DNA from: Sinorhizobium chiapasense
Lineage (GTDB): Bacteria; Pseudomonadota; Alphaproteobacteria; Rhizobiales; Rhizobiaceae
DNA length: 64,000 nt
NCBI RefSeq assembly: GCF_036488675.1
Contig: NZ_CP133148.1
Span: 2,294,001-2,358,000 of the forward strand
Reading direction: 5' to 3'
Shown here: positions 1 to 64,000 of the stretch, in pieces
Layout: the number at the start of each line of letters is the position of its first letter
How positions within the stretch are numbered: the stretch's first letter is position 1
The notes under the pieces: generated by a model
What the model was told of the DNA's origin: nothing
What the model saw: the letters and a program-made list of their open reading frames with translations, nothing else
Databases searched by the model: none
Translations under genes and position numbers: made by a program

Positions 1-278
1 ATGAAGCGCGAAACGCCGAGCCTTCTGTAGTGGGCGAGAAAGGACGGCATCAGCTTCAGGTCGTTGTGCGTGTTGACGACCACCGGAATGTCGTCCTGGC
101 CGAGTGGCCGCGCACCGCCCGCGTTCAGGCAAGACATTTCGATGGTGCGCTTCCGCTTGCGCTCGCGCGCCGCCAGCTTGAGGGATTCGTACCGGGTCAC
201 GATCCGGTCGAGAAGGCTTCGCTGACCCCGCCCGCTCTCATGGTCGGAAAGACGAAAGGGGTAGTGAAGGTCCTTCAA
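1..278 (-). CDS. Glycosyltransferase family 2-like protein, N-terminal part (runs off the left edge)
   Basis: The minus strand reads open from 278 to the window edge. After a charged N-terminus it reaches IPVVVNTHNDLKLMPSFLAH and then YRRLGVSRFI, the start of the GT-A nucleotide-sugar fold in glycosyltransferase 2-like proteins common in rhizobia. I place the start at TTG 278-276, which overlaps the TGA of the upstream acyltransferase (TTGA) and has GGAG seven bases ahead; no ATG occurs before about 145. Translational coupling to the acyltransferase fits a role in building or decorating a surface glycan. The catalytic half lies outside the window, so substrate and linkage cannot be judged. 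A later start is possible. Confidence 0.6.
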   Translation of the reverse strand, partial: MKDLHYPFRLSDHESGRGQRSLLDRIVTRYESLKLAARERKRKRTIEMSCLNAGGARPLGQDDIPVVVNTHNDLKLMPSFLAHYRRLGVSRF

Positions 279-2326
279 AATCCGCTCCAGGTGCCGCTGC
301 GATAGCTGCGTTTATCGGGATCATCACCGGAATTCAACTCGGCAGACCGTGGCGGCGCGAATCCGCAACTCCCGCGCGGCGGGGACCGGTTGTCGGCGCG
401 CTTTTGCTCGCAGCCATGCTCGGCTGCCGCCACGAAGGTCCGCGAAAAATCCAGCGCTCTGCCAATATGCCGGGAGCCCTTCCGCGAAAAATGTCCATCG
501 TCCTCGTAGATCGCCACGCCTTCGTCTTCCGCCCGGCAATTGACGGCGTCGCAAAGGTAGTCGGTGAAATTCAGGACGGGAAAGTCCGCAGCCACGCTGG
601 CCAGCACCGATCGGACCTTCCTGTCATGTGCCTCGACCGCCGCAACCGGCAGGTCGCAGTCGCCGGGAGGCAGACCAAGCAGGCGTGCCCGCGCTACGCA
701 AAGTCCGGTATTGCGGCCGTCCCTCGGAGGGGGACTTACGACAACGGCCTGGAGCCCGTTCGAGCGCAGCCAGGCGAGCGTCGACTGGAAGTTTTGCGTG
801 ACAAGCTCCGGGCTTGAACGTGTGAGGCCCTTGCCGCGGAGGAAAACCGTCTCCCGGCCGAGATACTGGGTCAACGGCGAGGATAGCACGACGTATCTGA
901 CGGACTTGTGTGCCAGCAGGAACCGGCGGACCGCTTCATTGTGGTCGAGACACTGCTGCGGCCAGTCGAGAGCGAGGTTGGGAAGCACGGGCGCCAGGTC
1001 GAAGAACGGACCACAATTGTTTTTCGTCAATTGCGCCAGGCGCACGTCGGGATCCGAGGCGCGTGCGCCATCCACGAGGTGTCTGGCGAAGGAGTCGCCC
1101 CATATTACAATCTCGGGATTCTCGTTGGTGCTGCATTTGAGATCGACGACGCCATCGCATTCTTTGCCCATGCCGACGCTCGGTTCATTCAAACGAGCAA
1201 GCGCGAGGTGTCGCGAAGCAAACCCGTCGCTGTGATCCATGGACAGGCCCGCGATGACCGCGACGGCACCCGCCGTCAGGGTCATCGCAAAGACCGGTCG
1301 CCGTCCGAAACGCCGGCGATCGCGGAACGGCGTTTCGACATGGCGCCAAGTAAGATAGGCGAGCACAAAACAAAGCCCGATCAAGCCAGCATAGCCCGCC
1401 TGCGTCACGCCGCCGCTGAGACGCAGGCGCGCGAAGGCGAACACCGGCTGGTGCCAGAGGTAGAGGCTGTAGCTGAAGAGCCCGACAGCGACGAGCGGTC
1501 TCAGGGAAAGGCATTTTCCGGCAAAGGTGTCGCTCCGGCCAAAGGCGATGAAAGCCGCTGTTCCCGCCACCACCGGCACGGTCGCCCAACCCGGATAGCT
1601 CGCAGATTCGCGCACGAGAACGTAAGTCGCAACGATCGCCAACAGGCCCAGTGCCGCAAGAATCTCGCGCGCTGGTTTCGCCACCTCGGCTTTCGACAGG
1701 CCGGAAAGCGCGACCGCTGCCCCGAGGCCTAGCTCCCAGAAGCGGCTTGGCAGCAAATAGAAGTTGGCGGAAGGATCGAGGCGCGCGAGCACCTGCGTGG
1801 CACCGAAGCTGAGCGCTGAAATCGCGAGAACGACGGCGAGAACGCTCACCCCCGAGAAGCGGCGCAAGGCAATGAGCAGCAACGGGAACACGAGATAGAA
1901 CTGCTCTTCGACCGCGAGCGACCACATGTGCAACAGCGGCATCTGGTCGGTATCCGGCGAAAAGTAGCCTGTCTGGTCCCAGAGCTGGATATTGGCCGCA
2001 AAGAGACTCGTCGCGTAGAGCCCCTTGCCGAAAGTGTTGAGCTCATGCGGCAGCATCCACAGGAGGGCAAACGCGGTACAGACGGCACAGACGAACAGCA
2101 ATGCCGGCGCGAGCCTTCTTGCCCGACGCTCATAGAAGGAAACGAGGCTGAATTGGCCGTCGCGGATTTCCCTGTCGATGATCGAGGTGATCAGGAAACC
2201 GCTGATGACGAAGAAGACGTCAACGCCCGCGAAGCCTCCCGAGACAATGTCGAAACCTGCGTGAAACAAAAGCACTGGAACGACTGCAACCGCACGCAGG
2301 CCGTCGACTTCGGGTCTGTACTGCAT
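275..2326 (-). CDS. Acyltransferase 3 family O-acyltransferase with C-terminal SGNH domain (OafA/YrhL-like)
   Basis: A 683-residue integral membrane acyltransferase. The start YRPEVDGLRAVAVV is the canonical opening of the family, so I use the ATG at 2326 rather than upstream in-frame codons; the ribosome site there (AGGA directly before ATG) is poorly spaced. HMWSLAVEEQFY at 133-144 is the signature of the acyl-transfer domain, and about ten membrane segments fill residues 10-360. The C-terminal SGNH domain shows WGDS (409-412) and a late DDGH. The family O-acetylates lipopolysaccharide, Nod factor or exopolysaccharide in the envelope. Neighbouring sulfotransferase, acetyltransferase and glycosyltransferase genes support surface-glycan decoration; the target is unknown. 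Confidence 0.88.
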   Translation of the reverse strand: MQYRPEVDGLRAVAVVPVLLFHAGFDIVSGGFAGVDVFFVISGFLITSIIDREIRDGQFSLVSFYERRARRLAPALLFVCAVCTAFALLWMLPHELNTFGKGLYATSLFAANIQLWDQTGYFSPDTDQMPLLHMWSLAVEEQFYLVFPLLLIALRRFSGVSVLAVVLAISALSFGATQVLARLDPSANFYLLPSRFWELGLGAAVALSGLSKAEVAKPAREILAALGLLAIVATYVLVRESASYPGWATVPVVAGTAAFIAFGRSDTFAGKCLSLRPLVAVGLFSYSLYLWHQPVFAFARLRLSGGVTQAGYAGLIGLCFVLAYLTWRHVETPFRDRRRFGRRPVFAMTLTAGAVAVIAGLSMDHSDGFASRHLALARLNEPSVGMGKECDGVVDLKCSTNENPEIVIWGDSFARHLVDGARASDPDVRLAQLTKNNCGPFFDLAPVLPNLALDWPQQCLDHNEAVRRFLLAHKSVRYVVLSSPLTQYLGRETVFLRGKGLTRSSPELVTQNFQSTLAWLRSNGLQAVVVSPPPRDGRNTGLCVARARLLGLPPGDCDLPVAAVEAHDRKVRSVLASVAADFPVLNFTDYLCDAVNCRAEDEGVAIYEDDGHFSRKGSRHIGRALDFSRTFVAAAEHGCEQKRADNRSPPRGSCGFAPPRSAELNSGDDPDKRSYRSGTWSGF

Positions 2327-2492
2327 TCCTGTGTGAGATTCCGTATCCGAGGGGTTATCGGCCGGTAACACGGCACCGGCGCCAAAGCCATAAGCTGCGG
2401 CCGCGTGCGCCTTGGTTAACTTGGAAATGCTGGGGAAAAAAGGCGGCCACGCAATCACCGCGGCGAGATGCAACGAAGAAACATGTAATAGC

Positions 2493-3263
2493 CTAAAGCG
2501 CGAAAGGATAGCGCGGCTTGAGTTTCCCGGTTGCCAGTTTCGCGAAATTGCGCATCTTGCCCGGGATGTGCTCGCGGCGATCATAGGCCGTGAGCAGATC
2601 CCCCGAGCGGCAATCCTCGTTGAAGCGCGCGATCCATTCCTCGGTGAGGCCGTCGCGCTGGACCGTCATCGTCGTTCCCGTCGTTGCCGGTGCGGAAACG
2701 CGCAACTGCTCGGCGATATGCGCGATGAAGGGGCTCGGATCGCTCGCGAGGTCCTCATAGGCAAATTCGGTGAAGGGCGCGCCCAGGAGATCCAGATAGC
2801 TCTGCCAGAAACTGTAGCTTTCCCGGACATAGAAGTAGCATCGGGCGATCTGCTCGAAATCGTAGCGCGGCTCGGCCTTGGCCCCGTGGTGGGCGGCGAA
2901 GGCGCGCGTCTGCCTCGCCCGCGCAAACGAGATCGCCTGCCTCAGCGTGTCTCTGCGCCGTAAAAAGACGATCGCTGTGTCATGTTCGGAAAGGCAGTGG
3001 CGGATGAAATCCCGGCCGTAGCGCTCGCGCGTCACGAAGAGCTGGTTCGGAAAGATCTTCATGCCAAACACGCCGTTCGGGGTCGAGCACTTCCGGATGA
3101 CTTCCGCGAAGAAGGAGTCCCAGGAGAGCGCGCCCATATCGAGACCGTGAAGCTTGGGCGACAGCCACTCGGTCGAATTGCCCATGGCCTGTGAATGATT
3201 GATGAGCGACCCGAGCCAGTTCGATCCGCTTCGTGCTTCGGTCAGAAGGAGATAACCACGCAT
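2493..3263 (-). CDS. Stf0-family sulfotransferase, copy A (LpsS-like)
   Basis: A 256-residue cytosolic sulfotransferase. TEARSGSNWL near the N-terminus is the PAPS 5'-phosphosulfate loop, and RRRDTLRQAISFARARQTRA near residue 105 is the 3'-phosphate-binding Arg/Ser segment of Stf0 enzymes. The family includes mycobacterial trehalose 2-sulfotransferase and the Sinorhizobium LPS sulfotransferase LpsS, so sulfation of a cell-surface sugar is the likely job. ATG 3263 has GAGG five bases ahead. It lies 10 bases after the acetyltransferase stop, as in an operon. It is a paralogue of the gene at 3983-4753: the first 65 residues differ strongly, the rest is nearly identical. Confidence 0.85.
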   Translation of the reverse strand: MRGYLLLTEARSGSNWLGSLINHSQAMGNSTEWLSPKLHGLDMGALSWDSFFAEVIRKCSTPNGVFGMKIFPNQLFVTRERYGRDFIRHCLSEHDTAIVFLRRRDTLRQAISFARARQTRAFAAHHGAKAEPRYDFEQIARCYFYVRESYSFWQSYLDLLGAPFTEFAYEDLASDPSPFIAHIAEQLRVSAPATTGTTMTVQRDGLTEEWIARFNEDCRSGDLLTAYDRREHIPGKMRNFAKLATGKLKPRYPFAL

Positions 3264-3273
3264 GAATCCTCAT

Positions 3274-3864
3274 CTAGTCCTTGTTGCGCGATAGCGGGAG
3301 CGTCGGATTCCGGGGCGTTCCGCGTGCATCGGCAATGAGTCTTTTCTCTCCACGGACACCCACTTTTCGCGCGGGAACGCCGGCGTAGATGCCGAGTGGG
3401 TCCGTTCGCCCCCTGACGACGCTGCCCGCGCCGATCACGCATCCCCGGGAAATGTGCGCCCCATCGAGGACCACTGCGCCTGCGCCGATCCAGACATCGT
3501 CCTCGATGACGATCCCCTGTCGCGTCTCGGGTTGCTTCTTTATCGGGGTATCGGGATCGCTGAAGCCGTGATTGGCCGGGATCACGACCACATGGGCGGC
3601 GATCCGCACCCAATTGCCGATCGTGAGGCCGCCGGAGCCGTAAAGTATCGAATACGGATTGAGGCTGAAATGATCGCCGATGATGACGAAGCCGTCATTG
3701 GCATCAATGATCGCGCCGCGCTTGATTTCCGCCTTGCGGCCGATGCGGATCTTGCCCCTGTTCGGATTTATCGTGCCTCCGTCGATGCGGAACTTGCCAC
3801 CGATCTCAAGGCGCCCCCAATAGCGCAGCCGAAGCAGCAATGCCCGAATTTCGCCAAGCGTCAT
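3274..3864 (-). CDS. Left-handed beta-helix (hexapeptide repeat) acyltransferase
   Basis: A 196-residue protein built of hexapeptide turns (INPNRGKIRIGRKAEIKRG, VIIGDHFSLNP, IVIEDDVWIGAGAVVLDG, ISRGCVIGAGSVV), the signature of trimeric acetyl- or acyl-CoA transferases of the maltose/galactoside O-acetyltransferase and WbbJ type. The end of the repeat, GIYAGVPARKVG, is the usual terminator of the fold. HGFSDPDTPI supplies the catalytic-type His. It sits between two sulfotransferase genes on the same strand, so O-acetylation of the same envelope glycan is a reasonable inference. The start at 3864 has GGAG ten bases upstream. The acceptor is not known. Confidence 0.85.
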   Translation of the reverse strand: MTLGEIRALLLRLRYWGRLEIGGKFRIDGGTINPNRGKIRIGRKAEIKRGAIIDANDGFVIIGDHFSLNPYSILYGSGGLTIGNWVRIAAHVVVIPANHGFSDPDTPIKKQPETRQGIVIEDDVWIGAGAVVLDGAHISRGCVIGAGSVVRGRTDPLGIYAGVPARKVGVRGEKRLIADARGTPRNPTLPLSRNKD

Positions 3865-3982
3865 ACCCGCTCTCTCCGGTCACAGTCCGCGAAGTTTCGC
3901 AGAGACCCCTGCCGCTCGCAACATCCGCGTGAACGTCGAAAGGCCGGCAAGTCGATCGCGGCCGTCGCCGCGCCAGTCGTCG

Positions 3983-4753
3983 CTAAAACGCGAACGGATA
4001 TCGCGGCTCGAGCTTCCCCGACGCCAGTTTCGCGAAGTTGCGCATCTTGCCGGCTATATGCTCGCGGCGGTCGTAGGCAGTCAGCATGTTTCCCGACCGG
4101 CAATCTTCGTTGAAGCGCGCGATCCATTCCTCGGTCAGGCCGTCGCGCTGAACAGACATCGTCGTTTCGGCCCTCGCCGGAGGCCGAACGCGAAGGTGTT
4201 CCGCGATATGGGCGATGAAAGGATTCGGGTCGCCGGCAAGATCCTCGTAGGCAAATTCGGTGAACGGCACACAGAGGAGCTCCAGGTAGCTCTGCCAGAA
4301 ATTGTAGCTCTCCCGGATATAAAAGAAGCAGCGGGCGATCTGTTCGAAGTCGTAGCGCGGCTCCGCCTTTGCTCCGTGGTGGGCGGCAAAGGCCCGCGTC
4401 TGCCGCGCCCGCGCGAATGAAATCGCCTGCCTTAGCGTGTCTCTGCGCCGGAGGTAGACCAGCGCCGTCTCATGCTCGGAAAGGCAGTGGCGGATGAAGT
4501 CCCGGCCGCAGCGCTCCTGCGTCACGAAAAGCTGGTTCGGAAAGATCTTCATGCCGAACGCCCCGTTCGGGGTCGAGCACTTCCTGATGATTTCCCCGAA
4601 GAACGCATCGAAAGGCAGGGTCTTGGTGTCAAGACGATGGGCCTTCGGCGCCAGCCACTCGGCCGGTAAGCCCATTTCGCCGGAATCACCGAGGAGAGTG
4701 CTCAGCCAGCTGGAGCCGCTTCTTGCTTCGGAGAGGATCAAATATCCGCGCAT
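3983..4753 (-). CDS. Stf0-family sulfotransferase, copy B (LpsS-like)
   Basis: A 256-residue paralogue of the sulfotransferase at 2493-3263, with the same PAPS motifs (SEARSGSSWL near the N-terminus; RRRDTLRQAISFARARQTRA). ATG 4753 has AGGGGA four bases upstream and aligns exactly with the start of copy A, so I reject the in-frame GTG eight codons earlier. By eye the copies agree at roughly 78% of residues; most differences fall in the first 65 residues and around residue 190. This is the upstream gene of the sulfotransferase-acetyltransferase-sulfotransferase set. The divergent N-terminus, which lines the acceptor pocket in Stf0 enzymes, suggests the two copies sulfate different acceptors (inference). 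Confidence 0.85.
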   Translation of the reverse strand: MRGYLILSEARSGSSWLSTLLGDSGEMGLPAEWLAPKAHRLDTKTLPFDAFFGEIIRKCSTPNGAFGMKIFPNQLFVTQERCGRDFIRHCLSEHETALVYLRRRDTLRQAISFARARQTRAFAAHHGAKAEPRYDFEQIARCFFYIRESYNFWQSYLELLCVPFTEFAYEDLAGDPNPFIAHIAEHLRVRPPARAETTMSVQRDGLTEEWIARFNEDCRSGNMLTAYDRREHIAGKMRNFAKLASGKLEPRYPFAF

Positions 4754-4947
4754 CAGGTCCCCTGTCTTGTGTTTCACAAACCTGAAGTGCGCGGCTAATC
4801 GTCAATCTGGGCAATTTTCTGCCGTGTCCGCCCGATCTTGTCGAGAAAACGGGTGCGTAGTTGTTGATCGACGCAAACATGCAACAGCGCGCGGGAGCGA
4901 CCGGATGGCGGCAGAACAAATCCACACCGTCGCGCATGCGCAACTGG

Positions 4948-5047
4948 ATGTTTCCTTAAATCGTAGCCGATCTAAGGATAAAAACATGCAGCAATTCAAA
5001 GTGCTACAGCGTCCTTCGCACGTCTGATCAGACGCGCGGCGCTGTAG
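4948..5047 (+). repeat. RIME-type intergenic mosaic element 1
   Basis: About 100 bases in two modules: an imperfect hairpin (TTTCCTTAAATCGTAGCCGA pairing with TCTAAGGA) followed by a conserved linker and a second hairpin delimited by TACAGC...GCTGTAG. The pattern matches the Rhizobium-specific intergenic mosaic elements described in Sinorhizobium and recurs at least nine times in this window. Confidence 0.85.
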
Positions 5048-5108
5048 GCCGGCCGATCGCGCGTTGTTCCTCTCCCGATTCAGTGATATATTTTTCGGGT
5101 TCGATCGA

Positions 5109-5122
5109 GGGTGCCGGCACCC
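5109..5122. promoter_or_regulatory. Perfect 14-base palindrome
   Basis: GGGTGCCGGCACCC, just downstream of the GSCFA gene stop. It could be a binding site or part of a weak terminator; there is no T-run, so the role is open. Confidence 0.3.
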
Positions 5123-5202
5123 CTACTGCAGATCGTTCGCCTGGAGCGCGCTTGGCCCAAACAAGCGCGCTTTCGCTTTTTTGGCGCCCGGAGGAATCGG
5201 GT

Positions 5203-6330
5203 CTAGCGAGACTTCGCGTTCGACGCTGCCCTCTTGCGACCGGTGAGACGCCGGACGACCGCGCTGAACCTCGAGGCAAATCTTGCCCGTGAGAAAAGGG
5301 CATGGCCGTCCAAGGTATTGGCCGACTGCAACCGGGCGGCCCTCAGCACCTTCTCGGCCTCATCGACCGTCAGGTCCGTGTTGCAGTAGGTCGCCTGGAA
5401 CAAGTTCATGACCGCGGGCACGATCATGCTCTGCAGGTGCCTGCCGTCTTCGACGAAACGGTTCGGAAACGCCTCGTTCACGATCTCGTAGGCGGGAAAA
5501 TAGTAAAGGCGGCCCGCCCATTCATCGCCGCGCTCGCGGATCGTCTCGTCGACGGCGGCGCGGATGATCGCCTTGGACGCCGAGTTGGCTGTCAGGCAGG
5601 CGACCGGCCGGAATGTGGCAACAAGCGGAATTGGCGAGACGGTGACGACGATCTTCGCCTGAGGTACGTGTTTGCCGATCAGGTCGATGATCTCCTGGAT
5701 GCAGGCCTTCGTCTCGCCGAAGGTGCAAACGCGGAACTTGTGCCGGCTCGGATCGTAGTGCTTCATCGGAACTGCACGCCAGAAAACGCCGCCGGTCACC
5801 TCGTCGTACCAGATTTCCGACAGGCCGAACGTCAGAATGAAGACGTCCGTCTTCAGGAACACGTCCCGCGTGCGCTCTCGGATCTCTTCCGTCAGGTCGA
5901 ATTCTTCGGCCTTGTAGCCATGCCAGAGGTTTGTCGGCGGCGCTATGCCTTCGAGCGCCCAGCGGAACTGCTGGACGATCGAGTGGACATTGACCAGGCC
6001 CTCGCCCATCGAGGAGATGTAGATGTCGCGATCTCGGTTCTTGGAGACATCGAAGCCCAGCTTCGCAAGGTGTTTGCTGATGTTTTCGGCAAAGCACGAC
6101 CCGAAGGCGGTAACGTTCGTCGTGGGAGAGATGAACGGCTTATCCGGCGTCCAGCCCTTCAACAGGAATCGCGACGCAAAGTCGTCCTTCACGTGATCGG
6201 AGCCGTATGGATTGAAGTTGCTCGCGCTGCCCCGGAAAAAGGATGACCCCATCTTCTTGGGAGCCTCACCCGCCGGGACAACGGAGACCGTCTCCTGGAA
6301 ACCGGAATGGTCTATCGCCTTGATCGACAT
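5203..6330 (-). CDS. GSCFA family protein (SGNH-hydrolase-like)
   Basis: A 375-residue protein with the defining motif FGSCFAENIS, giving a nucleophile-type Ser in the SGNH-like fold of the GSCFA family (PF08885), and later TFGLSEIWYD and VVTVSPIPLVATF, the other conserved blocks. The start ATG 6330 has a strong GGGGG six bases upstream; codons further upstream run into a RIME element. There is no signal peptide, so it is probably cytoplasmic. GSCFA proteins are often encoded among polysaccharide genes, which fits the neighbours to the left. A glycan esterase or acyltransferase role is inference; no substrate is established for the family. Confidence 0.85.
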   Translation of the reverse strand: MSIKAIDHSGFQETVSVVPAGEAPKKMGSSFFRGSASNFNPYGSDHVKDDFASRFLLKGWTPDKPFISPTTNVTAFGSCFAENISKHLAKLGFDVSKNRDRDIYISSMGEGLVNVHSIVQQFRWALEGIAPPTNLWHGYKAEEFDLTEEIRERTRDVFLKTDVFILTFGLSEIWYDEVTGGVFWRAVPMKHYDPSRHKFRVCTFGETKACIQEIIDLIGKHVPQAKIVVTVSPIPLVATFRPVACLTANSASKAIIRAAVDETIRERGDEWAGRLYYFPAYEIVNEAFPNRFVEDGRHLQSMIVPAVMNLFQATYCNTDLTVDEAEKVLRAARLQSANTLDGHALFSRARFASRFSAVVRRLTGRKRAASNAKSR

Positions 6331-6484
6331 GATTGCCCCCTTGCCACGTGGCCGCGCGTGGAACTTATTAAAGAGGCCTTTGTGAGGCAACAGCCGTTGC
6401 GCAAGAACGATAACGATCCGTATTGCATCTTGCCCTACAGGATAAAATGGAAAATGGTTGTTGCAGGTGGCGCCGGCACTCTGC

Positions 6485-6588
6485 TGCATGTTTCCCTAAA
6501 TCGTAGCCGATTTAAGGAAAAAAAACATGCAGCAATTCAAAGTGTTACAGCGTCCTTTGCGCGACTGACAAGACGCGCGGCGCGGTAG
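6485..6588 (+). repeat. RIME-type intergenic mosaic element 2
   Basis: A full-length copy with a near-perfect first hairpin (TCCCTAAATCGTAGCCGATT pairing with TTTAAGGA) and the second hairpin ending CGCGGTAG. It separates the GSCFA promoter region from the convergent end of the next minus-strand gene. Confidence 0.85.
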
Positions 6589-6589
6589 C

Positions 6590-6946
6590 CTAACCACGGA
6601 TAACCCAAGCCCCCAGCACAAGCAGGATAAGTGGCGGGCCGAGCAGCATCCCGCCGAAAAGCAAAGCCGCATTCTGTACCCGCCTGCCGGTTCGAAGTCG
6701 GCTGCCAATCTCGTCTGGCACGACGACGCTCGGGCTTCCGGATGCAGCAGCCTTTTCCCTAATGGATGCCACCTCATTCTCGGCTTTCCAGCCGTCGGTG
6801 ACCACTGTCCAGGCCTTGACGAAGATGGAGCCTCCATCCGTCACATCTCGCCGCCGTCCTTCGATTTCCACGTAGACGACCAGTGTCAGCACCCAAAGCG
6901 CGGAGACGATCAACCACAGTCGAAAGAGGCCACGTAGGATAGTCAT
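6590..6946 (-). CDS. Small two-helix membrane protein, unknown
   Basis: 118 residues. Residues 5-27 (LFRLWLIVSALWVLTLVVYV) and 93-115 (ALLFGGMLLGPPLILLVLGAWV) are membrane helices flanking a charged loop of about 60 residues. This N- and C-terminal helix arrangement is common in small unannotated rhizobial inner-membrane proteins. There are no Cys or recognisable catalytic residues. It stands alone: the 5' side is a 500-base gene-poor spacer and the 3' end touches a RIME element. I do not recognise the family. Confidence 0.6.
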   Translation of the reverse strand: MTILRGLFRLWLIVSALWVLTLVVYVEIEGRRRDVTDGGSIFVKAWTVVTDGWKAENEVASIREKAAASGSPSVVVPDEIGSRLRTGRRVQNAALLFGGMLLGPPLILLVLGAWVIRG

Positions 6947-7019
6947 CTTGCGTCCTACCTCACGACCGAGGATAGCACAGCGGCGATTGGCGACTAGTCC
7001 GTTCGATCTAGACCTCCAC

Positions 7020-7055
7020 CTACAGCGCCGCGCGTCTTATCGGACGCGCAAGGCC
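7020..7055 (-). repeat. RIME fragment (terminal hairpin only)
   Basis: CTACAGCGCCGCGCGTCTTA followed by TCGGACGCGCAAGG is the outer palindrome of the RIME second module in reverse orientation. The first module is absent. Confidence 0.6.
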
Positions 7056-7059
7056 TCAG

Positions 7060-7278
7060 TCTCATCGAAGAGAAGGGCTGCGGTCCTGGTACCGTGATCT
7101 ATTCACAGACCGAAGGAGCAATATCACGGCGGAGGCCGCCCGGGACCTGAAGCAAGTCGTCTTCCACGGCGATCGATCCGTTAACCCGTCACCCCAGCAA
7201 GTGCGTGAAGAGGCGGAAAGAATCGCAAATGAACTCGGAGGCTGCGAGGCTCTGATCCGGATCCATGATGCCGAGTAG
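7060..7278 (+). pseudogene. Possible truncated coding remnant
   Basis: An open frame of about 70 codons without an ATG or well-placed GTG/TTG, ending at TAG 7276-7278. The last 45 residues have the composition of a real alpha-helical protein (regular Glu/Arg/Ala helix, high GC at third positions), while the first 25 are nondescript. It may be the 3' end of a small gene whose start was removed by the adjoining RIME element. No family is recognised; it could also be a chance open frame. Confidence 0.25.
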
Positions 7279-7442
7279 CGCGCGCAATCGGTGGACGTAG
7301 ACGATCGACTGTCGCGTAACCGGGTGCACCGCATGGCAGGTCCTTGTCGCGCCGCCGACGTGGTCGACCGCTGCAAGGAGCCGAACGCAGGCGCGCCGGC
7401 TCTGGCTCGCCACTGAAACATGTCGGAGCGGGGCAGGAAAGA

Positions 7443-7985
7443 TCAAGCCGACAGAACATTCACCTCTGCCGCGGCGAGCCGACGATAAAGCCGGCGACGG
7501 CGCACGATCGGCCACCAGTCATAGAGAAAGATTTCGAGAGCCCGCCAGTTGGCCACCCAACCGAAAATGACCAGGCTTTCGCTGAACACTCGTGAAAAAG
7601 TGGCGGCTTCCGAAGCGTTGTCGACCAGTTTGCTCGCGATGAGACTGAAGGCCAGAATCGGGATGCCGATGAACAAGGATCGCCGACCCTCTCTGAGAAG
7701 TTCGCGCAGTTCCCGGCGCGCCTGATTGGCGCGACTGCCGAAATTGTATCGCACTGCGTGCTGCACGGCATGCGTATGTTCCGGGTTCACTTCCCCAGGC
7801 GGCAACTGCACGACAATCTTGATGGGCAGATTCCCCGGCGCTTCCTGAGCCCATTCGACGATGAACCGCTCGGCATCGTCGTCCAGATCCCGCTCCCGAA
7901 AGGGAGTTGGATCGAGCGAATTGAAGAGGCGTGCCACCTGGTCGACACGGATCAGGATTGTGTAGCGGTTATCGGGCGTCGGCAT
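7443..7985 (-). CDS. Hypothetical membrane-anchored protein
   Basis: About 180 residues. The N-terminal 95 residues form a soluble domain (YTILIRVDQVARLFNSLDP, PIKIVVQLPPGEV) and include an Arg/Glu-rich helix (RANQARRELRELLREGRRS). Hydrophobic segments follow at about 105-125 (FIGIPILAFSLIASKLV) and about 135-160. I use ATG 7985 because it gives the natural opening MPTPDNRYTIL, although the GGAGG upstream is 14 bases away; an in-frame TTG at 8012 is the alternative. The family is known only as hypothetical in alphaproteobacteria as far as I can tell. It has no operon partner. Confidence 0.6.
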   Translation of the reverse strand: MPTPDNRYTILIRVDQVARLFNSLDPTPFRERDLDDDAERFIVEWAQEAPGNLPIKIVVQLPPGEVNPEHTHAVQHAVRYNFGSRANQARRELRELLREGRRSLFIGIPILAFSLIASKLVDNASEAATFSRVFSESLVIFGWVANWRALEIFLYDWWPIVRRRRLYRRLAAAEVNVLSA

Positions 7986-8460
7986 GATGCTTTCGTGTTC
8001 TCCTCCGTTCAACCAGAGCGTTATTCTCCTGCGGGTGTCATGGCATCGATGATAGCCGATAGCGCTGCCGCGTTGCAGACGCCCGAAATGCCGCCTGATC
8101 TGGCAAAAGGATCATCAAACCCGACCGCACGCCCGAACATAGCGAAAAAGGCGAGAGCGAAAATACACATGATGGGAGAGCGTCCAGACGCGGACCCTTC
8201 AAACAGGCCAAAAAACAGCTTGAAGGTCGTTCACGGTCCTTGGTTTGGATTTCGGCATCAGCAGACACCTGTCAGCAACTTGAGCGGCACGGTGTCTGTA
8301 GCTCGAACCGATGCTCGGCGGGGGAGTCGGCTTTCCGGTCGTCTCCCGGTTGTTTCGGGTGTCGTCGTTCACGTATTTCTTGCCTTTGGCGCGTGCCTGC
8401 GCGAACATCACATGCCCGGCGTATTTCGGAACTGGCATGAGTTAACCCCTGGGGATGATC
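7986..8460. other. Spacer between divergent genes
   Basis: About 475 bases holding the promoters of two divergent genes. A minus-strand open frame (8199-8438) is the only gene candidate and is listed separately with low confidence. No repeat family member is seen. Confidence 0.4.
8199..8438 (-). CDS. Doubtful small protein, 79 residues
   Basis: An open frame starting MPVPKYAGHVMFAQARAKGK with AGGGG eight bases upstream of ATG and fairly high GC in third positions. It has no membrane segment, signal or recognised motif and is rich in basic residues. The respectable ribosome site is the only positive evidence. It may be spurious. Confidence 0.25.
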   Translation of the reverse strand: MPVPKYAGHVMFAQARAKGKKYVNDDTRNNRETTGKPTPPPSIGSSYRHRAAQVADRCLLMPKSKPRTVNDLQAVFWPV

Positions 8461-8802
8461 ATGAACCTCGTCAAGATGATGCTTAGGTCTTCGCTCGTCT
8501 CATTGGTGCTTGCTCTGGCGCTGGTGGCATCACCGGTGGCGGTTTCGCGTGACGCAAACGCTCAAACCAACATCAACATCAACATCGGGATCGGCACCAG
8601 CCTCGATAGAGGTCGAGGGATAACCTGTCGTCAGGGGGAAAGACTGCTTCGCAATCGCGGCTTCCGCGATGTTCGTCGGATCGACTGCCGTGGCAGGTTC
8701 TTCATCTATCGCGCTTGGCGCGGCAACACACGCTTCGAGATCGCAGTTCGCCAACGCGACGGCCGCATTGTCGACATGGAGCGCATCGGACGCCGGAGAT
8801 AG
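8461..8802 (+). CDS. Exported small basic protein, unknown
   Basis: 113 residues. Residues 1-35 form a Sec signal peptide (basic start, SLVSLVLALALVASPVAV core, cleavage likely after ANA). The mature part begins with an alternating Asn/Ile run (NININIGIGTS), then a compact domain with two Cys (ITCRQGERLLRNRGFRDV, RIDCRGRFFIYRA) likely to form a disulfide, ending RDGRIVDMERIGRRR. ATG 8461 has GGGG six bases upstream; the ATG two codons earlier overlaps that site. This resembles periplasmic PepSY-like small proteins of rhizobia, but I cannot assign a family firmly. Confidence 0.65.
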   Translation: MNLVKMMLRSSLVSLVLALALVASPVAVSRDANAQTNININIGIGTSLDRGRGITCRQGERLLRNRGFRDVRRIDCRGRFFIYRAWRGNTRFEIAVRQRDGRIVDMERIGRRR

Positions 8803-8828
8803 AAAAGGATTGGTTTTATTGAGGTTTT

Positions 8829-8904
<76 letters not shown>

Positions 8905-9090
8905 GTCCAGAACCGCGTCGCTGCGGTCTGGTGGGGCGTATAATGGCGTTCGCCCGGCTTGTCCAGCACCCTTTGCAAAATTTTTGGGAAATTTTTCAAC
9001 GGCTCATGGCATGGCGGCGAGAGCGGTGATGCGGGTGGCGGGGACGACGCCGTCTGCTCTTTTCCCGTCGTCGGGGGCGGCGCCGCGTGT

Positions 9091-9128
9091 GCGCGAAACC
9101 GCTCACACTTATCCGCGTCCCGCTCTAA
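9091..9128 (-). repeat. Short intergenic repeat related to the AAAAGTGTG family
   Basis: GCGAAACCGCTCACACTTAT followed by CCGCGTCCCGCTCTAA is a diverged, inverted copy of the element at 63501-63552. It ends 40 bases before the OsmC-like gene. Confidence 0.45.
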
Positions 9129-9167
9129 ACTGGGCTCATCTGGCCGGCGTTCTGGAGGAGCAAGAAA

Positions 9168-9581
9168 ATGGCGTCCTTGACGGTTGAATTGCGCAATATC
9201 GAAGGCACGGAGGCGGCGATCGCCTGGGCCGGAAGCCACACGGTCGTGGTCGATCGGCCGGAAGGCAAGGCGGGCGGCCGCGGGCTCGGTTTCAACGGCG
9301 CACAACTGTTGGCCCTGGCACTTGGCGGCTGCTTCTGCAACGACCTTCGTTACGCCGCGCACCAGATGGGCGCCGCCCTCGGCAAGATCGCCGTCAGCGT
9401 CACGATCGAGCTCGAGGGCGAACCGTTGCTGACGACGGCCGCGGCCATGTCGGTCAGCTGCGCAACGCTCGACGGCTCCGATCCGCAGGCGATCATCGAT
9501 CGCGCCAAGACTATCTGCATGGTCGCCAACACACTCAAAAAGGGTGTCCCGGTGGCGATCCGGTCGGCTGCCGCTGCGTGA
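9168..9581 (+). CDS. OsmC/Ohr-superfamily protein
   Basis: 137 residues with the OsmC fold: N-terminal strands, RGLGFNGAQLLALALGGCFC (substrate-side Cys at the start of the long helix, residues 58 and 60) and a C-terminal MSVSCATLDGSD strand with another Cys, then a helix. Proteins of this superfamily reduce organic or inorganic hydroperoxides with a Cys pair and use lipoylated partners. The spacing of Cys differs from classical Ohr, so YhfA/OsmC-like is the better label. GGAGGAG lies seven bases upstream of ATG 9168. It is monocistronic. Confidence 0.8.
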   Translation: MASLTVELRNIEGTEAAIAWAGSHTVVVDRPEGKAGGRGLGFNGAQLLALALGGCFCNDLRYAAHQMGAALGKIAVSVTIELEGEPLLTTAAAMSVSCATLDGSDPQAIIDRAKTICMVANTLKKGVPVAIRSAAAA

Positions 9582-9837
9582 CCCCTACAGCGCCGCGCGT
9601 CTAATCGGACGCGACAGTAACGTAATCGGATTTGGCGGATGCCCCTTTTTTGCCCTCATCAAGGCAGTTGAGCCGTGACGCGCGGCGTCCCCCATCCTCC
9701 CTCATTCCTGTGACAAGCACAGGAATGGGCAACGGGACGAGATGCCCGGCCGTACTGCAACCGACGACGCAGCTGCAGGCTGCTGTCGTGTACTGTGGCC
9801 TCCGATAAGACACACGGAGCTATAGGCCGCCGCCCGC
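9582..9837. repeat. Mosaic repeat: RIME end hairpins flanking an inverted-repeat insert
   Basis: 9585-9613 is a RIME terminal arm (CTACAGCGCCGCGCGT...). It is followed by GCGACAGTAACG (9611-9622), a core with the palindrome TTCCTGTGACAAGCACAGGAA (9704-9724), then the inverse end GCTGTCGTGTACTGT (9782-9796) and a second inverted RIME arm ending at about 9825. The insert of roughly 190 bases shares both ends and the core palindrome with the one at 47863-48087. Confidence 0.6.
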
Positions 9838-10647
9838 CTACCCCACCTCGACGAGCAGCGCCCGATGGTCGGAGACTTCCGGCTCTTCGACCACGTCGAA
9901 GCGGATGACGTTCACCTCCGGCGTCACTAGCAGGTAATCGGCGAAGCGGTTCTCCTTTTCGTAATAGGAGGTCCGGGTATCCGTGAAACCGCGTGACGTC
10001 ACGAGATCGGTAAGCCCGAGCTTTCCCAAGACGTCGAAGGTCTCGCTTCCCGGCAGGACGTTGAAGTCGCCGCAGACGACCAGCCGCTCGTTGTCGCGCC
10101 GGACCCACTGCACCATGCGCACCAACGCCTCCGCCTGTGCCCGGCGCGCCGGCGTGTCCTCCTTGCCGGCAATATCGCGCAGCCCATGCAAATGGGCGAT
10201 GGTGATGGTGAAGCCGTCCTCGTAACTCATCAGCCGCAGGCAGTGGGCGTTTCGCGCACGCGGATGCGCGCCCCAGCCGTCGGCCGAAAAGCCGCCATGG
10301 ACGAAGTCGAGCGCCTGGCCGATGACCGGCAACGACTTGCGCACGAAAGTCGCCAGCCCGAACTCGGAGACAACCACATCCTCGCCATCGAAAAGCTCGC
10401 CCCTCGCCGTCGGGCAAAAGAACCCGTCATGCCCCGGAAGCACGGCGGCGATCTCGGCGAAGAGATTGGCGCGCTGCGGCAGTTCGAGCCCGCGGTCGCG
10501 GTAGACCAGCCAGTCGGCGCGCGAGCCGGCCGTGCGCGTCACCTCCTGCAGGCAGAGCACATCCGGGTCGATCCCGGCGAGATAGCCGATCAGCGGCGCA
10601 TGCACCCGGCCGCCCCATGCGTTCAGCGAAACTATGCGCAATGCCAT
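9838..10647 (-). CDS. Endonuclease/exonuclease/phosphatase (EEP) family hydrolase
   Basis: 269 residues in the DNase I-like EEP fold. Motifs in order: RIVSLNAWGG (Asn), DVLCLQEVTRT (catalytic Glu metal ligand), the IAHLHGL strand, VVCGDFNVLPGS (Asp/Asn), and SDHRALLVEVG at the C-terminus (Asp-His pair). All catalytic positions are present. ATG 10647 has GGGAGC eight bases upstream; longer readings start inside a repeat. There is no signal peptide. The family covers nucleases, phosphodiesterases and sphingomyelinase-like enzymes, and substrate cannot be inferred. A second, different EEP enzyme lies at 48946-50052. Confidence 0.85.
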   Translation of the reverse strand: MALRIVSLNAWGGRVHAPLIGYLAGIDPDVLCLQEVTRTAGSRADWLVYRDRGLELPQRANLFAEIAAVLPGHDGFFCPTARGELFDGEDVVVSEFGLATFVRKSLPVIGQALDFVHGGFSADGWGAHPRARNAHCLRLMSYEDGFTITIAHLHGLRDIAGKEDTPARRAQAEALVRMVQWVRRDNERLVVCGDFNVLPGSETFDVLGKLGLTDLVTSRGFTDTRTSYYEKENRFADYLLVTPEVNVIRFDVVEEPEVSDHRALLVEVG

Positions 10648-10700
10648 GCCTTTGCTCCCGCGCACCGATGCGGACGCGCCTTGCTGATCGAATGAATTTT

Positions 10701-10762
10701 TCGAGCGACTCCGGGAAAAGTGTGTAGCGATTTCCCGTCCGGAATTGCGTAGTTTCAAAGAG
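10701..10762 (+). repeat. AAAAGTGTG-type intergenic repeat
   Basis: GGGAAAAGTGTGTAGCGATT followed by TCCCGTCCGGAATTGCGTAG. Near-identical cores occur at 34411-34475 (inverted), 44477-44520 and, more diverged, 63501-63552. It fills most of the gap between the EEP and PhzF genes. Confidence 0.55.
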
Positions 10763-11674
10763 TTAGACCGCCAGCTCGCCGCCGGCAACCTTGACCGCAT
10801 GACCGCCGATGCGGGCGGTCGCGATCTTGCCGCCGGCTATGTCGAGATGCAGGTGGATGAAGGACGGCCGCCCCATCTCCACACCTTGCTCGATCAGGAT
10901 CGGATGGTGCCCGTCGACCAGCTCGTCGAAGAGGTTGATGGCGCCGGCAAGGGCAGCCACCGCGGAGCCGGTTGCCGGATCCTCGCGCATCTCGGGCTTG
11001 AACATGCGGGCGTGGAAGCGCGCCATGTGGTTGACGCCGCCGCGACAGTAGAGATAAGCGTTGGCGAGCCTGCCTTCGGCCATCGGCGCAAGCTGCTCCC
11101 AGCGTTGCGCGTCGAACTCCACCGCCGCCACCGCGCCGACGTCGTGCAGCGGCACCATGACGAAGGGCACGCCGGCGGTCCAGAACGAGATCACATGGTT
11201 CTCGAAGCCGATCTGCGTTGCCTTGAGGCTCAGCGCGTCGGCGATCGCCTGCTTGTCGAAGCGCGCGTCGAGCCGGCTCGGCTTTCGCGGCAGGTCGAAC
11301 TCGGCAAAGGTCGCCTCCCCCGGCTTCAGCCGCACCGCCGAGCGCACCGGCCCCACCCGCTCCTCCAGCACCTGCATCAGGTCAAGCGGTTTGCCGTTAT
11401 CGCCATGGTTGGCTTCCGCCAGCGCCACGGCGGCGCCGACGGTCGGATGGCCGGCAAAGGGCAGTTCATGCACGGGCGTGAAGATCTTCAGCCGCGCCGA
11501 ATGGGCTGCACTTCCCGGCCGCTGCACAAACACTGTTTCCGAAAGATTGAATTCCTGGGCAATCGCCTGCATCGCCCCGTCGCTCAGGCCGTCGCCATCG
11601 AACACTACGGCGAGAGGATTACCCTCCAGACGCTTCTCGGTGAAGACGTCGTAGATCGCGTAGCGCCGTGTCAT
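10763..11674 (-). CDS. PhzF-family isomerase/epimerase
   Basis: 303 residues with the two-domain diaminopimelate-epimerase-like fold. NLSETVFV carries the proton-shuttling Glu of PhzF; ELPFAGHPTVGAA and EDPATGSAVAAL are the two Gly-rich anion-binding turns that hold the substrate carboxylate. Family members isomerise small enols or amino-acid derivatives; the physiological substrate of stand-alone PhzF proteins is mostly unknown. ATG 11674 follows GAGGGGGC, and the 25 in-frame codons upstream are translated RIME sequence, so I exclude them. No phenazine genes lie nearby, so antibiotic synthesis is unlikely. Confidence 0.88.
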   Translation of the reverse strand: MTRRYAIYDVFTEKRLEGNPLAVVFDGDGLSDGAMQAIAQEFNLSETVFVQRPGSAAHSARLKIFTPVHELPFAGHPTVGAAVALAEANHGDNGKPLDLMQVLEERVGPVRSAVRLKPGEATFAEFDLPRKPSRLDARFDKQAIADALSLKATQIGFENHVISFWTAGVPFVMVPLHDVGAVAAVEFDAQRWEQLAPMAEGRLANAYLYCRGGVNHMARFHARMFKPEMREDPATGSAVAALAGAINLFDELVDGHHPILIEQGVEMGRPSFIHLHLDIAGGKIATARIGGHAVKVAGGELAV

Positions 11675-11695
11675 CCATGCCCCCTCGCCGGCACC

Positions 11696-11797
11696 GCATG
11701 TTTCCTCAAATCGGAACCGATTCAAGGAGAAAACCATGCAGAAATTCAAAATGCTACAGCGACCTGCGCCTCTTGATCAGACGCGCTGGCACTGTCG
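11696..11797 (+). repeat. RIME-type intergenic mosaic element 3
   Basis: A full-length copy: TTTCCTCAAATCGGAACCGA pairs with TTCAAGGA, then GCTACAGC and a diverged second hairpin (ACGCGCTGGCACTGTCG). It sits immediately upstream of the PhzF start, so that gene's promoter must lie within or beyond it. Confidence 0.8.
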
Positions 11798-11965
11798 CGT
11801 GTGGCTGTGGAGAACCGCCCCGGCCTTGCGAAGGAAATCACGCGCATTTCAATGTCGTGTCGCACACACGAAGTCATCCGCAGGCATCGCGGCGCTCCAC
11901 CGAAGAGCTTGCAATGCCATCGCGCGGGCGGCAAGGCAAAAAAGCATCGCACGCGGCCAGTCGCC

Positions 11966-13528
11966 TCACTGCGGCGCGCGCGTCGCTGCGCCAGTCTTGA
12001 CGGCGAACTCGGCGATGTAGCCGAGGAAAGGCACCGGGTCTTGCGTCTCCACGGCCACCGCCACGTGGCCGTCCGGGCGCACCAGATAGGCGGCATCGCG
12101 GCTCAAGCCCGCCTCTCCGGCGCCCGGCGTCCAGGCAAAAGCGTGGATCGGAATCCCGGTTGGGGCGATCGCCGCGCGGAAGGCCGGGCTTGCCGTGCCG
12201 TAGACGTGGATCTGCCAGTCGAGCGATGAAAGCGACGCGAAGTTGTCGCCCGCCGACCCGTCGACATGAGCGAGCCCCTCGACGTAGGGCAGCCGATCGC
12301 CGCCGCGCACGCGTCCGGCCCCGCCGCGGCTAACGATGCTATTCCCGTAGGAAATGCCGATCTGAGACACGGTCCTGAAGGCAAAGCGCGCGCCGGCTCT
12401 GTTCGCGACGAGCAGGGCGATCATCGTCGGCAGGAGGTAGCGCCGCCAGAACCCGACGAGCGCCGAGCGGCTGGTCATCACCCGGAACACCTGATCGGTG
12501 GTCTGGATCAGCCGCCGGGCAAAGGCGATCCGCTCCGGCTCGTAGCTGTCGAGCAGCCGCGCATCCGCCCGCCCGCCAAGAACGGCGGCAAGCTTCCAGC
12601 CGAGGTTCATCGCGTCGCCAATGCCGGTATTCATGCCCTGCCCGCCGGCCGGACTGTGGATATGGCCGGCGTCGCCGGCAAGGAACACCCGGCCGTCGCG
12701 AAAATGCTCGGCGACCCGGTGGTGGAGGCGATAGGTCGAGAACCAGTTGACCGCCTTGACGGTGACGCCGGTGATCCGCTCGACCTCGTCCCGGATCGTC
12801 CCGAAGCGGATCGTCTCCTCCGCCGCATGGTCGCCCGGCACGATGCCGATCAGCCGCACCGAGCCCGACTGGCGCACCGGCAGCACGATCGCGAAGCCGT
12901 GTGTGTCGAGGCAGACGTTGAGTCCGTTGCGCGCGATCACGTCCTCAGCCTCGACGTCGGCGACATAGAAGGACTGCTCGTAGGTGCCGCCCGGAAAGCC
13001 GAGCTTCAGGCCGTGGCGCACCGCGCTGCTCGCTCCGTCCGCGCCGCAGAGATAGGCGGCCCGGACAACCTCGCTCGTGCCGTCCTTCATAACGGTCGCG
13101 GTGACGCCCGCCGCATCCTGCTCAAAGCCGACGAGCTCTGCGCGCCGCTCGACGGCGACGCCAGCCTTTTCAAGATGGTCGATCAGGATGCGCTCGTGAA
13201 TGTCCTGCGGCAGCGCGAAGGCGAAGGGATAGCGGCTGAGCCCGGCGCCGAAATCGCCGAGCTTCAAGGTCGCAGCGATCCCCGACGGGGTGCGCACGGT
13301 CAGCCTCTCGACACGGATGCCGGCCGCCAGCACGTCGTCGACGATGCCGAGCTGGCGGTAGAGTTCAAGCGTGCGCGCCTGCACCGCGATCGCCCGCGAG
13401 GTCTCCCCCGGCACGGGCGCCTTGTCGATGATCCGAAGATCGATGCCGAGCCGGCTCAGCCACAGCGCCAGCACGAGCCCCGTCGGCCCGGCTCCGGCTA
13501 TCAGCACCTTCGTCGCGAAAGTCTTCAT
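11966..13528 (-). CDS. FAD-dependent aromatic-type monooxygenase (PHBH/PheA fold)
   Basis: 520 residues. VLIAGAGPTGLVLALWLSR is the N-terminal FAD GXGXXG loop with following helix; YLCGADGASSAVR is the DG motif that contacts FAD and NAD(P)H; RVFLAGDAGHIHSPAGGQGM is the GD motif binding the ribityl chain. The C-terminal 150 residues form the thioredoxin-like domain of phenol hydroxylase/RdmE-type enzymes. It hydroxylates an aromatic or polyketide-like substrate with O2 and NAD(P)H in the cytoplasm. ATG 13528 has AGGTAGG upstream. No ring-cleavage genes are next to it, so substrate is open. Confidence 0.88.
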   Translation of the reverse strand: MKTFATKVLIAGAGPTGLVLALWLSRLGIDLRIIDKAPVPGETSRAIAVQARTLELYRQLGIVDDVLAAGIRVERLTVRTPSGIAATLKLGDFGAGLSRYPFAFALPQDIHERILIDHLEKAGVAVERRAELVGFEQDAAGVTATVMKDGTSEVVRAAYLCGADGASSAVRHGLKLGFPGGTYEQSFYVADVEAEDVIARNGLNVCLDTHGFAIVLPVRQSGSVRLIGIVPGDHAAEETIRFGTIRDEVERITGVTVKAVNWFSTYRLHHRVAEHFRDGRVFLAGDAGHIHSPAGGQGMNTGIGDAMNLGWKLAAVLGGRADARLLDSYEPERIAFARRLIQTTDQVFRVMTSRSALVGFWRRYLLPTMIALLVANRAGARFAFRTVSQIGISYGNSIVSRGGAGRVRGGDRLPYVEGLAHVDGSAGDNFASLSSLDWQIHVYGTASPAFRAAIAPTGIPIHAFAWTPGAGEAGLSRDAAYLVRPDGHVAVAVETQDPVPFLGYIAEFAVKTGAATRAPQ

Positions 13529-13610
13529 CGAACCTACCTTGCCTCGGCGCCAACGCGCACGAAGGCCCGATGATGCACCCGCTCCTCACCCGCTGTCATC
13601 GGCCTGCACA

Positions 13611-13695
13611 GCGGTCTTTTGAGACGCACAACGGTCGTTGCACCACTTTGAACTGCCTCATTGTTTTATCCTTGAATCGGCGACGATTTAACGAG
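13611..13695 (-). repeat. Degenerate RIME element 4
   Basis: A reverse-oriented, decayed copy: GAGACGCACAACGGTCGTTG then CACCACTTTGAACTGCC and TCCTTGAATCGGCGACGATT. The terminal CTACAG is no longer clear. It occupies the spacer between the divergent monooxygenase and cyclase genes. Confidence 0.55.
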
Positions 13696-13824
13696 CGTCT
13701 TGTCGTTCCTACGCATCCGCTGGAGTTTGCAAGCAACCGAGCGATACTCGGGACTTTAGCGATTGCTCAACAATGGGATCGCACATAAACTGCAGCGCGC
13801 GATAAGGTAACAACGGGGGCGGTG

Positions 13825-14652
13825 ATGGCCATTTTCATGGACCGGCATGACCTCAAGGGATACACGGCGGCCGATGTCGCCGAGGCGCATCGCAAGGATC
13901 TCGAGATCCAGGATCAGTACGGCGTAAAATTCCTCACCTACTGGTTCGACCAACAGCGCGGCACCACTTTCTGCCTCATCGACGCCCCGGACAAGGAAAC
14001 CTGCCAGTGCGTGCATCGCGAGGCGCATGGCCATGTCGCCGGCGAGATCGTCGAGGTCGCGCTTTCGGCGGTCGAGGCTTTTCTCGGACGCATCCAGGAC
14101 CCGGAGCCGCCCGCCGACCACCCGCAGGACGATAAGGACTGCGGGCATCGCGCCATCATGTTCACCGACATCGTCGGCTCCACGGAAATGACGGCGCGCC
14201 TCGGCGACCGCATGGCCACCGAACTGGTCCGGGCACACGATTCGATCGTGCACAGGTGCCTGAACGAGTTTGGCGGCCGCGAGGTGAAGCACACCGGCGA
14301 CGGGATCATGGCGTCCTTCGCCTCGACCAGGTACGCCGTTGATTGCGCAATCGCGATCCACCGCGATTTCCGGCGCTACAACAGCGGCAACGCCGAACCC
14401 ATCCACATCCGCATCGGCATCGATTGCGGAGAGCCCGTCGAGGACAGCAACGATCTCTTCGGCACCACCGTACAACTCGCGGCCCGCCTGTGTTCGGCTG
14501 CTGCCGCAGACCAGACCCTTGTTTCGGAGAATGTCTACCGCGAGCACGGTAGCCCCGACGCCTTCAGCGCGACGAGACGTCGGCGGCTCAAAGGATTTAC
14601 CCGGCCCGTTGCAGCATTCGAATGCACCCCGGCAGGGTCAGGGGGCCGATAG
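13825..14652 (+). CDS. DUF4242-class III nucleotidyl cyclase fusion
   Basis: 275 residues. Residues 1-85 match the DUF4242 ferredoxin-like domain (MDRHDLKGYTAADVAEAH, VKFLTYWFDQQRG, CLIDAPDKETCQCVHREAHG), a small metal-binding sensor-like module. Residues 105-260 are a class III adenylate/guanylate cyclase homology domain: MFTDIVGSTEMTARLGD (first metal Asp), VKHTGDGIMASF (second metal Asp), LFGTTVQLAARLC (transition-state region). Both metal Asp are present, so activity is plausible. The start is ATG 13825 (or GTG 13822) after GGGGGC. Its combination suggests ligand- or metal-controlled cAMP production (inference). It is monocistronic. Confidence 0.82.
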   Translation: MAIFMDRHDLKGYTAADVAEAHRKDLEIQDQYGVKFLTYWFDQQRGTTFCLIDAPDKETCQCVHREAHGHVAGEIVEVALSAVEAFLGRIQDPEPPADHPQDDKDCGHRAIMFTDIVGSTEMTARLGDRMATELVRAHDSIVHRCLNEFGGREVKHTGDGIMASFASTRYAVDCAIAIHRDFRRYNSGNAEPIHIRIGIDCGEPVEDSNDLFGTTVQLAARLCSAAAADQTLVSENVYREHGSPDAFSATRRRRLKGFTRPVAAFECTPAGSGGR

Positions 14653-14768
14653 CTCGCCAAACACGCAGGCGTTTGGATTTGCGACAGCTTCCGGACGCCC
14701 CTTGAGTGTCACCCGCGGCCCGCGAGGTCTCTCCCGGGTCGCTGTTCGGACCCACCCTTGGCTTGCGC

Positions 14769-16700
14769 TTACGGCGTGTACCAGATCGGCGACGTGTAGG
14801 CCCGCTCCGTGACGGTCATCGACGTGCCCGGCAGCGGCCTTACGCCGAATCGCTTTGCATCATAGGCGGTCCAGCGCGGCGTCGGAATCTCGATCACCCG
14901 GCCGTAGTAAAAGGCGGACTGGGTGGCGTCGAATTCCGGATCCGTCCAGACGGCACTGAGTTCGGGAGCGCCGATCGTGTTGGTCCAGGTCGCGTTCGCC
15001 TCGTCCACGGTATTGCCGACCGGCGGAACCTTGCCGTCGCTACCCGGCTTGCGATCGCCCGACCAGGCGACGTCATAGACCTTCTCGTGCAGGTTGCCAT
15101 CCTTGTCGAGCCAGCCCTTGACGATCTGGTAGCGGTCGAGGTTCGCCCCGATCGGGTCCTTCAACGCGGCAACGAGGAATGTCGGCGCCTTGCCTCCGGG
15201 TGCGGCGCTGAGATCGCCGCCCATGGGCACGCCCCTGCTATAGCCGATCCGCGCGGGCAAGCGGTCCTCCGCATCCTGCTGAACGAAGTCCCAGCCGCCG
15301 AAGAAGCGCACGATCATGCGGGGGCCGGTGGTGGCATAGGTTTCCTTGCGCTCCATGGCGTCCCAAAGGGATTCGCGCGTGTTCTCCCTCGCCCAGACGG
15401 CCGCATAGCCCGATGCGGAAACCTCCCAGTCCATCACCTTCACGCCGGTCTTGGGATTGTTGATGAAGGCCTCCATCATCCGGTGCGCGCTCGGCTCCTG
15501 CGGCACGGTCTTGCCGAAGAAATTGTCCTCCTCCATGGCGGTCAAGCCGGTGTGTGCGTCGCTGCTGCCGACGAGACCGAATTTGTAGGGGTTGGTACCG
15601 AGTTCCTTTTCGAGCTTCAGCCCGTTCTTATAGGCCGAGCGGGCATATTCGAATTCGAGCATTTCCTTCTTCTTGGGGACGCTGCCGTCGAGATTGCCCT
15701 TGTCCCAGATCTCGAAATTGGCGAATTCGTCGTTGGGAGACAGGAACGGATGGGCCTCCCCGGTGCCCTTCGTCTGACTGACTTCGACCAGCCGCTCCCA
15801 TCTCGCCCGCGTCGCGACATAGTCGCCATCGAGCTTCTTGCCGAAGGCCTCGACGACGGGGAACATCAACCCGTTGCTCAGATTGCCGTTGTGGGCGATC
15901 GCGAGCACGTTGCCGCCGGTCTTCGTTTCGTAAGCCTGCATCCATTTCCACAGTTCGGCCGGATTGTCGCTGCCATAGGGCGGGTACACTGTGAACGGCT
16001 CCACCTGGCTCGCCTTGTCGCTATTGTCGCGGAAAATGACGTTACGGTGCAGGTTGTTGCCGCCGGTGTTCGACGTCCACTCGTAGCCGATGAAGGCGGT
16101 GAAACGGCCCGGATCGTTGTATTGTTCCGCCGCGTCGATCGTTGCCTTCCAGGCGCTCTGGTAGGCCGGCGTTCCGGGGAAATACATGAGATCCTTCGGG
16201 AAGGTCGCGTGCGAGAACGCGACGATGATGGCAATCGCCGCGTCCGCGCCCTTGCCGGACTGGATCATGTCGTACCATTGCCGGCCCGTCGGGTCGGCGA
16301 GCAGGTTCGGCTTGCCGGCGAAGAGGTCCGGGAAAAAGCCCATATTGTCGGAATGATCCGCGACGACGAGGAAGTCGAGCGGTCGGGACAGCTTTACCGG
16401 CTGACCGGTGTTCGAGGTGATCTCGTCGCCCCGCGCGAAGCGGTAGGCATCCGTCGGCCCCAGGCGCGCGCCGAACGCGCCCGCGTCCATCGAAAACGAC
16501 GTGTGCAGGTGCGTATCTCCGAAAAAGGGCCGCGTCGGAAAATCCCGTCCCACATAGGGTGAATAGGCCGGCGGCCGGCGCTGCGCCTGCTCGGCCTTTC
16601 CCTGATCGAGCGTGCCGGTGTCCTGCGCGAAGGCTGGCAGCGCGACGGCGGACGCCAGCAGGCTCGCGAGCCTTGCTCCGTGACGCAATGTCCTGATCAT
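14769..16700 (-). CDS. DUF3604 exported protein (PHP-like metallohydrolase)
   Basis: 643 residues with a Sec signal peptide (LASLLASAVALPAFA, cleavage near residue 25). FFGDTHLHTSFSMDAGAFG and FLVVADHSDNMGFFPDLF give paired His/Asp metal-ligand motifs like those of PHP phosphoesterases, the core of DUF3604 (PF12228). Later GSSDAHTGL supplies a further Asp-His pair. Family length is usually 600-680, so it looks complete. It is the last gene of the operon with the PpiC, HupE/UreJ and unknown exported proteins; the gap to the previous gene is 43 bases. The envelope location and metal site suggest a periplasmic hydrolase, reaction unknown. Confidence 0.85.
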   Translation of the reverse strand: MIRTLRHGARLASLLASAVALPAFAQDTGTLDQGKAEQAQRRPPAYSPYVGRDFPTRPFFGDTHLHTSFSMDAGAFGARLGPTDAYRFARGDEITSNTGQPVKLSRPLDFLVVADHSDNMGFFPDLFAGKPNLLADPTGRQWYDMIQSGKGADAAIAIIVAFSHATFPKDLMYFPGTPAYQSAWKATIDAAEQYNDPGRFTAFIGYEWTSNTGGNNLHRNVIFRDNSDKASQVEPFTVYPPYGSDNPAELWKWMQAYETKTGGNVLAIAHNGNLSNGLMFPVVEAFGKKLDGDYVATRARWERLVEVSQTKGTGEAHPFLSPNDEFANFEIWDKGNLDGSVPKKKEMLEFEYARSAYKNGLKLEKELGTNPYKFGLVGSSDAHTGLTAMEEDNFFGKTVPQEPSAHRMMEAFINNPKTGVKVMDWEVSASGYAAVWARENTRESLWDAMERKETYATTGPRMIVRFFGGWDFVQQDAEDRLPARIGYSRGVPMGGDLSAAPGGKAPTFLVAALKDPIGANLDRYQIVKGWLDKDGNLHEKVYDVAWSGDRKPGSDGKVPPVGNTVDEANATWTNTIGAPELSAVWTDPEFDATQSAFYYGRVIEIPTPRWTAYDAKRFGVRPLPGTSMTVTERAYTSPIWYTP

Positions 16701-16743
16701 GTTCCGTGCTCCCTCAGTTGACTTGTCTCGGCATGGATTGGTT

Positions 16744-17490
16744 TCAGTGATGTCCTGGCCCGCAGGCGAGCGCGCCGCGGGCCTCGAATTGCGTGGACTG
16801 AAGTGCGGCCGGCGCCATCATCGAAACGGACAGCGGTTGCGCCAGGCGCGTCGCCGCTTTCCTTTCCGGGACCGATCGGGCCGCATGGGCGCTGGTGCCG
16901 GCGGCAGGCCTTGCACTGCTGGCGGAGCGGTAGGCGCCGATGAACGCCGCCTTCTGGCTCGCCGTGCCATAGAGGCGGATCAGGCCGCGCTCGATCGCCT
17001 CGCCCGTCGACAGCCGGCCCGCTGCGATCTCCTCGATGACGGCCTCGCCGGACACAAGAACCAGCTCGCCGGCTTTTGCGCCGGTGACATGAACCTTGGT
17101 CACGAGCCTGCCCCCGGCAGCCTCGTAGCGAGTCCACAGCATCGGCTCGAGCAGAACGAGCGAAAACGAGAGGGCCGGCCTCTCGCCGGAACCGTCGCCA
17201 AGCTCCTCCCCGAACCGTCCCAGCGCCTCGGCCGTTCGGCGATATCGCGAACCGAAGAGATCGGGTGCCGTATCCCTGACGGGAGCAGGCAGGCGCTGCG
17301 CAGCGATCGCCGTCGAGATTGCGCCGAGCACATGGAGCGAGTCCGGATAGACCCAGTTCATCACCCCCCGCGCCCTGGACACGTCATCATGGTAGCCGCA
17401 GGCCTGCCCCGGCGGCGGCGACGCAAGAATGAGAGCCGCCGCGATGGAAAGCTGCGAAGCCACTTGCAAAGGTTGCCGATATCCACCCAT
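16744..17490 (-). CDS. Exported protein of the DUF3604/HupE operon, unknown
   Basis: 248 residues. A signal peptide (PLQVASQLSIAAALILASPP) is followed by GQACGYHDDVSRARGVMNWV, which places the only early Cys next to a His-Asp-Asp group soon after the likely cleavage site. The middle contains long amphipathic stretches and GRLVTKVHVTGAKAGELVLV, and the C-terminal 60 residues are low-complexity and Ala-rich. ATG 17490 has GGGAGG six bases upstream. It starts 17 bases after the HupE/UreJ stop, so the genes are co-transcribed. No family is recognised; the HDD group near the mature N-terminus could bind a metal (inference). Confidence 0.7.
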   Translation of the reverse strand: MGGYRQPLQVASQLSIAAALILASPPPGQACGYHDDVSRARGVMNWVYPDSLHVLGAISTAIAAQRLPAPVRDTAPDLFGSRYRRTAEALGRFGEELGDGSGERPALSFSLVLLEPMLWTRYEAAGGRLVTKVHVTGAKAGELVLVSGEAVIEEIAAGRLSTGEAIERGLIRLYGTASQKAAFIGAYRSASSARPAAGTSAHAARSVPERKAATRLAQPLSVSMMAPAALQSTQFEARGALACGPGHH

Positions 17491-17507
17491 ATCAACCTCC
17501 CGCGCGT

Positions 17508-18530
17508 TCAAGGAATGGAGAACATCGCGACGCGCTGGATGGTCCAGAACATCGCGACGCTGCCGATCGCGTAGGCCGGGACGCGCTGCGCCCAGACCGG
17601 CAAGGTGACGGGCAGCCGCCGCGCGACCGCCAGAAGCAAAATCACGGCCGCAACGAAAACGAGCTGCCCCGCCTCCACCCCGACATTGAAGAAGAAGAGC
17701 GCCAGCGGAATGTGACCCTCAGGCAGGCCGACCTCGCTGAGCGCACCGGCGAAGCCGAAGCCGTGCAGCAGGCCGAAGCCGAAAGCGACGATCCACGGCG
17801 CCCGCGCCGCCACGCCCACGCGCCCCTCGTCCCGGTGCACGATCTCGGCGGCGACGAAAACGATCGAAAGCGCGATCACGGCCTCGACCGGCGCCTGCGG
17901 CGCATGGACAAGGCCGAGCGTCGCGAGCGCCAGCGTGATCGAATGCGCCACGGTGAACGCGGTGACGGTCTTCACCAGCATCCCCACGCTACGGGTCAGC
18001 ATGAGAAGCGCCAGCACGAAGAGCAGATGGTCGATGCCGAACAGGATGTGCTCGACGCCGAGCTTCAGATAAACCCGGGCGACATCGAGCGCAGCGTCGG
18101 CGATCGGGATCAGCGCCGCCGGCTCGCGCGGCGTCAGCCGCTGCGTCCAGGACGTGCCGTCCAGGTATTCGACGCGAGCCAGCGCATCGGTCATTGTCGC
18201 TTCAAGGCCGTCGATCGAGAGCGTCTGGCCGCGCAGCGCCGGGGCGGTGAGCGTCCAATGCTCGATCGCCGCGCCGGAAGCAGCCCGGCCAACACGCGCC
18301 GATGCGCGTGTCTCACCGGAAAAGACGGGATCGAGGCCGAGCCTCATCTCGCCCTGCATCGGCACCTTCCAGAGCACCGAATATTCGCCCGGCCGCTCCT
18401 CGCGCAATTCGAGATAGGCCGGCCGGACCTCATGTGCGAGGGCTGCCGTCGGAAGGAGCAAGGACCATGCCCCCGCGAGACAGATCGTCAGGAGGCAGAT
18501 CGTTGCGAGACGGATCGCAAACCGGCTCAT
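17508..18530 (-). CDS. HupE/UreJ family membrane protein
   Basis: 340 residues. The signal peptide ends TAALAHEVRPAYLELRE, leaving a His at the mature N-terminus. A periplasmic beta domain of about 140 residues follows. Residues 150-335 have about seven membrane helices with the HupE/UreJ signatures LGVEHILFGIDHLLFVLALL and GFGLLHGFGFAGALSEVGLP, where HXXXGXDH is the metal-binding motif. Relatives transport nickel or cobalt. The start overlaps the stop of the upstream PpiC gene by four bases (ATGA). No urease or hydrogenase genes are nearby, so the metal supply may serve another envelope enzyme such as the DUF3604 protein (inference). Confidence 0.85.
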   Translation of the reverse strand: MSRFAIRLATICLLTICLAGAWSLLLPTAALAHEVRPAYLELREERPGEYSVLWKVPMQGEMRLGLDPVFSGETRASARVGRAASGAAIEHWTLTAPALRGQTLSIDGLEATMTDALARVEYLDGTSWTQRLTPREPAALIPIADAALDVARVYLKLGVEHILFGIDHLLFVLALLMLTRSVGMLVKTVTAFTVAHSITLALATLGLVHAPQAPVEAVIALSIVFVAAEIVHRDEGRVGVAARAPWIVAFGFGLLHGFGFAGALSEVGLPEGHIPLALFFFNVGVEAGQLVFVAAVILLLAVARRLPVTLPVWAQRVPAYAIGSVAMFWTIQRVAMFSIP

Positions 18531-19444
18531 CGACGCGTCCCCGTGTCTCCGATCGCCGTGTCCCCAGGCCCCGGTTCTCCGGGCAGAGGTCCGACCGCGG
18601 CCTCGATGCGCTCGTCCGCCACGATTTGGTATTTCCTGAAGAGCTCGGCGAAATACCGCTCTTGAAGGACACGCCGCTGCTCATCGCGCCATCGTTCGGC
18701 AACGTCGGCTTTCGCGTCCGCGAAGGGACGCTGTTCGCCGGGTATCGCCTCGTAAACACGGACGAGGTGCAGCCCATAGGCGGACTCGATCGGCCCGCTC
18801 CATTCGCCCGGAGAGAGCGCAAAAACCGCATCGGCAAACACCTGCCCGAACTGTCCCGCGACTCCGTAGCGGTCGGCGTCGCGGATATCGCTTTCGATCA
18901 ACAGGCGGTCGCCCTCCTCGGCCGCAGGCGCCAGCGCGTCAGACGCCGCGAGTTTCGCCAGCAACTGCCTCGCGTCGGCCGCGGCATCACTTCGCTTGCG
19001 ACGGTCGAAGAAGATATGCTGGAAGGATATCCGGCCGGGCCGGACGAACTTCTCCCGATGCGCATCGTAGAACGCCCGCAGTTCGCCTTCCGTCGGCTCG
19101 GCAATCCGCGCGGTGTCCTCGATCAGGAAGGTCATTTTCTGCGCGAGCCGGCGGCGCACGACGGTGTCGTCCCCGTCGAGGCCGAGTTCCCGCGCCTCGC
19201 GGGCCAGCAGCTCTTCCTTGAGCAGATCCAGAACCAGGCCGCGCAATTCCTCGCGAGACGGCTGGCGCTGCCATTGCCGCGCCCAGGTCTCGCTGACCCA
19301 GCGCAGTTCCCCTTCGCCGATTGCAACCTCCAGCGTACCGCGCGCCGGTTCCACCTCACCGCTACGGCCGAGCCAGGCATAGGCGGCAAACAGCGCGGCG
19401 CCCGCCAGCGCGAAATGCAAAAGAGGTTCCCTCAGCAACTTCAC
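18527..19444 (-). CDS. Membrane-anchored PpiC/parvulin-type peptidyl-prolyl isomerase
   Basis: 305 residues. The N-terminal helix (LLHFALAGAALFAAYAWLG) anchors it to the inner membrane with the bulk in the periplasm. A SurA-like helical region follows (DLLKEELLAREARELGLDGD). The parvulin domain covers about 140-255, from SFQHIFFD to GQFGQVFADAVFALSPGEWS and SAYGLHLVRVYE. The start is GTG 19444 with GGGGGAAAG upstream. It is the first gene of the operon. It likely folds or chaperones the exported proteins encoded after it. Confidence 0.83.
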   Translation of the reverse strand: MKLLREPLLHFALAGAALFAAYAWLGRSGEVEPARGTLEVAIGEGELRWVSETWARQWQRQPSREELRGLVLDLLKEELLAREARELGLDGDDTVVRRRLAQKMTFLIEDTARIAEPTEGELRAFYDAHREKFVRPGRISFQHIFFDRRKRSDAAADARQLLAKLAASDALAPAAEEGDRLLIESDIRDADRYGVAGQFGQVFADAVFALSPGEWSGPIESAYGLHLVRVYEAIPGEQRPFADAKADVAERWRDEQRRVLQERYFAELFRKYQIVADERIEAAVGPLPGEPGPGDTAIGDTGTRR

Positions 19445-19808
19445 AGACTTTCCCCCGTCGGCCGTAGCAGGATTGGGTTCAGGCGCGGATCACGTTCAAA
19501 CGGATCTCGTCAATTCATGGGGACTGCTGTCGCTTCCGTCACAGGTCCTTGGGTCGGATCCAGTCAAGGATCAGGGCAAACAGAAAGATTTGAAATGTTG
19601 CGATACTTGCCGGGTCAATGAAGCGGCGCACCCGCAACGATACCGGGTACGCGCGAAAATCTGATGTATTTCGTTTTTTGCTATCGTTTATAGTGTACCA
19701 TAGCACTCGAAAAGCCAAGTGCCTTTTACCTCCGAGCCGTTTTCATTGAAGCGTATCAACGGGTTCGTGATCACCGCAGTAGGCCGCTTTTCTTCATCTA
19801 CTCCCCGC
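19445..19808. other. Spacer upstream of the PpiC operon
   Basis: About 360 bases. It contains an AT-rich stretch (19665-19705, TTTCGTTTTTTGCTATCGTT and TATAGTGTACCATAG) unlike the surrounding GC-rich DNA, the best place for the operon promoter. I see no gene or member of the repeat families. Confidence 0.4.
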
Positions 19809-20332
19809 TCACGTCATGAATTTGGGCAACTGGGCCGCCAAGGCATCAACCGCAAGTCGCACCTTCAGCGGCAGATGCGGCGTCTGCTCGCCGCAAGGCT
19901 GCGGATCGCGAGGTCAAAGCCATCGCCCGCGAGGTCGGCGAAGTGATCGCTGAACGACAGATCGAGTTCGAGCGCCGGATATCGCTCGGCAAGCTTGAGG
20001 AGGATGGGGACAACACAGCGCCGGCCGAACAGCGCGGGCATGGTGACGCGAAGGCGTCCGCGCGGCTCGGAAAGCTGATCGGCCGCGAGCGCGTCGGCGG
20101 CCTCGGCTTCGGCGAGCACAACACGGCAGCGCTCATAATAGGCGCGCCCGAAGTCCGTCAGGCTCTGGCGTCGCGTTGTGCGGTTGAGGAGGCGTACGCC
20201 GAGCCGCTCTTCCAGGAACCGCACATGCTTGCCGACCATCGGTCCGGACAGATCGAGCGCGGCCGCGGCGGCCGCAAACGAGCCGAGGTCCACGGCTTTG
20301 ACGAAGACGGCCATGCTCGCAAGGCGATCCAT
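19809..20332 (-). pseudogene. LysR-family regulator with large internal deletion
   Basis: The first 140 residues are an intact LysR N-terminus: winged HTH (MAVFVKAVDLGSFAAAAAAL, LEERLGVRLLNRTTR) and the start of the effector domain up to DGFDLAIR. The frame then ends at TGA 19865. In another frame the sequence continues PHLPLKVRLAVDALAAQLPK then FMT and stops at 19809, which is the usual LysR C-terminus. About 120 central residues of the effector domain are missing, so this is a deletion pseudogene. It diverges from the oxidoreductase at 20435, the classical arrangement for LysR regulator and target. Confidence 0.8.
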
Positions 20333-20434
20333 ATTCGGAACTCCGGGTTTCCACTGTCCTGCACATCAAGCTATTTATCGCCCAAATGCTCGCTGGCATA
20401 GCTCATTCAGTTCAATTGTTTTGGAGTTCTGCCG

Positions 20435-21424
20435 ATGGTGCGTGTCGTTCGCTTTCATGAGCTTGGTGGCCCCGAGGTCCTGCGCATCGAGGACATCGAT
20501 GTTGTGGGGCCTGGTCCGGGCGAGGTTCAGGTCCGCGTCAAGGCGCTCGGCCTCAACAGGGCCGAGGCGCTTATCCGCGCCGGCACCTACATCGAGACGC
20601 CCACCCTGCCCTCCGGTCTCGGCCTCGAGGCGGCAGGCATTGTCGAAACCCTCGGCGAAGGCCTGGAGGGTTTCGCACCGGGCGACGTCGTCAGCGTGGT
20701 ACCGCCACCGTCGATGGTCCGCTGGCCCGCCTATGGCGAGCTTGCCAATTTTCCGGCGAGGCTCGTCGTCAAGCACCCGCCATCGCTCGGCTTCGAGGCG
20801 GCGGCCGCCGTCTGGATGCCCTATCTCACCGCCTATGGTGCGCTGATCGACATCGCCGGACTGCGCCGTGAGGATTTCGTCGTGATCACCGCCGCATCGA
20901 GCAGCGTCGGACTGGCCGCGATCGAGATTGCCAACTGGGTCGGCGCAACCGCGATCGCAGTCACGCGCACCTCCGGCAAGAAGCGGGCCCTCATCGGTTT
21001 CGGCGCCGCGCATGTCATCGCCTCCGCCGAGGATGATCTGGAAGCCCGGCTGACGGAGATCGCCGGTCCGGCGGGCGTACGTGTGGTGTTCGACGCGGTC
21101 GGCGGACCCGCCTTCGAGCCGCTGACCGCCGCGATGTCACGGGGCGGCATCCTCATCGAATATGGCGGCCTGAGCCCCGAGCCGACGCCCTTCCCGCTCT
21201 TTGCCGTGTTGAGCAAGAGCCTGACGCTGCGCGGTTACCTCGTCCACGAAATCATCTCCGATCCGGCGCGGCTCGATGCCGCCAGGACCTTCATCCTCGA
21301 TGGGCTGACGGATGGTTCGCTCCGGCCGGTGATCGCCAGGACCTTTCCGTTCGAAGAAATCGTCGAAGCGCATCGATTTCTGGAGTCGAACCAGCAGTTC
21401 GGCAAGATCGTCGTGACAGTTTGA
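20435..21424 (+). CDS. Zinc-independent quinone oxidoreductase (MDR family)
   Basis: 329 residues of the medium-chain dehydrogenase/reductase fold. The catalytic N-terminal domain (VRVKALGLNRAEALIRAGTY, GLGLEAAGIVETLGEG, FAPGDVVSVV) lacks Zn-ligand Cys, and the Rossmann domain has ITAASSSVGLAAIEIANWVG in place of the usual AAGGVG-type NADPH loop. The C-terminus (RTFPFEEIVEAHRFLESNQQ then FGKIVV) is typical of QOR/zeta-crystallin enzymes. It reduces quinones or enones with NADPH. GGAG lies nine bases before ATG. The divergent LysR gene, probably its former regulator, is broken, so expression may now be unregulated (inference). Confidence 0.87.
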   Translation: MVRVVRFHELGGPEVLRIEDIDVVGPGPGEVQVRVKALGLNRAEALIRAGTYIETPTLPSGLGLEAAGIVETLGEGLEGFAPGDVVSVVPPPSMVRWPAYGELANFPARLVVKHPPSLGFEAAAAVWMPYLTAYGALIDIAGLRREDFVVITAASSSVGLAAIEIANWVGATAIAVTRTSGKKRALIGFGAAHVIASAEDDLEARLTEIAGPAGVRVVFDAVGGPAFEPLTAAMSRGGILIEYGGLSPEPTPFPLFAVLSKSLTLRGYLVHEIISDPARLDAARTFILDGLTDGSLRPVIARTFPFEEIVEAHRFLESNQQFGKIVVTV

Positions 21425-21439
21425 ACGCGGCGCCGCGCC

Positions 21440-21868
21440 TCAATCTTCGGGAAAGCATTCGTATTGCGGCAGATCGTCGGTGATCTCAAACCATTCCGCC
21501 TTCGACCCGACGAAGATGTGCGCCGAGGGCCGGATCGCCGGCGCGTCGACGAGCGTGCCGAGCGTCACATGCGCATAGGCACCTTCGCGCACGACGGAAT
21601 AGAGCAGTGAGCCGCAGGCCGCGCAATGGACGTCATGCGCCTCTCCCTCGTCGCCATAGATCAGGCGAGCCTCCTCGCCCCGAACAAGGCTGAGTTCGCC
21701 GCGTTTGACGCCGGCGAAGGGCTTGAAGGCCGAACCGGTCGCGCGCCGGCAATTCGAGCAATGGCAGTTCATCGCATATTCGAACCGGTCCGCCACCCGG
21801 TATTCGATCGCCCCGCACAGACATTTGCCCGTCAGCATCCTGACGGTGCCGAAACTCGCGTCAGCCAT
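21440..21868 (-). CDS. GFA (CENP-V/Gfa-like) zinc protein
   Basis: 142 residues with the glutathione-dependent formaldehyde-activating fold: GKCLCGAIEYRV and MNCHCSNCRRATGSAFKPFA give the first Cys set, and VHCAACGSLLY gives the second zinc site. Such small GFA proteins bind zinc through these Cys; most are uncharacterised and many are not true S-(hydroxymethyl)glutathione synthases. AGGAGG lies a few bases upstream of ATG 21868. It ends convergently 15 bases from the oxidoreductase. Compare the larger Gfa at 54118-54693. Confidence 0.85.
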   Translation of the reverse strand: MADASFGTVRMLTGKCLCGAIEYRVADRFEYAMNCHCSNCRRATGSAFKPFAGVKRGELSLVRGEEARLIYGDEGEAHDVHCAACGSLLYSVVREGAYAHVTLGTLVDAPAIRPSAHIFVGSKAEWFEITDDLPQYECFPED

Positions 21869-21986
21869 GGCCTCCTCCTGTCTTCGGCCGGCAGGCTACA
21901 TGACGCCCGCCCCGGTCCGCAACCGGGTCACCGCGCTTGTTCCAAGGTCGCCCTGCAGGCTGCGGTCGCCGCCGACGATCACCGCT

Positions 21987-23054
21987 TCAAGCCCTCGGCG
22001 TCGGAGCGACTTGATCGCCTTTCACATCCTCGCCCAACAATTCCGAAACCCACTTGCTGGACGGATGCTGGCTGCAGAAGGTCAACAGCGCGATCGTTAT
22101 GGGCACGCCGATGAAGGCGCCAAAGACGCCCCAGAGATAGCCCCACAACAGAACGGAAAACAGGACAACGACGGGTGACACCGACAGCGCGCTGCCTGCG
22201 ACTCGTGGCTCGACATAACTGCTCACAACGAACTGAATGAGATTCAATCCCACGAAGACCAGCAAGACGCTTTCCGCGGTACCGAACTGGATGAGGGCGA
22301 ACAGCGTGGGGAACAGGGTGGCGAAAAGCGGTCCCAGAAAGGGGATGTAGTTGAGAGCGAACGCAATGAAGCCCCACTCCTCGGCGAGGGACAACCCGAC
22401 AGCGCGAGCGAAAATCCAGACCAGAAGCCCGGTGACGACACTCATCGCCGTCCTGATCATCATGTAGCGGCGGATCTTCATGGCCGTTAGCCGACTGCCA
22501 TGAAGCAGCAATGTGCTGGCAGTCTGGTTTCGCAGCGCCCCGATCCTGCGCTCGAAGGCCTCGACCTCCATCAGCCCGAGCAGAACATAGACGAGAGCGA
22601 TCAGCCAGAAGCTGAAAGTGCTGTTAAGGCGGCCGCTTACGGTCTGTACCGTACGCAAGATCCAGCCAACGCCGAAGTTGTCCGACCAAAGTACCTCAAC
22701 GACGAAGCCGTGTTCCTCGAGCCAGAGGCGAGCTTCGTCATAGAGCTGCTGAAAACGCGCGGCATCCGCGATGATCCACCGGCCGACCTGCCCGAATGCC
22801 CAGGCTATCAGCCAGCCGAACGCGAGGAAGGCAAGCACGACCATCAGGAAGGTGATGACGACCGCCAGATAATGAGGGAGCACCACCTGCAGCCGGCGCT
22901 GCGCCGGCCAAACCAGCGCGATGATGAACAGCGCGAAAGCAACTGGCGCAAAAACCGAACTCGCCACCGAGAGCATCGCGACGAAGAGCAGAGTCGCGAT
23001 CAGAACTTGGGCGGTGTAAATTGCCTTGTATCCTGCGGCCCGCACGCTCTCCAC
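21987..23054 (-). CDS. AI-2E/PerM-family membrane permease
   Basis: 355 residues with about eight membrane helices: paired N-terminal helices (AQVLIATLLFVAMLSVASSV, FALFIIALVWP), a helix around 60-85, the long amphipathic loop at 90-150, and the C-terminal set with ALNYIPFLGPLFATLFPTLF and LWGYLWGVFGAFIGVPITIA. This is the AI-2E transporter family (YdiK/PerM), whose members export small molecules or act as ion antiporters; the name does not prove autoinducer-2 transport. The start is GTG 23054, or the GTG at 23045 that has GGAG three bases ahead. Confidence 0.83.
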   Translation of the reverse strand: MESVRAAGYKAIYTAQVLIATLLFVAMLSVASSVFAPVAFALFIIALVWPAQRRLQVVLPHYLAVVITFLMVVLAFLAFGWLIAWAFGQVGRWIIADAARFQQLYDEARLWLEEHGFVVEVLWSDNFGVGWILRTVQTVSGRLNSTFSFWLIALVYVLLGLMEVEAFERRIGALRNQTASTLLLHGSRLTAMKIRRYMMIRTAMSVVTGLLVWIFARAVGLSLAEEWGFIAFALNYIPFLGPLFATLFPTLFALIQFGTAESVLLVFVGLNLIQFVVSSYVEPRVAGSALSVSPVVVLFSVLLWGYLWGVFGAFIGVPITIALLTFCSQHPSSKWVSELLGEDVKGDQVAPTPRA

Positions 23055-23344
23055 CTTCCAGATAATTCCACCTGTCTCGCGACGTCAGGCCAATCTGGCA
23101 ATGGACGCCGCTCCCGCAGCCGTGAGGAAGTTTCGTCGCGAGAACGCATCGAGACGACGTGACACTTGCTGGAGAATGGGACTGGAGCACCCGCAACCGG
23201 CGCCGTGGACAAGGTGTTGACAATTCCTGCCCAACCGAAGCATCGCATCCCCTCACTGCGTGCCGCAAGAAGACCGTCAGCAATCTAACATTGCACCCGC
23301 GCAGAATCCACCAGGGCCGGCAACAGCTCGACACCATTGCGATC

Positions 23345-23360
23345 TAATCGGATACGATAT
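23345..23360. promoter_or_regulatory. Candidate OhrR-type operator upstream of the MarR gene
   Basis: TAATCGGATACGATAT, containing the inverted repeat ATCG-GATA-CGAT, lies 40 bases before the regulator start in an AT-rich promoter. The core TCGGATNCG recurs three times upstream of ohr (34921-35009). Confidence 0.5.
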
Positions 23361-23400
23361 ATATAAAAGCCCGACAGCAAAGAAGCGGATTGGATATGCC

Positions 23401-23889
23401 ATGACCCCTGCAAAGAACCCGGATTCGGCCACGCTCGCTCCCCCGCAGGCAGGCACGGAAAAACCGAAACTGGCGAATTTTCTGTGCTTCGCGATCTACT
23501 CGGCAAATCTTGCCTTCGGCCGCGCCTACAAGCCGATTCTGGATGAGCTTGGCCTCACTTATACCCAGTACATCGCCCTGGTCGCGCTTTCCGAAAGGGA
23601 CGACCAGACGGTCGGCGAACTCGGCGAAAAATTGTTCCTCGAATCCAACACGTTGACGCCGATCCTCAAGAAGCTCGAGCAGATCGGTCTCATCAGCCGT
23701 CGCCGCGACCCGGAAGACGAGCGGCAGGTGCGGGTGAGCCTGACACCCGCCGGCCGCCGACTTGCAGACGCCGATCCCGGCGCGTCGCTGACGGATGCCA
23801 CCGGGCTCGGAGAAGACTTTGACGAGGTACAGCAAAGCGTGGCGAGGCTGCGCGATAACCTCATGCGCGCCACGCCGGGCAAGCCGTAA
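23401..23889 (+). CDS. ohrR: MarR-family peroxide-sensing repressor (OhrR-like)
   Basis: 162 residues with a winged-helix MarR core (LTYTQYIALVALSERDDQTV, LFLESNTLTPILKKLEQIGL, RRDPEDERQVRVSLTPAG). Cys29 in ANFLCFAIYSANLAF matches the reactive N-terminal Cys of OhrR (FLCFALYSA), and the C-terminus has the OhrR-like FDEVQQSVARLRDNLMRA. OhrR represses ohr until organic hydroperoxides oxidise this Cys. ATG 23401 has only a weak ribosome site. Unusually the ohr gene is not adjacent; the Ohr at 34502-34897 carries the same putative operator core. Confidence 0.78.
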   Translation: MTPAKNPDSATLAPPQAGTEKPKLANFLCFAIYSANLAFGRAYKPILDELGLTYTQYIALVALSERDDQTVGELGEKLFLESNTLTPILKKLEQIGLISRRRDPEDERQVRVSLTPAGRRLADADPGASLTDATGLGEDFDEVQQSVARLRDNLMRATPGKP

Positions 23890-24127
23890 ACGGCGGGTCA
23901 GCCATCCTCTTCCCTGTCGCGGAACAAAGTGTGAGCTTCGGAATTTATAGGAGGTCGTCCTTCATCCGAGGTCGGCGTAGACGTCACGCACAAACAGCAG
24001 CAGTATCCGCAATCCGGCGGGCACTGCCGGGGTTGCGGCAATGTCTTTAGTGCGCAACGGCAGAGCCAGACTCGCGCTGGCTTTACCACATCATCGACAG
24101 CAGCTTCGGGCCGTCAGGAACCGGGAA

Positions 24128-24313
24128 ATGGAAGACCTGTTCGAGGCCTATGCTCTTGCCGCAGGGGCCATTGAAAGCCTCCGCAACGAGTATCCTCGGC
24201 GCGAAGAACTGCTGCTCGAATATCAGAACCTGTGCCTCGACATGCAGGCCGAGGTCGTGGCGTTCCTGGAACGCGGCCCGGCCCCTCACGCACAACAGCC
24301 AAAGGATGAGTGA
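24128..24313 (+). CDS. Small helical protein, 61 residues, unknown
   Basis: MEDLFEAYALAAGAIESLRN continues as EYPRREELLLEYQNLCLDMQ, an almost wholly helical, acidic protein with one Cys and heptad-like Leu spacing, as in small regulatory or structural proteins of rhizobia. The ATG is preceded by AGGAACCGGGAA. Upstream in-frame codons to 24041 look unlike protein, so I start at 24128. No family is recognised. A hairpin at 24361-24391 lies 48 bases downstream and may terminate it. Confidence 0.5.
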   Translation: MEDLFEAYALAAGAIESLRNEYPRREELLLEYQNLCLDMQAEVVAFLERGPAPHAQQPKDE

Positions 24314-24360
24314 CAACTCCCCTCTGGCGCGGACAGATTTAACCCCAACGCGTTAGCAAA

Positions 24361-24391
24361 CAGAGCCCCCAGTCATCTCTCAGGGGCTCTG
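24361..24391 (+). terminator. Hairpin, possible terminator
   Basis: CAGAGCCCC pairs perfectly with GGGGCTCTG around a 13-base loop. It lies just after the small gene ending at 24313. There is no T-run after the stem, so rho-independent termination is uncertain. Confidence 0.4.
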
Positions 24392-24561
24392 CTCTAAATT
24401 GCTACTAAAAAGGAATGGGTAATTCTATGACGCTACAAAGTTGTAGCCGAATCATTTTGCCAAACTAAAATTGCATGTCTACTAGCCTATAAGGATTATT
24501 TGGCGAGCCGGCTGCGCCGAAGCTCGTCTGCGTTTGCGCCGCGGAAGTTGGATGAAAAGGA

Positions 24562-24596
24562 GCCCGCCACTAGGAATGATCGGGAAACCGGCGGGC
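24562..24596. terminator. Hairpin of unknown role
   Basis: GCCCGCC pairs with GGCGGGC around a 21-base loop; AAAAGGA precedes the stem and CCTGAGTTTG follows it. Confidence 0.3.
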
Positions 24597-24777
24597 CCTG
24601 AGTTTGACGCCAATTATGTTGGCCTTCCAATCGTGCCAGAATTGGCCGATTTGTCCACTAATCGATAGGGCTAGATCAACCCGCGCGTGCAACTGCAAAG
24701 GCGTTGTCTACGAAAGCGTGCTCGCTGTTCGTTGTCGGCGATAGGCGACACAGCCACCATGCGAAGGAATTAAAGAA

Positions 24778-24799
24778 GCCCACTTCCGGAGAAGTGGGC
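24778..24799 (-). terminator. Terminator-like hairpin with CGGA loop
   Basis: GCCCACTTC-CGGA-GAAGTGGGC is a perfect nine-pair stem. On the minus strand it is followed by TTCTTTAATT, resembling a rho-independent terminator for a transcript coming from the right. Confidence 0.5.
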
Positions 24800-24972
24800 C
24801 CTGAAAACGTCCTAAAACCACTTAACAATATGGAGTACAACGTGCCAGATTTTTTCCCCGTTTCCAGTAACATTTTAGGGGTAATCGCAATCTGGCATGC
24901 CCGCACTTGGCGTCGTTCCCCTGCACTGTGGTGTTGGGCCTGAGCGACTTCACCGATCCGAGCCGTGGCCGC

Positions 24973-25902
24973 CTATGGCGCACGAGCTGGCTTTTGCGAG
25001 CGCGCGACGATGATGATGCCGATCAGCGAAACGATCAGTCCCCCGGCCATCGCAAAGGACAACGGCTCGCCGAACATCATCCAGGACCAGATCATCGTCA
25101 CCGGCGGGCTCAGATAGAGGATGGCCGTAACCCGGGCCGGGGAGGATTTGCGAAGCGCGATGTAATAGAGGCTCCACGCGCCGAAGGTCGCGACGAAGAC
25201 GAGCCAGAGAATACCGCCGATAAAACCGATGTCGAGCACCGGGAGAATGCCTCCTTCGTGCCAGGCGAACACCGCGAAGATCGCGGCCGCCGAAAGGCAT
25301 TGGATGCACAGGCTCTGGTAGATGGGCATGGAATTCGTCGGACTGCGTTTCTGCAACAGCGTTGCCATTGCGAGCGAAAGCGTGCCGAGAACCGGCAGGC
25401 CATAGGCCCAAAGCGGCACGTCGCCCATGTTGAGCGACCAGCCCGAGGCGATCAACACGCCGGCCATGCCGAGGATCGAGCCGAACCACTGGCGCGCGGT
25501 CAAGGCCTGCCCGAGGACCGGCCAGGACAATATCGCCACCGCAAGCGGCAACATGTCGGCAATCAAGGCGACGAGGCCCGTCGGGACGCCATAGGAGATC
25601 GCAAGCGCAAACCCGGCGAGATAACCGGACATCGCCAGCGCGCCGAACAGCATTTGCGAGAAGGCATCTTTCCACCTGATCGCCGGCCCCATGGTGAGCG
25701 CGAAAGGAAGCAGCAGAAGTCCGGACACCAGGCTTCGCCACAGGAGGATCAGGAAGATCGGCGCATGGTCGATCGCAAATCGGATGCCGACAAAGCCGGC
25801 GCTCCAGGAAATCACCAGGGCCGCTTCGAGGATGACCAGGATGAGAACCGCCGACATTCCCCTCTTCGGGCGGTACGAGCCCGCGGCAACAGCTTCACTC
25901 AT
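24973..25902 (-). CDS. DMT-superfamily (EamA) exporter
   Basis: 309 residues with ten predicted membrane helices arranged as two EamA repeats (roughly 20-150 and 165-300). Typical segments are SWSAGFVGIRFAIDHAPIFL in helix 1-2 and FGAWSLYYIALRKSSPARVT, LYLSPPVTMIWSWMMFGEPL in the second repeat. Such inner-membrane carriers export metabolites or amino acids; the substrate cannot be told from sequence. It lies 70 bases downstream of a TetR-family gene on the same strand, so it may belong to the same transcript or be controlled by that regulator. Confidence 0.85.
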   Translation of the reverse strand: MSEAVAAGSYRPKRGMSAVLILVILEAALVISWSAGFVGIRFAIDHAPIFLILLWRSLVSGLLLLPFALTMGPAIRWKDAFSQMLFGALAMSGYLAGFALAISYGVPTGLVALIADMLPLAVAILSWPVLGQALTARQWFGSILGMAGVLIASGWSLNMGDVPLWAYGLPVLGTLSLAMATLLQKRSPTNSMPIYQSLCIQCLSAAAIFAVFAWHEGGILPVLDIGFIGGILWLVFVATFGAWSLYYIALRKSSPARVTAILYLSPPVTMIWSWMMFGEPLSFAMAGGLIVSLIGIIIVARSQKPARAP

Positions 25903-25972
25903 GGATGGGGTCCGTTTTCTGGCGATGGCGCAGTTGTGAGAAATTCGGAGACCTGAGGGGAGAACGTTGCCC

Positions 25973-26548
25973 TCAGAACTGCTCCAAAACCGAGATTGCG
26001 ATCTTGCGGGCCGTCTTCAGCCGCGCGTCATGCCCGTCGAGACCCGCACGCGACATCGCCCCTTCGAGCAGAAAGGACAGATGTTGCGCGGTCTCGTCGA
26101 CCGCCGTGCCGGCTGCCGGCTGCATCTCGAGGAGGTGTTCCCTGAACAGCCGCTCCACCTCTTGCTTCTGGAGCGCGACCACCGCCCGGCCGGGGTCGCC
26201 GACTGGCAGCTCGGCGGCGGCATTGAGGAGCCCGCAGCCTCGAAATCCCCACGCATAGGCAAGGGCCGCATGGTCCACATAGGAGTCGAACACCGCCAGG
26301 ATACGCTCCTGCGGTGTCGTCGCCGTCCTTAGCCGCTCCTGATAGACGTCCCTCCATTCATCGAGACGTCTCTGCATATACGCGTTGACGAGATCCGCCT
26401 TGGACGAAAAATTATTGTAGAGGCTCATCTTCGCGACCCCCGCATGGGCGGTGATCGCATCGATCCCCGTCGCCCCGACACCCTCGCGATAGAACAACTC
26501 GGCTGCTGCTTTCAGCAGGCGCTCCCGGGCTGGCGTTCTCTCGGTCAT
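25973..26548 (-). CDS. TetR-family repressor
   Basis: 191 residues. The N-terminal TetR HTH is clear: ARERLLKAAAELFYREGVGA, AITAHAGVAKMSLYNNFSSK. The C-terminal ligand domain includes WGFRGCGLLNAAAELPVGDP, a variant common in TetR proteins that control exporters or reductases. ATG 26548 has GGAG seven bases upstream. The next gene downstream is a DMT exporter. A perfect palindrome 20 bases upstream of the start (26569-26582) is the likely autoregulatory operator. Confidence 0.88.
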   Translation of the reverse strand: MTERTPARERLLKAAAELFYREGVGATGIDAITAHAGVAKMSLYNNFSSKADLVNAYMQRRLDEWRDVYQERLRTATTPQERILAVFDSYVDHAALAYAWGFRGCGLLNAAAELPVGDPGRAVVALQKQEVERLFREHLLEMQPAAGTAVDETAQHLSFLLEGAMSRAGLDGHDARLKTARKIAISVLEQF

Positions 26549-26568
26549 CTCGTCTCTCCAACAAATAT

Positions 26569-26582
26569 GTAGACCGATCTAC
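26569..26582. promoter_or_regulatory. TetR operator candidate
   Basis: GTAGACCGATCTAC has arms GTAGA/TCTAC around a short centre; flanking AT (AAATAT, CTATTCAG) suits an operator-promoter. Position just upstream of tetR suggests autorepression. Confidence 0.5.
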
Positions 26583-26696
26583 CTATTCAGTTGATCTGTC
26601 AAGTCTGTTGGAGGGCAATTTGCTGGCGTTGCGGAAGATGGCGGGAGCGAAACCAGCAGGCGGGGCTTTCACCACCCCGCCTGTGATCCCTACTAT

Positions 26697-27575
26697 CTAT
26701 CGCTTGCCGAGCAGCGGGAGTGTCTGCAGCGACTTCGACAGCTGGATCGCGCTCCACGGCATGTATTCGGCAATCGCCAACCCGACGACGTCGGCCTCGG
26801 CATCCACGGCCGTGAGAATCCTTGCGACCTCCTCGAAGCGCATCCGGCCCTTCGCGATGCCGTCAAAGGCGTTCGGCTTGGCCGCCGGATCTAGGGAAAG
26901 GAGGAAGTCGTAAAGCGTCGGATCGAGCACATCCAGGTCGAAGTGCACCGCAACCTTCTTCGCGCCCGAAGCGCGCAGCCACGCCAATACCGGCTCGGCC
27001 GAGCCGGCCAGGTCTTCCGGGCTGAGACGTGCCAGTCCATGCTTCGCAATGAAATCCGTTTCGAACGGAGTGGTTTCGGTCAGACCGACATAGAGGATCT
27101 GGCGCGCTTGCACCGGCCTCGGGACGGCGGCCACAAAAACGGGATCGCCTATCCCCATCAGCATGGCGAGCACATGCGCATGGGCGTTTCGGAACTGCTC
27201 TGCCCCCATTACGTCGGGATGCGCATCGACCCACAGAACCGCCAGATCGTCGCCATACCGCTCATTGAGATAGGCAATCGGCGCGAGATCCACGAGGCAA
27301 TCGCCTCCGAGCGTGACAACAGCGTCGGGACTGTGTCGGCGGATGGCCGACATGGCTGCCGCAACGAGATCCAGAAGCGGCCGGCGGGAGACGATGCCCT
27401 CCTCGACCGGTCGCACATCGTCATGGGCTTCGGGGACCGCAACCGTCTCTTCCGGCCCAAGCGGTTGCGGGGCTATGGCGGCAAGGACACGCGCGCCTAT
27501 TCTGTAATCGGGGTGGTCGCCGCCCTGCCATTGAGGCAGATTCAGGCGCAGAACCTTCTTCGGATCGACTGTCAT
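26697..27575 (-). CDS. Arginase/agmatinase/formiminoglutamase-family protein with altered metal motif
   Basis: 292 residues of the ureohydrolase fold. LWVDAHPDV (residues 115-122) and VHFDLDVLDP (about 200-210) are the second and third Mn-binding motifs, and both are intact. The first motif, normally GGDH, reads GGDC (90-93), so one Mn-ligand His is replaced by Cys. ATG 27575 is the natural start. It diverges from a LysR gene (27715). Either the enzyme uses an unusual metal site or it has a non-ureohydrolase role; substrate is unknown. Confidence 0.8.
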   Translation of the reverse strand: MTVDPKKVLRLNLPQWQGGDHPDYRIGARVLAAIAPQPLGPEETVAVPEAHDDVRPVEEGIVSRRPLLDLVAAAMSAIRRHSPDAVVTLGGDCLVDLAPIAYLNERYGDDLAVLWVDAHPDVMGAEQFRNAHAHVLAMLMGIGDPVFVAAVPRPVQARQILYVGLTETTPFETDFIAKHGLARLSPEDLAGSAEPVLAWLRASGAKKVAVHFDLDVLDPTLYDFLLSLDPAAKPNAFDGIAKGRMRFEEVARILTAVDAEADVVGLAIAEYMPWSAIQLSKSLQTLPLLGKR

Positions 27576-27714
27576 CGTCTCACTCTTTCCTGTCAGTATC
27601 GGTACTCCCCAATCGGGAGCAGGAAATAGCTGGTGATTGAAATCGGAAACAAAATGGTTCATCTGTGACATGTCCGTCCACAGGCATGGACAATCTCCCA
27701 CCCGGAGAAACACG

Positions 27715-28629
27715 ATGAACCAGTTGCTTGCGATGCGAGCCTTTGTGCGGGTCGTTGAATCAGGGTCGTTCCGGGGAGCTGCCAACCAGCTTCTGGTGCC
27801 GCGCTCGACCGTCAGCAAACTTGTGACGGATCTCGAGAAGCATCTCGGGACAAGGCTGATGCACAGGACCACGCGCAGCATCGTCGTGACGGCGGAAGGC
27901 GAGGAATATTATCGATATGCGGCGCGTCTGGTCGCGGAGGTCGACGAAGCCGACAGTGCCGTGCGCGGCAAGAAGCTGACGCCCCGAGGACATCTCCGCA
28001 TCGAATCCCACCCGACCTTCGCGCAGAATGTTCTGATACCGCATCTCCCGGAATTCCATCAGCAATATCCTCAGATTTCGATCGCGTTAGGTATTGGCAA
28101 TCGACCTGCGAACATCATGGGAGAAGGCGTCGACTGCGCCATCAGGGCCGGCGAAATCGGCGACGAGTCTCTGGTGGCAAGGCATCTGTTCGATGCCGAG
28201 TTCGTCACATGTGCATCACCGGCCTACCTGGAGCGGATGGGAGTACCCGCCTCTCCGGAAGACCTCGACAGCAAACATGCCAAGGTCGGCTTCTTTTCCC
28301 ACGCCGACGGCAGTATGAAGCCTCTGATTTTCACGAAGCCCGACCGCAGATACGTCGCCGGCGATCTGCAATTCTCAGCCAATGAAGACAACGGTCAGAT
28401 CGCAATGATGCTGGCCGGCATGGGGATCGGCCAGAACCTGAGGCCGTTCCTGCTGCCCTACCTGCAGACGGGGCAACTCGTCGAGGTCCTCGGCGAATGG
28501 AGCCACCCACCCCTGCCCTTCCATGTGGTTTACGCGCCCGGCAGGCATCAGAGCACCAGGCTGAAGGTCTTCATCCAGTGGCTCGTGCAGCGCTTCGGAA
28601 AAACGGGCAGACCTCCCGGAGCCAGCTAG
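27715..28629 (+). CDS. LysR-family transcriptional regulator
   Basis: 304 residues. The HTH is MRAFVRVVESGSFRGAANQL to LGTRLMHRTTRSI; the effector domain follows (LRIESHPTFAQNVLIPHLPE, GVDCAIRAGEIGDESLVARH) and the C-terminus is complete (VVYAPGRHQSTRLKVFIQWL). It belongs to the AaeR/CrgA-like group. ATG 27715 has GGAG eight bases upstream. It diverges from the arginase-like gene across a 139-base region, so that gene is its probable target. The region contains CTCCC-CAATC-GGGAG near 27605-27619, a weak candidate site. Confidence 0.88.
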   Translation: MNQLLAMRAFVRVVESGSFRGAANQLLVPRSTVSKLVTDLEKHLGTRLMHRTTRSIVVTAEGEEYYRYAARLVAEVDEADSAVRGKKLTPRGHLRIESHPTFAQNVLIPHLPEFHQQYPQISIALGIGNRPANIMGEGVDCAIRAGEIGDESLVARHLFDAEFVTCASPAYLERMGVPASPEDLDSKHAKVGFFSHADGSMKPLIFTKPDRRYVAGDLQFSANEDNGQIAMMLAGMGIGQNLRPFLLPYLQTGQLVEVLGEWSHPPLPFHVVYAPGRHQSTRLKVFIQWLVQRFGKTGRPPGAS

Positions 28630-29003
28630 GTGTGAGTTTTCCATAGGTTGTCCATCCGGTCCGGACCGGCAAAGCTGAGGTCGTCGAAGCTTCAGTGATT
28701 CCAGGGGGACCGGATGAACATCCATAAGAATGCCCGTCTGACGGCGCGCGGTCGAGAGCGCATTGTAATGCAGGTCGAGAGAGGGCAGTCGCCGCAGGCC
28801 GTTGCCGAAGCCGCAGGCGTCTGCGCGCGCACGGTGCGAAAATGGGTTGATCGCTATCGATGCGAAGGACTGGCGGGATTGCGGGATCGCTCTTCCCGGC
28901 CGCATCGCTTGCGCCGGCCGACGCCTCAGGCGGTTGTCGCGGAAATTGAGCGGCTGCAGCGGCGAGGCAGGCGGCGGCAACCCCTTGCCCAGAGGATTCT
29001 AGG
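28630..29003 (+). mobile_element. IS481-type insertion sequence remnant (left part)
   Basis: TGTGAGTTTTCCATAGGTTG at 28631 resembles the terminal inverted repeat of IS481-family elements and is followed by the usual leader and the transposase start at 28714. The element breaks off near 29000; no DDE catalytic domain and no right end follow. It lies directly after the LysR stop codon. Confidence 0.6.
28714..29003 (+). pseudogene. Truncated IS481-family transposase
   Basis: About 95 residues corresponding to the N-terminal HTH region: MNIHKNARLTARGRERIVMQ, VAEAAGVCARTVRKWVDRYR, GLAGLRDRSSRPHRLRRPTP. These are strongly conserved in IS481 transposases. After EIERLQRRG the frame loses similarity and the rve integrase domain is absent, so it cannot transpose. 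Confidence 0.75.
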
Positions 29004-29074
29004 CAGCGAATTGCTCGGAACGGAGATAACGAGTAGAATCTCAGACATTAATTCGACCATAGGGGGAGTAGGCA

Positions 29075-29518
29075 ATGAGCAGACTGTTGATCCTGTCGGC
29101 TGGTGCCATCCTGGCACTAACCTCCGCTGCGCCGGCTATGGCGTCCACTGCGCCGGCTATGCAACCACTCAAGATCTCTAAGGAATGCAGCCAGTACACC
29201 GGCGATACCCCGAGCTTCTGCACCATTACGGAATCGAACCTCGCGGCGATCCCGGCGGGCACCAAGATCTTCTACTATGGGCCGGTGACCGGCAGTCCTC
29301 TTTTCAGCAGCAGCGCGGCGGTCATTACCGTCGGAAACGGAGACTCGGCGGTCGGGTACTGCGTCGTCTACGACACGGCCAGCCCGCCGCTAGGAACCTG
29401 TGCGTTCCATGCCGGCAGCGGGACGCTCGCCGGATTCCAGGCGGTCGTCAAGGTCACTGTCGACGACAAGCAGATCTGGCACTGGGACGGAGGCTACCTA
29501 CTTGGCGCCGCCAAGTGA
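29075..29518 (+). CDS. Exported protein, unknown, with internal repeat after the signal peptide
   Basis: 147 residues. A Sec signal peptide (LLILSAGAILALTSAAPAMA) is followed by a direct duplication of TAPAM-type sequence encoded by a GCGCCGGCTATG repeat. The mature part has four Cys (KECSQY, SFCTIT, GYCVVY, GTCAFH) and a beta-rich pattern (TKIFYYGP, VKVTVDDKQIWHWDGGYLLG), resembling small allene-oxide-cyclase-like barrel proteins; that assignment is tentative. ATG is preceded by GGGGGAG. It follows an IS remnant and has no partners. Confidence 0.6.
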   Translation: MSRLLILSAGAILALTSAAPAMASTAPAMQPLKISKECSQYTGDTPSFCTITESNLAAIPAGTKIFYYGPVTGSPLFSSSAAVITVGNGDSAVGYCVVYDTASPPLGTCAFHAGSGTLAGFQAVVKVTVDDKQIWHWDGGYLLGAAK

Positions 29519-29639
29519 GAACGAAAGAAATGCTGCTCTCGTCTGGCTGTTTGACGTGAATTCGTGCCCTGACTCATAACCGCAAAGTGGCAGGACGACG
29601 GGGCAAATGCCGTGGTGATCATATGCAGGTGCTGCGGAC

Positions 29640-30065
29640 ATGGATCTGATCGCGGCCTTCAGCACGCTTTATGCGTGGTTTGCCGAGGACCTTCGCTTTG
29701 TCCGCCTGCTTTTCCTGGCGGTCGGAGTGTGGCTTGCTTTGGATATCGCCTGGAAACTGCGACGTGACGCGCTGCTTCGACGCGTCGGGACATCGACCGA
29801 GGGACAGATCGTCCGGGTGTCCAAGGGGGAGGACTATGACACCGCGATCATCCGCTTCACGGATCAGACAGGGCGTACGCACGAATTCGACTCGGAAATT
29901 CCCCACTCCGGCCCCCCGGGGGCAAGCGTCAACGTTTGCTATGACCCTCAGAACCCACGCCGCGCCCACGTTGCCGGCAGCCCCCTCGGACGCGCCTTGC
30001 TCTACGTGGTTTCGCTGATGACCGCGGCGGGTTTTGTCTTCATGTCGGTAGTGATGGACCACTGA
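29640..30065 (+). CDS. DUF3592-type membrane protein
   Basis: 141 residues. Membrane helices at about 20-38 (VRLLFLAVGVWLALDIAW) and 118-137 (LLYVVSLMTAAGFVFMSVV) enclose a small beta domain (STEGQIVRVSKGEDYDTAII, QTGRTHEFDSEIPHSGPPGA, VNVCYDPQNPRRA). This helix-beta-helix layout with a V-YDP-NP motif is the DUF3592 pattern. Function is unknown. It is convergent with the gas-vesicle operon that ends at 30150. Confidence 0.7.
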   Translation: MDLIAAFSTLYAWFAEDLRFVRLLFLAVGVWLALDIAWKLRRDALLRRVGTSTEGQIVRVSKGEDYDTAIIRFTDQTGRTHEFDSEIPHSGPPGASVNVCYDPQNPRRAHVAGSPLGRALLYVVSLMTAAGFVFMSVVMDH

Positions 30066-30149
30066 CGCGAGCGGCATCTGCTACCGAGTGGCGTGTTGCC
30101 TGCGCTTCCATGCGCGTCTCCGGATCGGAAAGGCCCGAGCATTGCCGCA

Positions 30150-30455
30150 TCAACGCGGAAGTAGCGGACCGAGAGGTCCCAGGTCGATATTCAGGTCTTC
30201 GGCGGCGAGCCCGAAGTGCTCCCGCAATTGCGACATGCGGTCGTCTAGAAGCATCAATGTCATACCGACGCGCTCCTCCTCCGATTCGGTCAGACCTCCC
30301 TCGTCGAGACGACGAAGCGCCTGCCGCTCCATGAGCTGGCGCAGCAACTCCACGACGGTGAGCACCAGGCGGGCCAGATCTCGTTCGACCGTGTCAGGCG
30401 CCATCGATATGCGCTGGCGCAGCCCCGGCTGATGTCCAGCGACGCCGCCGCTCAC
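30150..30455 (-). CDS. gvpK: Gas vesicle protein GvpK
   Basis: 101 residues, the usual GvpK length. DTVERDLARLVLTVVELLRQ, LMERQALRRLDEGGLTESEE and ERVGMTLMLLDDRMSQLREH match the conserved GvpK helices, ending in the family-typical LNIDLGPLGPLL. GvpK is a minor assembly protein needed for mature vesicle growth. It is the last gene of the operon; its ATG overlaps the gvpS stop by four bases (ATGA), indicating translational coupling. Confidence 0.9.
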   Translation of the reverse strand: MSGGVAGHQPGLRQRISMAPDTVERDLARLVLTVVELLRQLMERQALRRLDEGGLTESEEERVGMTLMLLDDRMSQLREHFGLAAEDLNIDLGPLGPLLPR

Positions 30456-30649
30456 TGGTCTCGCTCCGTTGCGCCGGATTGCGTGGTCCGGCCGAGCGAC
30501 GTGATCAGGGCGCGAAGCGAGATCTGCACCATGTCGATGTCGGCGATCGCGAGCGTGATGTCTCCGGTGAGCATGATGCCGCCCGCTAGGAGCCGGTCGA
30601 GCAGGTCGACGAGCGCGATCTCTCGGGCGGGGAGTGCGGCGGGGCTCAC
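30452..30649 (-). CDS. gvpS: Gas vesicle protein GvpS (GvpA-family, short)
   Basis: 65 residues. VDLLDRLLAGGIMLTGDITL and IADIDMVQISLRALITSLGR correspond to the helix-strand-strand-helix core shared by GvpA, GvpJ, GvpM and GvpS. The length and position between gvpL and gvpK match gvpS of actinobacterial clusters. It is likely a minor component that nucleates or caps vesicle assembly. Four-base ATGA overlaps join it to both neighbours. Confidence 0.85.
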   Translation of the reverse strand: MSPAALPAREIALVDLLDRLLAGGIMLTGDITLAIADIDMVQISLRALITSLGRTTQSGATERDQ

Positions 30650-31440
30650 GCGTGCCCCCGGTGCTCGCCGCCGGCGAACGAATAGGGCGGCCAGGGGCCT
30701 GTGACCTCGATTGTCACGTGCGGGTTTTCGGCACAGAGCCGCCGTGCACGGGTGGCGAGCTCTTCAGCGAGCCCGGCATCCACCAAGTAGGCTGCGTTGA
30801 ATACATTTTCGCCTGGAGCTGCGGACAGCTCGGCGCTCTGCGCTCGGTGCTGGCGGCGATCGACGGCAAGCATGGCGAGAGCGGCGTCCACCTGCTCGGC
30901 CACCGTGGTTGCGCGCTGCCACGCGTGCTGGCGCCGATCGCGTTCTTCGCGGCGGTAGCGCAGGTAGTCCCTCCCCGCGCGCGCCGATCCGGACCCGCTG
31001 GTTTTCTCATCCACGGACATCGCGGCGGGGGCAGATGCGCCCGCGTGTTGCACGTAGATCTTTACCCCCACCTCCACGCGGCCCGCGAGTCGATCCAGCG
31101 TCTCGCGGAAGCGCCGATACTCGCGGCGCAGCAACTGCGCAACGCGGTCGTCGGTGCGGTGAACGGTCGCGAGGCGGAACGGCAGCGTTGGTGTGCAAGC
31201 GGCAACCGCCGCCACGACCCTGTGGTGCGCACGTGCGATCGCCTCCAGCTCCGCCAGCGTCTCCAGCCTCGCTCGCAGCGCGATTTCGTCGGCGTTGGCA
31301 GGCGCAAGCGGACTGACCACGGCGACCAGGTCCTTGTGGCGGACCAGGTGGATCGCGGCGCCGTCGACGCCGACGAGGCCGGCCACCTGGATGGGATCGA
31401 ACGGGTGCGCGACCGCGTATGTATAGCTCGCCGCGCTCAT
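30646..31440 (-). CDS. gvpL: Gas vesicle protein GvpL (GvpF/L family)
   Basis: 264 residues. The two-domain GvpF/L fold is visible: YTYAVAHPFDPIQVAGLVGV and LVAVVSPLAPANADEIALRA in the first domain; PLPFRL-type TPTLPFRLATVHRTDDRVAQ, VEVGVKIYVQHAG; and NAAYLVDAGLAEELATRARR with VEVTGPWPPYSF-like VTGPWPPYSFAGGEHRG at the end. GvpF/L proteins chaperone GvpA and are minor shell components. The start at 31440 overlaps the gvpJ stop (ATGA); an upstream in-frame stretch belongs to gvpJ in another frame. Confidence 0.88.
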   Translation of the reverse strand: MSAASYTYAVAHPFDPIQVAGLVGVDGAAIHLVRHKDLVAVVSPLAPANADEIALRARLETLAELEAIARAHHRVVAAVAACTPTLPFRLATVHRTDDRVAQLLRREYRRFRETLDRLAGRVEVGVKIYVQHAGASAPAAMSVDEKTSGSGSARAGRDYLRYRREERDRRQHAWQRATTVAEQVDAALAMLAVDRRQHRAQSAELSAAPGENVFNAAYLVDAGLAEELATRARRLCAENPHVTIEVTGPWPPYSFAGGEHRGHA

Positions 31441-31748
31441 CGCCGTGCCTCCAGAGCGGCGACTTCCAGCGCCCTGATCTTTTTGCGCAACCGCGCGTTC
31501 TCGACCGCAAGCTGCCGCGGCCTCGGATGGGAAAGCGCCGGATCGTGCTCCCACCAGTCGATCCCCATCGCCTTGGCCTTGTCCACCGACGCGACCAGCA
31601 GCCGGAGCTTGATGGTCAGAAGCTCGATGTCGAGCAGGTTGATCTTGATGTCGCCGGCGATGATCAACCCCTTGTCCAGAACCCGCTCCAGAACATCAGC
31701 CAGGTTCGGCGACGCACCCTGGTGCCGCAAGCCTTGTTGTTCCATCAT
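31437..31748 (-). CDS. gvpJ: Gas vesicle protein GvpJ (GvpA family)
   Basis: 103 residues. NLADVLERVLDKGLIIAGDI and KINLLDIELLTIKLRLLVAS form the GvpA-type core, and AMGIDWWEHDPALS is the diagnostic GvpJ C-terminal segment (IDWWE). A coiled-coil tail follows (LAVENARLRKKIRALEVAAL). GvpJ is thought to form the conical tips of the vesicle. Its ATG overlaps the gvpG stop by four bases. Confidence 0.9.
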   Translation of the reverse strand: MMEQQGLRHQGASPNLADVLERVLDKGLIIAGDIKINLLDIELLTIKLRLLVASVDKAKAMGIDWWEHDPALSHPRPRQLAVENARLRKKIRALEVAALEARR

Positions 31749-31990
31749 GCGATCAGCCCTCGCTTTCGTCCCTCGTCCAGCCGGTCGAGGATCTCGTCCT
31801 CGCGTCGATCGAATTCCTCGGCATCGATCAGTCCTTCATCCAGTTGCCGCGAAAGCTCGGCCAGCTCGCGCCGGATGGCGGCCGGGCCGCAACGCTGTTC
31901 GGCAGCGGCGTCGACCACCCGATCGACGGTCCACAGCGCGACGCGGGCCGGCGCGAGCGGCAGCAACAAAAGGTGCGACAGGAGTCCCAC
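31745..31990 (-). CDS. gvpG: Gas vesicle protein GvpG
   Basis: 81 residues starting at GTG 31990 (GLLSHLLLLPLAPARVALWT), the standard GvpG opening, with GAGG eight bases upstream; an in-frame GTG at 31996 is the alternative. The C-terminal half is a charged coiled coil (REEL-type RRELAELSRQLDEGLIDAEE, FDRREDEILDRLDEGRK). GvpG is a small accessory or assembly protein. It begins 10 bases after the gvpF stop and overlaps gvpJ by four bases. Confidence 0.87.
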   Translation of the reverse strand: MGLLSHLLLLPLAPARVALWTVDRVVDAAAEQRCGPAAIRRELAELSRQLDEGLIDAEEFDRREDEILDRLDEGRKRGLIA

Positions 31991-32000
31991 CGTCACGGCC

Positions 32001-32735
32001 TCACACGTTCGCTTCGTCGCCGACGAAGCTGTAAGGCGGCAAGGGCCCATTCAACTCGACGCTTGCGTAGCCGGGCAGTTCGCTGCGGAGCGACGACAGA
32101 GCGCTGTCGAAGCGGGGCCGGGCGCCGGACGCGACCAGGAACGATACGTTGACGAAGCAACCGTCGACAGACGGGCCCGGTCGTACCTGCGCGGCATGTG
32201 GTTGCAGGCGGGCGATGACCTGGTCCGCGTCACGCGCGCGCCACTCCGCGACGACGGCGGCCACGTGTTCGCCGAAGGCCAGCTTGTCCTGGTGGCTGCC
32301 GCCGTCCGCGGCGCGCAGTGCGTGATTGCGCGCGCGCAGCTCGTCGTTCTGGAGCAAGACGTCGCGGAGGAGACCCTCCTCCGCATGAACGCCTTTGACG
32401 TTGAGCTCGGCGTGGCCATCGATCCGGGACAAGAGTTCGCCATAGAGCCGCGCGCCCGATCGAAGCTCTGTCTGCACGGTCTCGTCGTCGGGCGCGACCA
32501 TTCCGAACCGCATCGGCAGCACGGTGCCGGCTGCGTACATCCGTCCGATGACCGCATCGTGCTTCACCAGATCGCGCCGCTTCGCGCGCAAGTTCTCGGG
32601 CGCGTCGCTAACCACCGCGACGAGATCCTGCTCGCGCACGAGCCGGAGGGCGGGGGCGTGCTCCCCCACCCCGACCGCCCCTTCGAGCGGTAGTGGGTGG
32701 GAGGCATGCGTGACACAGTAAACGTAGTTGCTCAT
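32001..32735 (-). CDS. gvpF: Gas vesicle protein GvpF (GvpF/L family)
   Basis: 244 residues. NYVYCVTHASHPLPLEG opens the ferredoxin-like N-domain; LVAVVSDAPENLRAKRRDLV, HDAVIGRMYAAGTVLPMRFG (with the conserved VLPMRFG) and LNVKGVHAEEGL follow, and the C-domain ends ASVELNGPLPPYSFVGDEA, the family signature GP-PPYSF. It directly follows gvpA, the place of gvpF in most clusters, and is paralogous to gvpL. GvpF binds GvpA and prevents its premature aggregation. Confidence 0.9.
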   Translation of the reverse strand: MSNYVYCVTHASHPLPLEGAVGVGEHAPALRLVREQDLVAVVSDAPENLRAKRRDLVKHDAVIGRMYAAGTVLPMRFGMVAPDDETVQTELRSGARLYGELLSRIDGHAELNVKGVHAEEGLLRDVLLQNDELRARNHALRAADGGSHQDKLAFGEHVAAVVAEWRARDADQVIARLQPHAAQVRPGPSVDGCFVNVSFLVASGARPRFDSALSSLRSELPGYASVELNGPLPPYSFVGDEANV

Positions 32736-32755
32736 CAGTCATCCTTTCCGTTACG

Positions 32756-33070
32756 TCACGCCGGTTCCGTGCGCGCCCGGCCGGGAAGCTCGAGCGGCAG
32801 CGCGCCGTCGATTAGCGAGCGGCCGATCTGGGGGCTGCTGCCGGTGAGACTGAGGCGGCCGCACATCTCGGCGAAGCGCAGGTAAGCATCGACGCCGGCG
32901 ACGACGACCCGCGCATCGATGGTGACCACCTCGAGGCCGATCACCGACACACGCACGAACACGTCGATGACCAGCCCGCGGTCCAGGATCAATTCAACGA
33001 CCTTGTACAACTCGCCCGACAATCTGCCGCCGGTTGCTTGAGGCGTTTGAGTCATTGCCATTCCAGTCAT
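32756..33070 (-). CDS. gvpA: Gas vesicle structural protein GvpA
   Basis: 104 residues. The core LYKVVELILDRGLVIDVFVR, VSVIGLEVVTIDARVVVAGV and DAYLRFAEMCGRL aligns throughout with GvpA (helix, two beta strands, helix), the protein whose ribs form the gas-permeable shell. It differs from classical GvpA (about 70 residues) by a 35-residue C-terminal tail (LTGSSPQIGRSLIDGALPLE) and an N-terminal extension. AAGGAG lies eight bases before ATG 33070, the strongest ribosome site of the operon, as expected for the main shell protein. It is the first gvp gene transcribed. Confidence 0.88.
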   Translation of the reverse strand: MTGMAMTQTPQATGGRLSGELYKVVELILDRGLVIDVFVRVSVIGLEVVTIDARVVVAGVDAYLRFAEMCGRLSLTGSSPQIGRSLIDGALPLELPGRARTEPA

Positions 33071-33174
33071 GCGGTGTCTCCTTCAGGAAGCTGCTACTTG
33101 CCCTTCTGGAAACTGATACGGGCATAGCTTCAGGTTAGTTTCAGGGGACGTATGCCGCGTCGCCTTGGCTTCAC

Positions 33175-34212
33175 CTAACGTGATGACGCAGCGGCAAGCC
33201 CGCCGGCCTCCATCATCTCGGCCGCCTTGGCGTAGCCGCCGTCCATGCCGTCGAGGAAATGCAGGTGCGATTCCGGCCGGCCGGACGGCACGAGGCAGGT
33301 CATCAGCGCATGGGACTGGCGATGCAGTCCGAAGTTGACCTCGCCGCGCGCCCTCGCCGCGGCAAGGATGGCCTCGACCGCATCGATCTGTTCGGGCGTG
33401 CAATCGAGTGTCAGGCGCAGGCCATCGTCGTATTTGCGGAAATCCGAGTTGGAGGCGACTTCCGACCAATGTTTCGGATCGACATAGGTCGCCTTGTTCT
33501 TGGGAACGCCCACGTCCTCTGGAAGCGGATGAGACTGCCGCTGCCCTGCGTCGAACACCGCAAGCACGCGCCGTGCGAGCGCAGCAAAGACCTCTTGGCT
33601 CGTATGCTCATAGGGCTCGACCAGCAGCGACAGGATCTCGCCCTGCTGGCTCGCAAACGGCGTCCATTCACACATGAGCCCGGTCAGGTCCGGCTTCGTC
33701 GTGTACCGGCCCGGCTTGACCAGATACCGCCCGTTCTTGATCTGCTCTTCCGCCCATTTGAGCCCGCCGCCGGAAAACATCGCATAGGTCGCGTTTTCCG
33801 AGGCCGCGTATCGCGCGACGCGCACGTCGCGCCCGCCGGCGCGGATTTCGCGGACAGGCAGCAAGCCAACTCGAAGATCGAGACCGAGATTGCTCTTGGC
33901 AAAGGCTGCGACCTGTCGCAACGCCGAAGTGGCGACCATGAGGCCCTCTGGCGGCAAGGCGAATGCCGCCCCGTCGCCGCGAAACACGAAGGGGAAATCG
34001 AAGGCGCCCCAGGCATTGCCGAGCGCGGCAATGATCGACGCGCCGGCGTAGTTGACGTCTTCGTAATGCCCGGATCGGATCGCCGACGTCGAGCCGACAA
34101 CATCGGTTATCCCGATCAACCAATCATCGGGCAGCGGCTCGTAGATGGACGGATCGAGCACAAGCGAAAACTCGCCATAGGCTTGCGGCGGCTCGGCGCG
34201 GCTGTCGGTCAT
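33175..34212 (-). CDS. DUF3095 cyclase-like protein upstream of the gas vesicle operon
   Basis: 345 residues. The first part looks like a class III cyclase: LIGITDVVGSTSAIRSGHYE carries the first metal-type Asp and FPFVFRGDGAAFALPPEG the second. The rest, with YVDPKHWSEVASNSDFRKYD and VNFGLHRQSHALMTCLVPSG, matches DUF3095 (PF11294). It ends 104 bases before gvpA on the same strand, so both may be read from one promoter upstream of 34212. Enzymatic activity is not established for the family. A link between cyclase-type signalling and vesicle synthesis is inference. Confidence 0.8.
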   Translation of the reverse strand: MTDSRAEPPQAYGEFSLVLDPSIYEPLPDDWLIGITDVVGSTSAIRSGHYEDVNYAGASIIAALGNAWGAFDFPFVFRGDGAAFALPPEGLMVATSALRQVAAFAKSNLGLDLRVGLLPVREIRAGGRDVRVARYAASENATYAMFSGGGLKWAEEQIKNGRYLVKPGRYTTKPDLTGLMCEWTPFASQQGEILSLLVEPYEHTSQEVFAALARRVLAVFDAGQRQSHPLPEDVGVPKNKATYVDPKHWSEVASNSDFRKYDDGLRLTLDCTPEQIDAVEAILAAARARGEVNFGLHRQSHALMTCLVPSGRPESHLHFLDGMDGGYAKAAEMMEAGGLAAASSR

Positions 34213-34251
34213 TGCGTGTTTTTCCCCTTGTTGTCCTGTCAGCTTTTTTGG

Positions 34252-34358
34252 CTACAGCGCCGCGCGCCTTATGAGACGCGCAAAGGTCGCTGTAGCACTT
34301 TGATTTTCTGCATGTTTTTGTCCTTTAATCGGCTACGATTAAAGGAAACATGCAGTAG
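34252..34358 (-). repeat. RIME-type intergenic mosaic element 5
   Basis: A full reverse copy: CTACAGCGCCGCGCGCCTTA at the left and TCCTTTAATCGGCTACGATT with AAAGGAAACATGCAGTAG at the right. It lies 40 bases upstream of the DUF3095 start. Confidence 0.85.
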
Positions 34359-34410
34359 GCGTCGGGTCTGCCTGCCGGAGCGGTTCACTGCTTCGTTGAA
34401 CCTGCGAACC

Positions 34411-34475
34411 GCCCGATTCTTTGAACTCACGCAATTCCGGACGGAAAACCGCTGCACACTTTTCCCGGACTTCCT
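34411..34475 (-). repeat. AAAAGTGTG-type intergenic repeat
   Basis: ACGCAATTCCGGACGGAAAA followed by CCGCTGCACACTTTTCCCGG is the inverse of the elements at 10701-10762 and 44477-44520. It lies just downstream of ohr. Confidence 0.55.
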
Positions 34476-34501
34476 TGAGAGGCAGACCCGACCCATCCCG
34501 T

Positions 34502-34897
34502 TCAGACGAGGCTGGTGGTCACGTCGATGTTGCCGTGCGTTGCCTTGGAATACGGGCAGATCCCATGCGCCGCCTCGATCAGCTCCTGCGCCAACTCACG
34601 CTCGATACCCGGCAGGCTCACGTTCAGCCTTGCCCGCAGGAAGAAGGAGCCGTCGTCAACGTTGAGATCGATCTCGGTGTCGACCTCGGGTCCCGCCGGA
34701 AGCTTGACGTTTCGCTGCGACGCGGCGAGCTCGATCGCTCCGATGTAACAGGCCGACCAGGCGGCGCCGAAGAGCTGTTCGGCGGCGGGATGCGGCTGCG
34801 AAAGCTTCAGGTCAAGCTTGCCGTCGCTGCTCCGCGTGCCGCCATTGCGGCCGCCGGTGTTGTGGGTCTTGCCGGTGAAAAGAAGCTTCTCGGTCAT
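34502..34897 (-). CDS. ohr: Organic hydroperoxide reductase Ohr
   Basis: 131 residues. Cys50 in AAWSACYIGAIELAA and Cys114 in AAHGICPYSKATHGNIDV are the catalytic Cys pair of Ohr, and NGGTRSSDGKLDLKLSQP holds the conserved Arg. It detoxifies organic hydroperoxides in the cytoplasm, reduced by lipoylated dihydrolipoamide partners. ATG 34897 is preceded by AAGGA. The 5' region has three copies of the core TCGGATNCG also found before the OhrR-like gene at 23401, so peroxide control by that repressor is likely although the genes are 11 kb apart. Confidence 0.92.
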   Translation of the reverse strand: MTEKLLFTGKTHNTGGRNGGTRSSDGKLDLKLSQPHPAAEQLFGAAWSACYIGAIELAASQRNVKLPAGPEVDTEIDLNVDDGSFFLRARLNVSLPGIERELAQELIEAAHGICPYSKATHGNIDVTTSLV

Positions 34898-35248
34898 TGG
34901 GAAATCCTTTCTGTTCAATTTAACTCGGATCCGCTTCAATCGGATGCGCTGTAAATACGTGAAGGAAATACCTCTGTCAAGCGGTTTCGATTTACTCGGA
35001 TGCGATTTATTTAATGAGTGCGCCACGGGCGACGCGCTACGCCCTCAGGCCCTGCAAGGCGCGTTCGGATTTTTCCTGTGCCGGAAGCGCTTTTTGTGCG
35101 ACATTGGCCCTGCCTATTCCGAAGGCATTACAGCCAGGGGGGCCGCAGCGGACATGGAGGATAGCCGCTGCCGCACGTTGTGAGTTCCGACGTCCGCATC
35201 TCGTAAATCGTTGCCCTGTCACATTCCGACTTCGCTCAGGAGGCTTCG
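34898..35248. other. Divergent control region of ohr and phosphoketolase
   Basis: About 350 bases. The left third holds the ohr promoter and three OhrR-type motifs. The remainder is GC-rich and presumably contains the phosphoketolase promoter; I see no gene in it. Confidence 0.5.
34921..35009. promoter_or_regulatory. Triple OhrR-type operator upstream of ohr
   Basis: Three related sites: TAACTCGGATCCGCT (34921-34935), AATCGGATGCGCT (34938-34950) and TTACTCGGATGCGATTTA (34992-35009). The core TCGGATNCG matches the site before the OhrR-like gene. Confidence 0.5.
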
Positions 35249-37690
35249 ATGTCTACGCTTGAGACCGCACACGAAATCCGAACGGAGACCCCGCTCTCGC
35301 CTGATGAGTTGCATCTCATCGATGCCTATTGGCGGGCTTCCAATTATCTCTCGGTTGGCCAGATATACCTGCTCGACAATCCGCTGCTCAAGGGGCCGCT
35401 GAAGCGCGAGCACATCAAGCCGCGGTTGCTCGGCCACTGGGGAACCTCCCCCGGCCTCAACATGCTCTATGTGCATCTGAACCGGGTGATCAGGCGCGAC
35501 GATCTCAACATGATCTACGTCATCGGCCCCGGCCACGGCGGACCGTCACTGGTCGCGCACGCTTACCTTGAAGGCACCTACAGCGAGTTTTATCCGAATA
35601 TCAGCCAGGACGCGGAGGGCATGAAGCGGCTGTTCAAGCAGTTCAGCTTCCCCGGCGGCATACCGAGCCACGTCGCGCCCGAGACGCCCGGCAGCATCCA
35701 CGAGGGCGGCGAGCTCGGATATGCGTTGAGCCATGCCTATGGTGCCGCATTCGACAACCCCGACCTGATCGTCGCCTGTGTGGTCGGCGACGGGGAAGCC
35801 GAGACCGGGCCGCTTGCCACCGGATGGCAGGGCAACAAGTTCCTCAATCCGGCCCGCGACGGCTGCGTGCTGCCGATCCTCCACCTGAACGGCTACAAGA
35901 TTGCCAACCCCTGCTTCCTCGCCCGCATCCCCAAGGAGGAGTTGCAAAAGTTCTTCGAGGGCATGGGCTACAGGCCCTATTTCGTCGAAGGACGCGATCC
36001 CGAGGACGTGCACCGGCAACTGGCAGGCGTGCTCGACACGGCCGTCGGCGAGATCCGGAAGATCTGGGCCGATGCGCGATCCAACGGCAATCTCAAGCGT
36101 CCCGCATGGCCGATGATCGTCTTCCGGACGCCGAAGGGCTGGACATGCCCGCCGGAGATCGACGGCAAGAAATGCGAGGATTACTGGCGATCGCACCAGG
36201 TGCCCATGGGCGAGATGGACAAGCCGGAGCATATCCGCATCCTCGAACAGTGGATGAAGAGCTATCGGCCCGAGGAGCTTTTCGACGACGCCGGCCGACT
36301 CAAGGGCGAGATCGCATCGCTGGCGCCAGTGGGCCGCCGCCGCATGAGCGACAATCCGCACGCCAACGGCGGACTGCTCCTGCGTGATCTGAAGATGCCG
36401 GATTTCCGCGACTATGCCGTCGAGTTTTCCGGGCACGGCGCAACCGTGGCCGAGTCCGCCCGCGTCATGGGCACGTTCCTGCGCGACGTGATGAAGGCGA
36501 ACCTGGAGAGCAAGAACTTCCGGCTGTTCAGCCCGGACGAGAACAACTCCAACCGCTGGCAGGATGTGCTGCAGGTGACGAACCGCTGCTACATCGCGGA
36601 CATCTATCCGGAGGACGACCATCTCTCGCCGGACGGCCGCGTCATGGAAGTGCTCAGCGAGCACCAGTGCCAGGGATGGCTGGAAGGCTACCTGCTGACC
36701 GGCCGCCACGGCTTCTTCTCCTGCTACGAAGCCTTCATCCACATCATCGACTCGATGTTCAACCAGCACGCCAAGTGGCTGAAGGTGTGCAACGACATCC
36801 CGTGGCGCAGACCCATCGGCTCGCTGAACTACTTCCTGAGCTCCCACGTCTGGCGGCAGGACCACAACGGCTTCAGCCATCAGGACCCAGGCTTCATCGA
36901 CCACGTCGTCAACAAGAAGGCCGATGTGATCCGCGTCTACCTGCCGCCGGATGCCAACACCTTGCTCTGTGTGACGGACCACTGCCTGCGCAGCCGCAAC
37001 TACGTCAACGTAGTCGTCGCCGGCAAGCAGCCGGCGCCGCAATGGCTGACGATGTCGGAGGCCGTCCGGCACTGCGCCATGGGCATCAGCATCTGGGACT
37101 GGGCGAGCAGCGACAAGGGCAACGATCCGGATGTCGTCATGGCCTGCTGCGGCGACGTTCCGACCCTCGAAACACTGGCGGCGGTGCAGTTGCTCCGCGA
37201 GCATCTGCCCGAGTTGAAGGTCAGGGTCATCAATGTCGTGAACCTGATGAAGCTGCAGCCAGCGAACGAGCATCCGCATGGACTGTCGGATCGCGATTTC
37301 GACGGCCTCTTCACGAGGGACAAGCCGATCATCTTCGCCTTCCACGGCTATCCGTGGCTGATCCATCGGCTCACCTATCGCAGGGCGAACCACGGCAATC
37401 TTCACGTGCGCGGCTACAAGGAAGAAGGCACGACGACGACCCCGTTCGACATGGTGGTGTTGAACGAACTCGATCGCTTCCACCTCGTCGAGGACGTCAT
37501 CGACCGACTGCCGCAGCTCGGTGCGCGTGCGGCCTATTTCAAGCAGGCGATCCACGCGAAGCTGATCGAGCATCGCGAGCATATCGAAAAATACGGCGAC
37601 GACATGCCTCAGATCAGCGGATGGAAATGGGGCGCGAAGAGCACACCACCATCCCGACCGAGGACATCGACCGAGGGAGACAACGTCTAA
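35249..37690 (+). CDS. xfp: Xylulose-5-phosphate/fructose-6-phosphate phosphoketolase
   Basis: 813 residues, normal for the family. It cleaves xylulose 5-phosphate or fructose 6-phosphate with phosphate to acetyl phosphate and a shorter aldose phosphate, using thiamine diphosphate. Key segments: [60 protein letters not shown], and the ThDP/Mg motif [15 protein letters not shown] followed by [26 protein letters not shown] is a second conserved active-site block. AGGAGG precedes ATG 35249. It is followed after 29 bases by a glucoamylase-like gene in the same direction. Confidence 0.95.
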
Positions 37691-37719
37691 GCGGCACAAG
37701 GCGGTAGTGGGCTAGCGAT

Positions 37720-39039
37720 ATGTCACGGACGCTCTCGATCGCTCCGAAACTGGAGCGCATGCCGACCGAACAGGATCTCGGTCGGCTGCAGTTTACGTCG
37801 CTGCTCTACTATCTCCATTGCACCAATCCGGACAACGGGCTCGTTCGCGACAAGACTGCGCCCGATGCTCCGGCGAGCATCGCGGCGATCGGCATGGCGC
37901 TGGCGACGCTTCCCGTGGTCGTCGAGCGCGGCGTCCTGATCCGCAAGTTTGCGGCCAAGCTCGCCCGCAAGAAGCTGTCGTTCCTGCTGGCATGTCCCCA
38001 GGGACCGGAGCCCGACGCGTCCGGCTACAAGGGTTTCTTCTATCATTTCCTCGACATCGAGACCGGCCGCCGGGTCTGGCAGTGCGAGCTGTCGACGATC
38101 GACTCGGCCTTCCTGTTCGCCGGCGCCTTGACCGTGGCCGCCTATTTCGACGGGGACAGCGCCGACGAGGTCGAGGTCCGGTGGCTGGCCAACACACTCT
38201 ACGAACGGGCCGACTGGAACTGGGCCTGTGATCACGACCTTACCTTGACCCATGGATGGCGATCGGAAAACGGATTCATCCCTTATCGCTGGCGCGGTTA
38301 CGACGAGGGCCTGCTGCTCTACATCCTCGGGCTGGGATCGCCGACGCATCCGTTGCCGGCCGAAGCCTATTCCGCCTATACGGAAAGCTACGACTGGCGA
38401 AACATCTATGGGCGCGAGCTGCTCTATTCGGGACCGCTCTTCACCCACCAGCTCTCGCACATGTGGATCGACTTCCGCGGTATCCGCGATGATTTCATGC
38501 GCCACCACGACAGCGACTACTTCCAGAACAGCCGCCATGCGACCTACGTCCAGCGCGAATACGCCATCCGCAACCCGTTGAATTTTGCGGGTTACGGCGA
38601 GCACTGCTGGGGCTTCACCGCGAGCGACGGCCCCGGCTGGATCAAGAAAAATGTCGATGGCGGCGAAAGGGAGTTCTACGACTATATCGCGCGCGGCGCG
38701 CCCTTCGGACCGGACGACGGCACCGTCTCACCTTGGGTGGTCGTGGCGTCCCTGCCCTTCGCTCCGGAGATTGTCGTCCCGACCGTCTGGAACTTTGCGA
38801 GAATGCCTTTGGGAATGACGCGCCTCTACGGCTTCAAGCCATCCTTCAACCGGACCTTCGCGGTCGAAGGCAGCGACCCTGGCTGGTGGGTAAGCCCTTA
38901 CCACTTCGGCATAGACCAGGGCCCGGTCGTGCTGATGATCGAAAACTACCGCTCCGGTCTCCTCTGGAACATCATGCGCCACTGCCAGCCGATCGTCGCC
39001 GGACTGCGCCGGGCGGGATTTGCCGGGGGGTGGCTTTAA
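37720..39039 (+). CDS. Glucoamylase-like (PF10091, GH144-type) protein
   Basis: 439 residues of an (alpha/alpha)6 barrel. LQFTSLLYYLHCTNPDNGLV and YKGFFYHFLDIETGRRV, CELSTIDSAFLFAGALTVAA are the opening conserved blocks; HGWRSENGFIPYRWRGYDEG, GPLFTHQLSHMWIDFRGIRD and NPLNFAGYGEHCWGFTASDG hold the acidic and aromatic residues of the glucan-binding cleft. Relatives cleave beta-1,2-glucan, a polymer made by rhizobia as cyclic glucan. There is no clear signal peptide, so it may act in the cytoplasm. It sits 29 bases after the phosphoketolase and probably shares its transcript. The ribosome site is weak. Confidence 0.85.
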   Translation: MSRTLSIAPKLERMPTEQDLGRLQFTSLLYYLHCTNPDNGLVRDKTAPDAPASIAAIGMALATLPVVVERGVLIRKFAAKLARKKLSFLLACPQGPEPDASGYKGFFYHFLDIETGRRVWQCELSTIDSAFLFAGALTVAAYFDGDSADEVEVRWLANTLYERADWNWACDHDLTLTHGWRSENGFIPYRWRGYDEGLLLYILGLGSPTHPLPAEAYSAYTESYDWRNIYGRELLYSGPLFTHQLSHMWIDFRGIRDDFMRHHDSDYFQNSRHATYVQREYAIRNPLNFAGYGEHCWGFTASDGPGWIKKNVDGGEREFYDYIARGAPFGPDDGTVSPWVVVASLPFAPEIVVPTVWNFARMPLGMTRLYGFKPSFNRTFAVEGSDPGWWVSPYHFGIDQGPVVLMIENYRSGLLWNIMRHCQPIVAGLRRAGFAGGWL

Positions 39040-39082
39040 GCGTGCTCAAGCTCACGGTACGTCCGCGCGGCGCCCAAGCCCG

Positions 39083-39745
39083 TCAGTGGATGTCTTTGGG
39101 AACCCTGCCAATCATTTGCTGGCTCCCCGGCCCGGAAGCCGCAGTCGCGTCATCCGTCCGCGTGGCAGGTGACCGGCCGGAATTGGACTGAGACAGCTGT
39201 CTGAGCACGAACGCATAGAAGAGAAGGGACGACGCCGATCCTGCCCATCGGCCTCTTGTCAGTTGCAGGACGCCGAGGCCGAGGAAGGCAAACGCAATAA
39301 GTGAATTGTTGAGAATTCGAAGCCCGCCGAACGCGTTCCAGAAATTCTCGGTGGCAGGCCCCACGACGTTGCCCCGCATCGCCTGATAGAACGCAAGGCC
39401 CGTCAGGCCCATCGCCGTCGCCCGGCTTCGTTCCACCGCAACCACGCCGGGGATCGTCCTCTCCGCGCTGCGAGGGGGTGCGACAGACTGCGGCGATGGC
39501 ATGGGCTCTTCCTGAAGATCGAACACATCGCTCCTCGCCGCGATCTCGCGAATCGAGGACAGGTCGGTCTCATGCTGAATGAGAATACTCGCGGTCATCG
39601 GGTTTGCCCGCAAACCGGCGATCTCCGGATGTTCGGACAACTTCTCCACGGCGGAGCGAAAATAGGAGACGTCGCCGCGGCGAAGAGGGACCCTCACCCG
39701 CACACGGCCCGCCATCGAATGTTCGATGATTGCTGTCGGGAGCAT
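39083..39745 (-). CDS. HMA-like domain membrane protein
   Basis: 220 residues. Residues 3-65 form a ferredoxin-like HMA_2-type domain (IEHSMAGRVRVRVPLRRGDV, LRANPMTASILIQHE) without a CXXC metal motif. A linker is followed by hydrophobic segments at about 112-125 and 143-190 (ILNNSLIAFAFLGLGVLQLT, SASSLLFYAFVLRQLSQ). AAAAGGAGG precedes ATG 39745. Homologous domains are in the next plus-strand gene and in the N-terminus of the P-type ATPase, so the three probably form one system in the inner membrane. Confidence 0.75.
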   Translation of the reverse strand: MLPTAIIEHSMAGRVRVRVPLRRGDVSYFRSAVEKLSEHPEIAGLRANPMTASILIQHETDLSSIREIAARSDVFDLQEEPMPSPQSVAPPRSAERTIPGVVAVERSRATAMGLTGLAFYQAMRGNVVGPATENFWNAFGGLRILNNSLIAFAFLGLGVLQLTRGRWAGSASSLLFYAFVLRQLSQSNSGRSPATRTDDATAASGPGSQQMIGRVPKDIH

Positions 39746-39760
39746 GACGGCCTCCTTTTC

Positions 39761-39866
39761 TACTGCATGTTTCCTTAAATCGGAACCGACTTAAGGAGAA
39801 AAACATGCAGCAATTCAAAGTGCTACAGCGACCTTTGTGCGCATAAAAAGACGCACGGCGCTGTAG
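39761..39866 (+). repeat. RIME-type intergenic mosaic element 6
   Basis: A full-length copy: TTTCCTTAAATCGGAACCGA pairing with CTTAAGGA, GCAATTCAAAGTGCTACAGC, then the second hairpin ending CGGCGCTGTAG. Confidence 0.85.
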
Positions 39867-40051
39867 GGTCAGTGTCGCATGTCGATCATGCCTCCACCAG
39901 CGCTATCGCACGCGCTGAACACTCGGGAAGATCCCCACACCAAATCTCCCTCTGGCGCTGTCATCAGCTCTTCATGTGACGCGCTTATTGGAGCGACGAA
40001 CAGCCGCGCCCTCAAACGGCGGGCCTCCGTGCAGCAAAAGGTACTACCAAA

Positions 40052-40534
40052 TTGATCGCCCAGATCGTTCACTACACACCGGGTCGGTTGCGGATCAAGA
40101 TTCCCGCCGCGCGGCACCAGACCACGTTTTTCGCTGACCTGCAGCAACAGCTTGTCGGCGCCGACGGCGTCTTGAGCGTCACGGTCAATCCAACTGCGGC
40201 AAGCCTGGTCATCGTGCACGACATTGCCGTCGATCCGCTCGCTCTCTGCCGCGAGATTCCGGGGCTGGCGGTCACGTCGTCTGCTGTTCATCCCCACCTT
40301 ATGGGGACCGGCCGCGCCGATAACCTCAGCGGCGGCCGTGAGACCGACCTCGTATCTCTGCTGGCGAAGCTTCTGCCTCTCGTATTCGCCCGCCATCCCC
40401 TTGCCCAGTTGGCGGAGCCCCTTGCCGAGCCGATACTGCGGGCGGCCTTTGACTCTCTGACACAACCCACGTCCTACCCCTTGCCTGTCGCGGCAAGCAG
40501 GAAAGAAGAGGACGTCATCGCGATCGCTGCGTAG
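40052..40534 (+). CDS. HMA-like domain protein
   Basis: 160 residues beginning at TTG 40052 (IAQIVHYTPGRLRIKIPAAR); AAAAGG lies ten bases upstream. The first 75 residues are the same HMA_2-type domain as in the neighbours, including LSVTVNPTAASLVIVHD, again without CXXC. The C-terminal half has a short hydrophobic stretch (LVSLLAKLLPLVFARHP) that may associate with the membrane. It converges on the P-type ATPase gene, overlapping it by 20 bases at the 3' ends. A role as partner of the ATPase is inference. Confidence 0.7.
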   Translation: MIAQIVHYTPGRLRIKIPAARHQTTFFADLQQQLVGADGVLSVTVNPTAASLVIVHDIAVDPLALCREIPGLAVTSSAVHPHLMGTGRADNLSGGRETDLVSLLAKLLPLVFARHPLAQLAEPLAEPILRAAFDSLTQPTSYPLPVAASRKEEDVIAIAA

Positions 40535-43500
40535 AGCGCCGTGCGCTCAAAGCCGGTCCGCCGGGAAGCATCGCTGGATCTCTCCGGCGCTTCCACACCA
40601 ACTCCCTTGTGGTGGTGTTACGCCCTGATTTCATCCACTCCATGATGAGGAATGGCAGCGTTCCACCGGCAAGCGTGACCACGGCATCGATTGCGGTGAT
40701 CGGCGCGATGCCGAGGAGCCTTCTCAGGAACGGCACAAACAGTCCCGCCGTCTGAACGGCCATCGATCCGCCAACGATCAATGAAAGTGCGTGGTTGGGC
40801 GGCCGGTCGTCGGGCGCGAAGATCCCGTTGGATTCGGATCGCGACGTTATGGCGTGGAGCAGCTGGGCCATCACCAGGCTCGCGAAGGTCATGGTCCTCG
40901 TGCGCGGAGAATTCAATCCGTAGCGTGAGGCGCCGAAAAGACCCGTTGCCATCGCTGCCCCACCCATCACCGTAGCCTGGGTGGCCAGGCTACCGAGCTT
41001 CCTGGCCGGCAGGATCGCCGAGCCGCCCTCGTTCGGACCCTGTTGAAGGACGTCGGGTTCGGGCGCCTCCATCGCCAGTCCTATGCCGGGAAAGACATCC
41101 GAAATCAGGTTGATCCAGAGAAGCTGCATCGGCGCGAGCGGCGCTTGCATGCCGATCGACGTGCCCGCCACCACCACCAGGATCTCGCTAAGGTTGGTGC
41201 TGATCAGGAAGCAGAGCGTCTTGCGGATGTTCCGCCGCGTCGTGCGGCCTGTCTCTATGGCTGGCTCGAGGCCGGCAAGACCATCGGCGTCGATGATCAC
41301 ATCCGCGATCTCCCTGGCCGCGCTCGTGCTGTCGCGCCCGATGGCGATGCCCACGTCCGCGGCCTTCAAGGCCGGGCCGTCGTTCACTCCGTCGCCGACC
41401 ATGGCGACCCGCGCCCCGGCTTGCTGAAGGGAACGAACGATTTTGAGCTTCTGGGCAGGGCTGACGCGGCTGAACGCCTGCGCATGACGAGCGGCCGTCA
41501 CAAGCTCTTCCGGCGTCATCCCTTCGATCTCCGCCGCATCGACAACCGCCAGCTTGCCCTGGCCGTTGAGCCCGATACGCTCGCCAACGGCGGCGGCCGT
41601 CGTCTTCTGATCGCCCGTCAGCATGATGGTATGGATGCCTGCTTCGTGCAGCCGTGCCATCAGCCGGCCGACGCCCGGACGCAGCTGATCGGCCATCCCG
41701 ACCAGCCCCAGCCAGACGAGATCCCGGCCGTCACGTGCGCTCGGCTTGGAGCCTCTCGTCTGCTTGCGCGCAACCCCGAGGACGCGCAGCGCCTGGGACG
41801 CCATTTCGAGATTTGCCTCCTTTATCGCGGAGCGCCGACCCGGTGTAAGCTCTCGCCGGGAGCCGTCCGGCAGGATTTCCGCCCCGCACCGCCGCAGGAC
41901 GTCGTCCGGGCTTCCCTTCACCGCAATCAGCATCCCGTCTTCCGCCAGGTGTCGTGTCACCATGAGCCGAGACGTTTCGCTTCGATACTGCACGGTAATG
42001 CGGGCAAGACGCGTGCGCAGGGCACCCACGTCGACGCCATTGTCGAGGGCGGCCTCGATCAGGCAGCTCTCCGTCGGCGAGCCGTTCAGATGCTGCCCTG
42101 TGCCGGTCTGGACGATCTCGACATCGTTGCAGAGGCAGCAGGTTTCCAACAGACGGCGCAAGCTTCCCTGCGGCTTTGCGGCGCTTCGCCGGATGTCCTC
42201 GATCGAGTAAGTCCTGTCGCCTACCCGGACGGTATCCACCGAGATGCGGCCGCGCGTGAGCGTTCCGGTCTTGTCGAAGAAGGCAACCCGTGTGGACGCA
42301 AGCGTTTCGATCGCGTCCAATTTGCGGATGAGAACGCCTTCGCGTCGCAGTCGCTCTATACCGAGTGCAAGCACGGTCGTCGCCACCATCGGCAGGCCCT
42401 CGGGTACCGCGGCAACGCAAACGGAAAGCGCGGAGCGCACCATGTGCAGAAGGCCGAAGCCGCGCAGCCACCCCGCCAGCATGAGGACCGCGCATGCTCC
42501 CAGCGTCAGCCAGCCGAGCTGCCGCCCCAGGTCGCCGAGCTCCGTTTGGAGAGGCGTCTGCGGGGTGGCGGTTTTGCCGACGAGCCGCTGGATCCGGCCC
42601 GCTTGAGTAAGCGATCCCGTCGCCACCACGATTGCGCGTCCGCTGCCTCCCGTCACAATCGTTCCGCGATAGATCATGTTCGACCGCGCGCCGAGAGGCA
42701 CGTTTCGCCTTCTGATCGTGCGCACCGTCTTCGCGATCGGTACGCTCTCACCGGTGAGCATCGCTTCGCTGACGCTCAGGGCTTGAGAGTCCACGAGGCG
42801 CGCGTCGGCGGGGAGGACGTCGCCCCGCTGCACAAAGAGAACGTCTCCAGGCACGATTTGCTGGATCGGGACGGCGGCGCTTGCGCCTGCGCGCACGACT
42901 TGCGCCGCTCGCGGCCCGTGCGATGTCAGGCCCTGGATCGTCCGCTCGGCGCGGCTTTCGGTTTGATAGCCGATGACGGCATTTGCGCCCACCACCGCGA
43001 GTATCGCGGCAGCTTCGAGCGCGCCCCCCGTCAGGATGGAAACCGCTGCGGCACCAAGCAGCATCGCGACCGGCACGCTTTGAAACTGGGCCGCAAGAAT
43101 GCTCGCGCTCGACCGCGGCTGGATGGTTTCGAGGACATTGGGACCAATGCTTGCGAGGCGCTGGGAGGCAACCGGGCGCGATAGTCCTTCCTCCGGCGAA
43201 ACCTCGAGCGTCGAACACAATCGCGCGGGCGAAAGCCTGTGCCACTCGGGATCTCGCGCATCGCCCGGCGCAGCGATTTCGCCTCCGAGCAAAGCCGCGA
43301 GGTAGTCGATGATCGAGTCGAGGTTCGACGTTTTCTCGAATTCGAGGAGGATATTTCCGGTAGCGTCGCTGGCGCTGATGTCGATCACGCCCGGCGCCGC
43401 GGGGCTTGCCCGCTCCAGCAGATCCTTGACCTCGCTCGACCCTTTGAGGCCGTCGACCTTCAGCCGGGCACGTCCCGGCACGGACACCTGGATTGGGACG

Positions 43501-43592
43501 ATGGAGACTGCGGCACGGTTGCTGGGCGCATTGCGCCCTGTTGTCTTGGGCCTACTTGTCTTGGGCCTTCTTGTTTCGACGAAGGTATGCAT
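40515..43592 (-). CDS. P2-like cation-transporting P-type ATPase with N-terminal HMA-like domain
   Basis: 1025 residues. Residues 33-100 are an HMA_2-like domain (VPIQVSVPGRARLKVDGLKG). The catalytic core is complete: MLTGESVPIAK (actuator, about 280), CVAAVPEGLPMVATT (helix 4, PEGLP), FFDKTGTLTRG with phosphorylated Asp about 441, LIAVKGSPDDVL (nucleotide site), IHTIMLTGDQKTTAA, and MVGDGVNDGPALKAADVGIA. The helix-6 motif WINLISD resembles Ca2+/P2-type pumps rather than CPC-type heavy-metal pumps, so Ca2+ or another hard cation is more likely than copper. It lies downstream of the two DUF5132 genes on the same strand. Confidence 0.9.
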   Translation of the reverse strand: MHTFVETRRPKTSRPKTTGRNAPSNRAAVSIVPIQVSVPGRARLKVDGLKGSSEVKDLLERASPAAPGVIDISASDATGNILLEFEKTSNLDSIIDYLAALLGGEIAAPGDARDPEWHRLSPARLCSTLEVSPEEGLSRPVASQRLASIGPNVLETIQPRSSASILAAQFQSVPVAMLLGAAAVSILTGGALEAAAILAVVGANAVIGYQTESRAERTIQGLTSHGPRAAQVVRAGASAAVPIQQIVPGDVLFVQRGDVLPADARLVDSQALSVSEAMLTGESVPIAKTVRTIRRRNVPLGARSNMIYRGTIVTGGSGRAIVVATGSLTQAGRIQRLVGKTATPQTPLQTELGDLGRQLGWLTLGACAVLMLAGWLRGFGLLHMVRSALSVCVAAVPEGLPMVATTVLALGIERLRREGVLIRKLDAIETLASTRVAFFDKTGTLTRGRISVDTVRVGDRTYSIEDIRRSAAKPQGSLRRLLETCCLCNDVEIVQTGTGQHLNGSPTESCLIEAALDNGVDVGALRTRLARITVQYRSETSRLMVTRHLAEDGMLIAVKGSPDDVLRRCGAEILPDGSRRELTPGRRSAIKEANLEMASQALRVLGVARKQTRGSKPSARDGRDLVWLGLVGMADQLRPGVGRLMARLHEAGIHTIMLTGDQKTTAAAVGERIGLNGQGKLAVVDAAEIEGMTPEELVTAARHAQAFSRVSPAQKLKIVRSLQQAGARVAMVGDGVNDGPALKAADVGIAIGRDSTSAAREIADVIIDADGLAGLEPAIETGRTTRRNIRKTLCFLISTNLSEILVVVAGTSIGMQAPLAPMQLLWINLISDVFPGIGLAMEAPEPDVLQQGPNEGGSAILPARKLGSLATQATVMGGAAMATGLFGASRYGLNSPRTRTMTFASLVMAQLLHAITSRSESNGIFAPDDRPPNHALSLIVGGSMAVQTAGLFVPFLRRLLGIAPITAIDAVVTLAGGTLPFLIMEWMKSGRNTTTRELVWKRRRDPAMLPGGPALSARRSTQRSR

Positions 43593-43733
43593 CGCAGGCT
43601 ACCATTCCCCGACCGGCGCCTCGGAATTGCAGCAAGTCCGAGGCGATCACGGCGGTGAAAAAAGATCAATACCCCACCTCCCGTGCTGGCCCGAAGCCAA
43701 CACGGCGGCGAGAATTTCTCATGCTTGCACGGA

Positions 43734-44030
43734 CTAGCTGCTGGAAGCGGCAGTCTTCTTCTCAGGCGCACGGCGCCCGCCCGCGGTCTCGGCCTCTCCC
43801 CCGTTGGCCATTTCCGCCCTTGCCTCGGCGACGAGGTCGGACGCCCGCTCGTTCATCTCGGCCACGGCGACGCGGGTTTGGTCATAGGCAACCAGTCCCG
43901 CCTTCAGAATCGTCTTGGTAATCGGCCGCAGCAGTGGGGCTGCGAGTGGCGCCAGGACGATGGCACCCACCCCGATCGCCAGGCCCGTTACTACGTTCCC
44001 ACCTTTCAATGCATCTTCGATTATCGCCAT
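43734..44030 (-). CDS. DUF5132 small membrane protein A
   Basis: 98 residues. VVTGLAIGVGAIVLAPLAAP is a Gly-rich membrane helix; LRPITKTILKAGLVAYDQTR, VAVAEMNERASDLVAEARAE is a basic-then-acidic amphipathic helix, the DUF5132 pattern. AAGGAGG precedes ATG 44030. It is a tandem paralogue of the protein at 44086-44337 and lies upstream of the P-type ATPase. The single-helix-plus-charged-tail layout recalls the small P-ATPase partner proteins (PacL) of mycobacteria, although no sequence relation is shown. Confidence 0.78.
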   Translation of the reverse strand: MAIIEDALKGGNVVTGLAIGVGAIVLAPLAAPLLRPITKTILKAGLVAYDQTRVAVAEMNERASDLVAEARAEMANGGEAETAGGRRAPEKKTAASSS

Positions 44031-44085
44031 TGAAGTTGCCTCCTTTCCGTGGCGAGCATGCCGCGGGTCGGACCTGATCTAGCGG

Positions 44086-44337
44086 TCAGGATTTGGCTTT
44101 GGATCCGGATGATCCGTCGGCAGCTTTGCGCTCTTCTTCTATTTCTGCTCTGATCTCGGAAATGGCCGTATCGGTGCTCGCGTTGAGTTCCGCGACAGCC
44201 ACCTTTGCCTGATCGTAGGTTATCACGCCGGCCTTGATCGCAGATTTGGCGAGGGGTCTGAGTATGGGAGCGATGATTGGCGCAAGCAGGCCCGCTGCGA
44301 CGCCGATTATCAAGCCCGTGACCAGACGCAGCGCCAT
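44086..44337 (-). CDS. DUF5132 small membrane protein B
   Basis: 83 residues with the same plan as the neighbour: LVTGLIIGVAAGLLAPIIAP (Gly-rich helix), LRPLAKSAIKAGVITYDQAK, VAVAELNASTDTAISEIRAE, then a Lys/Ser-rich tail. AAGGAG lies six bases before ATG 44337. It is the promoter-proximal gene of the DUF5132-DUF5132-(P-ATPase) set, and an EcfG-type promoter is placed 34 bases upstream of its start. Confidence 0.78.
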   Translation of the reverse strand: MALRLVTGLIIGVAAGLLAPIIAPILRPLAKSAIKAGVITYDQAKVAVAELNASTDTAISEIRAEIEEERKAADGSSGSKAKS

Positions 44338-44370
44338 GTCCTGCTCCTTGAAGGCTCGTCCGATGTCTCC

Positions 44371-44395
44371 AACGATTTTCCGCCGGGATGGTTCA
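44371..44395 (-). promoter_or_regulatory. EcfG/RpoE2-type general stress promoter
   Basis: On the minus strand TGAAC (44395-44391), a 16-base spacer, then CGTT (44374-44371), close to the alphaproteobacterial EcfG consensus GGAAC-N16/17-CGTT. It faces the DUF5132 gene starting at 44337. The first base of the -35 deviates (T for G). Confidence 0.5.
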
Positions 44396-44476
44396 GGAGA
44401 ACACCAAATATTGTCCCAAGTTTGTCACCAGACTGTCACATTCGGCGCTGCGCGTTGATTGCACGCCTAACGCGAT

Positions 44477-44520
44477 TCCAGGGAAAATGTGCAACGGCTT
44501 TCCGTCCGGAATTGCGTGGA
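44477..44520 (+). repeat. AAAAGTGTG-type intergenic repeat
   Basis: GGGAAAATGTGCAACGGCTT followed by TCCGTCCGGAATTGCGTGGA, a third copy of the family also seen at 10701 and 34411. Confidence 0.55.
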
Positions 44521-44546
44521 TTCAGCAGCCTCGAGCGCGGCTCAAA

Positions 44547-45845
44547 TCATCCGAGCAATTGAGACGCCAGGAAGATGCAACACCCTGCGATAGCGCCGAC
44601 GATGGTGCCGTTCATGCGGATATATTGGAGATCGCTGCCAACGACGAGTTCCAGGCGATCCACCAGCGTCCTCGTGTCCCAGCTCCTCACCACTTCCGCG
44701 ACAAACGCACCGATCTCATGGCGCCACGAAATCAGATAGACGGTAAATCTCTCGAGAATTGCGTCGATATGCTTCAGCATCGTTGCGTCGGTCGCGAGCG
44801 CCCGGCCAACCAGCAGGCAGAGTTTCTCCACTGCCATCCGCGCTTTCGAGTCTGGCTGCGACAGGTCCTCGAGCATCGCACGTGAGCTCTTGCGCCATAC
44901 CACGGCGACCCATGCCTTGACTTCCGGGTGCTCCAGAATGCGGTTCTTGAAGGCGTTGATCTGCTCACGCTGCGCCGGCGAATTGATCAGGTCATCGACC
45001 AGGTGATTGAGCGCCTCGCGGAACTTCAGCCGAACATCACTCTCGGGTTCGCGCAGGTCGTTCAGAAGCTCGGCGGAGCCCGTGACGATCGCGTTGGCGA
45101 TCTTTCGGTCGATGGTCCGCGGAATCCACCAGCGACTGCGTTCCCGGACAAGTTGGAAGATCTGCTCGCGGTTCTCCTCCAGCCATTGGGAGGCAACGCC
45201 GAGCGCTCGCTCGAACAGCACGTCCGACTCGCCGCTTGCCGTCATTATACGAACGGCGCGGCCCATGACGGGTGCAATATCGGCCTGTTGCACCTGCTCG
45301 CCGACGCTCCGTCGCGCAAAGTCCTGCAGGTCCTTGTTGTCGAGCGTGCGAATGACATAGGGCAGCGCAGCCGCGACGGCCTCCGCAAGGACCGGCGCGG
45401 TTGCCGGGGCGGCAAGCCAGTCGGAAAGACGCTGCGCCGCCTGGGCGCTCCGCAACTTCCGCAGCAGCACCTCCTCGGTCAGAAAATGCCGTTCAAGGAA
45501 GCGGCCGAGCGTTTGACCGATGCGTTCCTGGTTGCTGGGTATGATCGCCGTATGAGGAATCGGAATCCCGAGCGGGTGGCGAAAGAGTGCGGTTACGGCG
45601 AACCAGTCGGCAAGCCCGCCCACAATGCCCGCCTCGGCGGTTGCGCGCAGCAGCCTTACGAGAAAGCCCGGCTGGGTGACGAGGTGCGTGCCGAGGAGGA
45701 CTGCCCCCATGAAAACGAGGAGCGATGTCGCCAGAAGGCGGTTCCGGTTGAGGCGACGACGCAGGGCATCCTCGGCGACGGACGCTGTGCTGCCCTGCGG
45801 CGGCGCGACGAGGGTGTCGAGTGAGCGGGAACGATCCGATGACAT
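44547..45845 (-). CDS. DUF445 family membrane protein
   Basis: 432 residues. After a disordered N-terminus a membrane helix (LLATSLLVFMGAVLLGTHLV) is followed by the DUF445 signature EAGIVGGLADWFAVTALFRH and LGIPIPHTAIIPSNQERIGQ. A long helical cytoplasmic or periplasmic region follows and a C-terminal helix (GTIVGAIAGCCIFLASQLLG) closes it. Function is unknown for the family (YjiN-like). GAGGT precedes ATG 45845. It lies 210 bases upstream of the DUF5132 operon on the same strand, separated by a repeat and the stress promoter. Confidence 0.88.
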   Translation of the reverse strand: MSSDRSRSLDTLVAPPQGSTASVAEDALRRRLNRNRLLATSLLVFMGAVLLGTHLVTQPGFLVRLLRATAEAGIVGGLADWFAVTALFRHPLGIPIPHTAIIPSNQERIGQTLGRFLERHFLTEEVLLRKLRSAQAAQRLSDWLAAPATAPVLAEAVAAALPYVIRTLDNKDLQDFARRSVGEQVQQADIAPVMGRAVRIMTASGESDVLFERALGVASQWLEENREQIFQLVRERSRWWIPRTIDRKIANAIVTGSAELLNDLREPESDVRLKFREALNHLVDDLINSPAQREQINAFKNRILEHPEVKAWVAVVWRKSSRAMLEDLSQPDSKARMAVEKLCLLVGRALATDATMLKHIDAILERFTVYLISWRHEIGAFVAEVVRSWDTRTLVDRLELVVGSDLQYIRMNGTIVGAIAGCCIFLASQLLG

Positions 45846-46025
45846 GTCTACCTCTTTGGAGGCGGGTATCCAGCTGTTGCGCAAGGCAATGCCGTCCCAC
45901 GCTCCGTGGCGAGCTGGTGCGACCGGGGTGACCTGCTTGGAGCAATCGCCGCTTACCCGCCCGAAATCGAGGAATGCTACCGTCGCGGCTCCGGTGCTGT
46001 CAAAAAACGGTCCGTTTTGACCGCC

Positions 46026-47759
46026 TCACTCCGGCAGGCCCGCCTTCAGCAAGCCCTGGCGGAACAGTTCGCGCTGCTCGGGCCGCTCCAGGAGCAGGCC
46101 GCGGTTGATGAAGTCTTCTGTCGAAAAATCCGGGCACAGTCTTAGAAGCCGCGCCTTCGCCTCATCGGTCGCGGCCGCATCCCCCGCCTGCGCGTAGCAG
46201 GCGACGAGGCGTGCGCAGGTGAAGGGGCCGGGATTGGGCAGCTCGTTCAGCGCCGCCGCCGCTTCGCCGTATCGCCCGAGAATATAGAGCGCGTTGCCAA
46301 GGGTAGCACTGTACCATGGCGGCGGGAACGGATTGAGCCGGAAGCCTTCGTCGATCCATCGCATCGCTTCCTCGATCTTGCCGCGCCGCGCCAGCAACCC
46401 GCCCATCTGCACCAGTGTGTTCGCATCGTTGGGGTTGAGCTGGTAGGCCCGGCGATAGTGCCGCTCTGCCAGATCGAACTCTCGACGGTTCGTGTGAATG
46501 AGCCCCAGCAGGCGCTCGCAGCCGCTCTCGCCCTCGTCGAGCAGGACCGCCTTTCGCGCAAGCGCGAGCGCAGCGTCGAGAATGTCTCGCGGCGCGTTGG
46601 CGTAGCCGTGGAGCGCGATCATGCTCAGTGCCAGATAAGCGTGGGCGAGCGCAAATTGCGGGTCGCGCTCAAGCGCCGCCCCGAACATCATGTGGGCCTG
46701 ATGATTGTCGTCGGCGCCGTAGCTGCGCATATGCACGAGCCCGCGCAGGTAGAATTCGTAGGCCGCGAGGCTCGTCGTCGGCTTGCGCAGCGCCTGCCGG
46801 ACATCGGCACTCTCGATCTGCCCGACGAGTGTCGAGACGATCATCTTGGTCACCTCGTCCTGGACGGCGAAAATATCGGTGACGCTGCGGTCGTAGTGCT
46901 CCGACCACAGGTGCTTTCCGCTTGTGGCCTCGACAAGCTGCGCCGTGATGCGGATCCGTTCGCCCGACCGTCGAACGCTGCCTTCGACGAGATAGGTGAC
47001 GCCGAGCTTGATGCCAATCTCCCTCAGCCCCACCGCCTTGCCGCGAAAGCTGAAGGAAGAACTGGCAGCGATGACGGAGAGCGAACGAAACCGGGCAAGG
47101 CCGCCGATGATATCCTCGGTAATGCCGTCGCTGAAAAAATCCTGGTCCGGCGCTCCGCTTGAGTTCTCGAACGGCAGGATCGCGATCGACGTCCGCGCCG
47201 CCGGCGAAGACGTCGATGGCCCGGCCATCGGCGCGTGCCCCCAGTGCCAGACGTGAACGGGCCGCACGATGTTCTTCAGCGCGATCTCCCCGCCATCCCG
47301 GAAATCCAAACGGCACTTTGCGCCGAGTTGCCGGTGGACGATATCGGCGATGCATATGCCGCCCGGCTCTGCGGATGCCTCCAGGCGGGCGGCGACATTG
47401 ACGCCGTCGCCGAGCAGATCGTCCCCTTCGATGACGACATCGGCCAGGTTGATGCCGATCCTGAAAAGGATGCGATCGTCAAGCACGACGTCCTTCTGAT
47501 CCGACACCAGTTCTTCCTGAAGCGATATCGCACAGTCCACCGCTTCGACCGCCGAGCTGAAGACGACGAGCGAGCCGTCGCCCATCAGCTTCACGATGCG
47601 GCCGCCGCGTGCGGCGATATTCGGCGAGAGAATGGAAGCCTGCAATCGCTTCACGGCGTCGAGCGTGGAGGTTTCGTCGGCCTCCATCAGGCGGGAGTAG
47701 CCGACGATATCGGTCGCCATAATGACCGCAACTCGCCGTTCGACGCGCTCGTCCACCAT
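46026..47759 (-). CDS. Class III adenylate cyclase with TolB-like domain and TPR repeats
   Basis: 577 residues. Residues 5-165 are a class III cyclase domain: VAVIMATDIVGYSRLMEADE and GGRIVKLMGDGSLVVF contain the metal Asp residues, and LLGDGVNVAARLEASAEPGG the later active-site block. Residues 185-330 resemble the TolB/FlgO-type N-domain seen in rhizobial cyclases (SIAILPFENSSGAPDQDFFS, DGITEDIIGGLARFRSLSVI). From about 345 to the end are TPR repeats (RRAYQLNPNDANTLVQMGGL). The start is ATG 47759, preceded by GAGGCGGG; GTG 47774 is an alternative. Sinorhizobia carry many such cyclases; its stimulus is unknown. Confidence 0.87.
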   Translation of the reverse strand: MVDERVERRVAVIMATDIVGYSRLMEADETSTLDAVKRLQASILSPNIAARGGRIVKLMGDGSLVVFSSAVEAVDCAISLQEELVSDQKDVVLDDRILFRIGINLADVVIEGDDLLGDGVNVAARLEASAEPGGICIADIVHRQLGAKCRLDFRDGGEIALKNIVRPVHVWHWGHAPMAGPSTSSPAARTSIAILPFENSSGAPDQDFFSDGITEDIIGGLARFRSLSVIAASSSFSFRGKAVGLREIGIKLGVTYLVEGSVRRSGERIRITAQLVEATSGKHLWSEHYDRSVTDIFAVQDEVTKMIVSTLVGQIESADVRQALRKPTTSLAAYEFYLRGLVHMRSYGADDNHQAHMMFGAALERDPQFALAHAYLALSMIALHGYANAPRDILDAALALARKAVLLDEGESGCERLLGLIHTNRREFDLAERHYRRAYQLNPNDANTLVQMGGLLARRGKIEEAMRWIDEGFRLNPFPPPWYSATLGNALYILGRYGEAAAALNELPNPGPFTCARLVACYAQAGDAAATDEAKARLLRLCPDFSTEDFINRGLLLERPEQRELFRQGLLKAGLPE

Positions 47760-47834
47760 CCCGCCTCTCCACACTATGCGGGATAGTTTAGCCCGTCCTC
47801 ATAAAAGTCGAAAGGTAATCAAGCGAGGGAAAGC

Positions 47835-48176
47835 CTACAGCGCCGCGCGTCCAATCGGACGCCACACTACACGACAGTAGCGTACTGCTGCGTCGTCGGT
47901 CGCGGTACGGCAATGCTTTCCTCCGCTCGTCATTCCTGTGCTTGTCACAGGAATCCAGCCAGCCCAAGTCCTTGGGCTGAAAAGACTCTTCCGCGCCGCA
48001 GACGCGGCGCTGCTGGATCCCTGTGACAAGCACAGGGATGAGGGAAAAGCATCCAGCGAACCCAATTACGCTCCTGTCGTGTACTGCGATCAGACGCGTA
48101 AAGGACGCTGTAGCACTTTGAATTGCTGCATGTTTTCATCCTTAAATCGGCTACGGTTTAAGGAAACACGCAGTAG
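47835..48176 (-). repeat. RIME element 7 interrupted by a nested element
   Basis: Arms of one reverse RIME: CTACAGCGCCGCGCGTCCAA (47835-47862) and, from 48088, GATCAGACGCGTAAAGGACG through CTGTAGCACTTTGAATTGC and the TTTCATCCTTAAATCGG hairpin to CAGTAG at 48176. The 225 bases between them are a separate element. Confidence 0.75.
47863..48087. repeat. Nested 225-base inverted-repeat element
   Basis: Ends CTACACGACAGTAGCG (47867-47882) and CGCTCCTGTCGTGTACTG (48069-48086) are imperfect inverted repeats. Inside are palindromes ATTCCTGTGCTTGTCACAGG (from 47931) and TCCCTGTGACAAGCACAGGG (from 48017), and CCGCAGACGCGG. No coding capacity; MITE-like. Confidence 0.6.
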
Positions 48177-48205
48177 CGCCACGTGATCGGCAACGATGGC
48201 GAACA

Positions 48206-48943
48206 CTATCTTCCGTTCTTCGCAAACAACCACTCAAGGATCGGCGGGATGAAATCTGGATAGTTGTGCGCCTGAGGATCCGGCCCGCGGATCGCCACCG
48301 CCTCGTCGACTTCCGGATGCGGGTCGGTCGCGACATGGTCGGCCACCCGCGCAACGAGTTCGTCGGCCGTCACCGCCAGCCGGTGGATTCGGAAGACTAT
48401 GAGGGTGCCGTTCATGTGCACCGCGTGGTAGCCGCGCTCCGCTGTCGCCTCGGAGAGCTCGATGCCGGTCTCCTCCCGCACCTCGCGCGCAATGTTGCCG
48501 TCGAGGTCGCAGCGCCCGTCGACGATGTCCTCGGGCTCCAGCGAGCCGCCGGGGCTGTAGACCCGTCCCGCATTGGCCGTGTGGCTGCCCATGCGGATGG
48601 CAATCAGTGCACCGTCCGAGGAAAGGATCATCGGCATGCCGAAGATATGCAGGGCGCCGGGCGCGCGGCTCCTGCGCCACCAGAGAAAGGTCGAATAGGG
48701 AACGACGTGGCCGCTCGCGGCAATGCGCCCGTCCTCGATGCGGATCGTCCGCTGCAGCACCATCCTGCCATCAAAGAGGTGCGGGTTCGCGGCAATCTCG
48801 TGCTGCCAGCTTTCCTGCGCGCGCTCCACCTCGGCCATATGGAACGGATGCGGCTCCGGCGAAACATCGATCCGGACCGCCGAAATCGGGAAGATCGTGC
48901 CCTCGGCGGGCCATTCGGCGCGGTTGCTTTGAAGAAGGCTCAT
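48206..48943 (-). CDS. Nudix hydrolase
   Basis: 245 residues. The Nudix box runs from GGSLEPEDIVDGRCDLDGNI to REVREETGIEL; the catalytic REXXEE core is intact, while the loop between the Gly and the Arg is longer than the classical GX5EX7 spacing. An N-terminal domain of about 110 residues precedes it. It hydrolyses a nucleoside-diphosphate-linked compound in the cytoplasm. It starts two bases after the EEP-family gene stop (48946), so the two hydrolases are co-transcribed. A longer reading to 48976 would overlap that gene. Confidence 0.83.
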   Translation of the reverse strand: MSLLQSNRAEWPAEGTIFPISAVRIDVSPEPHPFHMAEVERAQESWQHEIAANPHLFDGRMVLQRTIRIEDGRIAASGHVVPYSTFLWWRRSRAPGALHIFGMPMILSSDGALIAIRMGSHTANAGRVYSPGGSLEPEDIVDGRCDLDGNIAREVREETGIELSEATAERGYHAVHMNGTLIVFRIHRLAVTADELVARVADHVATDPHPEVDEAVAIRGPDPQAHNYPDFIPPILEWLFAKNGR

Positions 48944-48945
48944 GT

Positions 48946-50052
48946 TCAGATATCCAGGGTGATCGCGACAGGGCAATGATCGGAGGCCTTCGGCCGGTCC
49001 CAGCCGGTGCGCGGATAGCGTTCCACCGCCTGCCCGTCCGGAAAGATCGTCCGGAACGGTTGGCCGGCGCGGATGATCTCCGGCACCCTGCCTGCGTTGC
49101 GGCTGGCGAGCGCCGGCGACAGCCAGATATAGTCAAGCTGGCAGAGATGCCGCTCCTCCGGCCCGCGGCTGTGGAACAGCGTCCAGCGGTCGAGCACCGG
49201 CCGGCGCAGCATCGGGTTTTCGACGAAGCCATCGAGCGTGAAGATGTCGAGCGCGCTTGCCGCCTCCTCGCTCGGCACGAATTCATAGCCGTTGCGCCGG
49301 TCGCCCCGGATCTCCACTTTCTCCTGGTAGTCGTTCATGTCGCCGCAGATCGCAAACATCTTGTCGGCGGTGCGGCCCCGCCCGAAGCGGCTTTCGATGA
49401 TGTGGCGCACGGCCTTGGCCTCGGCGATGCGGAGCGGCATCGTCGCCTGCCGGCCGTCGAGCCCCTCGCGCGCTGGCCCCATCGACTTGAAGTGCACGAC
49501 ATAGAGCGTCAGCGGCCGGCCGCCGATCCTCAAGTCCACCTCCAGGCAGTCGCGCTTGAAGATGCGGTCGCCCGGCCGATTGGTTTGCGCCAGCTCGTCA
49601 TTGAAGAGATCGAGGTCGGCATAGGTGAGCCCCGCATGGCTCTTCACGTCGAGGCACTCGATCGGCCGGCCGTCGCGCGTCTCCTCGCGCATCAGCACGG
49701 CGACATCGATGCCGCGCGAATCGTTGCCCTCGATCAGGTATTTCTGCCGGTAGCCGTTGCCGACCATGCGGAACAGATAGCCGTATTCGAAGGCCTGCAG
49801 CGCCGCCATGTTGTCGGCCTCCTGCAGGCAGAGGATATCCGCGTCGCAATCGGCGATCGCCAGCGCCGACATCTGCCGCGTGTCGTCCGTATGCGCGATC
49901 GTGCGGGCCTCCTCCAGCCGCTGGTACTCGGCCTCGCTCCTGACGTCGAACAGCCGCAGCACCCGATCCTGCTTCAACTGGTTGCGAAAGCCGGAAAAGT
50001 CGAAGCGGCTCATGAGGTTTTCGATGTTAAAGGTGGCAAGGCGAAGCGACAT
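48946..50052 (-). CDS. EEP-family hydrolase, second type
   Basis: 368 residues. LRLATFNIENLMSRFDFSGF is the typical opening with the Asn ligand; CDADILCLQEADNMAAL has the catalytic Glu; LYVVHFKSMGP, FAICGDMNDYQEKVEI (Asp/Asn) and KASDHCPVAITLDI (Asp-His) complete the site. It resembles bacterial endonuclease/exonuclease/phosphatase proteins of about 360 residues. It has no signal peptide. It is coupled to the Nudix gene downstream, so the pair may act on the same nucleotide or nucleic-acid product (inference). Confidence 0.85.
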   Translation of the reverse strand: MSLRLATFNIENLMSRFDFSGFRNQLKQDRVLRLFDVRSEAEYQRLEEARTIAHTDDTRQMSALAIADCDADILCLQEADNMAALQAFEYGYLFRMVGNGYRQKYLIEGNDSRGIDVAVLMREETRDGRPIECLDVKSHAGLTYADLDLFNDELAQTNRPGDRIFKRDCLEVDLRIGGRPLTLYVVHFKSMGPAREGLDGRQATMPLRIAEAKAVRHIIESRFGRGRTADKMFAICGDMNDYQEKVEIRGDRRNGYEFVPSEEAASALDIFTLDGFVENPMLRRPVLDRWTLFHSRGPEERHLCQLDYIWLSPALASRNAGRVPEIIRAGQPFRTIFPDGQAVERYPRTGWDRPKASDHCPVAITLDI

Positions 50053-50157
50053 CAGGCAATTCCGTGAAACAAAGTGTCGCGGAGCTTAGGCATTGGGCGG
50101 CAAATGTCGAGGGGGTGCTTCTCTATGGTTCCGTCAGGGGTTTGTGGACGCTTTTTT

Positions 50158-50222
50158 CTCCCTCATCCCTGTGCCTGCCACAGGGATCCAGCAGCGCCGC
50201 GTCCGCGGCGCGGATGACTCGA
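50158..50222. repeat. Palindromic CCCTGTG...CACAGGG repeat unit
   Basis: CATCCCTGTGCCTGCCACAG then GGATCCAGCAGCGCCGCGTC and CGCGGCGCGGATGA. The same unit occurs inverted in the nested element at 48000-48040, and half of it at 9702-9727. Confidence 0.6.
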
Positions 50223-50254
50223 CTGTCTCGTGAGTCATGCCGGAACACCCGCCC

Positions 50255-51175
50255 TCACCGCGAAGCCGCGCCGTTTGCGTACAAATGAAGCGCCCGGTAG
50301 ACCGCGGTATGCGCCGGCGTCGGCACGCCGAGTTGATGGCCGAGCGCGTGCATCCGGCCCGACAGCCATTCGAGCTCGATCCGCTTGCCGCGCTGAAGGT
50401 CGTTGGCCATGGAGGATTGTGTTTCCGGCGGCAGCATCTGCCAGAGCGACGTGGCCTGCTGCACATAGCCCTCCGGCATCGGATGGCCCTTGGCCGCGGC
50501 GATCGCCATGCCCTCGTCGCGCAACTGCTCCATGAATTTCCGGCCCTCCGGGTCGGCGACGATCGCGCCGATGCCGGAGCGCATCAGGCTGGTGCCGCCG
50601 GAAAAGGCCGCAAGGGTCACGAACTTCATCCACAGCACCGGCTCGACATCATCGACCACCTGGAGGGAGATTCCCTCGGCCCGGGCGCAGGCGTCGCGGA
50701 AGGCGGCGATCATCAGGTCGCTGCGCCCGCCGACCGTCATCTGCGTCATCCCGCTTGTCTGCTTGATCAGACCCGGCTCTTCCAGATAGGTGGAAATGTA
50801 GATGGCGCCGGCCACGACCTGCGGCCGTGGCACTGAGCGCGCGAGGATATCGAGCCCATCGACGCCGTTCTGCAACGTCAGGACGATCGTCTTCGGCCCG
50901 ACCATCGGGGCGATCGCGGCCGCCGCTTGCTCGCTGTCGTAGAGCTTGACCGCGAAAATCACGAGATCGACGACGCCGATCTCGGCAGGATCGTCGGTGG
51001 CGTTGACATTCGGCAGGCTGACATTGCCGAGCGGGCTTTCGAGCCTGAGTCCGCGGCTGCGCATCGCGTAAAGATGCTCGCCACGCGCGATGAAAGTGAC
51101 GTCTTCGCCCGCTTTCGCGAGCCTGAGGCCGATATAGCCCCCAATGCCGCCCGAGCCCATCACCGCGATCCGCAT
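50255..51175 (-). CDS. Ketopantoate reductase family protein (PanE/ApbA)
   Basis: 306 residues. IAVMGSGGIGGYIGLRLAKA is the NADPH Rossmann loop; LVIFAVKLYDSEQAAAAIAP has the catalytic Lys in the VK motif; TLQNGVDGLDIL carries the conserved NG; and VEPVLWMKFVTLAAFSGGTS and the C-terminal PPETQSSMANDLQRGKRIEL (with the ELEW Glu) define the helical domain. It reduces 2-dehydropantoate to pantoate for CoA synthesis, or a related 2-oxo acid; rhizobia often hold several paralogues, so I leave the symbol empty. GGGAGGG precedes ATG. Confidence 0.88.
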   Translation of the reverse strand: MRIAVMGSGGIGGYIGLRLAKAGEDVTFIARGEHLYAMRSRGLRLESPLGNVSLPNVNATDDPAEIGVVDLVIFAVKLYDSEQAAAAIAPMVGPKTIVLTLQNGVDGLDILARSVPRPQVVAGAIYISTYLEEPGLIKQTSGMTQMTVGGRSDLMIAAFRDACARAEGISLQVVDDVEPVLWMKFVTLAAFSGGTSLMRSGIGAIVADPEGRKFMEQLRDEGMAIAAAKGHPMPEGYVQQATSLWQMLPPETQSSMANDLQRGKRIELEWLSGRMHALGHQLGVPTPAHTAVYRALHLYANGAASR

Positions 51176-51263
51176 GGCTTCCCTCCCCGCGCTGTTGTCC
51201 GCGCAAGATATCAGCTTCTCCAGGTCACGGCACGATCAAATCACGCCCCGGCCGTCGCGCCTC

Positions 51264-51366
51264 TACTGCATGTTTCCTTAAATCGTTGCCGATTCAGGGA
51301 TGAAAACAAGCAGCAATTCAAAGCGCTACAGCGTCCTTTGCGCGTCTGATAAGACGCGCGACGGCC
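51264..51366 (+). repeat. RIME-type intergenic mosaic element 8
   Basis: TTTCCTTAAATCGTTGCCGA pairing with TTCAGGGA, CAAAGCGCTACAGC, then GCGCGTCTGATAAGACGCGC; the last few bases (GCTGTAG) have decayed. Confidence 0.8.
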
Positions 51367-51382
51367 GAAGCGATGGGGCGGA

Positions 51383-53053
51383 TCACTCTCCGCCGGCCGA
51401 GCGCAGTTGCTCTTCAATCTTGCTGAGATTGAAGGAGCCCGGCGTCTGGCTCGGCGGATAGTCCTTCATGGACTGGAGGAAATTCGCCGCCAGCGCCTGG
51501 ATCGGCACGATCACGAACACACGGTCGAGGAACCAGTCGTTATAGGTGTTCGAGTTGTGCTGGGCCTTCTCGAACGGGTCGCGCCGCAAGTTGAACAGCA
51601 GCGGCACGCGCAGTTCGGTGAAGGGCTCGCGCCAGACGCCGAACGCCTCGCCGCGGTTTTCGAGGAACACCGCCTTCCAGTCGTCATAACGCGCTGCAAC
51701 CACCTGACCGTCGTCGTTGACGTACCAGAACTCGTGACGCGGCGACTGGTCGACCTTGCCTTCGAAGTAGTCGAGCTGGTTGTAGCCGTCGATGTAGTTG
51801 CGGTACGTCCGGCCATTGAGCTCGATCGTGTTCGCCAGCTTCTGCTTGATGTCAGGCTCGCCGGCGATGGCGGCGAAGGTCGGCAACCAATCCTCGTGGG
51901 AAACGATGCCGTTGGGCGTCTTGCCCGCCGGGAAGCGGCCGGGCCAGCGGGCAAAGGCAGGAACGCGATAGGCGCCTTCCCAGTTGGAGTTCTTCTCGCT
52001 CCGGAACGGCGTCGTGCCGGCGTCCGGCCAGGTGTTGTAGTGCGGCCCGTTGTCGGTCGAGTACATCACCACCGTGTCCTGGGCGATGCCGAGGTCGTCG
52101 AGCAGCTTCAAGAGTTCGCCGACATGCATGTCGTGTTCGACCATGCCGTCATGATACTCGTCGCCGCTAGGCCCCGAAATTCCGGTGTTCTGCTCCTTCA
52201 CGTGCGTGCGGAAATGCATCCGCGTGCCGTTCCACCAGACAAAGAACGGCTTGCCGGCCTGATGCTGGCGGGTGATGAAGTCCTTGGCCGCGGCGACGGT
52301 CTCGTCGTCGATCGTTTCCATGCGCTTCTTGGTCAGCGGGCCGGTGTTTTCGATCTTCTGCGTCCCATCGGCGTTGGCCCAGCTGTGCAGAACACCGCGC
52401 GGTCCGAACTCTTCGAGGAACGTCTTGCCGTTGGCCAGCACGCGATCTCTCGGATAATCGCGGTTCTCCGGCTCCTCCTCGGCGTTCAGGTGATAGAGGT
52501 TGCCGAGGAACTCGTCGAAGCCGTGCATCGTCGGAAGGTGCTCGTCCCGGTCGCCCTGGTGGTTCTTGCCGAACTGGCCGGTCGCATAACCCTTGCTCTT
52601 CAAGACCGTCGCTATGGTCACGTCGGTCTTCTGCCAGCCTTGCGGAGCGCCGGGCAGCCCCACCTTGGTCATGCCGGTGCGGACCGGCACATTGCCGCCG
52701 ATGAAGGCGGCGCGTCCCGCCGTGCAGCTTTGCTGGGCGTAATAGTCGGTAAAGGACAGGCCTTCGCGGGCGATGCGGTCGATGTTCGGCGTCTGGTAGC
52801 CCAACATGCCGCGGTTGTTGTGGCTGAAGTTCCAGGTGCCGATATCGTCACCCCAGATGACCAGGACGTTCGGCGGCTTGCCGGAGGGCGCGGTCGTTGC
52901 CTGCGCCTGCGCGGTCCCCGGCGAGGCTGCCGTTCCGAGAGCGGAGGTCACCGCGAGCGCTGTGCCGGCAAACAGGATCTCGCGCCGGCTGACGGCGCTT
53001 GTGCTGCTTTCCGGATCGGGATGCTTATCTGTATGGATCGTCTTGTCACGCAT
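51383..53053 (-). CDS. Tat-exported arylsulfatase
   Basis: 556 residues. The twin-arginine signal SRREILFAGTALAVTSALG predicts folded export to the periplasm. NVLVIWGDDIGTWN holds the metal Asp pair. The sulfatase signature is SCTAGRAAFIGG with Cys110 as the residue converted to formylglycine; it reads C-T-A-G-R, fitting the relaxed CX(P/A)XR rule rather than CXPSR. Later MYSTDNGPHYNTWPD supplies the Asp-Asn metal pair, and GQFGKNHQGD the Lys/His. It cleaves sulfate esters. No formylglycine-generating enzyme gene is in the window. Good AGGAGG before ATG. Confidence 0.92.
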   Translation of the reverse strand: MRDKTIHTDKHPDPESSTSAVSRREILFAGTALAVTSALGTAASPGTAQAQATTAPSGKPPNVLVIWGDDIGTWNFSHNNRGMLGYQTPNIDRIAREGLSFTDYYAQQSCTAGRAAFIGGNVPVRTGMTKVGLPGAPQGWQKTDVTIATVLKSKGYATGQFGKNHQGDRDEHLPTMHGFDEFLGNLYHLNAEEEPENRDYPRDRVLANGKTFLEEFGPRGVLHSWANADGTQKIENTGPLTKKRMETIDDETVAAAKDFITRQHQAGKPFFVWWNGTRMHFRTHVKEQNTGISGPSGDEYHDGMVEHDMHVGELLKLLDDLGIAQDTVVMYSTDNGPHYNTWPDAGTTPFRSEKNSNWEGAYRVPAFARWPGRFPAGKTPNGIVSHEDWLPTFAAIAGEPDIKQKLANTIELNGRTYRNYIDGYNQLDYFEGKVDQSPRHEFWYVNDDGQVVAARYDDWKAVFLENRGEAFGVWREPFTELRVPLLFNLRRDPFEKAQHNSNTYNDWFLDRVFVIVPIQALAANFLQSMKDYPPSQTPGSFNLSKIEEQLRSAGGE

Positions 53054-53075
53054 GGATATTCCTCCTTGGCCGCCG

Positions 53076-53155
53076 CATGATCGAGGACAAAATCATGCAG
53101 CAATTCAGAGTGTTACGGCGGCCTTTGCGCATGCGATGGCGCACGGGCGCCGTAG
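53076..53155 (+). repeat. Partial RIME element 9
   Basis: CATGCAGCAATTCAGAGTGT then TACGGCGGCCTTTGCGCATG and GCGCACGGGCGCCGTAG: the second module is intact in structure, the first hairpin mostly lost. Confidence 0.7.
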
Positions 53156-53223
53156 GCCCGGTTCGTCAGTCGTTCCTTCTTGTCATGCGGTACTTTTGAA
53201 CGGCCACAGGGGGGGCCGTCGCC

Positions 53224-54003
53224 TCAGGCGACCGACCAGCCGCCATCGACCAGGAGATTAAGGCCGGTGATCAGCGAAGCGGCCGGCGAGGCCAGGAAGA
53301 CCACTGCACCGACGACATCGTCGGTGTCGCCGATCCGGCCGAGCGGAATATGCCCCACGGTCCGGTCGTAGAAGTCCGCGTCAGAGAGCGCCGGCTTCGT
53401 CCCGTCGGTCCAGATGAAGGTCGGCGCAACGGTATTGACGGTGATGCCGTATCTTGCCCATTCGGCGGCGAGGCAGCGGGAGAGATGGTTGATCGCCGCC
53501 TTGCTCGTGCAATAGATCGCCTCGCCGCGCAGCGTTACCGTGCCCGCCTGCGAGCTGATGCTGATGATGCGGCCCGCCTTCCGAGCGATCATCTGCCGGC
53601 CGACCGCCTGCGTCATCAGGAATGTCCCCTTGATATTGACGTTCAGGATCTCGTCGAGATCGGCCTCGACGACATCCTCCGCCAGGTTGCCGGGCGCGAC
53701 GCCGACATTGTTGACGAGCACGTCGATGCGCCCGAACATCGCGATCGCTTCGGCGACCGAGGCCTCGATGTCGGCGCGTTGCGAAAGATCGAGCCGGACG
53801 GGAAGGACTTTCCGCCCCATGTCCCGGATGTCGCCGATCAACTCCGCGGACGCGGCGATGTCGCGCAGGCCGAGCACGATATCCGATCCGGCGGCCGCGC
53901 AGGCGAGCGCACAGGCGCGGCCGATCCCGCGTGAGGCGCCCGTCACAAAGGTCACCTTGCCCTTGAGGCTGAAATCCGGCGCATGCTTGAGTTCGTTTGC
54001 CAA
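53224..54003 (-). CDS. Short-chain dehydrogenase/reductase (SDR)
   Basis: 259 residues of a classical SDR: TFVTGASRGIGRA (cofactor loop, residues 18-30), VLVNNVGVAP (NNXG), Ser151 in ISISSQAG, and the YCTSK catalytic pair Tyr164/Lys168. The C-terminus FLASPAASLITGLNLLVDGG WSVA is typical. The acidic/basic pattern after strand 2 (GLRD) favours NADP or NAD without clear choice. The start is TTG 54003, preceded by GGAGGAGGG. It oxidises or reduces a small alcohol/ketone; substrate is unknown. Confidence 0.9.
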   Translation of the reverse strand: MANELKHAPDFSLKGKVTFVTGASRGIGRACALACAAAGSDIVLGLRDIAASAELIGDIRDMGRKVLPVRLDLSQRADIEASVAEAIAMFGRIDVLVNNVGVAPGNLAEDVVEADLDEILNVNIKGTFLMTQAVGRQMIARKAGRIISISSQAGTVTLRGEAIYCTSKAAINHLSRCLAAEWARYGITVNTVAPTFIWTDGTKPALSDADFYDRTVGHIPLGRIGDTDDVVGAVVFLASPAASLITGLNLLVDGGWSVA

Positions 54004-54117
54004 GGCTTGCCCTCCTCCAGCAATTCGCTGGCAAATGAATGGAGCGGAACGGATCGGATTCCTGCACCGGCCTCACTCGCCTGTGCGGAAATCGATTTTA
54101 CCCGCCCGCTCTGCCGC

Positions 54118-54693
54118 TCACTGCTTCAGCGCCCCGCTCTTCTTCGCCACCCAGGTGGCGACATAGTCCATCAACTCGGGCGACAGGCAGTCGTAGGGCT
54201 CCAGCCCGATCCGCCTCAGGTGATTGCGCACACCGTTCATCTTCGCGGGATCGACACCGCTTTCAATGATCGAGGAGACGAAGGCGGCAAAGCCCGGTTC
54301 CGGCCAGCCGCTCTCCTCGAACCGTTCGGGATGGATGAAGTCAAGCCCCTGGAACGGGTGCTCGCGCTCCACCGGCCCGTACATGTGCACGCCGCATTCC
54401 TTGCAGGCGTGCCTCCGGATGAGCGCGGTCGGATCGACGATTTCGAGCTTGTCGCCGTTTTCGACAACGGTGACGCTGTCATGCGGTGCAACCGCGACGA
54501 TCGAGAAGGCCGCACCCTTCGGCTTCCAGCATTTGGTGCAGCCGCAGGCGTGGTTGTGGGCGATCCCGCCGTTGACGCGGACCCTGACCGGACGGTCCTT
54601 GCAGGCGCAGACCAGCGTGCCGCCGCTGAATGTGGCGCTGCCCTTGGCCATGCCGGCGTCGAGATAAGGGTGTAATGGGACCGGATTTTCCAT
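54118..54693 (-). CDS. gfa: S-(hydroxymethyl)glutathione synthase (Gfa)
   Basis: 191 residues, the family length. [20 protein letters not shown] with [16 protein letters not shown] provides the zinc and glutathione-binding Cys, and [18 protein letters not shown] the second zinc site; [20 protein letters not shown] is characteristic of true Gfa. It speeds condensation of formaldehyde with glutathione, the first step of glutathione-dependent formaldehyde oxidation. AAGGAGG lies five bases before ATG 54693. The dehydrogenase and hydrolase of the pathway are not in the window; the SDR next to it is not an AdhC homologue. Confidence 0.9.
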
Positions 54694-54920
54694 GCTTTCC
54701 TCCTTCGCCGGTTGTCTCGCCGGCGGTTCGGCGTCGGCGGCAACCTCGTGTTCACTCTCCCCTCCGGAATATACCACTGCACGCGCAATTGTCTTCGGGT
54801 GTGGAGGCCACGCGTGGCCACCCGGATGCCTCGCCGTCGTAACCGTAACGTACTTGCGCTTCGCCACCGCCGGCCGAAGATGGACGTATCCATCGCCAGT
54901 CCTCGCCGGAGGTTTTCGCC

Positions 54921-56465
54921 ATGCTCGGACGACGCTCGTTTCTAATGATTTTGGCACTGTTTGCGGCGGCCCTGCCCGCGCCGCTGACGGCCGTGCGCGC
55001 GGCCGATCAGACGCTCTCTCCGGAGGAAGCCCGGGCGATCGCCAAGGAGGCCTATATCTACGGTTTCCCGCTCGTCGACAATTATCGCGTGCAATATTCC
55101 TATTTCGTCGACAAGAGCGACCCGGAATACAAGGCTCCCTGGAACACGCTCTTCAACACCGCGCGCGTCTACACCCCCGAGGACAAGGCGATCCAGACGC
55201 CGAATTCCGACACGCCCTATTCGTTCGTCGGCGCGGATCTGAGGGCAGAACCCCTCGTCTTTACCGTTCCCGCCGTCGAGACAGGGCGCTACTACTCGCT
55301 CCAGTTCATCGACCAGTACACCTTCAATTTCGCCTATGTCGGCAGCCGCGCCACCGGCAACGAGGCGGGGAAATTTCTGCTCGCCGGGCCGGGCTGGAAG
55401 GGCGAGACGCCGCCCGGCATCAAGCAAGTGATCCGTTCCGAAACCGACTTCGCCTTCGTGCTCTATCGCACCCAGCTCTTCGATTCGGCCGACATCGACA
55501 ACGTCAAGAAGATCCAGGCCGGCTACGCGGTCGAGCCGTTGTCCCGCTTCCTGGGGCAGCCGGCGCCCCCCGCCCCCGCCACGATCGACTTCCCGAAGCC
55601 GCTGACGCGGGAGGAACAGAAGGCCTCGCCGGAATTCTTCGACGAACTGAACTTCATCCTGCAGTTCAGCCCCACACACCCGTCGGAGACGGAGATACGT
55701 GCGCGCTTTGCCGATCTCGGCATCGGTCCCGACATTACGTTCGATCCCGACACACTGTCTCCGGAGCAGCAGCAAGCCGTCAAGGACGGCATGGCCGAGG
55801 CCTGGGCGGCCTTCGACGATTTCAAGAAGAACGAGCTCGAAACCGGGAAGAAGACCAGCGGCGACACCGTCGGGACACGCGAGCACCTGAACGGAGATTA
55901 CATCGCCCGCATGTCCGCCGCCGTGCTCGGCATCTACGGCAATTCCAAGGAAGAAGCGCTCTACCCGATCTACTTCACCGACGATCAGCAGCAACCGCTC
56001 ACGGGCGCCAATCGGTACACGCTGCGCTTCGGTCCCGACGAGTTGCCACCGGTCAACGCATTCTGGTCGCTGACACTCTACGAACTGCCTGAGAGCCTGC
56101 TCTACGCCAATCCGCTCAACCGCTATCTGATCAACTCGCCGATGCTGCCTGGCCTCAAACGCGACGCCGATGGCGGCATCACGCTCCGGATCCAGCACGA
56201 TTCGCCGGCTGCGGACGAGGACGCCAACTGGCTGCCCGCTCCGAGCGGCCCCTTCTTCACGGCCATGCGGCTCTACTGGCCGAAGCAGGAAGCGCTCGAC
56301 GGACAGTGGAAGGCGCCGCCGCTTCAGAAATCGAACTGCCCCCCCGTGAGGAGGATGCATCATGACGACGAAATCCGCGTTCTTTTTCCTCGCGCTGGCG
56401 CTCGCGGTGGCGGGCGTTGCGCAGGCGCAAACCGCCGGCAACGCCGTGCCCGTCACGCCCGATAA
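54921..56465 (+). CDS. DUF1254/DUF1214 exported protein A (readthrough C-terminus)
   Basis: 514 residues as read. A signal peptide ([20 protein letters not shown], cleavage after VRA) is followed by DUF1254 ([60 protein letters not shown]) and DUF1214 ([40 protein letters not shown]). The family normally ends at about this last motif. Here the frame continues 35 residues into the next gene after a run of seven C (56339-56345); with one C fewer it would stop at once (CPP then TGA). The true protein probably ends near 56350. Periplasmic; function unknown. Confidence 0.83.
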
Positions 56466-57393
56466 TTTTGTCCGGGCGGAGACCGACCTCTATTTCGGCG
56501 GCGTCCTCAAGGACGGCGGCTTCGGCAAGTTCTTCGTCAATCGCGAGCCGACCCCGATCGACAAACAGACCGTGATCCGCATGAACCGCGACACGCTCTA
56601 TAGCGGTGCCGTGTTCGAGCTCGATGCCGCGCCGGTGACGGTCACCCTGCCAGATCCGGGCAAACGCTTCTTGTCGATGCAGGTGATCGACGAGGACCAG
56701 TACACGCCAAAGGTTGTTTACGGCGCCGGTAGCCATACGCTCAGCAAGGAAGAAATCGGCACGCGCTACGTGCTCGCCGCGATCCGCATCCTGGTCAATC
56801 CGATCGTTCCCGGCGACCTCGACGAGGTCCATGCGCTGCAGGACGCGATCAAGATCGAGCAGCCGGGCGGGCCAGGCAAGTTCGAGACCCCCAATTGGGA
56901 TCACGAGAGCCAAGGGAAGGTGCGCCAGGCGCTGCTGGCACTCGCCGCCACCCTTCCCGATTCCAAGCACATGTTCGGCCCGAAGGGTAAAGTCGACCCG
57001 GTGAGGCGGCTGATCGGCGCGGCGTCCGTCTGGGGTGGCAACCCGGAAAAGGACGCGCTCTACCTGACTGTCACGCCCGAGAAGAACGACGGCAAGACCG
57101 TCTACAAGCTCGACGTCAAGGATGTGCCCGTCGACGGCTTCTGGTCGATCAGCGTCTACAACGCCAAGGGCTATTTCGAAGAGAACAGCGAAAACGCCTA
57201 TACGCTCAACAATCTCACCGCCAAGGCCGGCGACGATGGCGCCGTCGCGATCCAGTTCGGCAATTGCGACACCCAGACCGTCAACTGCCTGCCGATCACG
57301 CCCGGCTGGAACTACCTGGTGCGGCTCTACCGGCCGCGCGAGGAAATCCTGAACGGCTCATGGAAATTCCCGGAGCCGCAGCCGGTGAATTAA
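56362..57393 (+). CDS. DUF1254/DUF1214 exported protein B
   Basis: 343 residues. Signal peptide [18 protein letters not shown]; then DUF1254 ([40 protein letters not shown]) and DUF1214 (VPVDGFWSISVYNAKGYFEE, GWNYLVRLYRPREEILNGSW). It is shorter than protein A. GAGGAGG lies five bases before the ATG. The start lies within the readthrough extension of protein A, consistent with a tandem operon whose upstream stop was originally just before it. Such pairs are common; enzymatic role is unestablished. Confidence 0.85.
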   Translation: MTTKSAFFFLALALAVAGVAQAQTAGNAVPVTPDNFVRAETDLYFGGVLKDGGFGKFFVNREPTPIDKQTVIRMNRDTLYSGAVFELDAAPVTVTLPDPGKRFLSMQVIDEDQYTPKVVYGAGSHTLSKEEIGTRYVLAAIRILVNPIVPGDLDEVHALQDAIKIEQPGGPGKFETPNWDHESQGKVRQALLALAATLPDSKHMFGPKGKVDPVRRLIGAASVWGGNPEKDALYLTVTPEKNDGKTVYKLDVKDVPVDGFWSISVYNAKGYFEENSENAYTLNNLTAKAGDDGAVAIQFGNCDTQTVNCLPITPGWNYLVRLYRPREEILNGSWKFPEPQPVN

Positions 57394-57420
57394 TGCAGTT
57401 TGCGTGGTTTCAGCGTTCGG

Positions 57421-58614
57421 CTACTGCGGAACGGGAGCCGGGCAAAGCCCGCTGTCGTTGGACGACATCGGGCCGAAACTTTCTTCGGGCGGGCGGCATT
57501 CAAACTTCGCGCCGACGATGCCGTCCCAGCCTTTCATGATGATCTCCCGCGCCCTTTCCTGCTCGTCGACGCTCGGAAAGGCCGGATCTGCATAGCCCAC
57601 GCCGCCCTCGAATTGCGGGAGGCTATTCCGCAATTCGGCCGGCAGCTTTCCGTTGCGCACGAGGTCCGCAAGACGGATCGGCGAACAATGGCCCTTCAGG
57701 AAGGCGAGTTGCACTTCGTCCGAGTACAGATATTCCATCCATAGCCGGGCGGCATTCGGGTGCAGAGCCCGGGCACTGATCGCCTGCACATAGACGCCCG
57801 CGACGGCGCCGGTCTCCGGCCTGACGATCTCGACCTTGGTTTTCCCCGCAAGACGGTCACGGTCGCCGAGCGCCAGATAGTCCCAGCGGATGAGGATCGG
57901 CGTACGGCCGTCGGCAAGCGAGCGGGCATCGCCGACGATCGGAACGAAATTGCCCTTGCGGTGGAGGTCGGCAAAGAACTCGAGCCCCCGATCGGCGGCT
58001 TCGTCCATATTGCCCTTCGCAGCCGAAAGGCCCGCGGCGAACACGCCCTGGATCGCCTGGTTCGAGAAGATGTCGCCGGCGAGGCTGACGCTGTTCCGGT
58101 ATTCAGGGGCGAGAAGGTCGGCCCAGTCCTGCGGCGACTGCTTAACGAGGTTCGCGTTGATCTCGAAAACGACCACGCCGTAATAATCGCCATACCAGTA
58201 TCCGTCCGCGTCCTTGGCGGCGTCCGGAATCGTGTCCCAGGTCGAAACCTTGTAGGGCTGCAGTAGGCCCTCCCTCTTCGCCGACGGGGCGAAGGAGAGA
58301 CCGATATCGATGACGTCCGGCATCTCAGCGCCGGTCTTTCCCGGCTGTTGCGTGATGGCCTCGATCTCTTTGGCGGACGGGGCGTCAGGCTGAAGTTCGC
58401 TGACGCTCAGCCTGTATTTCGTGGCAAAGCCGTCGATGATGCCGCCGTATCCGCACCAGTCGCGCGGCAGCGCGATGACGCTAAGCTGCCCCTCTTTCTT
58501 GGCGGCCGCCACCAACTCGTCCATCGCGTCCGCGGATGCCGTCGGGGCGAATGCCACAAAGGCACGCGCCGCTGCCACCGCCGCCAGGAATATCGCACCC
58601 CACCTTCGCCTCAT
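57421..58614 (-). CDS. Periplasmic solute-binding protein, family 1 (orphan)
   Basis: 397 residues. Signal peptide AIFLAAVAAARAFVAFAPTA. KKEGQLSVIALPRDWCGYGG, MPDVIDIGLSFAPSAKREGL, YWYGDYYGVVVFEINANLVK, WADLLAPEYRNSVSLAGDIF and PIVGDARSLADGRTPILIRW follow the extracellular solute-binding fold of polyamine/iron/opine-type ABC systems. It carries five or so Cys, unusual for the family. No permease or ATPase genes lie next to it, so it must pair with components elsewhere. AGGGGG precedes ATG 58614. It converges on the DUF1254 gene. Confidence 0.83.
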   Translation of the reverse strand: MRRRWGAIFLAAVAAARAFVAFAPTASADAMDELVAAAKKEGQLSVIALPRDWCGYGGIIDGFATKYRLSVSELQPDAPSAKEIEAITQQPGKTGAEMPDVIDIGLSFAPSAKREGLLQPYKVSTWDTIPDAAKDADGYWYGDYYGVVVFEINANLVKQSPQDWADLLAPEYRNSVSLAGDIFSNQAIQGVFAAGLSAAKGNMDEAADRGLEFFADLHRKGNFVPIVGDARSLADGRTPILIRWDYLALGDRDRLAGKTKVEIVRPETGAVAGVYVQAISARALHPNAARLWMEYLYSDEVQLAFLKGHCSPIRLADLVRNGKLPAELRNSLPQFEGGVGYADPAFPSVDEQERAREIIMKGWDGIVGAKFECRPPEESFGPMSSNDSGLCPAPVPQ

Positions 58615-58754
58615 GGCCGTCCCCCTTCCGACTTATGGACAGCGGCGGGAAAAAGTTTAGCAGCTTCTAAAAGTCTCAGGAAGCACCGTCGCATGCCCCG
58701 CTCCTCACCAAACAAGGCGTCTTTTCTGCCGCAACGGTCGTGCTACAGTTTGCT

Positions 58755-58857
58755 TTACAGCGCCGCGCGTCCAACCGAACGCGCAAAGGTCGCTGTAGCG
58801 CTTTGAATTACCGCATGATTCCTCAAATCGATTCCGATTTGAGGAATCATGCGGTAG
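58755..58857 (-). repeat. RIME-type intergenic mosaic element 10
   Basis: TTACAGCGCCGCGCGTCCAA at the left; the right hairpin is a perfect palindrome, CGCATGATTCCTCAAATCG paired with CGATTTGAGGAATCATGCG (58812-58853). Confidence 0.85.
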
Positions 58858-58889
58858 CGTCACGGGGCTGACCGGGGGGTGGAATCCAG

Positions 58890-59534
58890 ATGAAGGCTTT
58901 GGTTGCGAAGGTCGCTGCGGCTGCCTTCGTCCTGTTTGCCCGCGCGATAACCGCGGTTCGCGCCATCTGGTCGGAAGAAGGATTGCCGGCCAAGCCTTGT
59001 GTTTATTTTGCCAATCATTCTAGCCACGGCGATTTCGTCCTGGTCTGGGCCGTGCTGCCGCCGCGGCTCAGGCATCGGACCCGCCCCGTCGCCGGCGCCG
59101 AGTACTGGCTGAAATCGCATACCAACGCCTTCATCGGGCGCGACGTTTTCAACGCAGTGCTGATCGAGCGCGACCGGGAGAAGCGGACGCAGGATCCGAT
59201 CGCGCTGATGGTCTCTGCTATCGATGACGGCTCGTCGCTGATCCTCTTTCCCGAGGGCACGCGAAACCAGACCGAGGAGAGACTGCTGCCCTTCAAGAGC
59301 GGCATCTTCCATCTGGTCGATCAGCGCCCGGAGGTCGATCTCGTGCCGGTCTGGATCAACAATTTGAACCGCGTCATGCCGAAGGGCGAGATCGTGCCGA
59401 TCCCGCTGATCTGCACCGTCACCTTCGGCAACGCGCTCCGCATCGCGCCCGGCGAAGACAAGGAAGTATTTCTCGATCGGATGCGCGTCGCTCTGCTGGC
59501 GCTCGCGCCGAAACCGGTGGGGAGCGGCGAATGA
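58890..59534 (+). CDS. 1-acyl-glycerol-3-phosphate acyltransferase-like (PlsC family)
   Basis: 214 residues. ANHSSHGDFVLVWA holds the HX4D catalytic motif and SLILFPEGTRNQTEERLLPF the phosphate-binding EGTR. An N-terminal helix anchors it to the inner membrane. PlsC enzymes acylate lysophosphatidic acid to phosphatidic acid. First gene of a four-gene operon whose other products would activate phosphatidic acid to CDP-diacylglycerol and transfer an alcohol to it. It overlaps the next start by four bases (ATGA). The essential housekeeping plsC is probably elsewhere, so this may serve a special lipid. Confidence 0.85.
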   Translation: MKALVAKVAAAAFVLFARAITAVRAIWSEEGLPAKPCVYFANHSSHGDFVLVWAVLPPRLRHRTRPVAGAEYWLKSHTNAFIGRDVFNAVLIERDREKRTQDPIALMVSAIDDGSSLILFPEGTRNQTEERLLPFKSGIFHLVDQRPEVDLVPVWINNLNRVMPKGEIVPIPLICTVTFGNALRIAPGEDKEVFLDRMRVALLALAPKPVGSGE

Positions 59535-60481
59535 CTGCGGCAAGCTCCGATCTCGTCACCCTCGTCCTCGGCATCTTCGGCGTGCTGATCGTCGCCTCGG
59601 CGGTCGGCTACCTGCTGGAGCGGCGTCTCGCGACCGACGGACCGAATGCAGCGGTCGAGAACCTCAATGCCCGCATCCGGGCCTGGTGGGCCATGGTCAT
59701 CCTGATCGGCCTCGCCTTCATCGCCGGCCGCGTCGGCGTCCTCGTCCTCTTCGCGTTCTGCTCCTTTGCGGCGCTGAGGGAATTCATCACGCTGATCTAC
59801 ACCCGGCGCGCCGACCATTGGGCGCTTGCCTCGGCCTTCTTCCTCGTCCTGCCGATCCAGTATTACCTGCTCTGGGCCGAGGAGTACGGCATCTTCTCGA
59901 TCTTCATCCCCGTCTATGCCTTCCTGCTGATGCCGATCATTTCGGTGCTGCGGGGTGATACGGAGCGCTTTCTGCTTCGCGTCGCCGAAGTGCAATGGGC
60001 CCTGATGATCTCAGTCTTCTGCGTCTCGCACGTGCCGGCGCTGCTGACCCTCGACATACCCGGCTACGAGGGGCGCAACGTGCTGCTGATCGCCTTCCTG
60101 GTGATCGTCGTCCAGCTAAGCGATGTGCTGCAATATGTCTGGGGCAAGCTCTTCGGCCGCACCAAGATCGCGCCGAACCTCTCGCCGTCGAAGACGGTCG
60201 AGGGCTTTGTCGGCGGCGTTGCCAGCGCCACGCTGATCGGCGCCGCGTTGTGGTGGATCACGCCGTTCACGCCGCTCCAGGCGGGCCTCCTGTCGTTCAT
60301 CATCACCCTCATGGGCTTTCTCGGAGGACTGGTGATGTCGGCGATCAAGCGCGATCGCGGCGTCAAGGACTGGGGTCATCTCATCGAGGGTCATGGCGGG
60401 CTGATCGACCGGCTCGATTCCGTCGTCTTCTCGGCGCCGATCTTCTTCCACATCGTGCGCTACTGGTGGTCGCTCTCATGA
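59531..60481 (+). CDS. Phosphatidate cytidylyltransferase (CdsA family)
   Basis: 316 residues with about eight membrane helices. The C-terminal signature is present: NLSPSKTVEGFVGGVASATL, IKRDRGVKDWGHLIEGHGGL and IDRLDSVVFSAPIFFHIVRY, holding the metal-binding Asp residues of CdsA. It makes CDP-diacylglycerol from phosphatidic acid and CTP in the inner membrane. Overlaps of four bases with both neighbours couple the operon. Length is slightly above the usual 270-290 owing to an extra N-terminal helix. Confidence 0.88.
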   Translation: MTAASSDLVTLVLGIFGVLIVASAVGYLLERRLATDGPNAAVENLNARIRAWWAMVILIGLAFIAGRVGVLVLFAFCSFAALREFITLIYTRRADHWALASAFFLVLPIQYYLLWAEEYGIFSIFIPVYAFLLMPIISVLRGDTERFLLRVAEVQWALMISVFCVSHVPALLTLDIPGYEGRNVLLIAFLVIVVQLSDVLQYVWGKLFGRTKIAPNLSPSKTVEGFVGGVASATLIGAALWWITPFTPLQAGLLSFIITLMGFLGGLVMSAIKRDRGVKDWGHLIEGHGGLIDRLDSVVFSAPIFFHIVRYWWSLS

Positions 60482-60873
60482 GATCCGTGTTGAGGGGCTG
60501 GGCGCGCAGCAGCACCGTGCATGTGCTCTTCGCCTTTCTGGCCATGGGCGGCTGGGCCGTCTTTGCCAACAGCGCTCATCCCATGCCGCAGCCGCTTGTT
60601 TCGGGCCTCCTGCAAGGGGCGCTGTCAGCCGGCCTCACGCTTTTCCTCAAGTCCGTGATCGACGGCCTCTCGAAGCGCTTCGACGGCGCCGCGCGCTTCT
60701 GGGCGCCACCGCTGATTGCCTGCCTCGGCTCGGCAAGCCTGCTGGTATCGCTCCACGCTCTCGGCGGAACGCCCGAAATACTCAAGACCGTCGCGGTTCC
60801 GCTGCTGGTCTCGACGACCTACGCGTGGACCTATGCGTATTCGATCTCCAGGAAGAGAGGCGTGGAACCATGA
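60478..60873 (+). CDS. Small polytopic membrane protein of the phospholipid operon
   Basis: 131 residues, nearly all in four membrane helices: VHVLFAFLAMGGWAVFANSA, LVSGLLQGALSAGLTLFLKS, WAPPLIACLGSASLLVSLHA and TVAVPLLVSTTYAWTYAYSI. Its ATG overlaps the CdsA stop and its stop overlaps the next start (ATGA). No family recognised. Conserved position between CdsA and a CDP-alcohol phosphotransferase suggests it assists lipid synthesis or translocation (inference). Confidence 0.75.
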   Translation: MRSVLRGWARSSTVHVLFAFLAMGGWAVFANSAHPMPQPLVSGLLQGALSAGLTLFLKSVIDGLSKRFDGAARFWAPPLIACLGSASLLVSLHALGGTPEILKTVAVPLLVSTTYAWTYAYSISRKRGVEP

Positions 60874-61520
60874 CCGAGACAGGCGACCGGCGGCCGCTCG
60901 CAAGCCGCAACACGCGCTGGGCCGGCGCGATCGCCCGATGGATGGCGGCGCAGGCGATCACGCCCAACCAGATCTCGCAGGCGAGCATGGTAGCCGCAGC
61001 CCTCGCCGGCGGCGCGTTCTTCCTGGCGGGCCAGAGCATGGGCGCGTCGCGGATCGTCTACCTGCTTTCGGCGGCCTTGTTCTGCCAGCTCCGGCTGCTC
61101 TGCAACCTCTTCGACGGCATGGTCGCCGTCGAGGGCGGCAAGGGCGAGCCGGATGGCCCCTTCTGGAACGAGTTTCCGGATCGTGTCGCCGACCTCTTGA
61201 TACTCACGGGGCTCGGCTATGGCATCGGCGCGCCGGGCCTCGGCTGGGCGGCTGCCGCCTTGGCCGTCCTCACCGCCTATGTCCGCGAGCTTGGCCGCGC
61301 CACCGGAAACCCGAGCGATTTTTCCGGGCCGATGGCCAAGCAGCACCGCATGGCGACGGTCACCGCCGCCGCAGTCATTTCCATCTTCGAGCCCCTGTGG
61401 CAGGGCCACAACGAGGTGCTGACGATCGCTCTTTGGGTGGTCGCCCTCGGCGCGGCGCTGACGGCGTTCCGCCGCGGACGGACATTGGTCCGCCGGCTGA
61501 AAGAGCCGGGCGAGCACTGA
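60870..61520 (+). CDS. CDP-alcohol phosphatidyltransferase family protein
   Basis: 216 residues with about six helices. CNLFDGMVAVEGGKGEPDGP followed by FWNEFPDRVADLLILTG is the CDP-alcohol phosphotransferase motif in the variant with NE...DR..D; the first DG pair and the last two Asp are present, while the usual AR after DG is replaced by AV. It transfers an alcohol to CDP-diacylglycerol, giving a phospholipid such as a glycerol-, inositol- or choline-type lipid. Last gene of the operon with PlsC and CdsA homologues; the head group is unknown. Confidence 0.85.
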   Translation: MTETGDRRPLASRNTRWAGAIARWMAAQAITPNQISQASMVAAALAGGAFFLAGQSMGASRIVYLLSAALFCQLRLLCNLFDGMVAVEGGKGEPDGPFWNEFPDRVADLLILTGLGYGIGAPGLGWAAAALAVLTAYVRELGRATGNPSDFSGPMAKQHRMATVTAAAVISIFEPLWQGHNEVLTIALWVVALGAALTAFRRGRTLVRRLKEPGEH

Positions 61521-61534
61521 TCCAACCACTGTCG

Positions 61535-61680
61535 GTCGGCCCGCGGAAGGCTGCGGCAAAGTGCATGCGGCTCAATCCCACCTCGCACGCCATGTCGCCA
61601 AGCGCGAGCGGCGACGAGCCGCCACGGTGCAAGCGCCGTGCGGCAGCGTCCGGCGTCTGAGCGGCCCCGCCAATGGAACC
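61535..61680 (-). pseudogene. AraC-family HTH fragment
   Basis: On the minus strand, in frame, LALGDMACEVGLSRMHFAAA then FRGPTDSGW matches the first helix-turn-helix of AraC/XylS regulators (LALADIAAEVGLSRMHFAAQFR). Neither the second HTH nor an effector domain is present, and upstream codons are not protein-like. It is a short remnant between the phospholipid operon and tetR. Confidence 0.45.
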
Positions 61681-61686
61681 ACCAGT

Positions 61687-62253
61687 TCAACCCTTCCCCG
61701 CGTGCAGCCGCGCCTCGACCCGCGCCAGCGCGCGTTCGAACACCGCCGTATCGTCGAGCGCGCGGCCGAGAACCAGTGCGCCCTGAATGGCGATCACCGC
61801 CTCTTCGGCAAGGTCGCCCGCGGTGGCCGGGTCGTTGCCGGCCCTCTCGAGAGCCATGGCGAGTGCCGCCCGCCACCCGGCAAAATAGCCACGGACCTGA
61901 TCGGCGAAGCGGTCGCGGACATTGTCGAGCGCGAAGGCGCCGACCAGACAGACACGGCGGCCGGAGCGGAAATAAGCCGCCATCGACTGGCACATGGCGC
62001 TGATCGCCGTGTGCGGGTCCTCCGCCTCGCGAAGCGGCAGGTAGACGTGCTGCTCGAACCATTGGTCGATTTCGCGGAGCACCGTCGTCGCCATCTCCTC
62101 CTTTCCGCCCGGGAAGAAGTGATAGAGGCTGCCCTTGCCGAGCCCGGTCTTCTCGCTGATGACCGAAAGGCTCGCGCCTTCGAAGCCATGCTCCCGGAAA
62201 ATCTCGGCCAGGACAGGGATGACGTCCGAGCGCTCCGCGACGGTCTTTGCCAT
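61687..62253 (-). CDS. TetR-family regulator
   Basis: 188 residues. HTH: VIPVLAEIFREHGFEGASLS and VISEKTGLGKGSLYHFFPGG, the YcdC/LfrR-like group. The C-terminal domain (RRVCLVGAFALDNVRDRFAD) is the ligand-binding part common in regulators of reductase or NTF2-like genes. It begins four bases after the stop of the NTF2-like gene and is therefore in its operon, so it probably autoregulates from the operator at 62750-62784. Confidence 0.87.
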   Translation of the reverse strand: MAKTVAERSDVIPVLAEIFREHGFEGASLSVISEKTGLGKGSLYHFFPGGKEEMATTVLREIDQWFEQHVYLPLREAEDPHTAISAMCQSMAAYFRSGRRVCLVGAFALDNVRDRFADQVRGYFAGWRAALAMALERAGNDPATAGDLAEEAVIAIQGALVLGRALDDTAVFERALARVEARLHAGKG

Positions 62254-62257
62254 GATG

Positions 62258-62731
62258 TTACAATCCGAGTTCCGAAAGGCCGGGATGATCCGCCGGCCGA
62301 GGCCCGGACCTGTCCCAGAAGAACTTCCGGTCCGCTTCCTTGATCGGCATGTCGTTGATGCTGGCGTAGCGCGTATGCATCAAACCGTTTTCATCGAACT
62401 CCCAGTTCTCGTTACCGTAGGCGCGATACCAGTTGCCGGAGTCATCGCGATGCTCATAGGCGAAGCGCACCGCGATGCGGTTGCCGTCATGCGCCCAAAG
62501 CTCTTTGATCAGGCGATATTCGAGCTCCTTATTCCACTTGCGCGTCAGGAAAGCGACAATCGCCTCACGGCCCTCCACGAATTCAGCGCGGTTGCGCCAA
62601 TGGCTGTCGACGGTATAGGCGCGCGACACCCTTTCCGGATCGCAGCTGTTCCAGCCGTCTTCGGCCGCACGGATCTTTTGAATGGCCGTCTCGCGGGTGA
62701 AAGGCGGCAGCGGCGGGCGTTGTTCGGACAT
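62258..62731 (-). CDS. NTF2-like protein (DUF1348)
   Basis: 157 residues. [60 protein letters not shown] and [20 protein letters not shown] match DUF1348, a cone-shaped alpha+beta fold of the SnoaL/NTF2 type with a central pocket. It is often found beside TetR regulators and oxidoreductases; catalytic function unknown. AAGGAG lies six bases upstream of ATG 62731. Confidence 0.87.
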
Positions 62732-62749
62732 CTTCATCTCCTTGTTTAT

Positions 62750-62815
62750 GTACTGATCGGTAAACTGTGTATCAATCGGTACAGTCGGCACTCAACCAAG
62801 TCAATGCCGACGTTT
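62750..62815 (-). promoter_or_regulatory. Promoter and TetR-type operator of the NTF2-tetR operon
   Basis: TGTACTGAT (62750-62758) and ATCGGTACA (62776-62784) form an inverted repeat with one mismatch; TGATCGGTA/CAATCGGTA are overlapping direct repeats. On the minus strand TTGACT lies about 17 bases before TACCGA, a plausible -35/-10 pair overlapped by the operator. Confidence 0.5.
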
Positions 62816-62983
62816 CGCGCACCGCCAATTTGTCGTGCGAATTTGAAAAACACTTAGCGCCAGGAATGCGGTCACGCTGAAAGCTCCTTGCCGTTTCGGC
62901 ACGGACCGGCGTGATCGGGCGGGTGTGCAAAAATTCGTTGGGCCTTGCTGTCGGAAGCGGCGAAGCGGAAGCGTCCTAGATAG

Positions 62984-62998
62984 AACCGGATACCGGTT
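62984..62998. promoter_or_regulatory. Perfect palindrome upstream of the VOC gene
   Basis: AACCGGATACCGGTT, six-base arms around ATA, ends 27 bases before the ATG of the VOC-family gene. Candidate repressor site. Confidence 0.45.
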
Positions 62999-63025
62999 GA
63001 GATACGCAAACAGGAGGCTTTCCCC

Positions 63026-63502
63026 ATGTCCAAGGTCATCTCTCACCTCTGGTTCGCCGAGAACGCCCGTGAGGCCGTGAAATTCTACGTGTCGGTCATC
63101 CCGAACTCCTCGATCGGTCGCGAAACGACTATTCCCGCCGAGACGCCGAGCGGCCCTCCCGGCAGCGTATCGATCATCGAATTCAAGCTGGACGGTCAGG
63201 CTTTCATCGCGCTCGAAGCCGGCCCGCTCGACCCCTTCAACCATTCCTTCTCGATCCAGGTCGAATGCGACAGCCAGCAGGACGTCGACCGCATCTGGGA
63301 CGCCTTCATCGGCAACGGCGGCGAGGCAGAGCAGTGCGGCTGGCTGAAGGACCGCTGGGGGCTCTCCTGGCAGATCGTGCCGCGTGCGCTCGGCGAAATG
63401 GTCGCCCACCCGGACCGCGAACGTGCCAAGCGTGCAACGGAAGCGATGCTCGCCATGGTCAAGATCGACGTCGCCGCGCTCGAACGCGCCTTTAACGGCT
63501 AG
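63026..63502 (+). CDS. VOC-superfamily protein (PhnB-like)
   Basis: 158 residues. KVISHLWFAENAREAVKFYV, IPNSSIGRETTIPAE, VSIIEFKLDGQAFIALEAGP and CGWLKDRWGLSWQIVPRALG match the PhnB/3-demethylubiquinone-methyltransferase-like group of the VOC fold, with a C-terminal helix (AKRATEAMLAMVKIDVAALE). Most such proteins are uncharacterised and lack the full Fe/Ni-binding triad. AGGAGG is nine bases upstream. Monocistronic. Confidence 0.87.
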   Translation: MSKVISHLWFAENAREAVKFYVSVIPNSSIGRETTIPAETPSGPPGSVSIIEFKLDGQAFIALEAGPLDPFNHSFSIQVECDSQQDVDRIWDAFIGNGGEAEQCGWLKDRWGLSWQIVPRALGEMVAHPDRERAKRATEAMLAMVKIDVAALERAFNG

Positions 63503-63552
63503 AGCGGGATGAGGAAAAGTGTGTGCGGTTTTCCGCCCGCACCCCGCTCTAA
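63501..63552 (+). repeat. AAAAGTGTG-type intergenic repeat
   Basis: TAGAGCGGGATGAGGAAAAG then TGTGTGCGGTTTTCCGCCCG and CACCCCGCTCTAA; AGAGCGGG/CCCGCTCT are its inverted ends, starting in the VOC gene stop codon. Confidence 0.6.
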
Positions 63553-64000
63553 CTTATTAGAATCGATCACGTTCATGATTTTAGGTCGATCCGACCTAAA
63601 ATCATCGTGATCTAGGACGCCGTGCGTTCAAATGAACGCACAAAGGACGCTCTAGCACTTTGATTCTGGAGCGTCGCATTTGCGTCGGCGCGAGCCATCT
63701 CTGCTCCCCTTTCGGGGATCGGTTGGATCGCGGCGCCGCGCACTCGTTCGGAGACGCGAAAAACTGCCTGTAACGATTTGAATTTGCGGACGATTCCTCA
63801 CGTCCCCATCTCGGTTCTGGAAGCCCCGCGGCAGGCTCAACGTTTCGGATTTTGGACTGATTGCGGAGCGACCGTCGTCGCACGGAAGACAATCGTGTTT
63901 CGTTACAGATCGCCCCTAAAAGTTACTGGACCGGCGCATTGGATTTGGCAAATATGAGCACGCAAATCCGTGAGAATTCTTTTCTAAGAATTCATTTCAG
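63503..64000. other. Repeat-rich spacer at the right edge
   Basis: About 500 bases without a gene: an AAAAGTGTG-type repeat, a long hairpin (63565-63612), then diverged RIME-like arms (GACGCCGTGCGTTCAAATGA, GGACGCTCTAGCACTTTGAT) to about 63800. The last 200 bases grow AT-rich and may hold the promoter of a gene beyond the window. Confidence 0.5.
63565..63612. repeat. Long palindrome
   Basis: GATCACG at the left pairs with CGTGATC at the right, enclosing TGATTTTAGGTCG-ATC-CGACCTAAAATCA; nearly perfect over 48 bases. It may act as a bidirectional terminator or be another small repeat. Confidence 0.6.

Follow-up and report, generated by a model that had tools for sequence, protein, structure and literature searches.

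A seven-gene gas-vesicle operon of actinobacterial type, without gvpO, shared between Sinorhizobium chiapasense and bradyrhizobia

How does a rhizobium come to hold a compact set of gas-vesicle (gvp) genes, and what could this set build? Whether gvp operons of actinobacterial type make gas vesicles is disputed: the Streptomyces coelicolor cluster is termed cryptic in one account and is reported to have yielded no gas vesicles (PMC4982088), while others list Streptomyces as a gas-vesicle producer (PMC9501494, PMC9372576). We analysed a 64,000-nt stretch of the Sinorhizobium chiapasense genome, referred to here as the window, whose features are listed in Table 1. Seven gvp genes lie head to tail on the minus strand from 33070 to 30150 in the order A-F-G-J-L-S-K, with junctions, from A to K, of +20, +10, -4, -4, -4, and -4 bases. 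A sequence-only reading had proposed these seven genes at these positions, with four of the six junctions overlapping by exactly four bases and gvpF and gvpG 10 bases apart, and both the composition and the spacings are borne out; the strand, minus for all genes, was absent from that reading. Because gvpG and gvpJ overlap, a GvpY or GvpZ gene between them is impossible. The sequence-only reading had also raised failure of profile searches to place the products in Gvp families, and all seven are placed: they pass the Pfam gathering cut-off with E-values from 2e-8 (GvpA) to 3e-59 (GvpF), including the accessory families GvpF/L, GvpG, GvpJ, and GvpK, and on these scores chance is excluded as the source of the seven matches. 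None of the window's gvp products reaches an NCBIfam cut-off (GvpA, 109.4 bits versus 151 needed).

Table 1. Features of the gvp locus (positions in the window)
Feature	Position	Strand	Description	Basis
Segment without counterpart in G005 and G002	28628..33162	.	IS481-type fragment, two small ORFs, gvp unit	synteny break versus relatives
Travelling unit	30147..33169	-	gvp operon and short upstream stretch; DNA common to copies elsewhere	DNA homology
Upstream stretch	33071..33169	-	~95 bp, presumed promoter	homology ends at 33165-33169; alignment of copies
gvpA	32756..33070	-	shell protein, 104 aa	PF00741, 34.6 bits; PDB matches by sequence
GvpA core and tail	residues 18-69, then tail		helix-strand-strand-helix core; disordered 35-residue tail	predicted, low-confidence model
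gvpF	32001..32735	-	accessory protein, 244 aa	PF06386, 201 bits
gvpG	31745..31990	-	81 aa, GTG start 10 bases past gvpF	PF05120, 78.6 bits (scored on longer frame reaching 32050)
gvpJ	31437..31748	-	GvpA paralogue, 103 aa	PF00741, 58.3 bits
gvpL	30646..31440	-	GvpF paralogue, 264 aa	PF06386, 196 bits
gvpS	30452..30649	-	small GvpA paralogue, 65 aa, GTG start	PF00741, 49.8 bits
gvpK	30150..30455	-	101 aa, GTG start	PF05121, 119 bits

The gene order points to actinobacteria. The order O-A-F-G-J-L-S-K occurs in 67 of the 86 compared loci, nearly all of them actinobacterial; the window matches its A-F-G-J-L-S-K part and misses O, as expected from the earlier description of a Streptomyces-type order without gvpO. 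Trees of Gvp proteins against actinobacterial and proteobacterial sets, which that description had called for, give the same grouping. The concatenated tree used 35 of the 95 loci having a GvpF; its actinobacterial rows came from searches with two actinobacterial sequences among the queries, and their number is therefore no measure of abundance. In this tree, whose root is unsure and in which L154, L155, and L156 sit on long branches, the rhizobial copies form a clade (support 100/100) that is joined with actinobacteria (100/100) and has Marinactinospora as its sister (96/88). In single-gene trees, the split supporting the actinobacterial grouping receives 98 for GvpA, 87 for GvpF, 80 for GvpJ, and 92 for GvpL, and is unsupported for GvpK (0). 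Marinactinospora thermotolerans (L070) is the nearest relative found outside the rhizobial copies: its GvpF is 52% identical, next after the 88-89% identity to five named Bradyrhizobium copies, but it has a GvpO and a long GvpA tail. The Streptomyces coelicolor gvpOAFG-JLSK operon shares with the rhizobial unit the gene order, the protein lineage, a tailed GvpA, and Leu at the Arg position of helix 1, and is likewise described as lacking GvpN (PMC4982088). In contrast to the actinobacterial operon, the rhizobial one has no GvpO, a GvpA tail of roughly half the length, and Lys as the first helix-1 residue, and its rhizobial hosts carry it as a bare operon whose contexts are unrelated. Alphaproteobacterial clusters (those of Octadecabacter and Methylocella, of five genomes within the order, and of G548 and G563 from the Bradyrhizobium-like genus; the ORS278 cluster lies outside this comparison) encode the same protein families, but they contain GvpN in Octadecabacter, Methylocella, G395, G548, and G563, GvpO-like genes in several cases, and extra F/L genes, and those placed in the tree (all but G548 and G563) are separate from the rhizobial unit. 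The sequence-only reading had considered a soil or symbiotic host unexpected, a view that does not hold by itself, since published work describes gvp genes from Bradyrhizobium ORS278 and ORS375 (PMC3899966), Frankia (PMC9956245), and Streptomyces (PMC5839063, PMC4982088).

The unit is rare and scattered. The whole ~3.0-kb unit is present in 2 of 33 genomes of the host genus (any match in 12, the other ten short) and in 11 of 265 Bradyrhizobium-like genomes (any match in 81, the other 70 short), with B. algeriense RST91, B. valentinum LmjM3, B. sp. CSA112, B. sp. LMTR 3, and B. murdochi WSM 1741 as named carriers, and any GvpK is found in 8 of 397 genomes of the order. DNA shared with L014 covers 30147-33169, plus a short dispersed repeat, and that shared with L058/L059 covers 30150-33165. 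The flanks of the copies, annotated only in part outside the window, form four groups, and blastn shows no same-strand similarity from one group to another: the G018 unit adjoins DUF1800 and polysaccharide genes, and the Bradyrhizobium units adjoin a TRAP transporter or a tRNA synthetase-like gene. One gvp unit thus sits in four unrelated contexts across two rhizobial families, which a reading of a single window could not reveal. In the B. algeriense type of context the operon comes without the upstream ~95 bp, which accompanies it in the other three; in the alignment of copies this stretch holds a conserved TGAAAC...CGTATCAG; a promoter scan found no sigma-70-like consensus upstream.

A rival to transfer is ancient vertical descent within rhizobia, followed by loss from most lineages. 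The 90-91% identity between the window and G018 copies falls within the 87-94% range of shared host regions (L042), which fits such descent and is also compatible with relocation inside the genus. Across families, however, gvp dS is 0.13-0.19 versus 0.65-0.68 for recA, the one comparison gene (window-G264, 0.187 versus 0.675), and the G018 copy differs less from G264 (0.134) than from the window (0.167). Vertical inheritance without transfer is disfavoured by these distances, and we consider it very improbable. The identity of the locus as a gas-vesicle operon and its horizontal origin, taken together, appear nearly certain. The operon's codon composition is now host-like.

Relatives G005 and G002 lack the segment 28628..33162 and have other DNA at the corresponding site, and the synteny of L040/L041 with the window stops at 28627/28626 and resumes at 33163. 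The IS481 fragment lies ~1 kb from the gvp unit. The wider neighbourhood matches 254 plasmid records, 106 from Sinorhizobium and 98 from Rhizobium, with the ten best all from S. meliloti, which together with the trees upholds the earlier view of a compact, intact set of actinobacterial order in a rhizobium. The DUF3095 gene ends ~100 bp from the start of the operon, and a phosphoketolase gene lies ~2 kb from the operon; this proximity would suit a low-oxygen or stress module in which the operon works with phosphoketolase, an OsmC-type peroxidase, and DUF3095. Five relatives (G005, G002, G004, G009, and G020) nevertheless keep DUF3095, a piece in one of them, and the following genes at the site without gvp, the phosphoketolase region is present in G018 but contains no gvp, and the flanks of the other copies differ. 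Such a joint module is therefore highly unlikely, a low-oxygen island is rejected because relatives have the neighbouring genes without gvp, and the low-oxygen positioning suggested by the sequence-only reading finds no support here. The shared DNA holds gvp genes only, with no integrase or transposase, and no tRNA target was found in nine loci around copies. Mobile-element ends were considered and rejected (no tRNA, no shared flank). A plasmid origin was rejected as well: at the DNA level the plasmid collection gave no near match, and at the protein level 17 of its records matched, each below 60% identity. So was carriage by a virus, for which 21 pattern matches contained 0 relatives. The unit's two ends resemble each other over a short stretch, as seen by eye in the alignment, but too weakly to support a claim. 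No RNA family reached its gathering score within 24000-42000, and terminator-like sites number 3, versus 2.0 expected.

The copies have stayed intact. In each of the 13 copies the seven frames are all open (91/91), so the frame-disrupting mutations in relatives that the sequence-only reading had envisaged did not appear. Per-gene dN/dS over eight copies is 0.21-0.44, and the window-G018 comparison gives 0.36 (bootstrap 0.27-0.45). By this measure, the operon is under purifying selection. A functionless, cryptic remnant drifting after transfer would agree with the rarity of the unit in the genus and of GvpK in the order, and the window copy has the longest end branch among the eight rhizobial rows, but the open frames in 13 copies from four contexts and the low dN/dS speak against it, leaving it improbable.

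We searched the host genome (completeness 96.8%) for gvpN and gvpO, a check that the sequence-only reading had proposed along with its claim that the AAA ATPase gvpN is absent. The best GvpN profile score is 44 bits against a cut-off of 266.8, whereas true GvpN proteins in two control records score 309 and 366 bits, and the claim stands. Marinactinospora is also without GvpN (38 bits), so GvpN is not required in an actinobacterial-type operon. GvpO was not found in the host genome, G018, or G264, with three positive controls detected; phmmer also did not see it in two Streptomyces loci, L080 and L106. In Halobacterium, delta-O strains are described as lacking vesicles, making GvpO essential, and GvpN as needed for vesicle enlargement (PMC9501494, PMC9372576). 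The essential minimal haloarchaeal set is given as A, F, G, J, K, L, M, and O (PMC9372576). Seven of these eight functions would be present in the window if S stands for M, but the essential GvpO is missing and the helix-1 charges differ.

GvpA matches solved gas-vesicle shells by sequence (7r1c, E 5.6e-16; 8gbs, E 3.7e-14), and 32 of 56 residues are identical to the B. megaterium shell protein. The salt-bridge network of that solved shell comprises Arg31, Glu38, and Glu43 (PMC9994262). The aligned residues R40, E47, and D52, the last with Asp in place of Glu, show no variation among the 15 rhizobial and actinobacterial rows. The Halobacterium GvpA carries the charges E-D-R-D-K at five positions, all reported essential. 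None of the eight rhizobial rows has this set; all read K-E-L-D-R, with Glu replaced by Lys and Arg by Leu, and the Leu is also found in 77 of 77 actinobacterial rows. The GvpA model has the expected core fold (block pLDDT 65-84 in the core), but we place little weight on it because its pTM is 0.34 and the solved gas-vesicle shells, although top in the fold search, are not significant (E 0.13/0.31; TM by query 0.25/0.20).

Taken as a whole, the account we prefer has a probability of roughly 0.5: an actinobacterial-type gvp operon would have been acquired horizontally, lost gvpO, settled in rhizobia, and moved as a bare ~3.0-kb operon between Sinorhizobium-like and Bradyrhizobium genomes, with a GvpA shell as its product. 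GvpA monomers would polymerise through the two-strand hairpin into the ribs of a hollow shell that lets gas through but keeps water out. The paralogues GvpJ and GvpS, together with GvpK, G, F, and L, would start and chaperone the assembly, and the shells would stay small without GvpN, GvpO presumably being dispensable in the rhizobial lineage. A small GvpA shell is the most likely product, and the odds that the operon builds a gas-holding shell seem about even. On the other side of the gas-vesicle reading stand the missing GvpO and GvpN, the changed helix-1 charges, the NCBIfam scores, the fold matches without significance, the promoter scan, and the account of no vesicles from the S. coelicolor cluster (PMC4982088).

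A plausible, though somewhat less probable, alternative, in line with the other protein shell raised by the sequence-only reading, is a GvpA-based assembly other than a buoyancy vesicle, that is, a small shell or polymer for osmotic, acid, or storage stress. For Streptomyces coelicolor, published accounts describe no vesicles and no buoyancy effect of gvp disruption, and salt induction and a nitrogen-storage role have been put forward for Streptomyces (PMC5839063, PMC4982088). GvpO and GvpN were not found here, and the altered helix-1 charges are common to the actinobacterial-rhizobial lineage, whereas the wall salt-bridge positions of GvpA and the partners F, G, J, K, L, and S are kept. In Halobacterium, GvpF binds GvpA. 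We tentatively suggest that the seven proteins may suffice for a functional GvpA shell without GvpN or GvpO, selected and passed between symbiont families for a non-floating role, for example in responding to osmotic conditions or to soil water; the task of GvpO may have moved to a rewired contact between GvpA helix 1 and GvpF. The set is 3 kb long, comprises seven genes, is selected and transferable, and is small enough for expression in E. coli, which makes the dispute directly testable; such a test would tell whether GvpO and GvpN are dispensable, and a set that works would also offer a very compact cassette for acoustic reporters. A storage role suits rhizobia less well: their GvpA tail has roughly half the length of the actinobacterial one and a lower share of charged residues. 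The 35-residue C-terminal tail singled out by the sequence-only reading is real but not peculiar, actinobacterial tails being longer: 36 residues follow the FAE motif in the window versus a median of 83 in 78 actinobacterial rows, and the R, K, E, and D share of the tail is 0.19 versus a median of 0.42. The R+E+P share is nearly equal, at 0.28 in the window and 0.33 in actinobacteria.

The seven genes gvpA, gvpF, gvpG, gvpJ, gvpL, gvpS and gvpK lie head to tail with junctions of +20, +10 and then four times -4 bases; the coordinates and spacing in the sequence-only reading are exact. Purine runs resembling ribosome-binding sites are seen by eye most clearly upstream of gvpA, gvpF and gvpL. All seven products exceed the Pfam cut-offs of their own families (Gas_vesicle for GvpA, GvpJ and GvpS; GvpL_GvpF for GvpF and GvpL; GvpG and GvpK for the others), and the observation of a gas-vesicle operon in a rhizobium-like genome is correct as such; none of the seven reaches an NCBIfam cut-off. 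The kind of feature, a gas-vesicle gene cluster, is already known. GvpN, which that reading held to be absent, was not found in the S. chiapasense genome (best match 44 bits), in G018, the other genome of the genus with the unit (46), or in the Bradyrhizobium-like G264 (47), against a profile cut-off of 266.8; the true GvpN proteins of two plasmid records score 366 and 309 bits, and 12 of the 14 control genomes likewise stay under the cut-off, as expected of general AAA proteins. A search with working controls (Kitasatospora 120, Marinactinospora 105, Octadecabacter 70 bits) did not find GvpO in these three genomes either, so neither gene was found in the rest of the S. chiapasense genome. This genome (6.87 Mb in 5 contigs, the window being on the 4.3 Mb contig) is 96.8% complete, which leaves a small risk of an overlooked gvpN or gvpO.

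Positions in the window of the operon, the shared DNA and the neighbouring features
Feature	Position	Strand
TetR gene	25973-26548	
Interval between TetR and DUF3095 genes	26603-33170	
DNA with several copies in relative G003	~28624-28932	
IS481-type transposase fragment	28714-29181	
DUF3592 ORF	29580-30065	
DNA in common with G018 locus	30147-33169	
DNA in common with G264 or G241	30150-33165	
gvpA-F-G-J-L-S-K	33070-30150	minus
DUF3095 gene	33175-34212	
~108-base repeat	~34252-34360	

The trees bear out the actinobacterial affinity of the operon. In a concatenated tree of GvpA, GvpF, GvpG, GvpJ and GvpK (35 rows), the eight rhizobial rows form one clade (100/100), which falls together with 18 actinobacterial rows in one group (100/100) and has Marinactinospora as its sister (96/88); the alphaproteobacterial, cyanobacterial and haloarchaeal rows fall outside this group. 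Single-gene trees support the same grouping for GvpA (98), GvpF (87), GvpJ (80) and GvpL (92), with no support from GvpK. By phmmer, 67 of 86 loci have the order O-A-F-G-J-L-S-K and nine have A-F-G-J-L-S-K, namely seven rhizobial loci and two of Streptomyces that apparently lack GvpO. The Streptomyces wuyuanensis locus carries two complete O-A-F-G-J-L-S-K operons in tandem.

The full unit is present in 2 of 33 genomes of the genus, S. chiapasense and G018 (where it lies on a contig of 2.0 Mb), and ten others show short partial matches; these two are also the only GvpK carriers among 120 relatives. Full GvpF was found in S. chiapasense among 297 genomes sampled from its family, with one weak partial match elsewhere (G018 is not among the matches and was presumably not drawn). 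GvpK occurs in 8 of 397 genomes sampled from the order: three of them (S. chiapasense, G264 and G241) carry the seven-gene type. The clusters of the remaining five are longer and include GvpO-like genes; GvpN is seen in one, as counted in the fetched stretch, past which some clusters run. G264 belongs to a Bradyrhizobium-like genus in which 11 of 265 genomes carry the unit at 90-91% DNA identity (>3900 bits), and 70 more give short matches only. Among the best 80 of 93 relatives in a named collection, GvpF is 88-89% identical in B. algeriense RST91, B. valentinum LmjM3, B. sp. CSA112, B. sp. LMTR 3 and B. murdochi WSM 1741, followed by Marinactinospora thermotolerans (52%) and then Streptomyces and kin. 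Two further Bradyrhizobium-like genomes (G563 and G548) carry another gvp cluster, which includes GvpN and GvpO-like genes, and there are therefore two gas-vesicle types within one genus.

We compared ~1.3 kb on each side of the unit, on the same strand and at E <=1e-5, in 14 rows representing 13 distinct copies (L167 duplicates the B. algeriense row, with a full flank score). The flanks fall into four groups: the window and G018 each stand alone, B. algeriense pairs with G470, and nine Bradyrhizobium-like copies form the fourth. No similarity between groups is detectable over these flanks. Within the nine-copy group, pairwise scores range from 58 to 2058 bits, some pairs being closely similar and others barely so, and therefore parts of the flanks differ even there. 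Outside the unit, the window and the G018 locus share only a dispersed repeat of ~60 bases, and the window shares nothing else with G264 or G241. The unit lies beside DUF1800 and polysaccharide genes in G018, beside TRAP transporter, AMP-ligase and M24 peptidase genes in B. valentinum, and beside a class-II tRNA-synthetase-like gene and a DAHP synthase gene in B. algeriense. In three contexts, but not the B. algeriense type, about 95 bp of upstream DNA accompany the operon. The nine loci searched around gvp copies gave no tRNA.

On the right side, synteny with five relatives of the genus without gvp (G005, G002, G004, G009 and G020) resumes at 33163-33170, and that with G018's own phosphoketolase locus at 34418; on the left side, it breaks at 28626-28627 in two relatives and at 26603-26620 in three. 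The interval between the TetR and DUF3095 genes looks like an insertion hot spot, holding in relatives from ~185 bp (L045) up to several kb of differing DNA between conserved sides. DUF3095 adjoins the operon and keeps this position in relatives that lack gvp. To the left of the unit, the transposase fragment comprises a leucine-zipper and HTH part, and the DUF3592 ORF shares 92% identity with a stretch in G007, a genome without gvp whose fetched region has only this DNA in common with the window. The ~108-base repeat occurs many times in genomes of the genus and may resemble the RIME1 element of rhizobia.

The set is apparently intact, as had been proposed: all seven genes have open frames in 13 of 13 copies (91/91), although the nearest start of gvpG in L159 yields 76 rather than 81 residues and the GvpA tail of G018 has a frame shift close to its end. 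The dN/dS values over eight copies are 0.38 (gvpA), 0.24 (gvpF), 0.21 (gvpG), 0.32 (gvpJ), 0.38 (gvpL), 0.44 (gvpS) and 0.30 (gvpK), and that between the window and G018 is 0.36 (bootstrap 0.27-0.45); the operon is under selection. Synonymous distances of gvp are 0.187 between the window and G264, 0.134 between G018 and G264, and 0.167 between the window and G018, whereas those of recA, the single host reference gene, are 0.675, 0.645 and 0.264. GC3 of gvpF is 0.78-0.82 in seven rhizobial copies (window operon, 0.81), like that of eight host genes (0.72-0.87); 79 actinobacterial copies have a median of 0.88 and a minimum of 0.65, with Marinactinospora at 0.91. Distances and GC3 together fit an ancient acquisition by rhizobia that was followed by exchange between them.

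Two Bradyrhizobium strains are reported to carry gas-vesicle genes: ORS375, and ORS278, in which they lie on an acquired island (PMC3899966). Titles and abstract openings of the open-licence papers searched on gas vesicles in rhizobia gave no description of this operon as a GvpO-less, context-jumping variant or otherwise. In Halobacterium, GvpO is essential and GvpN is needed for vesicle enlargement (PMC9501494, PMC9372576). S. coelicolor has two gvp clusters, with neither vesicles nor a buoyancy effect found (PMC5839063, PMC4982088); Streptomyces is nevertheless named among gas-vesicle producers (PMC9501494, PMC9372576). In E. coli, clusters from six sources, S. coelicolor among them, were tried in 30 combinations; electron microscopy showed vesicles for two of these, and both carried B. 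megaterium accessory genes (PMC12081810). A total of 30 suggests that all were hybrids, and the native S. coelicolor pair therefore seems to lie outside them. The odds that the operon of the window builds a gas-holding shell are about even.

GvpA matches the shell proteins of B. megaterium over residues 18-73 (E 5.6e-16, 32/56 identical) and Anabaena over residues 18-72 (E 3.7e-14, 27/55 identical). A model from 15 sequences predicts a helix (18-31), two strands (33-44 and 47-59), a second helix (60-69) and disordered ends, with a mean pLDDT of 57.9 (core blocks 65-84) and a pTM of 0.34; the top matches in a fold search with this model, the two gas-vesicle shells, are not significant. Arg31, Glu38 and Glu43 form a salt-bridge network in the solved B. 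megaterium shell (PMC9994262), and the aligned R40, E47 and D52 (Asp for Glu) do not vary among the 15 rhizobial and actinobacterial rows. Against these kept positions count the changes in helix 1, five charges of which (E-D-R-D-K) are required in Halobacterium GvpA (PMC9372576). All five are present in 4/4 rows outside the actinobacterial and rhizobial sets, whereas the Arg is Leu in 77/77 actinobacterial and 8/8 rhizobial rows, and the first charge position is Lys in the rhizobial rows. Because R15 and K19 of helix 1 are important for the contact with GvpF in Halobacterium, this contact may be rewired in the actinobacterial-rhizobial lineage.
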